From an uncultured Bacteroidia bacterium (GTDB lineage Bacteria; Bacteroidota; Bacteroidia; J057; CALLMJ01), in contig CALLNY010000030.1 in assembly GCA_938005475.1 (NCBI GenBank), positions 1-42,256 of the forward strand: 42,256 nt of DNA, in the 5' to 3' direction. The notes below the pieces were generated by a model, which worked only from the letters and a program-made list of their open reading frames with translations, searched no databases and was not told where the DNA came from. Positions 1 through 42,256 of the stretch are shown piece by piece. A program made the translations under genes and the position numbers. Each line of letters starts with the position of its first letter. The stretch's first letter is position 1.

Positions 1-393
1 AATTTCCCTAATCTCCCTTCTATTCTCCTCTACTCTTTTTTGAAATTCTTTTCTGGATTCTTCAAAAATTCTATCCCATTTCTCTTCAAACTCTTTAAAT
101 CTTTCATCGGTTTGCTTAAACTTTTCATCGGTTTGCTTAAATCTTTCATCGGTTTGCTTAAATCTTTCATCGGTTTGCTTAAACTTTTCATCGGTTTGCT
201 TAAACTTTTCATCGGTTTGCTTAAATCTTTCATCGGTTTGCTTAAACTTTTCATCAGTTTGTTTAAACCGTTCAGCTGTTTCTTTGAACCGCTCATCCGT
301 TTCTCTGAATCGTTCAGTCAGTTCCTGAAACTTTTTATCCGTTTCTTGGAACATCAACCAAACTTTCTCGAAGGTTAGTTCATTTTTTTTCAT
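1..393 (-). CDS. N-terminal fragment of a heptad-repeat coiled-coil protein (probable PD-(D/E)XK/DUF3782-like family), cut by left edge
   Basis: The frame opens at ATG 393-391 and stays open for 131 codons to base 1, so the C-terminus lies outside the window. It begins MKKNELTFEKVWLMFQETDK and then becomes an almost pure heptad series of the type KQTDE(R/K)F, with eight near-identical copies at residues 44-99 and looser copies (LTERFRE, TDERFKE, TAERFKQ) before them. F and T recur at fixed heptad positions and the rest is charged, so a long parallel coiled coil is expected. After residue 100 the repeat gives way to a charged helix (EFEEKWDRIFEES). Proteins that I recall with such TDERFKQ coils usually end in a PD-(D/E)XK nuclease-like domain; that part is not visible here. 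Two other long open frames over this DNA are by-products of the 21-base repeat, in which every frame is open. Family call is moderately sure, function is not known. Confidence 0.72.
   Translation of the reverse strand, partial: MKKNELTFEKVWLMFQETDKKFQELTERFRETDERFKETAERFKQTDEKFKQTDERFKQTDEKFKQTDEKFKQTDERFKQTDERFKQTDEKFKQTDERFKEFEEKWDRIFEESRKEFQKRVEENRREIREI
97..264 (-). repeat. 21-bp coding minisatellite, eight copies
   Basis: Eight tandem 21-base units encode the heptad KQTDE(R/K)F. Units differ almost only at the codon giving R or K (AGA versus AAG) and are otherwise nearly identical, including AAG CAA ACC GAT GAA. The unit length is a multiple of three, so gain or loss of units would keep the frame and change coil length by one heptad. 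Diverged units continue upstream in the gene to about base 348. Confidence 0.9.
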
Positions 394-587
394 AACTACA
401 AAAATAAGAAAGTTTTAAAAAATAAAAAAGCTTTAGATTAAAATTATCGTAGTTAAAAATTTTAATCTTTCCTTTAACTGACATAATCACATAACTAATA
501 TAATCACAAGCAAATCATAATGAATAACTTCATAAATTTTGAGATATTTGTAATCAAGGAAATAGTCAGTTTTTGATATTAGGCGTA

Positions 588-639
588 CCCTCTGTGAAAA
601 ACAATTCACCCACGGAGAGCAGAGAACACAGAAAAAAAG
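588..639. repeat. Dispersed intergenic repeat, copy 1 (CACAGA type)
   Basis: Contains CCCTCTGTG facing CACGGAGAG, followed by CAGAGAACACAGAAAAAAAG at 620-639. The latter 20 bases match 3751-3770 at 18 positions. Related words recur at 3687-3770 and 7335-7366, always between genes. Confidence 0.55.
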
Positions 640-670
640 TTATAATTAAATCAATATTTTCATAAGTATG

Positions 671-697
671 TAACGTATTGTTTTTAAATAAATTACG
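671..697 (+). repeat. 27-base intergenic repeat, copy 1
   Basis: This segment (core ATTGTTTTTAAATAAATT) is identical at 25 of 27 positions to 3648-3674. In both places it lies within about 40 bases of a CACAGA-type repeat, but on opposite sides of it. Confidence 0.65.
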
Positions 698-710
698 TGT
701 AAGTTTGAGA

Positions 711-749
711 ATGCTCACCTAAACTGGTAGTGACTACCCAAATGAGCAT
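711..749. repeat. Nested inverted repeat downstream of moxR
   Basis: Outer arms ATGCTCA (711-717) and TGAGCAT (743-749) enclose inner arms GGTAG (726-730) and CTACC (734-738) around a TGA loop. It lies just beyond the stop of the moxR-like gene. Neither side has the T-run expected of an intrinsic terminator, so its role is unclear. Confidence 0.4.
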
Positions 750-768
750 ATAAAAAACTTTCATAGCC

Positions 769-1746
769 TTAGATTTTTACGGTATTTAAAATTTGTTGAA
801 TACAATCATTGGCATGAATGTTAGCGGCATCGGCTTCGTAAGTTAGAATGACACGATGATTTAGGACATCCAATGCAATATTTTTTATATCTTCTGGGAG
901 GACATAATCTCTTTTATTAAGGAAAGCCAAAGCTTTAGAAGCGATATTTAAAGCAATAGTAGCCCGAGGAGATGCTCCAAATTCAATAAAAGATTTTAAT
1001 TTAGGTAGGCCATAATCTTGCGGTTTACGAGTTGCCATTACAAGGTCTACGATATAATCTTCAAGTCTTTCATTCAAGGAAATTTGATTGATGAACTTTC
1101 GTATTTCTAAGATATCGTGTTTTTTGAGAATAGGTTTCAAGTCATATTTCACTTCTGTTAGAGCCATTCTTTTCATGATGAGTTTTTCTTCTTCACGGGA
1201 AGGATAGTCCACATGAATTTTCATCATGAATCGGTCTATTTGGGCTTCTGGAAGTGGGTAAGTACCTTCTTGGTCGATAGGATTTTGGGTGGCAAGTACT
1301 AGGAAAGGATTATCTAGGGGATAAGTATTATCTCCAATGGTAACTTGCCTTTCCTGCATAGCTTCTAAAAGTGCACTTTGGACTTTAGCTGGCGAACGAT
1401 TAATTTCATCTGCTAAAATAATATTAGCGAAGATAGGTCCTTTTTTTACTTCAAAACGTGTTTCTTTCTGATTATAAATTAAAGTTCCGATGAGGTCTGC
1501 GGGGAGTAAATCAGGTGTGAATTGAATACGCTTAAAACTAACATCAATCAATTTGGAAAGAGTAGAGATGGTCAAAGTTTTAGCGAGACCTGGGACTCCT
1601 TCAATGAGGATATGACCATTAGTTAGCAAAGCAATCAATAATTTTTTTATCATATTTTCTTGCCCTACCACTACCTGGTGCAAGTTATATTCTACTTGTT
1701 CTAATAATTCAGCGGATTTTTGAATTTTAGTTTTTAGGTCATTCAT
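769..1746 (-). CDS. MoxR-family AAA+ ATPase
   Basis: Cytoplasmic AAA+ ATPase of the MoxR type, 325 residues, the usual length. Walker A is GVPGLAKT at residues 50-57, Walker B is in NIILADEINR at 108-117 followed by the MoxR signature SPAKVQSALLEAMQE, sensor 1 is ATQNP at 152-156, and EAQIDRF at 167-173 carries the expected arginine. The C-terminal helical lid contains SPRATIALNIASKALA and a DVLNHRVILTYEA segment typical of the family. MoxR proteins act as chaperone-like remodelers, often of VWA-domain partners. Here the usual DUF58/VWA neighbours are absent, although a VWA-like membrane protein is encoded at 20951. The gene starts 9 bases after the TPR gene and is almost certainly cotranscribed with it. 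Confidence 0.95.
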   Translation of the reverse strand: MNDLKTKIQKSAELLEQVEYNLHQVVVGQENMIKKLLIALLTNGHILIEGVPGLAKTLTISTLSKLIDVSFKRIQFTPDLLPADLIGTLIYNQKETRFEVKKGPIFANIILADEINRSPAKVQSALLEAMQERQVTIGDNTYPLDNPFLVLATQNPIDQEGTYPLPEAQIDRFMMKIHVDYPSREEEKLIMKRMALTEVKYDLKPILKKHDILEIRKFINQISLNERLEDYIVDLVMATRKPQDYGLPKLKSFIEFGASPRATIALNIASKALAFLNKRDYVLPEDIKNIALDVLNHRVILTYEADAANIHANDCIQQILNTVKI

Positions 1747-1755
1747 AAAAGGAAA

Positions 1756-2481
1756 TTATTTTGAGTTAAGTTGTTTTTCTATTTTAGCGAGAACATATAA
1801 AGCTTCTTCCTCGCCGAGGCTATAAGCATTTTGGTAATCCCATTTTGCTTTTTCGAGTTGCCCAGTCATAAAATAGATATGCCCACGATTGAGCCAAGCT
1901 TTTTCATGATTAGGATTTAGATTAATCAATTGAGAATAAGCTGATAAGGCTTGTTCAGGAAGATTATATTTTTCGTATGTATAAGCTAAATTAAACCAAG
2001 CTTGTTCGTCGGTTTTATCAATCTGTAATACATTTTCATAACATTCTATGGCTTTACCGTATTCGCATTGCAATAAATAAGTGTTACCTGCGTTATACCA
2101 TGCATTCGTATCCTCTAAACTGTAAGCTAAAATTTTTTTATAACATTCTAATTCCTTTCGATAAAAAAACTGTTGATGATATTCGTGGGCTTGCTCGTAG
2201 AGTTGTTTGATTTGATTACAATTATGAATGATTTGTATTGCTTGGGGATGGTCTTTATACCAATCCAGTACTCGGGATGCGGCATCTATACATTCTTCAT
2301 ACCAACCTCTTTGGAAGAGTAATTCTGAAGTGAGTAAGAATAATTCTACAATAAATTCAACATGGGGCGAGTCATGGGTAACAAACTTACGAATATTCTG
2401 CTGTAAATATTCAATTTTGTCTTCAAAAGCTTGTATTTGATGGAATTCTGCTTTTAAGGTAGCAATATTAGGAATTTTCAT
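1756..2481 (-). CDS. TPR-repeat protein
   Basis: A 241-residue soluble protein with no signal peptide. The C-terminal half has at least three tetratricopeptide repeats, at about residues 126-159 (AWYNAGNTYLLQ...), 160-193 (AWFNLAYTYEKYNLPEQAL) and 194-225 (AWLNRGHIYFMTGQLEKAK); the N-terminal half is probably degenerate TPR-like helices. The frame can be extended upstream, but the start MKIPNIATLK at 2481 is chosen because a TAnnTTTG box (TATTTTTG on the minus strand, 2493-2486) sits four bases before it and the extension has no homologue-like character. It is the first gene of an operon with the MoxR-like ATPase, which suggests a scaffold or partner role for that ATPase; this is an inference. 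Confidence 0.88.
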   Translation of the reverse strand: MKIPNIATLKAEFHQIQAFEDKIEYLQQNIRKFVTHDSPHVEFIVELFLLTSELLFQRGWYEECIDAASRVLDWYKDHPQAIQIIHNCNQIKQLYEQAHEYHQQFFYRKELECYKKILAYSLEDTNAWYNAGNTYLLQCEYGKAIECYENVLQIDKTDEQAWFNLAYTYEKYNLPEQALSAYSQLINLNPNHEKAWLNRGHIYFMTGQLEKAKWDYQNAYSLGEEEALYVLAKIEKQLNSK

Positions 2482-2485
2482 TCTG

Positions 2486-2519
2486 CAAAAATAGTAAAGA
2501 AGTTGAAAAGATTGGCAAA
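2486..2519 (-). promoter_or_regulatory. Bacteroidota-type promoter for the TPR-moxR operon
   Basis: On the minus strand TTTG (2519-2516), a 22-base spacer and TATTTTTG (2493-2486) match the TTTG/TAnnTTTG pattern. Only four bases separate the -7 box from ATG, so the mRNA should have almost no leader. Confidence 0.6.
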
Positions 2520-2558
2520 TAGTCAGATTTTCTTTCAAAATAAAAGTGAAGTAAAGGG

Positions 2559-2587
2559 TTTGTAAATTTGTAAAAAATGTAATTTTG
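2559..2587 (+). promoter_or_regulatory. Bacteroidota-type promoter for the FAH-family gene
   Basis: TTTG at 2559-2562, 17-base spacer, TAATTTTG at 2580-2587, then 14 bases to ATG 2602. It is divergent from the TPR promoter in the same 120-base gap. Confidence 0.6.
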
Positions 2588-2601
2588 CTGAAAATATTCA
2601 C

Positions 2602-3621
2602 ATGAAGTTATTGTATTGCTCACAACCACCTATCAAGTATATAGGCCTCTATCACGATGGAAAGGTTTTAAATTTAACACAAGTAGCTCAATGGGAAGGT
2701 AAAGTATTCCCAGATAAAATGGAGGATTTTTTACATCATTTAGAAGAATTTGAGAAAATAGCTCGTGAAATAGATAAAAAATTTAAGACGGGTTCTTATG
2801 TTGAGAGTTCTAAAAATTATGATGAGGTTTCTTTATTGGCGCCGGTGATGCGTCCTACTTCATGTAGAGATGCTTATGCTTTTCGCCAGCACGTTCAAAC
2901 GGCAAGAAGAAATCGTGGATTAGATATGATACCGGAATTTGACCAATTTCCTATTTTTTATTATACCAATCATTTGGCAATTACGGGTCCAGGTCCTATC
3001 ACTGTAATGGAAGATCATCTCCAACAATTAGATTTTGAATTAGAAGCGGCTGTAATTCTCGGGAGAAAAGGTAGAAATATTGATGCCAAGTATGCTGATG
3101 AGTATATTTTTGGTTACACTATCATGAATGATTGGTCTGCAAGAGTTCTACAAATGGAGGAGATGAAACTTTCATTAGGTCCTGCAAAAGGAAAAGATTT
3201 TGCTACTTCTATGGGTCCGATGCTAGTTACGCGCGATGAACTTATGCCTTATCAGGTTCCTACTAAAACAGGACATATTGGCGAGCAATTTCGCTTGGAA
3301 ATGAAAGCCCGTATCAACGGAAAACAAGTCTCTCATGGCTATTTATCCGATATGGACTGGACTTTTGCTGAAATCATAGAGCGTGTTTCGTATGGGGTTT
3401 CGGTTTTCCCTACGGATGTCATTGGTTCAGGAACAGTAGGAACAGGTTGTCTTCTAGAACTTAATGGTACTAGAAAATTAGAAAATCCTGATTACAAGCC
3501 CTACTGGCTCAAAGAAAGAGACGTCGTTGAATTAGAGATTACTGAACTAGGCATTCTCTCTAATACGATTGTCAAAGATTCCAAAAAACATTCTATTCTT
3601 GCCAAAAAACATAATAAATAA
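2602..3621 (+). CDS. Fumarylacetoacetate hydrolase (FAH) family protein
   Basis: A 339-residue protein of the FAH fold. The metal site is visible as the E-x-E motif in DFELEAAVILGRKG (E146, E148) and the aspartate of MNDWSAR (D177). The segment LGPAKGKDFATSMGPMLV (193-209) and the C-terminal GSGTVGTGCLLELN resemble bona fide fumarylacetoacetases, whose reaction splits 4-fumarylacetoacetate into fumarate and acetoacetate in tyrosine breakdown. The protein is shorter than eukaryotic FAH (about 420 residues) and has a short N-terminal domain. Other members of the superfamily act on acylpyruvates or dicarboxylic keto acids, so the exact substrate is open. It stands alone in its transcription unit; no other tyrosine-catabolism gene is in the window. 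Confidence 0.85.
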   Translation: MKLLYCSQPPIKYIGLYHDGKVLNLTQVAQWEGKVFPDKMEDFLHHLEEFEKIAREIDKKFKTGSYVESSKNYDEVSLLAPVMRPTSCRDAYAFRQHVQTARRNRGLDMIPEFDQFPIFYYTNHLAITGPGPITVMEDHLQQLDFELEAAVILGRKGRNIDAKYADEYIFGYTIMNDWSARVLQMEEMKLSLGPAKGKDFATSMGPMLVTRDELMPYQVPTKTGHIGEQFRLEMKARINGKQVSHGYLSDMDWTFAEIIERVSYGVSVFPTDVIGSGTVGTGCLLELNGTRKLENPDYKPYWLKERDVVELEITELGILSNTIVKDSKKHSILAKKHNK

Positions 3622-3647
3622 ACTAAACAAAATTTTGATATGCAATA

Positions 3648-3674
3648 TAACTAATTGTTTTTAAATAAATTACG
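3648..3674 (+). repeat. 27-base intergenic repeat, copy 2
   Basis: Matches 671-697 at 25 of 27 positions, same orientation, again in an intergenic region and again close to a CACAGA-type repeat. Confidence 0.65.
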
Positions 3675-3686
3675 CTAAAAAATTGA

Positions 3687-3770
3687 CCACAGAGGACATA
3701 AAAAACAATCTCCATCCCTTTATGCCCTCTGTGGAACTAAAACTCATCAACAGATAACACAGATAAAAAG
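3687..3770. repeat. Dispersed intergenic repeat, copy 2, with long inverted repeat
   Basis: CCACAGAGGACAT (3687-3699) and ATGCCCTCTGTGG (3722-3734) pair at 12 of 13 positions around a 22-base loop, and CAGATAACACAGATAAAAAG (3751-3770) matches 620-639 at 18 of 20. It lies between the convergent ends of the FAH-family gene and sppA, where a hairpin could also end transcription, although no clean T-run follows. Confidence 0.6.
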
Positions 3771-3802
3771 AAAAATCAAAAGAAGCCTTTGTCTTTTTTT
3801 GT

Positions 3803-5548
3803 CTATTTTACATTGTAATCAAATGGATCCAACATATAAACTCCCGATTGAATTTGTGCAATAGCTTTTAACTGTTTATACAATTGATATTGTTCTTTTG
3901 TAACATAAAGATTGGCAAAATAAGATTGTGTTTCGTTTTGAAGTATTTTTTTCCAAAAATTTTGAGGTTCTGGATAAGTAACAATTTGGTAATCATCTCC
4001 TAGACCAGCTTGTTTGGCAATACTTTTAATAGCATCATCTAAACTTCCAATTTCATCTACTAAACCAATTTGCTTGGCTCTTATTCCTGACCATACTCTA
4101 CCCTGTGCAATAGAATCGACAGCAAGGGAATCAGGGAAGTTTCTTCCTTTTTTTACTACGTTGATGAAATCTCCATAAATTCTATTTACTCCTTGTTGTA
4201 TCACATTCGCTTCATATTCGGACATAGGACGATTGGGATTAGCTAAATCTGCATATTGAGAAGTAGTGACACGGTCAAAAGTGATACCCAATTTGTTATT
4301 AAACATTTTTTGAGTATTGATTAGTAATCCAAATACTCCGATGGAGCCAGTAATAGTGGTTGGTTCTGCGAAAATTTTTTGACAATTTGCAGAGATATAA
4401 TACCCTCCTGATGCGGCAACATCTCCATAGGAAGCAAATACAGGTTTTTCTTTTTTGGCTAATTCTATTTCACGAGCCATCACATCTGAAGCTAATGCAG
4501 AGCCACCAGGAGAATTTACTCGGATAATAATCGCTTTTACATTTTTATCTAGTCTAGCTTCACGAACTGCTTTCACAAAAGTTTCCGAACCCAAATTATC
4601 TTCGTCACTCTGCCCCGAAATAATTGTCCCGACTGCATAAATTACCGCAATTTTATTTCCACTTTTCTTAGGCTCGTAATTTTTACCATATTTGCTTGCG
4701 TTGACAAAACGTACTTTTTCTTCTTTTCCTAAACCAGACTTCTCTCGTAATAAATCTAAAACTTCATCCTCAAATTTGATACCGTCAATAATTTGATAAT
4801 TTAGAGCATCTTGGGCTGTCTGTATTGTTAATTCATCGGCATATTTTTGCAAGGTAATCTCCGATATTGTACGAGCTTGAGACACATTTTTTAAAATATG
4901 CTTCCAAAAATCCCCTAAAAAGGTTTTTACTTGTAGCCTATTCGCATCAGACATTTTGTCTAGAATGAATGGTTCAACGGCAGATTTATAGGTACCTACT
5001 CTAAATACTTTAGGTTCGATTTCTAATTTCTGTAGGGTTCCTTTGTAGAACATAGGATTAGAACTTAATCCGTTCCATTCCACTGCACCATTTGAATATA
5101 AAAAGATTTTATCTGCCGCCGTGCACAAATAATACATTTTTTTGGAGTACACCTCTCCGTAAGCATAGATAAATTTTTTTGATTTTTTAAATTCCAACAG
5201 CTCATTTCTTAAAGCTTCCAAAGTAGCCCAACCACCTGAACCTAACATCCCTACATTCAAGTATATACCTTTGATTTTATCATCAGTAGAAGCCTTTCGA
5301 ATTGCATGCTGAAGAGTCCTCAAATCAATAGGCTCCAAGTCTCCTAATAATCTATTCACGGGATTTTCTTCCTTAAACTCCTCTATCGTTCCCGTTAAAT
5401 TGATTTTTAAGATGGATTGATCTTGTACCCTAAGTGCTTGGTCTTTACTTAAACTTGAAATGGAAACAACAACCACAATAAAACCCACCAAAAAAATTAA
5501 AATGCCTGCTAAAAAAGCCGCAAAAAAATAACCCAAAAACTTTCTCAT
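3803..5548 (-). CDS. sppA: Signal peptide peptidase SppA, 67-kDa (tandem S49) type
   Basis: Membrane-anchored serine protease that degrades cleaved signal peptides. At 581 residues it has the long, duplicated form with two S49 domains. A single membrane segment spans residues about 5-30. The N-terminal domain carries the catalytic lysine in FRVGTYKSAVEPF (K188), and the C-terminal domain carries the nucleophile in YGDVAASGGYYISAN (S380), matching the Lys/Ser dyad split between domains in the E. coli enzyme. IIRVNSPGGS (341-350) is the usual oxyanion-side motif. The start at MRKFLGYFFAAF gives a proper membrane anchor. A near-match -7 box (TAATATTG on the minus strand, 5573-5566) lies upstream. 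It is transcribed alone, divergent from secG. Confidence 0.95.
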   Translation of the reverse strand: MRKFLGYFFAAFLAGILIFLVGFIVVVVSISSLSKDQALRVQDQSILKINLTGTIEEFKEENPVNRLLGDLEPIDLRTLQHAIRKASTDDKIKGIYLNVGMLGSGGWATLEALRNELLEFKKSKKFIYAYGEVYSKKMYYLCTAADKIFLYSNGAVEWNGLSSNPMFYKGTLQKLEIEPKVFRVGTYKSAVEPFILDKMSDANRLQVKTFLGDFWKHILKNVSQARTISEITLQKYADELTIQTAQDALNYQIIDGIKFEDEVLDLLREKSGLGKEEKVRFVNASKYGKNYEPKKSGNKIAVIYAVGTIISGQSDEDNLGSETFVKAVREARLDKNVKAIIIRVNSPGGSALASDVMAREIELAKKEKPVFASYGDVAASGGYYISANCQKIFAEPTTITGSIGVFGLLINTQKMFNNKLGITFDRVTTSQYADLANPNRPMSEYEANVIQQGVNRIYGDFINVVKKGRNFPDSLAVDSIAQGRVWSGIRAKQIGLVDEIGSLDDAIKSIAKQAGLGDDYQIVTYPEPQNFWKKILQNETQSYFANLYVTKEQYQLYKQLKAIAQIQSGVYMLDPFDYNVK

Positions 5549-5656
5549 ATCAATAATTTGGTTGCAATATTATGGATTTTCAGTTATAATAAAAAAGTGA
5601 TTTGAAGATTATCGGTTTAAGAAAAAGATAAAAGGATAAAACAAACCATAATTTTT

Positions 5657-5688
5657 TTTGTGATTCTCAAATCACTTACTTAAATTTG
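5657..5688 (+). promoter_or_regulatory. Bacteroidota-type promoter for secG
   Basis: Textbook arrangement: TTTG (5657-5660), 20-base spacer, TAAATTTG (5681-5688), then 16 bases to the ATG of secG at 5705. Confidence 0.7.
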
Positions 5689-5704
5689 CACTTTTAAAAG
5701 TTTT

Positions 5705-6052
5705 ATGTACGGAGTACTTATTACCTTATTGATTATTGCATGTACGCTTCTGATTTTAGCGGTATTGATACAAAACTCAAAAGGAGGAGGTTTATCTTCT
5801 GCGATTGCAGGAGTATCAAACGCTCAACAATTATTAGGGGCAGTTCGCTCAGCAGATTTAATTGAAAAAATTACTTGGTATCTAGCGGGTTCTATTGTAG
5901 CAATTATCATTATCAGTAACATTTTTGTAGAAAAAGAACAAGTGAAAACAGACTTAAAGATGAAAAATCAATTAGAAAATCAAATAATTGTTAATCCAAC
6001 ACAAACCCCTAATACTAATCAGTTTAAACAACAAAATAATCCAAACGAATAA
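5705..6052 (+). CDS. secG: Preprotein translocase subunit SecG
   Basis: Small inner-membrane subunit of the SecYEG channel. The 115-residue protein has two membrane segments (about residues 3-22 and 56-76). Between them lies the family signature LIQNSKGGGLSSAIAG followed by a conserved loop with NAQQLLGAVR and SADLIEKITW. The C-terminal 35 residues are polar, Gln/Asn-rich and likely disordered, a common SecG extension in this phylum. A strong promoter lies immediately upstream. The thiolase gene follows after three bases, so the two are cotranscribed, although their functions are unrelated. Confidence 0.94.
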   Translation: MYGVLITLLIIACTLLILAVLIQNSKGGGLSSAIAGVSNAQQLLGAVRSADLIEKITWYLAGSIVAIIIISNIFVEKEQVKTDLKMKNQLENQIIVNPTQTPNTNQFKQQNNPNE

Positions 6053-6055
6053 CCT

Positions 6056-7264
6056 ATGAAAACCGCATATATTTATGACGCTGTAAGAACACCACGTGGT
6101 AGAGGGAAGAAAGATGGTTCCTTACACGAGGTTACTCCTGTTCGTTTAGTAACTACCTTATTAGATGCATTGAAAGAAAGGAATTCTTTGGACACTTCTC
6201 TGGTTGAAGATATCATTTTGGGGTGTGTAACTCAGATTGGTGAGCAAGGAGGAGAGATAGCAAAAACAGTATCTATGGCGGCTGGATATCATCAAAGAGT
6301 TTCAGGAGTAACTATCAATCGCTTTTGCGGTTCTGGATTGGAAGCTATCAACCAAGCATCCGCTTATATTATGAGTGGTCAATGTTCTGTAATAATTGCG
6401 GGGGGAGTAGAATCTATGTCGCGAATTGAGATGGGTTCTGATGGTGGCGCATGGTATATGGACCCCTCCGTTTCAATTCCTACTTATTTTGTACCTCAAG
6501 GTATTGCCGCAGACCTTTTAGCAACAAAGTATGGTTATTCTCGTAATGATGTAGATACTTTTGCTTATCATTCTCACCAAAGAGCCGCATTAGCATGGAA
6601 AAATCAATATTTCCAAAAATCTATTATACCTGTCAAAGATATTAACGGCTTAACTTTGTTAGATAAAGATGAAACAATAAGACCAGATACTACCCTAGAA
6701 AAACTATCTACGTTAGAACCTTCTTTCGTTCAGCATGGGCAAATGGGCGGATTTGACGCAGTAGCAACCCAACGTTACCCAGAAATTGAAGAGGTAAAAC
6801 ATGTACATCACGCAGGTAATTCATCAGGCATTGTGGACGGCTCCAGTTTAGTTTTGTTAGGAGACGAAGAGTTTGGCAATAAAACAGGATTAAAACCACG
6901 TGCTAAAATTGTGGCTTTTGCTGTAATTGGTACCGAACCTACCATCATGCTGACAGGTCCCATCGATGCTACTCAATTAGTACTCCAAAAAGCTGGTCTA
7001 ACTATTGACCAAATAGATTTATTTGAAGTAAACGAAGCTTTTGCGGCAGTAGTATTACGTTATATGGATGCTCTTAAAGTTCCTCATGATAAAGTCAATG
7101 TAAATGGTGGGGCTATTGCTATGGGACATCCACTTGGTGCTACAGGTGCCATTTTAACAAATACGGTCCTAGATGAATTAGAACGAAGAAACCTTCAACG
7201 TGGTTTAATTACTCTTTGCATCGGTGGGGGTATGGGAATAGCTACCATTATCGAAAGAGTCTAG
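6056..7264 (+). CDS. Acetyl-CoA C-acyltransferase (thiolase)
   Basis: Thiolase of 402 residues. The acylated cysteine is C91 in INRFCGSGLEAINQA, the histidine is H358 in NGGAIAMGHPLGATGA, and the second cysteine is C388 in LITLCIGGGMG; NEAFAAVV is also present, so all catalytic blocks are intact. It either cleaves 3-ketoacyl-CoA at the end of a beta-oxidation turn or condenses two acetyl-CoA. The sequence DAVRTPRGRGKKDGSLHEV at the N-terminus resembles the degradative FadA/FadI-like group more than biosynthetic PhaA, which would fit the ETF and acyl-CoA dehydrogenase genes nearby. Three bases separate it from secG. Substrate chain length cannot be read from the sequence. Confidence 0.93.
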   Translation: MKTAYIYDAVRTPRGRGKKDGSLHEVTPVRLVTTLLDALKERNSLDTSLVEDIILGCVTQIGEQGGEIAKTVSMAAGYHQRVSGVTINRFCGSGLEAINQASAYIMSGQCSVIIAGGVESMSRIEMGSDGGAWYMDPSVSIPTYFVPQGIAADLLATKYGYSRNDVDTFAYHSHQRAALAWKNQYFQKSIIPVKDINGLTLLDKDETIRPDTTLEKLSTLEPSFVQHGQMGGFDAVATQRYPEIEEVKHVHHAGNSSGIVDGSSLVLLGDEEFGNKTGLKPRAKIVAFAVIGTEPTIMLTGPIDATQLVLQKAGLTIDQIDLFEVNEAFAAVVLRYMDALKVPHDKVNVNGGAIAMGHPLGATGAILTNTVLDELERRNLQRGLITLCIGGGMGIATIIERV

Positions 7265-7334
7265 AATATCGATACGACTGTGCACAGGGAAAATCGTCGT
7301 TTTGTTAAAATTATCTCTTCTTTATGACTCTTTT

Positions 7335-7366
7335 TCTCTGTGTTTTTCTATGTTCTCTGTGGTTAA
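7335..7366 (-). repeat. Dispersed intergenic repeat, copy 3 (CACAGA type)
   Basis: Read on the minus strand it starts TTAACCACAGAGAACATAG and continues with AAAAACACAGAGA. The words ACCACAGAG and ACACAGA are shared with the copies at 588-639 and 3687-3770. Confidence 0.55.
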
Positions 7367-7510
7367 TCTTTTATCACAAAGAAGTGTTAAGGTTATCTAA
7401 TTTTCCACTTTAAATTTATGCATAATTTATTCAATACAATCAATTATTGTATATCAAAACTTTGTTCAAATCATCTATTAAGTTGGCTTGATTGGTGGGC
7501 TGTTGTCAAT

Positions 7511-7552
7511 ATAAAAAACAAAAAAGTGAGGCTACCATTATTAGGGTAGCCT
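7511..7552 (-). terminator. Intrinsic terminator of the etfB-etfA operon
   Basis: AGGCTACC (7529-7536) and GGTAGCCT (7545-7552) form an 8-bp perfect stem with an 8-base loop. On the minus strand the stem is followed by CACTTTTTTGTTTTTT, a classic U-tract, starting 28 bases after the etfA stop. Confidence 0.85.
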
Positions 7553-7579
7553 TTGAATTTCAAAGTATAAGACAATTAT

Positions 7580-8557
7580 TTAGTGGCTTGCCTTATATTT
7601 TTTTACAGACTGGATGAGAGCGGGAACTACTTGGAAGGCGTCCCCTACGATACCTACATCGGCGGCTTTAAAGAAAGGGGCTTCGGGGTCTGAATTAATC
7701 ACCACAATGGTTTTAGAAGAACTTACACCAGCAAGGTGTTGAATAGCCCCTGATATTCCAATTGCGATATAAACATTTGGTGAGATTTGAATTCCCGTTT
7801 GCCCAACGTGTTCGTGGTGAGGTCTCCATTCTACATCAGCAACCGGTTTACTACAAGCCGTAGCCGCTCCTAATAAATCCGCTAATTCTTCAATCATACC
7901 CCAGTTTTCAGGTCCTTTTAAACCCCTTCCCGCAGAAACTACAATATCCGCTTCTGTTAAACTGATTTTAGAGGAAGCTTTGATTACTCTTTGTGGTTTT
8001 AACAATAAATCTCTTGCGGAAGGCTCAAATACGAAATTTTCCACTAATCCTGACGCAGGATTCTTCTCCACCTTATAAGCGTTACTCTTTAAAGTTATTA
8101 CTAACTTATCACGTTGAGTGGATGTTGTTTCAATTGCCTTTAAGGAATATGCAGAGCGTTGTACTTCATATCCATTACCAGATTTAGCGATTAAAGAAGT
8201 TACTCCAGAAAACATAGCGGCATCTAGCTTTACTGCTACACGAGGAGCAACCGCCCTACCGTTGTAGGTTTGTGGAATAACTACAATTTGAGATTGAGTT
8301 TGTTTCGCTACGGTTGCAATCCCTGATGCGTAAGCAGGACCAATAAACGAAGCTAATGCAGGATGGTTAATCACAAAGATTTTCGATGCACCATGAGTCG
8401 CTAAATTTTGATACTGTTCATCGGAGGCTGTCCCAAATGCTACGGCATGTACTTCCGTTCCTAAATTTTTTGCTACTACGCTAGCATAACTTAAAGCCTC
8501 GAAAGTGGGCTTCTTAAAAGTACCATTAACATTTTCTGCAAATACTAATATAGCCAT
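7580..8557 (-). CDS. etfA: Electron transfer flavoprotein subunit alpha
   Basis: FAD-binding subunit of the soluble electron transfer flavoprotein, which takes electrons from acyl-CoA dehydrogenases to the ETF:quinone oxidoreductase. The protein is 325 residues, the usual length. The C-terminal FAD domain shows GRGLKGPENWGMIEELADLLGA, the block VADVEWRPHHEHVGQTGIQISPNVYIAIGISGAIQHLAG, and INSDPEAPFFKAADVGIVGD, which together bind FAD. The N-terminal domain is an adenine-nucleotide hydrolase-like fold. It lies 27 bases downstream of etfB and ends at a clear terminator, so the pair is a two-gene operon. The AidB-like acyl-CoA dehydrogenase at 15037 is a possible electron donor. Confidence 0.96.
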   Translation of the reverse strand: MAILVFAENVNGTFKKPTFEALSYASVVAKNLGTEVHAVAFGTASDEQYQNLATHGASKIFVINHPALASFIGPAYASGIATVAKQTQSQIVVIPQTYNGRAVAPRVAVKLDAAMFSGVTSLIAKSGNGYEVQRSAYSLKAIETTSTQRDKLVITLKSNAYKVEKNPASGLVENFVFEPSARDLLLKPQRVIKASSKISLTEADIVVSAGRGLKGPENWGMIEELADLLGAATACSKPVADVEWRPHHEHVGQTGIQISPNVYIAIGISGAIQHLAGVSSSKTIVVINSDPEAPFFKAADVGIVGDAFQVVPALIQSVKKYKASH

Positions 8558-8584
8558 AATCTATCTTTTTGTTAAATCTATAAA

Positions 8585-9319
8585 TTATAAAGCACCTTTC
8601 TCCGATAAAATTTGAACTAATTTATCGGTTTCATCGGGTTTTAAGTAGATACAGCCTTGTTTAGCTGGAGGTTGAGTTAATTTTATGGTTTGAGTGTAGT
8701 AAGGAATATCAACAGGAGTAATCACTTGAATAGGTTTGGTTCTTGCCGCCATAATACCTTTTACATTAGCAATACGCCATTCTGCAAGTCCTTTTTGGGC
8801 ACTCAAAACTAAAGGTAAATCACAAACAATTTCTTCTTTACCTCCATCAATTTCACGCGTTAGAGTAGCAGTATTACCGTTGATATCAATGGAAGTTGCG
8901 AAGGAAATATCAGGTAAATCCAAAAGTTCGGCTACCATGCCACTAACTTGAGAACCATTAAAATCAATGGATTCTTTACCGAACATAATCAAATCAAAGC
9001 TTTGAGTTTTAGCGTATTCTGCAATTTGTTTAGCAACAAAGAAAGCATCTAAAGGCTCTGCATCAATTCTAACTGCTTGGTCTCCTACAATAGCAATCGC
9101 TTTTCGGATGGTAGGGTCCACCTCCGCTTTTCCAACACATAAAATGGTTATATTTGCTCCTTGTTTTTCTTTGAGTTCTGCGGCTCTACTTAAGGCAAAT
9201 TCATCGTAAGGACATACAATAAAAGTAACCCCTGCTTTGTTTAATGCTTTTCCTTCCGCATCAAATTGTATTTTGGTGGTTGTGTCAGGAACATGACTAA
9301 TACAAACTAATATTTTCAT
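8585..9319 (-). CDS. etfB: Electron transfer flavoprotein subunit beta
   Basis: AMP-binding partner of EtfA, 244 residues. It starts MKILVCISHVPDTTTKIQFD and shows the family blocks NKAGVTFIVCPYDEFALSRAAELKE, the segment DLIMFGKESIDFNGSQVSGMVAELL, and the late IMAARTKPIQVI. These are standard for the beta subunit in which AMP plays a structural role. The gene is first in the etfB-etfA operon. Its promoter is a clear TATATTTG box on the minus strand at 9347-9340 with a TTG 20 bases upstream. The order etfB-etfA is the usual one. Confidence 0.96.
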   Translation of the reverse strand: MKILVCISHVPDTTTKIQFDAEGKALNKAGVTFIVCPYDEFALSRAAELKEKQGANITILCVGKAEVDPTIRKAIAIVGDQAVRIDAEPLDAFFVAKQIAEYAKTQSFDLIMFGKESIDFNGSQVSGMVAELLDLPDISFATSIDINGNTATLTREIDGGKEEIVCDLPLVLSAQKGLAEWRIANVKGIMAARTKPIQVITPVDIPYYTQTIKLTQPPAKQGCIYLKPDETDKLVQILSEKGAL

Positions 9320-9339
9320 TGAATTTTAAAATTTGTCGG

Positions 9340-9370
9340 CAAATATAATGGAAAGGTTGAAGAATACCAA
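9340..9370 (-). promoter_or_regulatory. Bacteroidota-type promoter for etfB-etfA
   Basis: On the minus strand TTG (9370-9368), 20-base spacer, TATATTTG (9347-9340), 20 bases before the etfB ATG. Confidence 0.6.
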
Positions 9371-9426
9371 CCTATTTCAAAAAAACATTTTTTTTCGTTT
9401 TTTCATTCCATTGTATTTTGAAATAA

Positions 9427-9873
9427 TTAAAAGTACTGAATTATTGTGTTACCGGAGTAAGCAAAAACTAATGACCAAAAAAAAGTGCTGATACACATGG
9501 CAATAATAACTTTATGGGCTGGTGCTCCAAAACCTAACGAAAGAGCAGTGCCAATAGGTTGCGATAGAATGGGAGGCGTAATAAACGCAATCCCCACTAA
9601 TCCAAATTTATCCCATATTTTTTGTTTCCAATCTTTTTTTGTATTAGAATCATTTCGTGTTTCTGTTATACCCTGATTTTTTTTTTTATTCCACCATCTT
9701 CTAATTTGACTTCCAAACAAAGTATATAAAACCATTCCAATAGACCCCCCCGTAAAATAACATAAAAACAGTTCAACGAAAGATAAATCTGTTGCTAAAC
9801 CACTTGCAATTCCAACCATATACTTTACAGCGCATAATGCAGTTACGGTAATATAACTTATCATGGATGCCAT
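9427..9873 (-). CDS. Small integral membrane protein, possibly of the small multidrug export family
   Basis: A 148-residue protein with two hydrophobic halves (about residues 5-55 and 90-147) around a charged cytoplasmic-type loop rich in K, R, D, N and W (RRWWNKKKNQG to DWKQKIWDKF). The second half, FGLVGIAFITPPILSQPIGTALSLGFG, resembles the proline- and glycine-rich loop of the small multidrug export family (PF06695), but that match is from memory and unproven. A near-consensus promoter lies upstream on the minus strand (TTTG 9927-9924, 20-base spacer, TATTTTTA 9903-9896), back to back with that of the next gene. Transport substrate is unknown. Confidence 0.6.
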   Translation of the reverse strand: MASMISYITVTALCAVKYMVGIASGLATDLSFVELFLCYFTGGSIGMVLYTLFGSQIRRWWNKKKNQGITETRNDSNTKKDWKQKIWDKFGLVGIAFITPPILSQPIGTALSLGFGAPAHKVIIAMCISTFFWSLVFAYSGNTIIQYF

Positions 9874-9895
9874 TCTTAATTATCAGAAATTTTCG

Positions 9896-9952
9896 TAAAA
9901 ATAATAAGTAAATTCCAGTTTGTCAAATGTGCATAGTTTTTTGATACCTTTG
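9896..9952. promoter_or_regulatory. Overlapping divergent promoters
   Basis: Plus strand: TTTG 9919-9922, 22-base spacer, TACCTTTG 9945-9952. Minus strand: TTTG 9927-9924, 20-base spacer, TATTTTTA 9903-9896. The two -33 boxes share the near-palindromic nine bases TTTGTCAAA, so the promoters occupy the same DNA and should compete. Confidence 0.6.
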
Positions 9953-9967
9953 CATAAAAGATTTAAT

Positions 9968-11467
9968 ATGAATAGAAATATTTGGATAGTCCTTTTGATT
10001 AGTGTTTTTTGGGGAGATGGTTTACATTCTCAAAAATTTAAAGATGTAACTGTGTTTAATTGTGAAGGTTATTCACTAGAAAAAATAGGATACCCTTCTA
10101 AAATGGTATCAGACGGTAAAGGGAATTTGTATTTTGTCGAATATTGGATGTTCGGGAAAGGGGGCAGGAGAGTAACCGGACGATATTTACAATGTATAAA
10201 TCCCAAAATGGAAGAAGTATGGTTTAAACCCACCTTCTCAGAAAACCAAAATATGACCTACGAATTTATGGACTTGTTTATGCTAAATAAAAGCCTTGCT
10301 GTAATTGGCAATATACCAATAGATAAAAAAGAAAAAAAGACGGTGGTACAGTTCTTCGGTCTGAATGGAAAAGAATTAACTCCACAATTGACGATGTCTA
10401 ATTTAGAGGTGTTTGGAGCGAAATATAATGATTTTGAACAATTTATTATTCCTTCATCAGATTCCTTGAATATTTTATGGTTGGGTTATAATCCCAAAGC
10501 TTCTGCTAATAAAAGGAGAGTTTTTGCATCTGTTTTTGGCACAGATGGAAAAAAATTATGGTCTAATGAATTAAGTTTACCGTACACCGATAAAAAGTAT
10601 ATCATTAGACAAACGTTAGTAGATAAAAAAGGAAATCCTTATTTCTTGATGGTCTATGAAAAATATCTAAACCTTTTAGAAGAAGACAAAAAAAATCTAC
10701 CAGTCGTAATAAAATATGATTACAAGCAAAAAAAATACTTTGAATTTCCGATTACATTTGAGAATGCGGCAGTACCCGAAATCAATATGTATATCAATTC
10801 GGAAAATAACTTATTGTTGGTAGGAGCGATTGCGGATGGTAATCCTGGTATACAAAATGGAGATAAAATCTACGAGAAGCCCTTGAATTGGTCTAAATTC
10901 TTTTATAAGCGATTGAATGTGTGGGAAGGAATGAAGGTAGACCAAGAGAATTTCGTAGAAATTCCAGAAAATATTCAACAGAAATATGCCCAAACTCCTG
11001 CAAATTTTCGGGAAAATTTGTTGATAGAAAGAAACGGAAAACTTTTATGGCTTATAGAGGAAGCTTATCAACAAACTAAAGACGGTGGAAAACTTTTTTA
11101 TAGGAATGACGTTGCAGTACTGTGCGTAGATATGAAAGAAGGAAAGATACAATGGTCTACAATTATTGAAAAAAAACAACGAGATTTTAATAATGACCAA
11201 TTGTTCTCCTATGTATGGCATTTTTCAGGTAACCGATTGAATTTATTTTATTTAAGTGAGAAAGGAGCAGGAGGGAAAGGTATGAATTCAGGAATAGACT
11301 TAAATACAGGAGAACTGCTGACACAAGAAGTTTTTAAAAATGAAAGTTCCAATTATTATTTCTTCCCTTCTCGTAGTACATCGGTAGATGAAAAAACCTT
11401 GATTTTATTAGGAGTAGGAAAAGTGAATGCGAATCAATATTCTTTACTAAGAATAACGTATTTCTAG
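9968..11467 (+). CDS. Secreted protein of unknown function, possible beta-propeller
   Basis: A 499-residue protein that I do not recognise. Residues 1-21 (MNRNIWIVLLISVFWGDGLH) form a signal peptide. The frame extends upstream to a TTG at 9920, but the promoter -7 box TACCTTTG lies inside that extension, so the ATG at 9968 is the real start. The mature part shows recurring short strands ending in hydrophobic-aromatic pairs, with motifs such as DGKGNLYFVEYW, DKKGNPYFLMVYE, NLLLVGAIADG and GKLLWLIEEAY, each about 60-80 residues apart, in keeping with a beta-propeller or a similar repeated beta fold. No catalytic motif is seen. Its 3' end overlaps the convergent cyclase gene by 21 bases. Confidence 0.75.
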   Translation: MNRNIWIVLLISVFWGDGLHSQKFKDVTVFNCEGYSLEKIGYPSKMVSDGKGNLYFVEYWMFGKGGRRVTGRYLQCINPKMEEVWFKPTFSENQNMTYEFMDLFMLNKSLAVIGNIPIDKKEKKTVVQFFGLNGKELTPQLTMSNLEVFGAKYNDFEQFIIPSSDSLNILWLGYNPKASANKRRVFASVFGTDGKKLWSNELSLPYTDKKYIIRQTLVDKKGNPYFLMVYEKYLNLLEEDKKNLPVVIKYDYKQKKYFEFPITFENAAVPEINMYINSENNLLLVGAIADGNPGIQNGDKIYEKPLNWSKFFYKRLNVWEGMKVDQENFVEIPENIQQKYAQTPANFRENLLIERNGKLLWLIEEAYQQTKDGGKLFYRNDVAVLCVDMKEGKIQWSTIIEKKQRDFNNDQLFSYVWHFSGNRLNLFYLSEKGAGGKGMNSGIDLNTGELLTQEVFKNESSNYYFFPSRSTSVDEKTLILLGVGKVNANQYSLLRITYF

Positions 11468-12241
11468 TGGTTTAATCCATACACTGGAAGGCACGGCATC
11501 TTCTTGCCAATTCGGGAAACCTATAAAAGTTTCATAAATACCGTCGGGTATATTATCATGTATAAAGACAAGTTCTGTAATGGTTTTATTAGGGTAAGCA
11601 GAAGGTTCTAGCGTATAATTTTTTAAAGGCTGATTCCAAAAAATATGGTGATTACTTAAAAAACCTTCATCGTATGCTTTGTCTAATGAGGGAACATCCA
11701 CGATTAAATGTTTAAAGCCTAATTGACATAAATATTGGATTGCATCATTAGAAAAAAAAGGAGCAGGCTCGATGTTGTAATCTCTATGTTTTTTATCAGG
11801 ATTATTAGGAAGCGTACGTATAATAATACCTTCAACATCATGTTGAGTAATTTGTGGTAAGTAAGGGGATATAGATTTTTCTAAATTGTATTTGAGTAGG
11901 AGTTTATCATCTTTTTCTAAACTGGGAAAATATTTTTCTTGGATATTATGGTTATGTATATAGAAAGAAATGCTAATTAGCAAAGACTTGAAAAAGGGGT
12001 TAATTAGAACGTTGGATAAGGTGATATGCTCATTTACAATATGCCCGATGCACTCAGTATGCGTTCCATTGCAATGGGGAGTGATAGAAATGGTATTAAA
12101 ATTACAAGAGCCGCCATGTTGGGTAGCACCTATCCATACGCCTGACTGGTAAGGTATAGAACTCGCCGCTGGAACGTCATACATCTTAATTTGATTCTTA
12201 CTATCTCGTAAGTTTATTTTTATACTAATATTTTGAAACAT
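11447..12241 (-). CDS. Cyclase-family (kynurenine formamidase-like) hydrolase
   Basis: A 264-residue cytoplasmic protein of the cyclase family PF04199, which includes metal-dependent kynurenine formamidase and isatin hydrolase. The metal-binding signature, normally HxGTHxDxPxH, appears as TPHCNGTHTECIGH (H56, H61, E63, H67), so the usual aspartate is replaced by glutamate. Later blocks include IIIRTLPNN, YLCQLGFKHLIVDVPSLDKAYDEG and NHHIFW, which fit the family's substrate-side region. A TAAATTTG -7 box lies on the minus strand at 12263-12256, 14 bases before the ATG. The 3' end overlaps the convergent upstream gene by 21 bases. Substrate is not predictable. Confidence 0.82.
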   Translation of the reverse strand: MFQNISIKINLRDSKNQIKMYDVPAASSIPYQSGVWIGATQHGGSCNFNTISITPHCNGTHTECIGHIVNEHITLSNVLINPFFKSLLISISFYIHNHNIQEKYFPSLEKDDKLLLKYNLEKSISPYLPQITQHDVEGIIIRTLPNNPDKKHRDYNIEPAPFFSNDAIQYLCQLGFKHLIVDVPSLDKAYDEGFLSNHHIFWNQPLKNYTLEPSAYPNKTITELVFIHDNIPDGIYETFIGFPNWQEDAVPSSVWIKPLEIRYS

Positions 12242-12255
12242 TTTAAATTATATTG

Positions 12256-12263
12256 CAAATTTA
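12256..12263 (-). promoter_or_regulatory. -7 promoter box of the cyclase-family gene
   Basis: TAAATTTG on the minus strand, 14 bases before ATG. No convincing -33 box at normal spacing. Confidence 0.45.
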
Positions 12264-12403
12264 TGAGATTTATTTTACAAGTTTATACTTAAAAATACGT
12301 ATTTTAAAATTTTTTTATTATAAACGCAACAACTTATATGCACTGTACGTTATATTTGTAGTGTTTTTCATGGTTTAGTTTAGGTTAAATGCCTCTCATA
12401 ATG

Positions 12404-12411
12404 TATTTTTG
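12404..12411 (+). promoter_or_regulatory. -7 promoter box of the metalloprotease gene
   Basis: TATTTTTG, 24 bases before ATG 12436 and followed by GGGAGG, a purine-rich stretch that could aid ribosome binding. It overlaps the alternative TTG start, which is therefore rejected. Confidence 0.5.
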
Positions 12412-12435
12412 TACAGATGGGAGGTTTTTGTTTTT

Positions 12436-13572
12436 ATGATACGGTTTCTGTTTTTGCTTTATTTATTGAGTTTTTACGGTTTCACGCAAAATATTCCTTG
12501 GGAAAATTATGTTCCGAGAGATAGGCGTTTTTTCCCGATTGTGCGATTAAAATTAGTGGTACATATACTTCAAAAAACCGATGGTAGTAATAACTTCCAA
12601 AATATCCCAGAACACATTGAAGCGATTGAAAGGGTTTTATTTCATGCATATTCCATTTATGAAAACTTAAAACCTTTAAATTTGGGAAAATCGGAATATA
12701 TCCCTGATTCGCGTATACGTTTAATATATTCTCGTGACCAGATATATTTTCATCAAAATGACCGCTATAACGATTTAAGTTGTATTGGGAAGTACGGTTC
12801 TTGCTCAAGTTTGATGCAAGAAATTTATAAAGAATTGGTGCTGAATAACCCTAAACAGGACCTGAATGCTCTGCATGTTTTTTTCGGTGAAGGAGATGAA
12901 GCGAAAGGTGAAGCCTGTGGAATTGGTTGTAAAAAGTGGTGTTATATTACAGGGGCTTATAAACAATTTCTGAAAGAAAATAACTTTTGGATTAGTGGTG
13001 GACTTTTAGCACATGAAATTGGTCATAACTTAGGATTGTACCACACGGTCTTTAAAAAAAAACCTTCTAACGATTATTGTGATGATACTCCTACGTACCC
13101 CGAAAACCCTGACTGCTGGAACGGACCTGAATGCTCTAATAACATGATGGATTACAATGCTAATAAAGATGCTCTCTCTGCTTGCCAACTCGGAAGAATT
13201 CATTACTTCCTTTCCTCCAAAGCACCCGGTGACATTAAAGAAACTATCTTGAAAGATTGGTGTATTTTTCATTCAGACTCTTTAGTTAACATAAATAGCT
13301 ACGAAGAAATTATCTTAAAAGGTGAATACCGTTTACAAGGCAATTTAATTTTGTATCCTCATTCTACTTTAAACGTAGAGGGTATTTTGCATCTACCTCA
13401 AAATGCTTATATTCTGCTTTATCCAAAATCTAAACTCATTGTGAATGGTAAAATTACCAATTTATGCGGTGATAGTTGGCAAGGTGTTCTCCCTAAAAAT
13501 AAAAAAAAGCAAAAACTTAAAGAACAAGTTATATTAAACGGTAAATTAGAAAATTGTTTGAACCAGCCCTAA
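12436..13572 (+). CDS. Secreted zinc metalloprotease, pappalysin/M43-like metzincin
   Basis: A 378-residue secreted protease. Residues 1-18 (MIRFLFLLYLLSFYGFTQ) are a signal peptide. The zinc motif is complete: AHEIGHNLGLYH with H193, E194, H197 and H203, and the Met-turn is NNMMDYN at about 235-241, which together identify a metzincin; the Cys-rich surroundings (CDDTPTYPENPDCWNGPEC) resemble M43 enzymes. The last 90 residues, with EIILKGEYRLQGNLILYPHSTLNVEGILHLP and LYPKSKLIVNGKI, look like a short parallel-beta-helix tail rather than the usual C-terminal sorting domain. The start is set by the promoter box upstream. The gene is convergent with the alpha/beta hydrolase. Substrate is unknown, but extracellular proteolysis is likely. 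Confidence 0.82.
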   Translation: MIRFLFLLYLLSFYGFTQNIPWENYVPRDRRFFPIVRLKLVVHILQKTDGSNNFQNIPEHIEAIERVLFHAYSIYENLKPLNLGKSEYIPDSRIRLIYSRDQIYFHQNDRYNDLSCIGKYGSCSSLMQEIYKELVLNNPKQDLNALHVFFGEGDEAKGEACGIGCKKWCYITGAYKQFLKENNFWISGGLLAHEIGHNLGLYHTVFKKKPSNDYCDDTPTYPENPDCWNGPECSNNMMDYNANKDALSACQLGRIHYFLSSKAPGDIKETILKDWCIFHSDSLVNINSYEEIILKGEYRLQGNLILYPHSTLNVEGILHLPQNAYILLYPKSKLIVNGKITNLCGDSWQGVLPKNKKKQKLKEQVILNGKLENCLNQP

Positions 13573-13599
13573 ATAATCCCTATAAAGAAGGAGAACAAG

Positions 13600-14412
13600 T
13601 TATTTATGGAGACTTTTAAAAAATGCTAAAATAGCGTTTACTTCGCTATCCCAATAGGTATAATCATGTTTGGCTTTTTCATCCAAATGATAAATGACGT
13701 TTAAGTCGGGGGCGATTTTTTTAATATGTTGGAATAAAATTTCGGATTGTTGATAAGGTATAATCTTGTCCAGTTTGCCGTGTCCAATATAGAGAGGAGT
13801 TTGGTAGAATTTCATTAAATAGATAACATTATCATGGTATTTCCAACGGTCGGGGAATTGTTTGAAGGGTCCATAGAAGCCGTTCATAACACCGTCATGA
13901 GGGATAAGGGTTTGGTCGTAATCACCAGAGAGTGCGGCGGCACCTCTGAATAGGCTGGGGAGATCTAAGGTTAATAATAAAACGCCCCTTGCTCCTGTTG
14001 AAAGCCCTACCAAAAAATTATTTTCGTTTTCCATAAGAATTTGATATTCTTTTTGTAAGTATGGAATAAGTGAACCTGTAAACCATTTTCTTGTAGGATA
14101 TTGAAGCCAGTCTTTGCGTGTTTCAGGATAGTTTTGGGACTGATAAGTACTTTTTCCCATTTCAGGCATAATCAAACGATAACCTTGGTTTAGAGCTTTT
14201 TTGCATATAGAAGATTTTAAACACCAATCTTCCTTTGGAAAATTCCAACCAGGTAATAAAATCAAATTCCCTTGTACCTTAATAGAGTCAGGGGGGATAG
14301 CGATATCGCATTTTTGTCCATCAATCGTTAAGGTTTGGTATTGTTTTAAAGGCTTTTGCGCAAAAACAATGTCACAAGTAATTAAAATAATCAGAATAAT
14401 TAAAATTTTCAT
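13600..14412 (-). CDS. Secreted alpha/beta hydrolase (esterase-like)
   Basis: A 270-residue protein with a signal peptide (MKILIILIILITCDIVFA), and this decides the start at 14412 although the frame runs 27 codons further upstream. The alpha/beta-hydrolase triad is readable: nucleophile in VGLSTGARG (GxSxG), acid in GHGKLDKIIP and histidine in KAKHDYTYWDSE. The core VQGNLILLPGWNF carries the oxyanion-side loop. The GHGKLD and HDYTYWDSE blocks resemble the esterase D/putative-esterase group, but no specific substrate can be given. The gene lies 61 bases downstream of the small secreted protein gene, with which it may be cotranscribed. Confidence 0.8.
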   Translation of the reverse strand: MKILIILIILITCDIVFAQKPLKQYQTLTIDGQKCDIAIPPDSIKVQGNLILLPGWNFPKEDWCLKSSICKKALNQGYRLIMPEMGKSTYQSQNYPETRKDWLQYPTRKWFTGSLIPYLQKEYQILMENENNFLVGLSTGARGVLLLTLDLPSLFRGAAALSGDYDQTLIPHDGVMNGFYGPFKQFPDRWKYHDNVIYLMKFYQTPLYIGHGKLDKIIPYQQSEILFQHIKKIAPDLNVIYHLDEKAKHDYTYWDSEVNAILAFFKSLHK

Positions 14413-14473
14413 TCTAACTTCATACCTAATAAAAATTGATCTAAATCGCATACTTTCTGCAAAAGCATCTTCT

Positions 14474-14929
14474 TTAAGGATTATCCTCAACAAGGTTTAT
14501 GTTAGAATGAATTCCTGCATATTCTTTGTTAACGACTTTGTATTTTTTCTCTATTGAGTATGCAAAGTTAATTTTACTGTTTAGCGGTCTTAAAGTTAAA
14601 ATGGCTTCTAGGAGAATTTTTTTATTAGTGTTCAAATTTTTGACGGGATAGACCGAAAAAATACGTACTTCTTGGGCATCTTCATCAATATGACAACCTA
14701 GTTCAGCAACTTTCTTTTGGATTTTTTTTAGTACCGAATCACTATCTAGTATGGGAGTTTGGTTTTGGTCTGCATATTTTCGGGCTTCAAAGAGAGAATC
14801 AAAAATTTTTTTGTATTCTAAAAGCCTCTTTTGGCAGTGAATAATAGCATTTCGTTTAATCACTTGATTTTGTGTGTAAGGCATTGAATTTAAGAAAATA
14901 ACAGTGAGTAATGATACAAAGAAAAACAT
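14474..14929 (-). CDS. Small secreted protein of unknown function
   Basis: A 151-residue protein that I do not recognise. A hydrophobic N-terminus (MFFFVSLLTVIFLNSMPYTQ) is a likely signal peptide. The rest is highly charged, with an amphipathic helical region at about residues 25-75 and a probable beta-rich region after residue 85 (EVRIFSVYPVKNL, EAILTLRPLNSKINFAYSIEKKYKVVNKE). There is one cysteine in the mature region at CHIDEDAQ and one earlier at HCQKRLL. It precedes the alpha/beta hydrolase on the same strand. The long open frame and the coherent N-terminus support it as a real gene. Confidence 0.65.
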   Translation of the reverse strand: MFFFVSLLTVIFLNSMPYTQNQVIKRNAIIHCQKRLLEYKKIFDSLFEARKYADQNQTPILDSDSVLKKIQKKVAELGCHIDEDAQEVRIFSVYPVKNLNTNKKILLEAILTLRPLNSKINFAYSIEKKYKVVNKEYAGIHSNINLVEDNP

Positions 14930-15036
14930 AATTTTTTACGAATATAAAAAATTTATTTAAAAGTTATATTTTGTAGGTTAGTTCATTATATTTTTTTTAG
15001 CAGTGAGAAATAGGTAGAATCTCGTGATGAAAGTTA

Positions 15037-16683
15037 TTAAAAATCCCAATTGATTAGTTTTTCTGTTTTATGTATATTCACAGAAAAAGGATTTTCATTG
15101 ACTATCTTGCTTATAAGATACTGCATAGCGAATTCAAAGGATTGATTGGCAATTTGTTCATATAGGACAGCTATTTTTACAAAAGGAATGAGTTGATTAA
15201 ATAAGTTTCTGACGATAAGCTGATTAGGATTTTGTTCTGAGAGAGATTGTTTGAAATGGGTAATTAAATGTTCAAAAGTCTTTAGGAGTTTAGGATTTTG
15301 GATTTTTAGTAGGGCTTCATGGGAGTATTCTAGAATGTCATAAAGGGCTTTTGTTTTGATGGCGGCTCGAAGCATATCTAAAAACATAATATTCCCTGCA
15401 CCCTCCCATATGGGCAGTACCAAAGCATCACGCATAAGGCGAGGGATAGTATTTTCCTCTATATAACCTATGCCCCCCATGAGTTCCATAGATTTTTGAA
15501 TACCTTTATAAGCATTGTCAGCTGTAATATACTTACAAATGGGAATTAAAATTCTACATAGAGAAGCGGCGTATTGATTACCGTTGTCAGCTTGGTCTAA
15601 TAGCTCAACGGCTTTAAAGGTGATAGCGAAATCGGCTATCCATTCTGCTCCAAGTTGGTAACAATCTTCCTGAATCATAGGATGTTCTAAAGCATCTTTA
15701 CCAAACAGCCTACGAAAAGCGAGGTGTTGCCAGGCTTCAATGATAGCCCTACGATGTGCCGCTACGGCCGCAACAGAATTATATAAACGTGAAAGGTTAA
15801 TCATCTCTGTCATCAATTTAAAGCCTTCACCTTCTTGGCCTATAAGTTCTACTTCTGTATTGTGGAAAAGTATCTCCGCACTTGCCATAGACTTTACACC
15901 TAATTTATCTTTCAAACGTATAATCTCTTTATAGTTAGGGCTACCATCAGTTTGAGTTTTTCGTAATAAAAAAAGCGATAATCCTTTGGTTCCCTGAATG
16001 TTAGGATTGGTTCTTGCTAAAACAAACGCAATATCTGCATTAGCGTTGCTACAAAACCACTTCTCACCATTCAATGCGTAATAATTTCCTTGAATTTTTT
16101 GTGCCGTAACTAAATTCGCACCAACATCAGAACCTCCTGTTTTTTCTGTTAAGAACATAGCACCTGTGTAAAAGGTTTTAGGATCATCAGTACCTATATG
16201 GGGCAAAAGCGTAGTTTTATGTTCGTTAGTACCAAATTTGTCAATTAAACGAGCGGCTCCGTCGGTCATACATAAAGGGCAGTAGATGCCGCATTCTGTC
16301 ATAGCATATAAATAACCAATAGCAAAACCTATCTTATGGCTATCTTTTTTGTAGGTAGAACGAAATTTATCGTTCCATTTATATTGAAACATTTTAGAAT
16401 ACACGGCAATATCCATCAAGCTCCAGTAAGCAGGATGGAATTCAATATCTTCAAGGGTTTCTCCGAGAGGTGTTCTTTTAAGCAGTTGGGGCGGGTACTT
16501 ATCCGCTAAATAGGAAAGTCTGTTCATTTCATTTGCCGCTTTCTCTCCAATATAATCAAAATCAGTAGCAATAATTTCGTAAATATCTCTTAAAACTACT
16601 TTAAAATAGTTCTGAAAATGAAAATCAGAACGAAAAAAATTTTTGCTTTTTCTGAAACCGTCTTTTAATACTTGATTTTTCAT
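15037..16683 (-). CDS. Acyl-CoA dehydrogenase family protein, AidB-like
   Basis: FAD-dependent acyl-CoA dehydrogenase of 548 residues, longer than the usual 380-400 because of a C-terminal helical extension and an extended N-terminus. Visible family blocks are YCPLCMTDGAARLIDKFGT, FYTGAMFLTEKTGGSDVGAN, YALNGEKWFCSNANADIAFVLART, RLKDKLGVKSMASAEILF and MELMGGIGYIEENTIPRLMRDALVLPIWEGAGNIMFLDMLRA. The last of these, with WEGAGNI, resembles AidB and related large members more than short-chain dehydrogenases. E. coli AidB is linked to protection from alkylation, but Bacteroidota relatives may act on amino-acid-derived acyl-CoAs. The -7 box TAATTTTG ends only four bases before the ATG. It is divergent from the TonB-receptor gene. 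Confidence 0.9.
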   Translation of the reverse strand: MKNQVLKDGFRKSKNFFRSDFHFQNYFKVVLRDIYEIIATDFDYIGEKAANEMNRLSYLADKYPPQLLKRTPLGETLEDIEFHPAYWSLMDIAVYSKMFQYKWNDKFRSTYKKDSHKIGFAIGYLYAMTECGIYCPLCMTDGAARLIDKFGTNEHKTTLLPHIGTDDPKTFYTGAMFLTEKTGGSDVGANLVTAQKIQGNYYALNGEKWFCSNANADIAFVLARTNPNIQGTKGLSLFLLRKTQTDGSPNYKEIIRLKDKLGVKSMASAEILFHNTEVELIGQEGEGFKLMTEMINLSRLYNSVAAVAAHRRAIIEAWQHLAFRRLFGKDALEHPMIQEDCYQLGAEWIADFAITFKAVELLDQADNGNQYAASLCRILIPICKYITADNAYKGIQKSMELMGGIGYIEENTIPRLMRDALVLPIWEGAGNIMFLDMLRAAIKTKALYDILEYSHEALLKIQNPKLLKTFEHLITHFKQSLSEQNPNQLIVRNLFNQLIPFVKIAVLYEQIANQSFEFAMQYLISKIVNENPFSVNIHKTEKLINWDF

Positions 16684-16687
16684 GAAG

Positions 16688-16695
16688 CAAAATTA
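16688..16695 (-). promoter_or_regulatory. -7 promoter box of the acyl-CoA dehydrogenase gene
   Basis: TAATTTTG on the minus strand, four bases before ATG 16683, so transcription would start at or next to the start codon. Confidence 0.5.
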
Positions 16696-16759
16696 AAAAA
16701 ATCATGAGTTATTGTTCATAACGTTGATAAATAAATGTAAAACATTTAATAAAAATACG

Positions 16760-16767
16760 TAATTTTG
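16760..16767 (+). promoter_or_regulatory. -7 promoter box of the TonB-dependent receptor gene
   Basis: TAATTTTG, seven bases before ATG 16775. No clear -33 box. Confidence 0.5.
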
Positions 16768-16774
16768 TGATAAT

Positions 16775-19615
16775 ATGTTTTACTATAATCTTTTCACCTT
16801 GCTCTTGTTTTTAGTTGTCTATTTTATGTCTACGAATGCCCAACCCGATGTAAGAAAAAAAAGTAATTATAACCCTGCTATGTCCGATGGTAGAGTAAAT
16901 ACCGAAGAAAAAAAAACTTTTATAAAAGGAAAGGTACTAGACAAACTCAGTAATGAACCGATTATCGGAGCAACCGTAAAATTAATTCCAAAAGGCAATA
17001 TTGCTTATACCGATTTAAATGGCTATTTTGAGTTTTTGGGTTTATCTCCTGATACCTTTGAAATTGAAGTTAATTATGTTGGATACAAAAAAACCAAGTT
17101 TACGGATATTTCTACGATAAAAAAACAAATAGTAAATCTCGTGCTTCCCATAGAAATTCAAGTAAGCGAAGTAGAAGGAGTAGTGATTGTATCAGAAATT
17201 CCCAAATTCTCCGAACTAGCGGCAATATTACTACAAAAAAATTCTAGTTTCATTGCAGATATACAATCAGGAAATCAATTAGAAAAAGAAAATTACGATT
17301 ACTCTATTGCAACAGGATTTCAAAGAATGAATGGAGCATCTTTTGTTGCTAATCGTTCTTATGTACGTGGACTACCAGAACGTTATAACCCTATATTACT
17401 AAATAATGCCCCTCTTTTAAGTTTAAACCCTCAACAATCCTTCTATTCTTTACAAGAAGTTCCCATTAATTTAATTTCTTCTTTAAAACTCATAAAATCT
17501 TCTACATCAGAATATTATGCAAATTATGGCGGTGGTATTATGCTGTTGCAGACCGAAGAAATGCCCGAAGCCACAAAATTAAAACTACAATTCAATGGAT
17601 TTTATAACACGTTAACCACATTTAAAAAAAGGTATGCCTTCCCTCCAAACCATCAATTCTTATTCCTCCAAGAAACTCAAAATATCAAAATAAAATTTTC
17701 TAACAACCTTCAACAACCTCAACTCTCTTCTATACCCAATTACTCAAAAGTCAATTCTTCTATCGCATTACCAAGTACGCAATGGAATGCTTATTTCGCT
17801 AATCGATTTAATGCTCTGAATAACAGAGATTTAGGTATCATAACTGCTATTAGTTTCATAGACAACTACCAAAAAAACTCTGTTACAGGTACGGAAATCA
17901 GTCACTTCCAGTATCATACCTTATTTACCCAGCCTATAAAAAATGCATCTTTTGATAAACATACCCAAAATGTGACTGCCATAGCCAATGCTTCCCTTAA
18001 ATGGAGTACCAAAAGTTTTTTGCATTCTAAAAATATGATTATTTACAAAACTGAAAATCAAGTTTTTTCTCAACCTACTGACTCTAATTGGTATCATTCT
18101 CAAAGTTTTCAAAGAAATTTTACGTTTGCTCAACAAAATTCAGGGCAACACAACCTTGTCGCTAAAAAAGATAGAAGTTTAAGAATGGAATGGACACAAT
18201 TTTATCATTATTACTACCAACAAACCCCTGCCCAAGTATCTTTATTTTTTCAACATTCTCCCATTCATCAACTTTTCTTAAACCTTCCCAACGCAAATAC
18301 AAATCTTAATCAAAAACTTTACCAACAGAACCTTATTTATGCAAATAAACAACAAACTCATCAAGTAGGGGGCGATTTATTTTTTGATATAATGTTCAAA
18401 GAAGAAGAACGTAAAGCTAAAACAAGATTAGGCTCTTTTGTGAATTTTACAAGTTCCCAATTCAACAACAGAAATTTTCACTATTATCTTAATAACAATT
18501 TCTCAGACCCCACCCGCCTTTCTTATTCTCATATTATAACGCATGGTTTACTCTATCCAAGCAATGAAAACTTTTTAGACTTTCACGAAGTAATCGACTC
18601 CGCTAGTATGTTTCAAGCTCAAAACTTCAATTTAGCTCCTTATATCAACGTACAATATGAATTAACTGAAATTTTTCACTTTGTTTTCGGTTTTAGAATT
18701 GATTTAGCTTTCAGAACACTATCTAATCTACAAATTGCTTCTAATCCTATTCAAATTGCTACTCAAAGCGATTTGCCCTCTTTATCGCTTATTTTTAGAA
18801 CCAACGAAAAAAGGCAATTCAGATTCAACTACATGATGTCCACTTCAAGACCTACTGATAAAGATATTTTAGGAAGTAGATATTTTCACCCGCTAACTCA
18901 AATCTTACAACTTCCTAATCCTAGTTTATTGGCATCTACTATCAACCATTTTGATGTTCGCTATGAAATTTTTCCTAATATCAATGATGCTTTTTCTGCG
19001 AATTTATTTTTTAAAGAAATTCATCTACCAATCGAAAATGTTTATTCTATACCCAATACTCCTCAGGCGGTTTTAACATCCTCAGCAAGCAATAGCAATG
19101 CCGCTATAATAGGCGGTGCCGAATTTGAATGGAAACAAAACATGGGAAATCTTATAGATAGTTACTTCCTTGAAAAATTTTTATTATACTTAAATGGTTA
19201 CTTTGCTTTTTCTAATACCAAGCCCCAAAACCAATTCCAATTTTTTGACTCCAATACTCGTCCTCTTCAAGGTCATTCTAATTATGGTTTTAATTTAGGT
19301 TTTAACTGGGCGTACGAAGATTTAGGTTTAAAAGTAATGACTTTCCTAAATCATAAAGGAAAAAGTATTTTTTTAGCCCATTCACAGCCCCAGTGGAATA
19401 TCTGGGAACTTCAACGAACCGATTGGTCCTTTCAAATTTCTAAATCCTACCAAGCTAATTGGGAGTTTCGTATCGCTATTTTTAATTTGCTTAACCAACC
19501 TCTTCGCTGGGTCTATCTAAATAAAAATCATTACTTCAAAAATGATATTTTTCAGACCTTCAGACAACAAAAATTAGGACGTCAATTTTTAATTTCCGTA
19601 AATTACAGAATTTAA
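16775..19615 (+). CDS. TonB-dependent outer-membrane receptor with carboxypeptidase-like domain
   Basis: Outer-membrane active transporter of 946 residues. A signal peptide (about 1-22) precedes a carboxypeptidase-regulatory-like beta-sandwich at about 50-125 (IKGKVLDKLSNEPIIGATV ... DLNGYFEFLGL ... VNYVGYKK), then a plug domain with FVANRSYVRGLPERYNPILLNNAPL and SEYYANYGGGIMLLQ, then a beta-barrel rich in alternating aromatic strands that ends at LGRQFLISVNYRI, with an aromatic-hydrophobic C-terminal strand. This is the SusC/FhuA-like architecture common in Bacteroidota. No SusD-like gene follows, so a polysaccharide-utilization locus is not supported; the substrate is unknown. A -7 box seven bases before the ATG suggests a very short leader. 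Confidence 0.9.
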   Translation: MFYYNLFTLLLFLVVYFMSTNAQPDVRKKSNYNPAMSDGRVNTEEKKTFIKGKVLDKLSNEPIIGATVKLIPKGNIAYTDLNGYFEFLGLSPDTFEIEVNYVGYKKTKFTDISTIKKQIVNLVLPIEIQVSEVEGVVIVSEIPKFSELAAILLQKNSSFIADIQSGNQLEKENYDYSIATGFQRMNGASFVANRSYVRGLPERYNPILLNNAPLLSLNPQQSFYSLQEVPINLISSLKLIKSSTSEYYANYGGGIMLLQTEEMPEATKLKLQFNGFYNTLTTFKKRYAFPPNHQFLFLQETQNIKIKFSNNLQQPQLSSIPNYSKVNSSIALPSTQWNAYFANRFNALNNRDLGIITAISFIDNYQKNSVTGTEISHFQYHTLFTQPIKNASFDKHTQNVTAIANASLKWSTKSFLHSKNMIIYKTENQVFSQPTDSNWYHSQSFQRNFTFAQQNSGQHNLVAKKDRSLRMEWTQFYHYYYQQTPAQVSLFFQHSPIHQLFLNLPNANTNLNQKLYQQNLIYANKQQTHQVGGDLFFDIMFKEEERKAKTRLGSFVNFTSSQFNNRNFHYYLNNNFSDPTRLSYSHIITHGLLYPSNENFLDFHEVIDSASMFQAQNFNLAPYINVQYELTEIFHFVFGFRIDLAFRTLSNLQIASNPIQIATQSDLPSLSLIFRTNEKRQFRFNYMMSTSRPTDKDILGSRYFHPLTQILQLPNPSLLASTINHFDVRYEIFPNINDAFSANLFFKEIHLPIENVYSIPNTPQAVLTSSASNSNAAIIGGAEFEWKQNMGNLIDSYFLEKFLLYLNGYFAFSNTKPQNQFQFFDSNTRPLQGHSNYGFNLGFNWAYEDLGLKVMTFLNHKGKSIFLAHSQPQWNIWELQRTDWSFQISKSYQANWEFRIAIFNLLNQPLRWVYLNKNHYFKNDIFQTFRQQKLGRQFLISVNYRI

Positions 19616-19658
19616 AACTTTAAATAAACTCAAAAATTCCCTATCTTGTTTTAAAAAC

Positions 19659-19997
19659 ATGCAAGTACCAGAAGGTTGGGAACAAGTTATGCAAGCATTA
19701 GAAAAGCGATTTCACAAAAGATTGAACCTTGAAGCGATTTTGTTGCTAATCGGTATGCAGGAAATGAATATTTACAAGAAAGGTATAAAAAAAGAAGATA
19801 AAGTGGACTTAATGCATATCGGGCTTTGTAAACTTTTAGAAGAGGATGGATACTACGAAATTGTAGGTTATGATAAAGACGGATGGCCGCTCCATGAACT
19901 CAAAAAGCCACTTCCCGATTTATCTCTCGCTTCCCAAATCTTTTTTATTCAATCTAAAATTATTCAATACTTCCAAAAAATCGGCTTGATTACATGA
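19659..19997 (+). CDS. Small conserved-looking protein of unknown function, coupled to glycosyltransferase
   Basis: A 112-residue, mostly helical cytoplasmic protein that I do not recognise. It starts MQVPEGWEQVMQALEKRFHK and has a middle section QEMNIYKKGIKKEDKVDLMHIGLCKLLEEDGYYEIVGYDKDGWPLHEL that looks like a small winged or barrel-like fold. No membrane segment or metal motif is seen. Its stop overlaps the start of the glycosyltransferase gene in the four bases ATGA, so translation is coupled. The gene could encode an accessory factor of the transferase, but that is an inference from the overlap alone. Confidence 0.75.
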   Translation: MQVPEGWEQVMQALEKRFHKRLNLEAILLLIGMQEMNIYKKGIKKEDKVDLMHIGLCKLLEEDGYYEIVGYDKDGWPLHELKKPLPDLSLASQIFFIQSKIIQYFQKIGLIT

Positions 19998-20866
19998 GAA
20001 TAGCTGGTTTTTCTTTTATTCGTAATGCACTAAAATATGACTACCCTATCGTGGAAGCCTTACAATCTATTTTGCCTATTTGTGACGCTGTCTTCGTTGC
20101 AGTAGGTCAATCTGATGATAACACACTCGAACTTGTCCAACAGATAGATAAACATAAAATCAAAATAATTCCTTCTATTTGGGATGATACCCTTCGTGAA
20201 GATGGTAAAGTATTAGCAATAGAAACTAATAAAGCCTTACAAGCTATACCCCCAGATTACGATTGGTGCTTTTATATTCAAGGAGATGAAGTTTTTCATG
20301 AGAACGGTTTAAATTTAATCTATGATGCTATGAAAAAAGAGCTCAATAACCCTATCGTGGAAGGCTTCTTAATGGATTATTATCATCACTATGGAAGTTA
20401 TGACTATATTGCTACCTCTCGTAATTGGTACCGAAGAGAAATTCGGGTTATCCGAAATCATAAAGATATTACCTCTTGGAAAGATGCTCAAGGTTTTCGT
20501 TGGAAAAACGGTAATAAACTTAAAGTCAAACTTTCTCATACCTTTATGCATCACTATGGTTGGGTAAAAAACCCTGATATCCAACGCCTTAAACAATTAA
20601 ACTTCAATAAATATTGGCACCAAGACCAATGGATACAACAAAATATCCCTAATAAACTGTTTGATTACTCTAATATCGATAAATTAGAACTTTTTCAAGG
20701 TTCTCACCCCCAAGTAATGATACCCCGAATACAACAAAAAAATTGGAAATTTGAGCATGATTTATCCAAAGACCAAAGAAATTGGAAAGTTAAACTACTA
20801 GACCTTATAGAACAATTTACTGGTGTTCGCCTCTTTGAATATCAGAATTATATCTTAATAAAGTAA
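19994..20866 (+). CDS. Glycosyltransferase, family 2-like
   Basis: A 290-residue cytosolic-type glycosyltransferase. The N-terminal half has the GT-A signs: MRIAGFSFIRNALKYDYPIVEALQSILPICDAVFVAVGQSDDNTLEL at the nucleotide side, then FYIQGDEVFHENGL, where GDE takes the place of the metal-binding DxD, and the acceptor side GFLMDYYHHYGSYDYI. The second half carries a histidine-rich segment (SHTFMHHYGWVKNPDIQ) that may hold the catalytic base. It is preceded by, and overlaps by four bases, the 112-residue protein. No other cell-surface glycan gene is adjacent. The donor and acceptor are unknown. Confidence 0.8.
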   Translation: MRIAGFSFIRNALKYDYPIVEALQSILPICDAVFVAVGQSDDNTLELVQQIDKHKIKIIPSIWDDTLREDGKVLAIETNKALQAIPPDYDWCFYIQGDEVFHENGLNLIYDAMKKELNNPIVEGFLMDYYHHYGSYDYIATSRNWYRREIRVIRNHKDITSWKDAQGFRWKNGNKLKVKLSHTFMHHYGWVKNPDIQRLKQLNFNKYWHQDQWIQQNIPNKLFDYSNIDKLELFQGSHPQVMIPRIQQKNWKFEHDLSKDQRNWKVKLLDLIEQFTGVRLFEYQNYILIK

Positions 20867-20936
20867 TCTTCAAGAGCTTTTTTGCTGTTAAACCCCACTA
20901 AGCTTCTATAAATTTTCAGAATTCAGTTTTTTACTA

Positions 20937-20944
20937 TAATTTTG
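20937..20944 (+). promoter_or_regulatory. -7 promoter box of the VWA-like membrane protein gene
   Basis: TAATTTTG, six bases before ATG 20951. An upstream in-frame TTG (20942) overlaps this box and is rejected as start. Confidence 0.45.
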
Positions 20945-20950
20945 CATCTT

Positions 20951-23089
20951 ATGGTTGGATTAGATTTTGTGCAATCTTTATGGTGGTTGCCGCTCTGTAT
21001 TCTTTTTGCCGCTTCTTACGCATGGTGGTTCTACAAAGATTTACCTCTTGAACTTCCTCGTTATCTAGTGCAATTTTTAAGAACTTTACGCTTTCTAGCA
21101 ATCCTTTTAATACTCATTCTTTTTCTTGAACCCATCGTAAACAGTGTATTTAATCATGTATATCCCCCCATTGTTGTGCTTCTTCACGACCAATCTCAAA
21201 GTATTCCCGCTCATTCTGACTCATCATTAGTACGAAAAGAATTACCGGTCCTGCTCAAAAATGCAATAGAAAAATTGAAAATCAACGGAATAGAACCCCA
21301 TGTTTACCAATTCGGTTCTGAAACTACTGTACTGAATAGCTTAGATAGCCTCCACTATCCCTACAGTCAAACTAATATCTCACAAGCACTTGAAAACATC
21401 CACGAACGCTACTCCGACCAAAATCTCGGTGCTATTTTATTGATTAGTGATGGTATCGTGACTGCTGGTACTAATCCTTTATATGTCCAAGAAAAAATTC
21501 CTCAACCCATTTTTACCGCTTGGGTAGGAGATACTACCTCCATCAAAGATTTACTCGTAGAATCTGTCATATACAATGAATTATCTTACATCAACACGGA
21601 AACCCCCATTCGTGTTTCCCTTAAAAGCTTCCAAATTGAACCAAGAACCATTAAAGTAAAACTTACCCATAATGGAAAAATTATATCAGAGAAAAACGCC
21701 GTAATCCATTCAGAGTATCAAAACATAACTATGGATTTCTCGGTGCTTCACAAAATTCCTGGAATACAAAAATTCCAAATTGATATTGATGAAATTATCG
21801 GAGAAAATAATTTCAAAAATAACCATTATCCTTTTTATGTGCAAGTTTTAGAAAATAAAATTAAAATAGCATTATTTGCGGGAGGTCCTCACCCCGATAT
21901 TGGTGCATTCCATAAAACTTTATACCGCGATGCTCAGTTCCAACTGAATACTTTTGTTCATAAAAATGATGTAGATTTTTACCATACTCCTACTAATTTA
22001 TCGGATTACAATATTTTTATTTTACATAATTTCCCTTCCACCAACTACGATGCTACCATTATGGAAAAAATTTTACGGGAAGTAGAACAAAGAAACGCTG
22101 CGCTTTGGGTCTTTATGGGCAATCAATTCCGATTAGATTTATACCCTAAATTGGCAGAATACATCGGGCTCCAAACCCCCCATTTCAAAAGAAATACCTC
22201 CGAAGCCTTCCTGTACTTCGATACAAACTATAAAACTCATGCAACCTACACCTTTGATGATGCTTTCTTTAATTTTATTCAAAATTGCCCACCCCTACTC
22301 AAAAATGAATCCGAATGGAAACCTAAAAATGGAACCACAGTGTTCGGAAAATCTAAAATCAAAAATATTGCTTTAGATTATCCCTTATTTGCTATTCAAG
22401 AAAATCAAAATCGTAAAAACATCGTTTTCGTTGGTGAAGGTATATGGCGTTTCCGTATGCAAAACTACCAAGAAAAAGAAAATTTCGATTACTTTGATAC
22501 ATGGATAAAAAATTTATTGTTATGGCTCAATACCAAAGCTGATAAAAAAATGTTTCGTGTTTACCCTGAAAAATTATTATTTTCTTCCGATGACCCCGTT
22601 ATATTTAAAGCCAATGCTTATGATGAAACTTATAAACCCATCGAAGATGCCGATATAACCCTCAAAATTACGAACGGGCAAGGTAAAGATTTTACTTATA
22701 AACTTAATCCAGTTACTGGGGGATATTATTCTGAACTACAAAATTTCACAGAAGGAAATTATCAATATGAAGCTATTGGTCTTAAAAATGGTAAAACCAT
22801 CGGAAAAGAAAAAGGTAGTTTTTCTGTCGGAAAATCTAATTTAGAATTTATTCATCTTACCTCTGATAAAAATATGCTTCAACAACTTGCCAAAGCCTCA
22901 AACGCAACGCACGACTATTTCTTGAACCTCGATAAATTAACCAATGATATCCTTCAATTAAACCTAAAAGGATTATCCGAACCCAAAAAATCTATTTTCC
23001 CCCTAGCTCGTCATTGGTTATTACTATTAATTATTTTATCATTGCTTTCTACTGAATGGATTGTTCGTAAAAGAAACGGTTTACTTTAA
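20951..23089 (+). CDS. VWA-like domain membrane protein
   Basis: A 712-residue protein with two N-terminal membrane segments (about 10-28 and 46-64) and one at the C-terminus (about 686-704, HWLLLLIILSLLSTEW). Between them lies a large extracytoplasmic region. Just after the second segment PIVVLLHDQSQSI contains DQSQS (D80), a DxSxS metal-ion-dependent adhesion motif, and later ILLISDGIVTAGTNP supplies the second conserved strand, so a von Willebrand A fold is likely. Bacteroidota have many such proteins, often also with a glutamine-amidotransferase-like segment; FAGGPHPDIGAFHKTLYRDAQF is a candidate. The start is the ATG after the promoter box. Six bases separate it from the DUF1015 gene. 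Partner and function are unknown. Confidence 0.75.
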   Translation: MVGLDFVQSLWWLPLCILFAASYAWWFYKDLPLELPRYLVQFLRTLRFLAILLILILFLEPIVNSVFNHVYPPIVVLLHDQSQSIPAHSDSSLVRKELPVLLKNAIEKLKINGIEPHVYQFGSETTVLNSLDSLHYPYSQTNISQALENIHERYSDQNLGAILLISDGIVTAGTNPLYVQEKIPQPIFTAWVGDTTSIKDLLVESVIYNELSYINTETPIRVSLKSFQIEPRTIKVKLTHNGKIISEKNAVIHSEYQNITMDFSVLHKIPGIQKFQIDIDEIIGENNFKNNHYPFYVQVLENKIKIALFAGGPHPDIGAFHKTLYRDAQFQLNTFVHKNDVDFYHTPTNLSDYNIFILHNFPSTNYDATIMEKILREVEQRNAALWVFMGNQFRLDLYPKLAEYIGLQTPHFKRNTSEAFLYFDTNYKTHATYTFDDAFFNFIQNCPPLLKNESEWKPKNGTTVFGKSKIKNIALDYPLFAIQENQNRKNIVFVGEGIWRFRMQNYQEKENFDYFDTWIKNLLLWLNTKADKKMFRVYPEKLLFSSDDPVIFKANAYDETYKPIEDADITLKITNGQGKDFTYKLNPVTGGYYSELQNFTEGNYQYEAIGLKNGKTIGKEKGSFSVGKSNLEFIHLTSDKNMLQQLAKASNATHDYFLNLDKLTNDILQLNLKGLSEPKKSIFPLARHWLLLLIILSLLSTEWIVRKRNGLL

Positions 23090-23095
23090 CTTTCT

Positions 23096-24421
23096 ATGGC
23101 AACAATAAAACCTTTCAGAGGATGGAGATACAACCCCGAAAAGTTTCCCAATATTTTGGATAAACTCTCCCCATTGTTCGATGTTGCATCACAAAAACAA
23201 ATCCAAGAACTTTACAAAGTTCCTTATAATTCTATTGTGCTATCCCTACCTAAAAGTCATGAAACCGCTGTCAATACTTTAATCCAATGGAAGAAAGATA
23301 AAATCTTGATACAAGAAACCTTCCCCGCAATTTATCCTTACAGTCAAAAATTTAATCTTAAAAATGGTGATGAATTTTATACGCGTAAAGGTTTTATTGC
23401 GATGGTCAAAATGAGTTTGCCATATGAACCACCTTCCATTCTATTACATGAACAAACTATTCCCTCCTCCGTTGAAGATAGAGTAAATTTACTTTCCAAA
23501 ACCTTACTGAATGTCTCCCCTACCCATGGATTCTATGATGACCCTACTTTTGAGCTGGAAAATGTCTTACAACCTTTCTTTAAAAATCCTTTGATGCGTT
23601 ACCTAGATTACCAAAATGTAATCAATAAATTTAATATCATTCAGCAAAGAAAAATCATTGAAAAAATTCAACAATTCCTAAAAAATCAAACCATTATACT
23701 TGCCGATGGGCATCATCGTTTAGCAAGTTCACAAGCTTTAAGAGACCATTACCTCAAACAAAATCCTTATTTAGACCCTGACCATATCCTACATTATCAT
23801 ATGATGTACCTCACTAACCTTCGCGGCTCCGACGTCAAAATCTTACCTACTCACAGAATTTTTTGCTCCCCCCGAAAACTAGAATCACAGGCTCTACTCC
23901 CAAAACTAAAAAAGTTTTTCAATGTATTACCTATTCATGATAAGAATCAAATACCCAAAGAAATTGAAGGCTCTCGTTATTGCTACGGTTTAATTAACAA
24001 GGAGTTCCAATGGATACTGGTACTAAAACCCGAATTTCATAATATCCAAAAATTATTAATAGACCTGCCTGATGCCGTTAAAAAATTAGAATATACCTTG
24101 CTACATTATTACCTCATTGACAAAGTTTTGGATTTGCCATATGAAAAACAAGCCAACTCCCCACAACTAAGCTATACAAAAGAACTAGAAACTGTTTTTG
24201 AAAGCATTCAAGATGAGCAAAAATTAGGAATCATTGTGAACGAGGTTCAAGTTGATGATATGTTAAAAGTTTGTCAATCCGGAGCTTTGATGCCTCAAAA
24301 GTCCACTTTCTTTTATCCCAAAGTCATAACAGGTTTTGTATTTAGTTCTATAGATGAAAATGAAAATAAAAGCCCCGCTGATATTAGCTTCAAAATCACC
24401 GAGAAGGAAACAACTCCTTGA
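23096..24421 (+). CDS. DUF1015 family protein
   Basis: A 441-residue protein of the DUF1015 (COG4198) family, widespread in bacteria and without a settled function. The family hallmark is LADGHHRLASSQALRDHYL at residues 202-220, with the invariant DGHHR at 204-208. The N-terminus (IKPFRGWRYNPEKFPNILDKLSPLFDVA) and ILLHEQT also match, as does the late KVCQSGALMPQKSTFFYPKVITG. The family resembles ParB-like folds. It follows the VWA-like gene after six bases, and its last 68 bases overlap the start of the Maf gene, so the three are one transcription unit. Confidence 0.9.
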   Translation: MATIKPFRGWRYNPEKFPNILDKLSPLFDVASQKQIQELYKVPYNSIVLSLPKSHETAVNTLIQWKKDKILIQETFPAIYPYSQKFNLKNGDEFYTRKGFIAMVKMSLPYEPPSILLHEQTIPSSVEDRVNLLSKTLLNVSPTHGFYDDPTFELENVLQPFFKNPLMRYLDYQNVINKFNIIQQRKIIEKIQQFLKNQTIILADGHHRLASSQALRDHYLKQNPYLDPDHILHYHMMYLTNLRGSDVKILPTHRIFCSPRKLESQALLPKLKKFFNVLPIHDKNQIPKEIEGSRYCYGLINKEFQWILVLKPEFHNIQKLLIDLPDAVKKLEYTLLHYYLIDKVLDLPYEKQANSPQLSYTKELETVFESIQDEQKLGIIVNEVQVDDMLKVCQSGALMPQKSTFFYPKVITGFVFSSIDENENKSPADISFKITEKETTP

Positions 24422-24941
24422 AATGTTAGGGTTACCTTTCTCTATTCAAACAGAAAAAGTTGAAGAAACGTACGATAAAAATTGGAGCTACTATGAAGTG
24501 CCTAAGTATTTATCACAAAAAAAAGCAGAACCTATTGCACAACGTTTCCCTGATGCGCTCGTCATAGGCGTTGATACTATTGTTTATTTTCAAAACGAAA
24601 TTTTAGGCAAACCTCAAAATCTTACACAAGCTAAAAACATGTTACTTACCTTAAATGGCAATACTCACGAAGTAATATCCGGCGTTACAATTTATCATCA
24701 AAATCAATACCTTCAATTTCAAGAGATTACCAAAGTAACCTTTCATCATATACAGGAACATATTTTAAATTATTATATAGAAAATTATAAGCCTATCGAT
24801 AAAGCGGGTGCTTATGGTATTCAAGATTTCTGGGGATTAGTTGGTGTAAAACGAATTGAAGGAGATTTTTATAATGTGATGGGGCTTCCTGTAAATGTTT
24901 TATTTCAAGTTCTCAACTCCAATGGCTGGATTGGCTTGTAA
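24354..24941 (+). CDS. maf: Maf-like nucleotide pyrophosphatase (dTTP/UTP type)
   Basis: A 195-residue cytoplasmic house-cleaning enzyme of the Maf/HAM1 superfamily, which hydrolyses non-standard or excess nucleoside triphosphates. The signature LILASKSPRRKQLLEMLGL is at residues 9-27, the catalytic VIGVDTIV with D74 at 70-77, and DKAGAYGIQDFWGLVGVKRIEGDFYNVMGLPV near the C-terminus. The GAYGIQ sequence is typical of the YhdE-like dTTP/UTP pyrophosphatase subgroup rather than YceF. The start overlaps the DUF1015 coding sequence by 68 bases; a second ATG two codons downstream is possible. Confidence 0.93.
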   Translation: MKMKIKAPLILASKSPRRKQLLEMLGLPFSIQTEKVEETYDKNWSYYEVPKYLSQKKAEPIAQRFPDALVIGVDTIVYFQNEILGKPQNLTQAKNMLLTLNGNTHEVISGVTIYHQNQYLQFQEITKVTFHHIQEHILNYYIENYKPIDKAGAYGIQDFWGLVGVKRIEGDFYNVMGLPVNVLFQVLNSNGWIGL

Positions 24942-24979
24942 CAACTATTTTTTTATTTAGTTCAGAACAAATTTCTTAC

Positions 24980-24987
24980 TAATTTTG
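24980..24987 (+). promoter_or_regulatory. -7 promoter box of the acyl-CoA carboxylase gene
   Basis: TAATTTTG, 21 bases before ATG 25009. A TTTAG at 24956-24960 may serve as a weak -33 box. Confidence 0.45.
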
Positions 24988-25008
24988 CAAGCATAAAATA
25001 AAATAAGA

Positions 25009-26622
25009 ATGAGTTTTTATTCCTATCATCAAAACCTAAAAGAACAACTACAAAAAAAGTTAGAGCAAGTATATTTAGGGGGAGGGAAAAAAAGTATTGA
25101 AAATCATAAATCAAAAGGAAAATGGACGGCACGGGAACGTATCCAATTTTTATTAGATAATCCTACGGAGAGCATAGAGATAGGAACTTTAGCAGGCGAT
25201 GGTATGTATGAAGAGTATGGAGGTTGCCCATCGGGAGGTGTTGTTGTAGTGATTGGAAAGGTTGCTGGGGTCTTATCGGTCATTGTTGCGAATGATGCGA
25301 CAGTAAAAGCGGGAGCATGGTTCCCTATAACAGGAAAGAAAAATTTAAGAGCGCAGGAAATTGCAATGGAGAATCGGTTACCGATTATTTATTTAGTAGA
25401 TAGTGCAGGAGTATTTTTGCCGTTACAAGCGGAAATTTTCCCAGATAAAGAACATTTCGGTAGAATTTTTAGAAATAACGCGGTGATGAGTGCAATGGGA
25501 GTTCCGCAAATAGCGGCAATTATGGGCTCTTGTGTGGCAGGTGGTGCCTATCTACCTATTATGAGTGATGAAGCTTTAATTGTAGAAGGAACAGGCTCCG
25601 TATTTCTTGCAGGTTCGTATTTAGTGAAATCCGCTATCGGAGAAAATATTGATAACGAAACCCTCGGCGGTGCAACCACCCATTGCGAAATATCCGGTGT
25701 AACAGACTACAAAATGAAAAACGATGAAGAAGCCCTGCAAAAAATTAAATCCATAATGGCTAAATTTGGACAACGCCCAACCGCTGGTTTCAATCGTATA
25801 GCAAGCTCTCCCCCCAAATTATCCCCAGAAAAATTTCTTGAATTATACCCTGACTCCCGTGTAAAACCTTACAACACTTACGATTTAATTGATTTTTTGA
25901 TTGATGAAGGTTCTTGGGACGAATATAAAGAAGGCTACGGCAAAACCATCGTAACGGGCTACGCAAGAATAGATGGTTGGGCAGTCGGAATCGTAGCGAA
26001 TCAAAGAGCAGTCGTAAAAACTAAAAAAGGTGAAATGCAATTTGGTGGAGTGATTTACTCGGATTCTGCCGATAAAGCGGCTCGTTTTATCATGAATTGC
26101 AATCAAAAACGAATTCCTTTAGTGTTTTTGCAAGATGTAACCGGTTTTATGGTAGGTAGTCGTTCAGAGCATGGGGGCATTATCAAAGATGGAGCCAAAA
26201 TGGTCAATGCAGTGGCTAATTCTGTTGTACCCAAATTTACGATAATCGTAGGAAATTCGTATGGTGCTGGAAATTATGCCATGTGCGGAAAAGCTTATGA
26301 CCCACGCTTGATTTTCGCATGGCCAACCGCACAAATCGCAGTAATGGGAGGCGCACAAGCCGCTAATACCTTGCTACAAATTCAAGTTGCCGCTCAAAAA
26401 AAAGCCGGAAAAGAACTATCCAAAGAAGAAGAACAAAAATTGTTAGAAGAAATTATACAAAAATATGAAAGTACTACCAATCCTTATTACGCAGCCGCAA
26501 GACTCTGGGTAGATGATATCATCCTCCCCGAACAAACACGTAAAGTCCTTTCCCTAGGCATTGAAGCCGCTAACTATAACCCTCATATCCCTGATTTTAA
26601 ATTAGGAGTCATTCAAACCTAA
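25009..26622 (+). CDS. Acyl-CoA carboxylase carboxyltransferase (beta) subunit, methylcrotonyl-CoA type
   Basis: Biotin-dependent carboxyltransferase subunit of 537 residues, the length of methylcrotonyl-CoA carboxylase beta (about 535) rather than propionyl-CoA carboxylase beta (about 510). Blocks present are CPSGGVVVVIGKVAGVLSVIVANDATVKAGAWFPITGKKNLRAQEIA, then DSAGVFLPLQAEIFPDKEHFGRIFRNNAVMSAMGVPQIAAIMGSCVAGGAYLP and, in the second half, FLQDVTGFMVGSRSEHGGIIKDGAKMVNAVANS and FAWPTAQIAVMGGAQAANTL. These are the acyl-CoA and carboxybiotin sites of both crotonase-like domains. It would act in leucine breakdown if the specificity is methylcrotonyl-CoA. No biotin carboxylase alpha subunit is in the window. 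It has its own promoter. Confidence 0.9.
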   Translation: MSFYSYHQNLKEQLQKKLEQVYLGGGKKSIENHKSKGKWTARERIQFLLDNPTESIEIGTLAGDGMYEEYGGCPSGGVVVVIGKVAGVLSVIVANDATVKAGAWFPITGKKNLRAQEIAMENRLPIIYLVDSAGVFLPLQAEIFPDKEHFGRIFRNNAVMSAMGVPQIAAIMGSCVAGGAYLPIMSDEALIVEGTGSVFLAGSYLVKSAIGENIDNETLGGATTHCEISGVTDYKMKNDEEALQKIKSIMAKFGQRPTAGFNRIASSPPKLSPEKFLELYPDSRVKPYNTYDLIDFLIDEGSWDEYKEGYGKTIVTGYARIDGWAVGIVANQRAVVKTKKGEMQFGGVIYSDSADKAARFIMNCNQKRIPLVFLQDVTGFMVGSRSEHGGIIKDGAKMVNAVANSVVPKFTIIVGNSYGAGNYAMCGKAYDPRLIFAWPTAQIAVMGGAQAANTLLQIQVAAQKKAGKELSKEEEQKLLEEIIQKYESTTNPYYAAARLWVDDIILPEQTRKVLSLGIEAANYNPHIPDFKLGVIQT

Positions 26623-26695
26623 ATCTTTTTTTACTTGAAAACCCAATTTTTTAGGATTTTCTTACACAAATATTTATCCATATGGTAAGTTGTTG

Positions 26696-26703
26696 TATTT
26701 TTG
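26696..26703 (+). promoter_or_regulatory. -7 promoter box of the pheT-rpiB genes
   Basis: TATTTTTG, 17 bases before ATG 26721. Confidence 0.5.
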
Positions 26704-26720
26704 TAGCAAAATAACTTATT

Positions 26721-29099
26721 ATGAAAATTGCCTATTCCTGGCTCAAGAAATTCATCTCGATAGATAGTTCTCCGCAAGAAATCGCACAAAAAATTACATT
26801 AAGTGGTCTAGAAGTAGAAAATATATTGCACTATGAAAGTATTAAAGGAAGTTTAGAAGGCGTAGTGGTTGCAGAAGTTATCGCTTGTGAAAAACACCCA
26901 AATGCAGATAAATTGAAAAAATGTAAAGTAAATACAGGCAATGCAGTTTTAGATGTAGTTTGCGGAGCTCCAAATGTAACAGTAAACCAAAAAGTTTTAT
27001 TTGCAACCCTAGGAACAACGTTATATCCTAAACAAGGAAACCCTATTACTATTAAATCAGCCAAAATACGAGGTGAAGTATCAAACGGAATGATATGTTC
27101 AGAAGATGAATTAGGAATTGGTGAATGCCATGATGGGATTGTAGTACTACCAGACGATGCTCCAGTGGGTTTGTCTGCCAAAGATTACTTTCAGCTTAAA
27201 CAAGATACCATCTTTGAAATTGGTTTAACCCCAAATCGAACCGATGCTATGTCTCATTTTGGGGTAGCTCGCGAAATAGCCGCTCTGTACAGAATACCTA
27301 TTCATTTTCCTTCACAAGAAATTGATAGTCAATCAGATTGTCAAATAAAAATAACCATCGAAGCCCCTGACTCCTGTCCTTTATATGCTGGTTTAACTAT
27401 TCAAAATATTAAAGTACAAGAAAGCCCTAAATGGCTCAAGGAACTTTTGTTATCCGTCGGGCAAAAACCTATCAACAACATAGTAGATATCACCAATTAT
27501 GTTTTATTAGGACTCGGACAACCCCTGCATGCGTTTGATTTAGCCAAAATTAAACAAAATCACATCATCGTAAGAAAAAGTAAACAAGGAGAACAATTAA
27601 TAGTCTTAGATAAAAGCAAAAAAACTTTTACAGGTGAAGAGTTGTTAATCACTAATCCTGAAGAGCCTATGTGTATTGCTGGTGTTATGGGAGGCTTATA
27701 TTCGGGAGTTACTACTGAAACGACCTCTATCTTTTTAGAATCTGCTTATTTTTCGCCTAATCAAATTAGATTGTCTGTACAAAAAACAGGGCTACGCTCG
27801 GAGTCATCTTACCGCTTTGAAAGAGGAATAGACCCAAACCGAGTTATCGACTGCCTTAAATATGCCGCCCATCTTATTCAACAACTCGCAGGTGGGCAAA
27901 TTAGTAATGTAATTTATGTAGGACAAACCGAATTCGAACCCCATTCCATTTTGTTTAATTATGCCAAAGCCAATCAACTCATCGGATACGAAATCCCCAA
28001 AGATACTTACCACCAAGTCTTCCAATCCCTTGACTTCAAATTACAAAAAATGAACAAAGATAATATCAAATTATTTGTTCCACGTTACAGACATGATGTT
28101 ACGCGTTTTCAGGATGTTATGGAAGAATTTTTAAGAATTTATGGGCTGAATAATATTCCTACTCCTGAAACCATTTCTATTCCTTTACATACTCCAAAAC
28201 TTTTTTCAGACTATTCCCTTCAATGGAGCATTGGAAATGATTTAGCAGGAAAAGGATTTAAAGAAATTGAAACTAACTCTCTTGTAGCAGAAAAATTTAC
28301 TACCGATAAAACCATAAAAATTCTGAATAAACTATCAGAAGATAACGCTCATTTGCGTACAACACTTTTATGGGGCGGGCTACAAGCTATCCAGTATAAT
28401 ATCCATAGGCAACAAACTAATCTTAAATTCTTTGAATGGGGAAAAGTTTATGAATATCAAGATTCTAAACCTACTGAAAGATGGAATCTGGCTTTTTGGC
28501 TTACAGGTTTTCGTTTTCCCGAAAACTGGTTAAACCCTAAACAAAAATCTTCCGTATTTGAAATTCAAGCCATTGTTAATGAATATTTTATGAAATTCAA
28601 TATCCCTTATGAAATCCAACAATCAGAAAATGAAAATGAATATTTTGATGCCAGCTTAAGGTATATCCACCATAATAAATTGTTGGCACAAATAGGCGTA
28701 GTTAAACCGAAAATATTAAAATCTTTTGATATCAAACAAGAAGTGTGCTTCGGGTGGATGGAATGGGAGAATGTTCTTCCCTTCATATTAAAACAAAACA
28801 TAATTTATCAACCGGTACCCAAATTCCCCTCAATTCGTAGGGATATCAGTTTATTTGTGCCGCCTCATATTACTTATCAAACGCTTGAACAAACTATTCA
28901 AAAAGCAAATCCCAAACTAATTAGCGCAATTAATTTATTTGATGTGTTCGATAATAAAAAAAATAACCAAAAAAGCTACGCTATTAGTATTATATTTTTA
29001 GATGAAGCCCAAACCCTGACCGATGAAGCCGTTGATAAGATTATGAATAAGATTTTTCAGCTATTAGAAAGTTTAGAAGGTGTCACGATAAGAAAATAA
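26721..29099 (+). CDS. pheT: Phenylalanyl-tRNA synthetase beta subunit
   Basis: Beta subunit of the alpha2-beta2 class II PheRS, 792 residues, full length. The N-terminal tRNA-binding (EMAP-like) domain spans about 40-150 (VVVAEVIACEKHPNADKLKKC ... VVCGAPNV), followed by the B3/B4 editing domain with GLTPNRTDAMSHFGVAREIAAL and the B5 domain containing VPRYRHDVTRFQDVMEEFLRIYG. The catalytic-like core is inactive in this subunit, and the ferredoxin-fold anticodon-binding domain (FDX-ACB) ends the chain with PKFPSIRRDISLFVP and ISIIFLDEAQTLTDEAVDKIM. The partner pheS is not in the window. rpiB follows after three bases and is very likely cotranscribed. Confidence 0.97.
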   Translation: MKIAYSWLKKFISIDSSPQEIAQKITLSGLEVENILHYESIKGSLEGVVVAEVIACEKHPNADKLKKCKVNTGNAVLDVVCGAPNVTVNQKVLFATLGTTLYPKQGNPITIKSAKIRGEVSNGMICSEDELGIGECHDGIVVLPDDAPVGLSAKDYFQLKQDTIFEIGLTPNRTDAMSHFGVAREIAALYRIPIHFPSQEIDSQSDCQIKITIEAPDSCPLYAGLTIQNIKVQESPKWLKELLLSVGQKPINNIVDITNYVLLGLGQPLHAFDLAKIKQNHIIVRKSKQGEQLIVLDKSKKTFTGEELLITNPEEPMCIAGVMGGLYSGVTTETTSIFLESAYFSPNQIRLSVQKTGLRSESSYRFERGIDPNRVIDCLKYAAHLIQQLAGGQISNVIYVGQTEFEPHSILFNYAKANQLIGYEIPKDTYHQVFQSLDFKLQKMNKDNIKLFVPRYRHDVTRFQDVMEEFLRIYGLNNIPTPETISIPLHTPKLFSDYSLQWSIGNDLAGKGFKEIETNSLVAEKFTTDKTIKILNKLSEDNAHLRTTLLWGGLQAIQYNIHRQQTNLKFFEWGKVYEYQDSKPTERWNLAFWLTGFRFPENWLNPKQKSSVFEIQAIVNEYFMKFNIPYEIQQSENENEYFDASLRYIHHNKLLAQIGVVKPKILKSFDIKQEVCFGWMEWENVLPFILKQNIIYQPVPKFPSIRRDISLFVPPHITYQTLEQTIQKANPKLISAINLFDVFDNKKNNQKSYAISIIFLDEAQTLTDEAVDKIMNKIFQLLESLEGVTIRK

Positions 29100-29102
29100 A
29101 TT

Positions 29103-29546
29103 ATGAAAATTTTGATAGCATCAGACCATGCGGGTTTTACTTTAAAAGAAGTTATCAAGTCTTATCTTGCGGGTTGTCAGGATTTAAAAATAAATGATAT
29201 ACAAGATTTTGGGACGAATTCGGTGGCTTCAATGGATTATCCAGATGTAGTTCATCCATTATGTAAAGCACTACCTGATAATCCTTCGGAAGCGTTAGGA
29301 ATTTTGATTTGTGGCACTGGGAACGGTGTTTGTATGACTGCCAATAAGTATTCTCATGTTCGTGCCGCTTTGTGTTGGAACGAAGAAATCGCTACACTTG
29401 CTCGCCATCATAATAATGCTAACATTCTTTGTTTACCTGCACGATTTATAGAGAAAGAGACCGCTCTTAAAATGATTACTGTTTTCTTAAATGCCCCTTT
29501 TGAAGGAGGACGCCACGAGAATAGAGTTCGTAAAATTACTCGTTAA
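29103..29546 (+). CDS. rpiB: Ribose-5-phosphate isomerase B
   Basis: Interconverts ribose 5-phosphate and ribulose 5-phosphate in the pentose phosphate pathway. The 147-residue protein has all RpiB motifs: ASDHAGFTLKE at 7-17, the catalytic cysteine C70 in ILICGTGNGVCMTANKY, RAALCWNEEIATLARHHNNANILCLPAR with the conserved His/Asn, and the end FEGGRHENRVRKI. The central loop reads GTGNGV where many RpiB enzymes have GTGIGM or GTGIGI; the catalytic cysteine is kept. It sits three bases after pheT in one operon. Confidence 0.96.
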   Translation: MKILIASDHAGFTLKEVIKSYLAGCQDLKINDIQDFGTNSVASMDYPDVVHPLCKALPDNPSEALGILICGTGNGVCMTANKYSHVRAALCWNEEIATLARHHNNANILCLPARFIEKETALKMITVFLNAPFEGGRHENRVRKITR

Positions 29547-29595
29547 GTTTTTGTAGTATGAATATTTATTTTATAACTTTATAATTTTAAGCAAA

Positions 29596-31170
29596 ATGAG
29601 ATTAAAAATCTGGATTAGTAGTTTAATTTTGTCTTATGGGTTAGTATATGGACAAAACCCTAAACCACCCACCGATTGGCATATTCAAGATGGAAGAGGT
29701 GCATTAAAATCTGAGAAAGCGTATCAAGAACTTCTTAAAGGCAAACAAGGAAGAAAAATTATTGTTGCTGTTATAGATTCTGGTGTTGATATTGAACATG
29801 AAGACCTCAAGGACGTTATCTGGACGAACACCAAAGAAATTCCGAATAATGGTATTGATGATGACAAAAACGGCTATATTGATGATGTACACGGCTGGAG
29901 TTTTTTAGGGAACAAAAAAGGAGAAAATGTAGCTCAAGACACTTATGAACTCACTCGTGAGTATGTAAGGCTTTCTAAAAAGTATGCAAAAGCCAAACCT
30001 TCAAAAAAACCTGAATATCAATATTGGGAAACGATAAAAAAAGAATTTAATGCTAAAAAAAAAGAAATGGAAATGCAAATGGCTATGATTAAGCCTATGT
30101 ATGAAGGGGCAGTACAAAACGAAAAGTTACTGAAAGAAGCATTAGGACTTCAAGAAATTACATTAACGGATATTGAAAATTTTGAACCTACTACGGAAGA
30201 ACTTACCCAAGCCAAAGAAAGTTACCTGGGAATATTAAAATTAGGTATAACAGCCTCTGATTTAAAAGATTATGTAGATTATTTAGAAAAAGGAATTAAG
30301 TATGGTTACAATCCAGACTTTGACCCTCGCAAGATTGTAGGCGATAATCCCAAAAAACTGAACGAAAAAGGATATGGGTGTAATGATGTCAAGGGACCTG
30401 ATGCGGAGCATGGGACACACGTAGCTGGAATTATTGCCGCTAACCGCGATAACAATCTAGGTATAAAAGGAATTGCAAATAATGTATGGATAATGCCAAT
30501 CCGAGCAGTTCCTGATGGAGATGAAAGAGATAAAGATATTGCTAATGCCATTTATTATGCCGTAGATAACGGTGCTCATATCATTAACATGAGTTTTGGT
30601 AAAGCTTATTCTCCTAACAAGGATTATGTAGACCAAGCAGTTCAATATGCAGAATCTAAAGGAGTACTTTTAATTCATGCCGCTGGTAATGATTCAAAAA
30701 ATTTAGAAATAGAAAATAACTATCCTAATAGGTTTATAAAAAAAACCCAAAAAGAAGTGTCTAATTGGTTAGAGATTGGTGCCTCTGGATGGAAAACTGA
30801 TAATGCAGATTTTATTGCAAGTTTTTCTAATTATGGTAAGACAAAAGTGCATATATTTGCTCCAGGTGTAGATATTTATGCTCCCATTCCCCATAAAAAT
30901 CAATATAAATTCAACAGTGGAACAAGCATGGCGGCACCAGCAACTTCTGGCGTAGCCGCTTTGATTATGTCTTACTTCCCTAACTTAACCGCGCAAGAGG
31001 TTAAAGATATTTTGTTAGAATCCTCTTTCAAAATTACCGATAAAGTGAATAAACCAGGAAAAAAAGGTGCAAACACCGATATGAAAGATTTATGTATTAC
31101 AGGGGGCATTGTAGATGCTTATAAAGCTATTCAATTAGCAGAAAAGAAAAGTCGAGAAAAAGGAAACTGA
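29596..31170 (+). CDS. Secreted S8 family subtilisin-like serine protease
   Basis: A 524-residue subtilase with a signal peptide (about 1-20, cut near VYGQ). The triad is complete: D61 in VAVIDSGVDIEHEDL, H272 in EHGTHVAGIIAA and S444 in NSGTSMAAPATSGVAALI, with the oxyanion asparagine at N365 (AAGND). An insertion of about 150 residues, rich in Lys, Glu and Met and probably helical (about 115-235), lies between the Asp and His blocks; this is common in Bacteroidota subtilases. There is no recognisable C-terminal sorting domain. The upstream gap of 49 bases to rpiB has only a weak -7 candidate. The gene ends at a strong terminator. Confidence 0.93.
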   Translation: MRLKIWISSLILSYGLVYGQNPKPPTDWHIQDGRGALKSEKAYQELLKGKQGRKIIVAVIDSGVDIEHEDLKDVIWTNTKEIPNNGIDDDKNGYIDDVHGWSFLGNKKGENVAQDTYELTREYVRLSKKYAKAKPSKKPEYQYWETIKKEFNAKKKEMEMQMAMIKPMYEGAVQNEKLLKEALGLQEITLTDIENFEPTTEELTQAKESYLGILKLGITASDLKDYVDYLEKGIKYGYNPDFDPRKIVGDNPKKLNEKGYGCNDVKGPDAEHGTHVAGIIAANRDNNLGIKGIANNVWIMPIRAVPDGDERDKDIANAIYYAVDNGAHIINMSFGKAYSPNKDYVDQAVQYAESKGVLLIHAAGNDSKNLEIENNYPNRFIKKTQKEVSNWLEIGASGWKTDNADFIASFSNYGKTKVHIFAPGVDIYAPIPHKNQYKFNSGTSMAAPATSGVAALIMSYFPNLTAQEVKDILLESSFKITDKVNKPGKKGANTDMKDLCITGGIVDAYKAIQLAEKKSREKGN

Positions 31171-31187
31171 TGTGCTTCATTCTAAAT

Positions 31188-31217
31188 AAAAAAGCTGTCT
31201 CATGAGACAGCTTTTTT
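31188..31217. terminator. Strong bidirectional hairpin terminator
   Basis: A perfect 30-base palindrome, arms 31188-31202 and 31203-31217, with core GCTGTCTCATGAGACAGC flanked by six A on the left and six T on the right, 17 bases after the subtilase stop. It can end transcription on the plus strand, and on the minus strand of the pseudogene/asmA operon as well. Confidence 0.92.
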
Positions 31218-31240
31218 GTTTTACCAATTATTTAATTATA

Positions 31241-31878
31241 TCAACATAAATCTTTATAGATAAATAAATATTTGTGTATAGCGTCAGCGGCTTCTTCTTT
31301 AAAATCTTTTTTCAATTTACCGCTATCATAATCCAATTTAACCTGATTTGAAATTTCGTATATATTGCACCATTCTTGACTGTTAGATAAATGTACTTGG
31401 CATTTTATAATAGCGGCAATCAAGAGCTGATTGCATAGGAAGATTTATTTTTTTCTAACGCTTTTTGAGCTATTTTATTGGCTTTTTGTACACCAAAATA
31501 ATTACCTAAAGCTAAACAATAGGCATAAACAATTAAATCGTTTGCATCTGCTGTATTAAGAAATTTATTTTCGGAATCTACTTTGTATTTCGTTAGAAAT
31601 GCTTTCAATAAATTACCAGCGTTTTGTAAGCCATCTATATTCCAACTATTACCGTTTAGCAAAGCTAGTTTATGTTTTAAAGGATTATCTTTATTTAAAA
31701 AAGTAATCTCTTTTACAGATAACTTTTGGTCACCTTATTCCTTTTTTTGAATTACTTCAGCAATAATAGGGATACCCTGATATTTATCTGCCCAATAAGT
31801 AGAAGTAATTGGAGTGTCCGCAAAAAGATTGTTCTTTAAAATAATACATAACACAATAAAAAATGCTAAGTTTCTCAT
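31241..31878 (-). pseudogene. Decayed secreted-protein gene (one stop, one frameshift)
   Basis: Starting at ATG 31878 the frame encodes a signal peptide (MRNLAFFIVLCIILKNNLFA) and 47 residues before a TAA at 31737-31735. Directly after that stop the same frame continues without break (GDQKLSVKEITFLNKDNPLK and onward through NGNSWNIDGLQNAGNLLKAFL) to a TGA at 31422-31420. The following 60-residue frame (IAAIIKCQVHLSNSQEWCNIY ...) is in a shifted phase and can be joined only by a frameshift located between about 31421 and 31445. The three pieces together would make a protein of about 212 residues, family unknown. It lies 31 bases downstream of the asmA-like gene. A sequencing error at both sites cannot be excluded. 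Confidence 0.75.
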
Positions 31879-31909
31879 TTTAATTTGATTTAGATGTAAA
31901 GTCAGCTAA

Positions 31910-34900
31910 TTATTTATTATTAAAATGAAATTTATTTTTTTTTAACATTTTATTCCAAAAAGCTTGAAAATCATAAGATAATTTGTATTTACCTCTACTT
32001 CCTTGAAAACGGAAGAGTAGAATAGTTTTATCATAGCGAATAGCCTGTGCTTTGTCTTCTTTGAATCTTCTTTTAACGCGTAAAATTTGGATGCGGTAGT
32101 CAATATCTTGTTCAAAGGAATGAGTTCCTGAGATGTTGATATGAGCGATATCGGAGCGAATCTCTAATTGAGGAATATACAACATACGATTTTGAATAAT
32201 TATATTCTGGGCGGTCAAAGTAAAGTTAGGAGCTTCTAAATATTTTTTTCTTACAATTCCTTTTAGCTTTTGGAAGGGAATAAAATTTCGCAGAGTACCA
32301 TTTTCTAGGGTAAAAGAGATATATCCTTTTAAAGTATTGAAGTCCGTCACTAAATCATTGGAGAAATACATTTCTAAAAAGCCTTCTAAACTTAAATTTC
32401 CTTCAATATTTTGGTATTCAATAAAAGATTGTTTGAAATTATTAAAATCATATAAAAAATTTTTAACATTCAAATTTTTTAAAAACAAATTTGCCGCAAC
32501 ATATTGATTATTAGTATCTCTACCATCCCAAATTAAATAGGTTTTCCAAAAACCTTTATCAAAGTAAGCATCAAAATCATCTATAAAAGCCATTCTATTT
32601 TCTAAACACGCATTCAATAAGACATACTCAAATTTCAATTTTTCAAAAATGGCATTCATGATTTGTGCTTCAATGTCTAGATTTACATTTTGGGGTAATT
32701 TAATATCAAAATCTTTAATTTTATCTTCATTTGTTTTAATAAAATTTTGGGCTGTAAGTTCTTTAATAAAAAGCGAATCGGATTGTAGAGCGATTTTTCC
32801 ATCTAAACGAGTATTTTTTAGGAACAGGTAAGCTAGAATATTTTGGGTATTTCCCTCTAAACAAAAATCGCTATTAGCTATTTTACCACAAATTGGTCTA
32901 CCCCAAACACCATAATCATTGTAATAAATTTTTCCTGAAATACTATCAAAGGGTAAATTTTTATTTTCAACTAAAAAAGATAAACTATGAACCCATACTT
33001 CTCCATTCGAAGATTGATAGACCGCAGAATCAGGATTTAAGAAGTTTTTAAGTAATCCTTTACCAAAGTAAGAAAATTCAAAGTTACCACCATAATCGGA
33101 GATGTTTTCAGGTTTTAAGAAAGGTTGAACTGCTTCTAAACAAAGTTCCATTTCAAGAGAAGGGTAGAACCAGAATCCTTTATCAGAAGGTATTAATCCG
33201 ATACTTCCTACGAAAGGCTGTTGGTTTAATTGTCCTTGAATATGATGTACTAACCATGAAGATTCTTTGGGTTTTATGATATTTTGTAGGGTTATATTTA
33301 AAGATGCTTGAAAATTATTCACTGTTAAATCAGGTTTAGGATAATGAAGTTTTTCAATCCAAAGTTTAATATCAAAGTTACCATCTAATACTTTTGGAGA
33401 TTTCTTATAAAGTTGCCCTGTAATTTGAGTTTTGTTTGTTAGGGGGATGTCAAGATCTATTTCTAAAGTGAAACCTAGTTCTTTGAGAATATCCAAAACT
33501 GAGAGAGTATTAATTTCTTGATGTAATTGAAATTTTATTGTATCAGGATGTATCTGCTTGAAAAAAGCACGGATTAGCAACGAATCTTGTTGTCCTTTAA
33601 TTAAGATTCGTGGTATATCTAACACATGAGGTTTTAGATAAGCTTTTGCATAAGCTTCTTGCAGGAAAATTTTCTTATAGAGAATATGATTGGCTTTGAT
33701 ATCGAGATCTATCCAGAAATTAGCAGGCAAGTTAGGAAAAGTTGTGGCGTTTTTTTGAATACTTTTTTGAATAAATTTTTCAGGAGTAAGGGTATCAAAA
33801 GTAATAGTTGCATTAGCGATAAATTGTGGTCTTAAATCAAAAGCTTTGGTAGAAAGCCAACCTTCAATTGCTACGGGTTGTTGATTGATGGATGATTTAG
33901 CGTTCTTTAAAATAATCTCATGGTTATTAAAAAGCAATTGGAAATAAGTATTTTGAACTTCAAAAGGTGTCCAAGAAGGAGGCAGATGGATATTTTTAGC
34001 ATCAAGATAGCCCTTCAAATGCACTTTTTCCATATCAAAAGCGGCTATATCTCTGATGCGTCCTTCAATATCAATATTTGCATTTAAAGAGCCTTTAGCG
34101 TTTTTTGTATCTTCAAAGCCCATCCATTTTCCTACAACACGAAGGTTCTGCGACATCTCAAAATGTCCTTTCAAAAAAAATTGATTAAAATCTTTGATAG
34201 TGAAATAAGCTAAAAAGGGATTATTGTAAATACTCCCTGATAGAGTATCAACTTTTAACTCTGCAAAAGGCTTTCCTTTTTCTCCACCATTAAAAAATTT
34301 TCCTTTTAAAAAAAGCCGATGAAGACCAACTTGAGTAATAGTATTGGTTATATTCACGGAATCTGCCCAAAAATTAACACGAAATTCTGGTTTCCATTTT
34401 CCTATAATCTTACCGCTAACATTCAACGCTCCATCTATATCATATACTTTGACTTTCTCTTGAATAAATCGGGGAAATAGCATTAAAAGGCTATCCGTGT
34501 TAGCATTAAGCACTTGTACTCTTACGTCATAATCTCGTTCCCAACCTAAATAAAACCTTCCCCCTAGTTCAATAGGCACTCCCCCCACTACTAACTTACA
34601 TTTCTTGAAACGATTATCTTGTTTTTGTTTGGTGATAGTAGCTTGATAATGAACTTTTAAAGAGGCATTTTGCATGAAAGAGGTTTGTTTTTCTCTTAAA
34701 TAGGGAATATAACCTTCAGCATCTAATTGTAAATCCAGGTCTTTTTTGCGGATGGTCAGTAGTGGGTAAATATCTTTTAACTCAAAAAGATAATCTCTAT
34801 CGGGCAATTTAAAGTAATAATGAAATTTACATGCTCGGATATAAGCATCATGAAATTGGACCCAAACTGGTCCTTGTAAGCGATTAGGATTATAAGGTTT

Positions 34901-35308
34901 GAACAATTTATAATTTTTTCTACGTTCATTATCTACGTAAAAATCTAAAAATAAAGAATCAATTTTTAAATCCAGAACATGAATACTATCTTTCCTGAAA
35001 AAAATATCAATGATAGGGAGTATCGCAGAAACGGAATTGGCATAAGCAACTTGTGTAACGGAATCTGTGGGAGTACCTTGTAATTTTAGGTCATTCACTT
35101 GAATTTTTAATTTGTTCCAATTTTTCCATTCAATGATTTGGACTTTGCGAATAGATACAGGAGTTTGAAAGAGTTGGGTTAAACGTTCTTGGGTAATATC
35201 TTTTAGATAAAAAAACACAAGTTTCCAAACTAAAAAAAATAGCAATATAAAAAAAACGAGAAAAGAAAAAAGAACTATGAAAAACCGCTTGGAAAATAAA
35301 CGTTTCAT
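31910..35308 (-). CDS. AsmA-like (AsmA/TamB superfamily) membrane-anchored protein
   Basis: A 1132-residue protein with one N-terminal membrane anchor (about 8-33) and a very long extracytoplasmic part made of repeating amphipathic beta strands, typical of the AsmA/TamB/DUF748 group that bridges inner and outer membranes and moves phospholipids. Characteristic pieces include LKIQVNDLKLQG near the N-terminus, repeated segments such as ALNVSGKIIGKWKPEFRVN and SLNANIDIEGRIRDIAAFD, and a C-terminal AsmA-like region with GYISFTLENGTLRNFIPFQKLKGIVRKKYLEAPNFTLTAQN and IAHINISGTHSFEQDIDYRIQILRVKRRF. Its start overlaps the end of the glycosyltransferase gene by the four bases ATGA, so translation is coupled. 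Role in envelope lipid transport is inferred from the family. Confidence 0.88.
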   Translation of the reverse strand: MKRLFSKRFFIVLFSFLVFFILLFFLVWKLVFFYLKDITQERLTQLFQTPVSIRKVQIIEWKNWNKLKIQVNDLKLQGTPTDSVTQVAYANSVSAILPIIDIFFRKDSIHVLDLKIDSLFLDFYVDNERRKNYKLFKPYNPNRLQGPVWVQFHDAYIRACKFHYYFKLPDRDYLFELKDIYPLLTIRKKDLDLQLDAEGYIPYLREKQTSFMQNASLKVHYQATITKQKQDNRFKKCKLVVGGVPIELGGRFYLGWERDYDVRVQVLNANTDSLLMLFPRFIQEKVKVYDIDGALNVSGKIIGKWKPEFRVNFWADSVNITNTITQVGLHRLFLKGKFFNGGEKGKPFAELKVDTLSGSIYNNPFLAYFTIKDFNQFFLKGHFEMSQNLRVVGKWMGFEDTKNAKGSLNANIDIEGRIRDIAAFDMEKVHLKGYLDAKNIHLPPSWTPFEVQNTYFQLLFNNHEIILKNAKSSINQQPVAIEGWLSTKAFDLRPQFIANATITFDTLTPEKFIQKSIQKNATTFPNLPANFWIDLDIKANHILYKKIFLQEAYAKAYLKPHVLDIPRILIKGQQDSLLIRAFFKQIHPDTIKFQLHQEINTLSVLDILKELGFTLEIDLDIPLTNKTQITGQLYKKSPKVLDGNFDIKLWIEKLHYPKPDLTVNNFQASLNITLQNIIKPKESSWLVHHIQGQLNQQPFVGSIGLIPSDKGFWFYPSLEMELCLEAVQPFLKPENISDYGGNFEFSYFGKGLLKNFLNPDSAVYQSSNGEVWVHSLSFLVENKNLPFDSISGKIYYNDYGVWGRPICGKIANSDFCLEGNTQNILAYLFLKNTRLDGKIALQSDSLFIKELTAQNFIKTNEDKIKDFDIKLPQNVNLDIEAQIMNAIFEKLKFEYVLLNACLENRMAFIDDFDAYFDKGFWKTYLIWDGRDTNNQYVAANLFLKNLNVKNFLYDFNNFKQSFIEYQNIEGNLSLEGFLEMYFSNDLVTDFNTLKGYISFTLENGTLRNFIPFQKLKGIVRKKYLEAPNFTLTAQNIIIQNRMLYIPQLEIRSDIAHINISGTHSFEQDIDYRIQILRVKRRFKEDKAQAIRYDKTILLFRFQGSRGKYKLSYDFQAFWNKMLKKNKFHFNNK

Positions 35309-37263
35309 AAAACAATAGATCCCAGTTTCCTGAAACCTTGTAAAAGGATTTGAAAATCTAAACCTAACGAGTAATATCGTGCATATTGTTTATCTAAAAT
35401 GACAGGATTTTTCTGATGATAATGATAAATAATACGAATATCCAGGATACCATTTTTAAGTGGAGGCAAATCAGGGTTTGAACCATCTATGTACCCTACT
35501 AAATGATATTTTCCTTTTAGAATAAACCATAAATTTTTTAATGCCAATAGAGGTTTTTCATATAACCAGAAAGTAAGTGGAAAAGTAGTAAACAAAAATA
35601 AACTCACCAGAATATCAAAGATTTGTTTTTTAATACGAGTTTCAGGTAAAGCTAATGAAGAAAAAATCACATAATTTTGGGGATTCGCTTCATATACTTG
35701 GTGGTGCCCCATAATAAAATTTGCATTTTTAGGAATGATTCTAAAAAAATTTACTTGATTTTGTAATTTAGTCATCCAAGTAATGATATCTCTGGTAGAA
35801 ATTGAATGATTACAGAAAATAATTTCTTCGATTTTATGTACTTTCAGCACATCTTCTAGTTGAAGGATGTTTCCGAGGCATCTTTCATCTTCTTCCAAAA
35901 TTTCCGTAGTGGATATATAACCTGCTAAATCACAATCATAAGGGAGTTCTTCTAAAATCAATAGGGAAACTCTTTCGTATTCTTGCGGGTCTGCAATAAT
36001 AAGAGTTCTACGATTAAAATACTTATCAAAAAATATATTCCCTTGAAGGAGGTAATTATGCATAGCACGGTTGAATAAGGCAATCAAGGGGGTAGTAAGA
36101 GAAGCAATTCCTACAATAGCACGTGAAAAATTGATATCAGGAAAGATGTAAGATATAGTAGCAATAGTGACGAATCCTAAAAAAGCACCGATTATGATAG
36201 GTCTGAATCGGTACGGTCGTTTGTAGGCACCTAATAATACATAGAAGAAAACGAAAGCAAAAGCATAGATAGGAGCGGCTAGATGGTCAAAAATTTCAGG
36301 ATAAGCCCCCCCCTGTATATATTTGTAATTTTTTTCCCATATATCCTTAATAAATAGCACGTTAGCCAAAATTATGCCCCACTCTATTGAAGGAAATCCA
36401 ATCATATTCCAGATTCTTCGTAAAATAGCTAATCCTGCCCGAAAATATACTGCAATCTGAATTAAAAACATGTATAAAGATAAGTTGCTTTTACTAAAAT
36501 GCTTTTGAGCAAATATGAGCATTGCCTTATAAAAAACTATTACATAGTTCAAGCTCCCTTTTTTGGTAGACTCTCCTTTATAATGAATAATCTGACTTTC
36601 AGAGAAATAGTAATTTTTATAGCCTGCTTTTTGAATTCTGTAAGATAAATCAATGTCCTCTCCGTACATGAAATAGTCTTCATCTAATAAACCAATTTCA
36701 TCGAGTACTTTCTTTCGTATTAGCATAAAAGCGCCTGATAGCACATCTACCTCATGATTTTGATTTTTATCTAAATAAGTGAGATGATATTTACCAAATT
36801 TTTTGTTTTGAGGAAAAAGTTTAGAAAGCCCAAAGATCTTATAAAAAGCGACCCATGGAGTAGGTAATGCTCTTTTTGACTCCGGTAAGAACTGACCACT
36901 ACCATCAATCATCTTAATTCCTATAGCACCTGCATCAGGGTGTTTTTCCATGAAATCTATACATTTTACAAAGGTATCTTCCTGCACGATGGTATCAGGA
37001 TTCAGTAAAAGCACATATTTGCCTTGTGTTTGTTTTATTGCTTGATTATTGGCTTTAGAAAATCCTACATTTCTTTTATTTTTAATCAATTTTACTTCGG
37101 GAAACTTCCTTTTTAGCATTTCCACAGAACCATCTACCGAAGCATTATCCACCACAAAAATTTCAACGTCAATATTTTGTGAAGCTTTTTGTACTGAAAT
37201 TAAACATTGCTCCAAAAAATGCTTAACATTATAATTAACAATAACAACAGATAAAATTTTCAC
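35305..37263 (-). CDS. GT2 glycosyltransferase fused to a membrane and sugar-phosphotransferase-like half
   Basis: A 652-residue protein with two halves. Residues 1-235 are a GT2 glycosyltransferase of the rhamnosyltransferase-like kind: SVVIVNYNVKHFLEQC, VVDNASVDGS, RNVGFSKANNQA, LLLNPDTIV and DEDYFMYGEDIDLSYRIQKAGYK. Residues about 262-400 hold four or five membrane segments. Residues about 418-515 start RRTLIIADPQEYERV and look like the nucleotide-binding (CoA-binding-like) middle domain of WcaJ/WbaP polyprenyl-phosphate sugar-phosphotransferases. Residues 543-652 (KKQIFDILVSLFLFTTFPLTF ... ARYYSLGLDFQILLQGFRKLG) recall the start and end of the bacterial sugar-transferase domain, but the usual catalytic Asp-Glu stretch between them is not visible. 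Flanked by recR and the asmA-like gene with four-base overlaps on both sides. Function probably in surface-glycan assembly; the second half may be inactive. Confidence 0.8.
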   Translation of the reverse strand: MKILSVVIVNYNVKHFLEQCLISVQKASQNIDVEIFVVDNASVDGSVEMLKRKFPEVKLIKNKRNVGFSKANNQAIKQTQGKYVLLLNPDTIVQEDTFVKCIDFMEKHPDAGAIGIKMIDGSGQFLPESKRALPTPWVAFYKIFGLSKLFPQNKKFGKYHLTYLDKNQNHEVDVLSGAFMLIRKKVLDEIGLLDEDYFMYGEDIDLSYRIQKAGYKNYYFSESQIIHYKGESTKKGSLNYVIVFYKAMLIFAQKHFSKSNLSLYMFLIQIAVYFRAGLAILRRIWNMIGFPSIEWGIILANVLFIKDIWEKNYKYIQGGAYPEIFDHLAAPIYAFAFVFFYVLLGAYKRPYRFRPIIIGAFLGFVTIATISYIFPDINFSRAIVGIASLTTPLIALFNRAMHNYLLQGNIFFDKYFNRRTLIIADPQEYERVSLLILEELPYDCDLAGYISTTEILEEDERCLGNILQLEDVLKVHKIEEIIFCNHSISTRDIITWMTKLQNQVNFFRIIPKNANFIMGHHQVYEANPQNYVIFSSLALPETRIKKQIFDILVSLFLFTTFPLTFWLYEKPLLALKNLWFILKGKYHLVGYIDGSNPDLPPLKNGILDIRIIYHYHQKNPVILDKQYARYYSLGLDFQILLQGFRKLGSIVL

Positions 37264-37889
37264 GTTTTTGAAGGACTAATGACAGAATATTGAGAACGAT
37301 AAATTAAGGACCTGCTGAGCGTTAATTCATCGGTATACTCTAATGAAGCTCCCGACGGAATACCTTTTGCAATATGACTTATTAAAATATTAGGGTTCAC
37401 GGACAAAATTTCTTTTGATAAATAAAAAGCAGTAGTATCCCCTTCTTGTGTTGTACTCAAAGCTAAAATAACTTCTTGAACATTTTCGTTTAGTATCCTT
37501 TCTAAAAGTTTATTAATACTTAATTGATTAGGACCTACCCCTTCTAACGGACTAATTCGCCCCCCAAGCACATGATATCTACCTTTGAAAGTGTTTGTTT
37601 TTTCTATAGCTAATAGGTCTCCAATCTCCTCTACTACACAAATTATACCATTATCTCTGCTATTATCAGAACAAATATTACAGATTTCTCGGTCTGATAA
37701 ATTATTACAATTTTTACAACGAAAAGTATTCTTATGTAGAGCAAGTAGAGCATTTGCCAGGCTATCCACTTCGTGAGAAGCTCTCTGAATCAAGTAAAGC
37801 GTAAGACGCAAAGCCGTTTTTTTTCCTATACCCGGCAGTTTGCTAAAAGATTCTACAACATTTTTTATGCTTTCAGTTGGATATTCCAT
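37260..37889 (-). CDS. recR: Recombination protein RecR
   Basis: RecFOR-pathway protein that helps load RecA on single-stranded gaps. With the start at 37889 the protein is 209 residues, near the usual 200; the frame runs 18 codons further upstream, but MEYPTESIKNVVESFSKLPG aligns with known starts. The helix-hairpin-helix motif LPGIGKKTALRL is at 18-29, the zinc finger has C58, C61, C70 and C73 in FRCKNCNNLSDREICNICSD, and the Toprim domain follows (IICVVEEIGDLLAIEKTNTFKGRYHVLGGRISPLEGVGP). It is first in the operon with the glycosyltransferase fusion, whose start overlaps its end by four bases. No good -7 box could be assigned. Confidence 0.96.
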   Translation of the reverse strand: MEYPTESIKNVVESFSKLPGIGKKTALRLTLYLIQRASHEVDSLANALLALHKNTFRCKNCNNLSDREICNICSDNSRDNGIICVVEEIGDLLAIEKTNTFKGRYHVLGGRISPLEGVGPNQLSINKLLERILNENVQEVILALSTTQEGDTTAFYLSKEILSVNPNILISHIAKGIPSGASLEYTDELTLSRSLIYRSQYSVISPSKT

Positions 37890-38135
37890 AAAATTACTAC
37901 GCAATTTACAATTTTTAGCGAAATAAGTACAAGATTTATTCAAAAAAAATAAAATGATTATAAAAAAGAATTTTATAAAATACTGATTATTAAAAAATTT
38001 GATGAAATTTTAAATTGGGATAATGCAAACAATAGCTTCTAAAATTCACATATCTTATCCACATTTTCTATGCCCTTATATCAACCAATAATTTAATGTT
38101 CAAAAAAAGAAAGTGCGCTACTACAACTTTACTTA

Positions 38136-38143
38136 TACCTTTG
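38136..38143 (+). promoter_or_regulatory. -7 promoter box of the 909-residue repeat protein gene
   Basis: TACCTTTG, the commonest form of the Bacteroidota -7 box, 12 bases before ATG 38156. Confidence 0.55.
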
Positions 38144-38155
38144 CAGTAATAGAAA

Positions 38156-40885
38156 ATGAAACTACAAACATACTACATTTTAAGTTTCATATTAGTGTTA
38201 ATATTTTGTGAGATTAATGCATTAAAAGCTCAAAAAGAAGAAGAACCAAAGGTTTTAATACATAGCATGACCAGTTTAAAATCTATCAATGAACAAGTTC
38301 AGATTTGTGAAGATAAAAGAGGAGGATTTTATGCAGTATGGAAAAGCTCAAGGGGAGAAGAATCACGTTTTAATTTATATGGGCAACGTGTAGATGCAAA
38401 AGGTAAATTATTATGGGCAACCGATGGTCTTTTATTAACAAAAAGTAAATCTTCGCAAAATCACCCACAAATTCTTACAGATAACGATGGGAATTTAATA
38501 GTAGTTTGGGAGGAAGGCGAATCCCCTAACATTGATATTTACGCACAAAAGTTTGATTCCGCAGGGAAAAATCTATGGAGAAATCCCATTAATCTTACTC
38601 CTAAAAATGGAAATCAAATAAAACCTCAACTTATACAAAATCATAAAAATCAATTTTTTGTATTTTGGGAGGAAGAACAAAAAGGATTTTCAGGAAAAGA
38701 TATTTATGCACAATCGTTCAATGAATTTGGGCGTTTGCTTTGGGATTTAGAGGGTATTCCTATCATCAAAGAACAAAATATACAACAAAATTTTAAGGTA
38801 ATCCTTGACCCTGGCTACGATATGATTGTTTTATGGGAAGACTTTCGTTCTGGGAAGGTATGGGAATTATATGCCCAAAAAATCCATACTGACGGCACTA
38901 AACTTTGGGATAGTTCAGGCATAAATATCCTAAATAACCTTTGGTTTAATCAAAAAAATTTTGCGGTTATTGGAGATGGTTATGGTGGTTTCATTTGCGC
39001 TTTTGAAGCATCAGGGCCTACCACAGCCCAAATAGATATCCATATCGTTCGGGTAAATACCATCGGAATTAAGATATTTGAAAAAGTTATCGCAAATATT
39101 TACGAAAGCCAAGTCAATCCTTTTCTTATCAAAAAAGGGGGGACAGCCTATTTATTTTGGGAGGACTATCGCTTCGGAAATACCGATTTGTACACTCAAA
39201 AAATCAATTTATACTCCGGCTCGGAAGAATGGGATACCCTAGACATCCCCATCTGTACCCAACCTGCACACCAAACCCAGTTAAATGCCCTTTTGGTTGA
39301 CTCCTACGAAAACCTTCTTACCTTCTGGTTAGATGAACGCTACTCTAAAAGTATTTATGTACAATCCCTTAACAAAGACGCCCAGTTTTTATTCCAATCC
39401 AATGGAATACTACTCACCGATACGCAAAATCCAGTAAGAGAGTATCAGGTACTACTCAATCCTGATAATTCCGCTTGGATTGTCTATATCAACGAATCCG
39501 CAGAAGGAGTTTTGCCCAAATTTCAAAGAATCAAATACGATGGTACATTACTCTTTGATATTCAAGGTAAACCTTTACATGCCTATCAAAGTAGTATCAC
39601 GGCTAAGTTAGACGAACTCAAAATGGCAAAGGGCTTGAATAATGATATTTATTTTGCATGGAAAGACTATCGCAACGGAGACCTAAACCCCGATATTTAT
39701 ATGATGCGTACCGATATCAATGGTAATCCTTTATGGCAAGAGGGAGGTATTCCTATTTGCTCAGAAGAAGGCGAACAAAGTAGACCCTTGATTATCCCTA
39801 CCCATTACGGTGCCATCATTGCCTGGGTGGATAGACGCTCTAAAAATGACGAAAACCTCTATATTCAAGCAATTGATACGAATGGTTATATCTTGCACCA
39901 AGCGAATGGTATCCCTTTATGTGCCGCTCCACGTTCCCAAAATGATCTCAAAATCGTGAAAGCCGATCAATATTACCTATGCCAATGGACGGACGCCCGT
40001 AACCTATTAACCACCGGTTTTGATATTTATTACCAACTTTTAGATAGCCTCGGATTACCTCTCCTTAACAAAAATGGCGTACCTTTCCAAAACACCAATG
40101 CTTACGAAAATACCCCTCAACTGCTTCAATGGCAAAATAGTATTTACTCCATATGGATGGACGACCGCAGTATGTACTACAACATTTATTGCCAACGCCT
40201 TACTAATAAAGGACTTCCATTATGGAAAACCGGGGGAATCCCCATACAAAAAGGTCCTTACCACCAAAGACATCATCTCCTTGAAATCCTCCAAGACGAA
40301 AGCGCTGTCATTATTTGGTCTGACGAACGACTAGGTAGTTCTTACGAAAAATTGTTTATGCAAAAAATCTCTCCACAAGGGCAATTCATGTGGAAACTCG
40401 GTGGATTAGAAGTCTGTACAGCTATCTCACGCCAAATCTCCCCCAAAATACTAACAGACCCCTACGATGGCTTTATCGTAACCTGGTTAGATAGCCGAAA
40501 TACCCTTACCTCCAATTATAACTTGTATTCAATTCGTATTTCTTCTAATGCAGGAAGCCCCCTGTGGAACGTTAAAGGTGTAAAAATTGGTGAAGATTTA
40601 TTGGAAGATTACCTCTATGAAATGGGAATTGTAGGTGAGACCGTTTTTTATGTATGGCATCAAAGAGCCAGCTCAGGATATGAACAAGTTTATTGGCAAG
40701 CCGTAGATTTATTTTCTGGTAAGTCCAAAAAACCTGTGCCCCAAGCTATTGGTTCTACTAAAAGGCATCAAACCCATCCTAACTTTTTAGTCTCCGACAG
40801 CAACCAAGTATTAGTTGCATGGCTCGAAAAAAATATTTATATCATTGAAGATAAAATCATGGTTAAACCTCTTCTAATTCCTTAA
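38156..40885 (+). CDS. Secreted repeat protein of unknown function, probable beta-propeller
   Basis: A 909-residue protein with a signal peptide (about 1-25, ending ALKAQ). The mature protein is built of roughly a dozen repeats of about 55-65 residues with the pattern (I/L)YAQ.(I/F)(D/N)..G..LW...G(I/L)P(I/L) followed by a variable stretch and then P.(I/L)..D..G..(I/V)VW.(D/E).R. Examples are DIYAQKFDSAGKNLW, DIYAQSFNEFGRLLWDLEGIPI, YIQAIDTNGYILHQANGIPLC and YCQRLTNKGLPLWKTGGIPI. The W-D/E-x-R and LW motifs resemble a multi-bladed beta-propeller, perhaps with two propellers. No enzyme motif or C-terminal sorting domain is seen. Its stop codon interlocks with that of the convergent phospholipase-like gene. 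Confidence 0.82.
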   Translation: MKLQTYYILSFILVLIFCEINALKAQKEEEPKVLIHSMTSLKSINEQVQICEDKRGGFYAVWKSSRGEESRFNLYGQRVDAKGKLLWATDGLLLTKSKSSQNHPQILTDNDGNLIVVWEEGESPNIDIYAQKFDSAGKNLWRNPINLTPKNGNQIKPQLIQNHKNQFFVFWEEEQKGFSGKDIYAQSFNEFGRLLWDLEGIPIIKEQNIQQNFKVILDPGYDMIVLWEDFRSGKVWELYAQKIHTDGTKLWDSSGINILNNLWFNQKNFAVIGDGYGGFICAFEASGPTTAQIDIHIVRVNTIGIKIFEKVIANIYESQVNPFLIKKGGTAYLFWEDYRFGNTDLYTQKINLYSGSEEWDTLDIPICTQPAHQTQLNALLVDSYENLLTFWLDERYSKSIYVQSLNKDAQFLFQSNGILLTDTQNPVREYQVLLNPDNSAWIVYINESAEGVLPKFQRIKYDGTLLFDIQGKPLHAYQSSITAKLDELKMAKGLNNDIYFAWKDYRNGDLNPDIYMMRTDINGNPLWQEGGIPICSEEGEQSRPLIIPTHYGAIIAWVDRRSKNDENLYIQAIDTNGYILHQANGIPLCAAPRSQNDLKIVKADQYYLCQWTDARNLLTTGFDIYYQLLDSLGLPLLNKNGVPFQNTNAYENTPQLLQWQNSIYSIWMDDRSMYYNIYCQRLTNKGLPLWKTGGIPIQKGPYHQRHHLLEILQDESAVIIWSDERLGSSYEKLFMQKISPQGQFMWKLGGLEVCTAISRQISPKILTDPYDGFIVTWLDSRNTLTSNYNLYSIRISSNAGSPLWNVKGVKIGEDLLEDYLYEMGIVGETVFYVWHQRASSGYEQVYWQAVDLFSGKSKKPVPQAIGSTKRHQTHPNFLVSDSNQVLVAWLEKNIYIIEDKIMVKPLLIP

Positions 40886-42036
40886 TGCTGTTGCTTTTTG
40901 TAATTTCTATTAGCTTGATAAACACAATGTTGTTTTTCTTGAAAAGACTGCGTAAATAACAAACTTTCAATAAGAACGTAAGGTTTTTCCCAAAAATGAG
41001 CTTTTTGAATACGATCTAAATAGAACGCATAATTAGGCGCTTCTCCATGACAACAGCCCCAGAATTGCTCTAAAATTGGGATTAAATGTGCCTCACGGTC
41101 AATGAAATTTTTTAAAATCTTATCAAAGCGTTCTTCATTAATCTCAATTTTTTGTGAAGCGAATTCATCTAAATTGGGTTGCCCTGCATCAACCCATGCA
41201 CTATACCAAAAAGACGAAACTCTCCATATGGATAAACAAAGCCTACGTTCCACTTGCCCTGCTAATTTTTCATGATACGCCTTAGCAAACGATTGTGAAT
41301 ACGTTCTAACAAGTACATTATTCCGATTTTCATAACCATATTTTACATCTTCAGGGAACTGTTTGGTGAGTTCCCTTTCAAAACCTAATACCGAATCTAA
41401 TGCACTGTGACTCTCAATCACTACTTTCCATATTTCCTCTAATGGATTTTTAATGTAATAAGCTTGACCAATAAAATAATCATAATTTTCACCAAAGAGT
41501 TCTGGCAATCGTGATTCCCAAAAACCATGTATTCCTCTTTGTCCTGTCAACTGACCATTATAATTTTCTGATGTATGTAATGGAACATGAGCATCAGCAA
41601 TATAGTGCCCTATTTCAGCAGAAATTTTTAAAATATTTTCTAAATCCTTGTTCTTAAATGCTTTTACTAAACGGTAATACTCTCTTTGAACATGCCAAGG
41701 AACAATGCCGTAAGCCATTAAAGTATCTTCCGAATATTTCTTGACAGCATCTTCCCATTTTCTAGGAAAATCTTTAAACGGCAAGCTACCGTAATGGTCT
41801 AAATCAATGTAATGCCGTGGCGCCTCAAAATCTACTGCATAGCGTCTCTCATCAGGTTTTACCGCATGACGTGTTAAAAATTCTATATTCACTTTATAAA
41901 ATGCAAACATTCCCTCAGGTAAACAAAATACTGCCATTCGGTTAATTCGGGGATGTGCCCAAAAACCCCAAGAAAAAACCCTCTGAATAGACGTACTAAA
42001 AAATACTATTAAGCTAAATGCAATTTTCTTAACCAT
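40882..42036 (-). CDS. Zinc-dependent phospholipase C / S1-P1 nuclease-like secreted protein
   Basis: A 384-residue secreted protein with a signal peptide (about 1-22, ending VFS). The mature N-terminus WGFWAH places W23 and H28 where the zinc-binding N-terminal tryptophan and first histidine lie in phospholipase C and S1/P1 nucleases. Further ligands fit: H75 and nearby D78/D80 in PRHYIDLDHYG, H144 and D148 in EIGHYIADAHVPLH (with H154), and the closing H170-x3-E174 in GIHGFWESRLPE. These give the three-zinc site of the fold. Whether it cuts phospholipid or nucleic acid cannot be told. A -7 box TAGATTTG lies on the minus strand at 42054-42047, ten bases before the ATG. The end overlaps the convergent repeat-protein gene by four bases. 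Confidence 0.85.
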   Translation of the reverse strand: MVKKIAFSLIVFFSTSIQRVFSWGFWAHPRINRMAVFCLPEGMFAFYKVNIEFLTRHAVKPDERRYAVDFEAPRHYIDLDHYGSLPFKDFPRKWEDAVKKYSEDTLMAYGIVPWHVQREYYRLVKAFKNKDLENILKISAEIGHYIADAHVPLHTSENYNGQLTGQRGIHGFWESRLPELFGENYDYFIGQAYYIKNPLEEIWKVVIESHSALDSVLGFERELTKQFPEDVKYGYENRNNVLVRTYSQSFAKAYHEKLAGQVERRLCLSIWRVSSFWYSAWVDAGQPNLDEFASQKIEINEERFDKILKNFIDREAHLIPILEQFWGCCHGEAPNYAFYLDRIQKAHFWEKPYVLIESLLFTQSFQEKQHCVYQANRNYKKQQH

Positions 42037-42046
42037 AACTTCTTTA

Positions 42047-42054
42047 CAAATCTA
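42047..42054 (-). promoter_or_regulatory. -7 promoter box of the phospholipase C-like gene
   Basis: TAGATTTG on the minus strand, ten bases before ATG 42036. No clear -33 box. Confidence 0.4.
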
Positions 42055-42115
42055 AATAAAATCTTTTTTACATTTAATCTTAAATAATTAACCATCAAAA
42101 ATATAACTTAAAATT

Positions 42116-42256
42116 TCAAAAAACAGTCGGCTCAAATTTTTCATCATTTAACAGTTTCGCACTTTCCCCAGTAGCTTTAATCACAAATAATCCTTTCCTT
42201 TGAGCATATTTATCCGCATGAGCATTCGCACGCAAAAATGCTACTGCCCCATATAC
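42116..42256 (-). CDS. C-terminal fragment of a protein, probably the same coiled-coil/PD-(D/E)XK-like family as at the left edge
   Basis: On the minus strand the frame is open from base 42256 to a TGA at 42118-42116, giving 46 residues: VYGAVAFLRANAHADKYAQR, then KGLFVIKATGESAKLLNDEK, then FEPTVF. The pattern YGAVAFLxA...Y..RKGLFVIKATG.SA.(L/I)xND..F.P resembles the conserved C-terminal end of the coiled-coil proteins with a PD-(D/E)XK-like domain (as I recall them), so this is probably a second or the same gene whose N-terminus lies outside the window. The fragment is short but the amino-acid pattern and stop position fit. Confidence 0.6.
   Translation of the reverse strand, partial: VYGAVAFLRANAHADKYAQRKGLFVIKATGESAKLLNDEKFEPTVF

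Follow-up and report, generated by a model that had tools for sequence, protein, structure and literature searches.

The 42,256-nucleotide stretch analysed here (the window) is the whole of contig C30, end to end. Its edges are very probably formed by two members of one dispersed multicopy family whose copies stopped the assembler. The family is a known but little-studied one, with an N-terminal heptad coiled coil followed by a PD-(D/E)XK nuclease-like domain. We further consider it likely that ectopic gene conversion keeps the copies alike, and that the coil changes in length by slippage or unequal crossing-over. The genome of C30 comprises 2,632,282 bases in 105 contigs, and hence 210 contig ends. 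The organism probably belongs to Bacteroidota, since G027, a genome labelled as of its class, has the protein that is also present in a named Bacteroidetes MAG (L053). Features of the window are collected in Table 1.

Table 1. Family features at the two edges of the window (contig C30)
Feature	Position	Strand	Basis or context
5' part (131 codons) of coiled-coil/PD-(D/E)XK gene	1–393	−	Runs in frame into contig C44
Exact 141-nt overlap with start of C44	1–141	−	Contig-end comparison
21-nt (7-residue) tandem repeats coding for coiled coil, 9.9 copies	95–302	−	Tandem Repeats Finder
3' end (46 codons and TGA stop) of second family member, with KGLFVIKATG	42116–42256	−	Translation; identity with C49, near-identity with C104

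The initial annotation, made from the letters of the window, had described an N-terminus with TDERFKQ heptads at the left edge and a C-terminus with KGLFVIKATG at the right, both on the minus strand, and each is seen on translation. The left reading frame is stop-free over its 131 residues and carries TDE(R/K)FKQ heptads, with a 63-nt higher-order unit (3.0 copies, 93% matches, positions 95–281; Tandem Repeats Finder), while the right fragment gives 46 residues and a stop. That these are the two ends of one family, and that its middle domain lies in neither, also held: the fragments match the corresponding parts of two proteins of the same genome, P0003 and P0004, and the absent central part is the PD-(D/E)XK nuclease-like domain. 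The single family assumed for both edges stands at the level of the family, but the edges belong to different subfamilies, the C-terminus supplied by C44 comparing with the right fragment at 59%.

When eight contig ends were compared, the left edge was continued only by the start of C44, giving a gene of 271 codons in total, 187 of them on C44 (47 of these shared), that ends in a nuclease-like domain. At the other edge, C30 ends in exactly the 141 nt with which C49 starts, and the two sequences diverge from the first base past the stop codon. A third 3' end, on C104, is nearly the same and agrees at 127 of the final 130 nt. Together with three near-identical 5' ends, at the starts of C11, C37 and C89, the 3' ends on C30, C49 and C104 make it likely that there are three near-identical copies with a common middle that was collapsed. 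The exact 141-nt common ends are the mark of a de Bruijn assembly at k=141, a value at which MEGAHIT commonly ends. We infer that the assembler stopped at the repeated coil at the left edge and at the near-identical copies at the right. In all, eight of the 210 contig ends lie in the family (both ends of C30 and one each of C44, C49, C11, C37, C89 and C104), against about 0.45 expected by chance on our own estimate, which assumes eight copies of 700 nt. This count and the exact common ends bear out the proposal that a multicopy family broke the assembly at both ends.

The left fragment has nine matches in its own genome and the right fragment eight, the genes being partly common to both. Two of the nine, on C31 and C10, probably reflect coil similarity only. 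The C31 locus (L023, 62175–62315) encodes a distinct protein whose heptads are similar and which, by eye, has an apparent membrane segment; it has no nuclease domain and its likeness to the family is probably confined to the coil. Full-length members, for which the initial annotation had suggested a genome search, were found on C38 (P0003, 226 aa) and C92 (P0004, 207 aa), in addition to the gene that spans C30 and C44. The three near-identical copies are presumed to be full-length, which brings the number of copies that are intact, or presumed to be so, to about six, with remnants in addition. One remnant, on C89, carries a stop as well as a deletion, and another, on C37, is a truncated copy; each stands in tandem immediately before another copy's start. 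The C89 remnant is itself preceded by a further C-terminal tail fragment (tandem remnants of locus L019, about 435–1000 of C89). A short AT-rich intergenic repeat is also present in the window at 3596–3700 and 644–697, one copy adjoining the left-edge gene; it occurs at no fewer than 16 places in its own genome, itself included (40 of 79 candidates scored), and at several in the genus mate G001.

Full-length members begin with a short conserved motif, L-T-F-E-K-V-W-L-x-F-Q-E-T or near to it, and have a coil of heptads with some 11-residue units (both by eye). The score to Pfam PDDEXK_10 was 23.1 bits for the C44 copy (cut-off 21.2), with the C38 and C92 copies below the cut-off at 17.5 and 16.4, and 5 of 35 relatives matched this family at E 0.01. 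For Hjc (PF01870; cut-off 21.1) the C92 copy scored 25.4 bits and a relative, L051, 22.6, the C38 and C44 copies being below; again 5 of 35 relatives matched at E 0.01. DUF3782 (PF12644) matched 11 of the 35 relatives at E 0.01 or better. It gave no match at E 1 to the C38, C92 and C44 copies and was not among the 25 families listed, of 26, for the window fragment, although filters for repetitive sequence may hide a match in both searches. PF04754 (Rpn) gave no row at E 1 for the same three copies and was not among the 25 of 34 families listed for alignment A3. Nothing came near the cut-off in a search of NCBIfam, where the best score to the Hjc equivalog was 23.6 of 70.

Alignment A3 holds 35 of the 42 loci found across several phyla by a pattern scan of genome contigs; L059, L060, L073, L076, L077, L087 and L092, which are broken, truncated, misframed or contain N, were left out. 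Its active-site columns are almost fully conserved (E91 in 34 of 35 sequences, E126 in 33, and D128, E141 and K143 in all 35), and the E...D...ExK motif is also present in the C38, C92 and C44 copies. The invariance of A190, G194, F196 and V197 arises partly because the scan pattern selected these C-terminal columns. In 12 of 13 pairs dN/dS was 0.04–0.34, the thirteenth being not computable; six of the 13 have a dS of 1.3–2.3 and one is saturated, which makes these ratios rough. Based on the retention of active-site residues and the low dN/dS, the proteins are probably functional.

An AlphaFold2 model of L051 (pLDDT 90.2, pTM 0.64) has a continuous helix over residues 12–103, followed by the strands and helices of the nuclease domain. 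In VIA-align that domain (about residues 80–215) was best matched by 2vld (Z 10.7, 2.8 A rmsd, 106 residues aligned), and further top rows were 5gke (10.4), 8bao (10.3) and the XisH-type 2okf (8.9), along with proteins of unknown function. Foldseek returned three matches at E of 0.001 or less; TM-scores were low, 0.27–0.36 in the first five rows. A sequence search of solved structures gave only engineered repeat proteins and one match at E 0.98. A fold in common with known enzymes does not by itself show function. In a PADLOC scan of A3 the most frequent matches were to the Csx1 model PDLC01037 (15 of 35, best E 8.9e-8) and to CARF_PDDEXK (14 of 35, best E 7.1e-6), with ZorA also matched. The Csx1 matches of L051 start inside its coil, and we judged these matches to be cross-hits from a nuclease fold and coil in common and rejected membership of a defence system.

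To define where similarity between copies ends, the 43 loci of 11 genomes were compared in all pairs within each genome, which gave 124 pairs for the 3' side (L077, the second copy on L088 and single-locus genomes were left out). Among them, 21 pairs had an ungapped identity of 80% or more across the final 130 nt. In every one of these, exact identity ends 0–10 nt past the stop codon, and ungapped identity over the 60 nt beyond is 13–30 of 60; the 21 pairs come from eight genomes and have members in common, and are therefore not independent. Against this pattern, the alignment of L065 and L067 reaches 14 nt past the stop, and two pairs have flanks in common once gaps are allowed. L055 and L056, from Desulfamplus, align with gaps over 2897–3748, past the stop that ends at 3603. 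The other pair is that of the C37 and C89 tandem remnants, which, save for a small gap, are alike from their stop to the start of the following copy, a distance of roughly 50 nt; a deletion in the C89 remnant puts this pair outside the ungapped count. As a separate observation, stretches of about 94 nt recur many times in the flanks of L055, L056 and a third Desulfamplus locus, L064. At the 5' side the boundary is more diffuse: of 96 pairs, 11 attain 80% over 60 nt, and of these ten have exact upstream runs of 0–4 nt and one, a tandem pair, a run of 41 nt. Upstream identity goes up to 46 of 60.

Three recent pairs show the 3' boundary as well. Directly past the stop, identity is 21 of 60 for L081/L082 (dS 0.06), 18 of 60 for L088/L089 (dS 0.21) and 24 of 60 for L051/L052 (dS 0.26). 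As a control, one insertion sequence (IS) pair from the genome of C30 (87.7% over 464 nt) could be aligned for about 37 nt beyond the stop codon of one of its members. C104 is a mosaic: the last 18 nt of its reading frame are those of C30 and C49, while its 3' flank starts with the 15 nt that follow the stop in the C89 remnant. A reading-frame end of one type next to a flank of the other is as would be left by conversion ending at the edge of homology. No terminal inverted repeats or target duplications were noticed by eye at the printed ends of the copies.

Near-identical copies differ in the length of their coil. The C89 and C11 copies are identical at 258 of 261 aligned nt, and yet the coil of the former is longer by 162 nt, in frame. 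Similarly, L081 and L082 are 98.6% identical over 513 nt, and an 18-residue unit present once in L082 occurs in at least three copies in L081, a lower bound since L081 begins at a contig edge. L051 and L052 (94% protein identity) differ by 25 residues in total length. In the genome G197, L138, L139 and L141 have a very different nuclease domain and an N-terminus common to other G197 copies, and L132 and L139 agree at 20 of 28 residues at the N-terminus and 25 of 110 at the C-terminus. This suggests domain swapping through the coil in G197.

P0003 matched in 4 of 40 genomes, its own included, and alignment A2 in 9 of 198 genomes from the phylum, again with its own, G197 alone giving 18 matches. 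In G001 there was no match to P0003, and A2 gave only a sub-threshold one (E 0.039). Family loci lie close to contig ends more often than expected: 12 of 42 were within 600 nt (4.89 expected; reached in 174 of 200,000 simulations), 7 of 42 within 300 nt (2.45 expected; 1539 of 200,000) and 15 of 42 within 1000 nt (8.15 expected; 570 of 200,000), with the reservation that the loci are not independent and that the simulations cover contigs of at least 3 kb only. Five of the 15 stretches examined in G197 run off the contig end within the gene. In a tree of 48 nuclease domains (without L059, L060, L073, L077, L087, L092 and L089, seven of the 42 loci, and without partial copies of G000 and G197), the ten genome groups need 10 changes, against a minimum of 9 and a mean of 21.1 after shuffling; taken singly, G197 needs 3 and JAPPIY 2. 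Paralogs thus group mostly by genome, a result consistent, for most lineages, with either concerted evolution or a recent expansion.

Gene order relative to G001, the only genus mate compared, is scrambled almost gene by gene. Positions 1–19999 and 22300–42256 of the window fall into 17 main blocks of 71–82% identity, each on a different G001 contig (40 of 320 and 40 of 285 candidates scored, respectively). Rearrangement at family copies had been considered and was dropped, since the window itself is split in this control and breaks at family copies therefore carry no information. Orthologues of flanking genes were found in G001 when it was searched for empty sites, and in the 12 regions compared no alignment crossed a family gene; with gene order so scrambled, no empty site came to light.

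Several other explanations have to be weighed against this evidence. The initial annotation had pointed out that the two edges, if joined, would be in register (131 and then 47 codons), and both frames are open to the edge, as would be expected if a circular element had been opened within a single gene, leaving half of it at each edge. The register has no meaning: 47 codons are simply 141 nt, the length of the assembler's overlap, and here that overlap finishes on the stop codon itself. The exact overlaps rule out such a joining: through its overlap with C44 the left edge leads on to a complete nuclease domain whose C-terminus differs from the right-edge fragment, and the latter recurs in C49. 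In addition, P0003 had no match in the plasmid and phage collections and A2 no relative in IMG/VR. We regard a circular element as refuted. A second idea is that the family is a mobile element consisting of a bare reading frame, in which the nuclease would carry the sequence that encodes it into further intergenic positions, with the start and stop codons as its ends. Near-identical reading frames with unrelated 3' flanks and a boundary at or just past the stop in eight genomes would fit this, as would the patchy spread across phyla and the lack of an above-threshold match in the genus mate. Against it, the 5' boundary differs from pair to pair, C104 keeps the flank of another copy with a different reading-frame end (which fits conversion), and neither inverted repeats nor target duplications were noticed, by eye, at the printed copy ends. 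Moreover, the Rpn authors, in the passages that bear on this point, state that no autonomous transposase with the PD-(D/E)XK fold is known (PMC10327210). We therefore hold mobility of this kind to be improbable.

Plain lineage-specific duplication, with 3' flanks lost through breakpoints and later decay, would account for the flank that the C89 and C37 tandem remnants have in common and for the common flanks of the Desulfamplus pair, and pairs with dS above 1 would have lost similarity in their flanks anyway. The young pairs are harder to accommodate: at a dS of 0.06–0.26 they should retain most of their flank similarity, so neutral decay fails to explain flanks at background level, least of all in L081/L082. 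The IS control, a single pair, also remained alignable past its stop. Duplication alone is accordingly an unlikely account of the boundary, and we return to conversion between the coding sequences of dispersed copies as the preferred reading.

The mechanism that we propose is as follows. A PD-(D/E)XK endonuclease would oligomerise through its coil, as its predicted fold and coil suggest, and, as the boundary and the mosaic C104 indicate, recombination inside the coding region would swap sequence between copies. Conversion would run out at the stop codon, where homology runs out. Slippage or unequal crossing-over among the coil units may then produce the changes in coil length, the differences themselves being directly visible in the copies. 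Coil length may, finally, pick the partner copies, as repeat number does in Rpn, an idea that we carry over as a hypothesis. A literature search on gene conversion with coil repeats gave no match. That the protein cuts DNA as a metal-dependent endonuclease and forms oligomers through its coil, whose length would decide which copies pair, seems to us about an even call. It is doubtful that the family goes further and both spreads and homogenises its own coding sequences, with hardly anything around them, by ectopic conversion stimulated by its cutting, with the coil as a variable-length code against cross-pairing; if that were so, the genome would carry a self-diversifying set of coil-matched nucleases.

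For genome assembly, the family is a repeat that is hard for short-read assemblers to cross, contig ends within it should not be taken for truncated genes, and its copy numbers in draft genomes may be underestimates. The breakage that the initial annotation had noticed is an ordinary assembly effect; with the boundary and the coil pattern added, we consider the case to be of moderate interest.

Among known enzymes, the nuclease domains of NucS/EndoMS and Can2/Card1 are the best structural matches (Z 10.7 and 10.3). NucS has an N-terminal domain of its own and Can2 a CARF domain, and in the L051 model the long helix replaces either of these. The likeness to Hjc is one of sequence, with two (C92 and L051) of the four proteins whose scores were listed (C38, C92, C44 and L051) passing the Pfam cut-off; Hjc is not known to have a long coiled coil. 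The closest Pfam family is PDDEXK_10/DUF1626 (PF07788, COG5493), which, like the family here, has a C-terminal nuclease-like domain and an N-terminal coiled coil. The coil of the relatives corresponds to DUF3782, which our own C38, C92 and C44 copies did not match at E 1.

A coiled-coil/nuclease family of this kind has been described in PMC1913061 and PMC4786415, whose passages on it give no tested function. The same passages mention neither similarity confined to the reading frame nor differences in coil length between near-identical paralogs. According to PMC4786415, crenarchaeal coils have beta-layer nonads and bacterial coils are said to be without them. Archaeal DUF1626 genes are reported to share operons with genes of the HEPN and MNT types (PMC3710099).

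The pattern resembles that of the Rpn (recombination-promoting) nucleases (COG5464, PF04754), which, in the sections of PMC10327210 that describe them, are also PD-(D/E)XK proteins with many copies per genome, in arrays, and have helix repeats that vary in number but no inverted repeats or target duplications. According to the same sections, the ends of the varying region differ, the repeats are of four residues in a C-terminal domain that is also made as a separate small antitoxin, and repeat number sets pairing specificity (PMC10327210, a preprint). The family here differs in having units of 7 and 11 residues, N-terminal to the nuclease. Similarity bounded by the stop codon and a changing coil length recur over several phyla in parallel with Rpn, and this parallel gives a testable prediction for an uncharacterised family.
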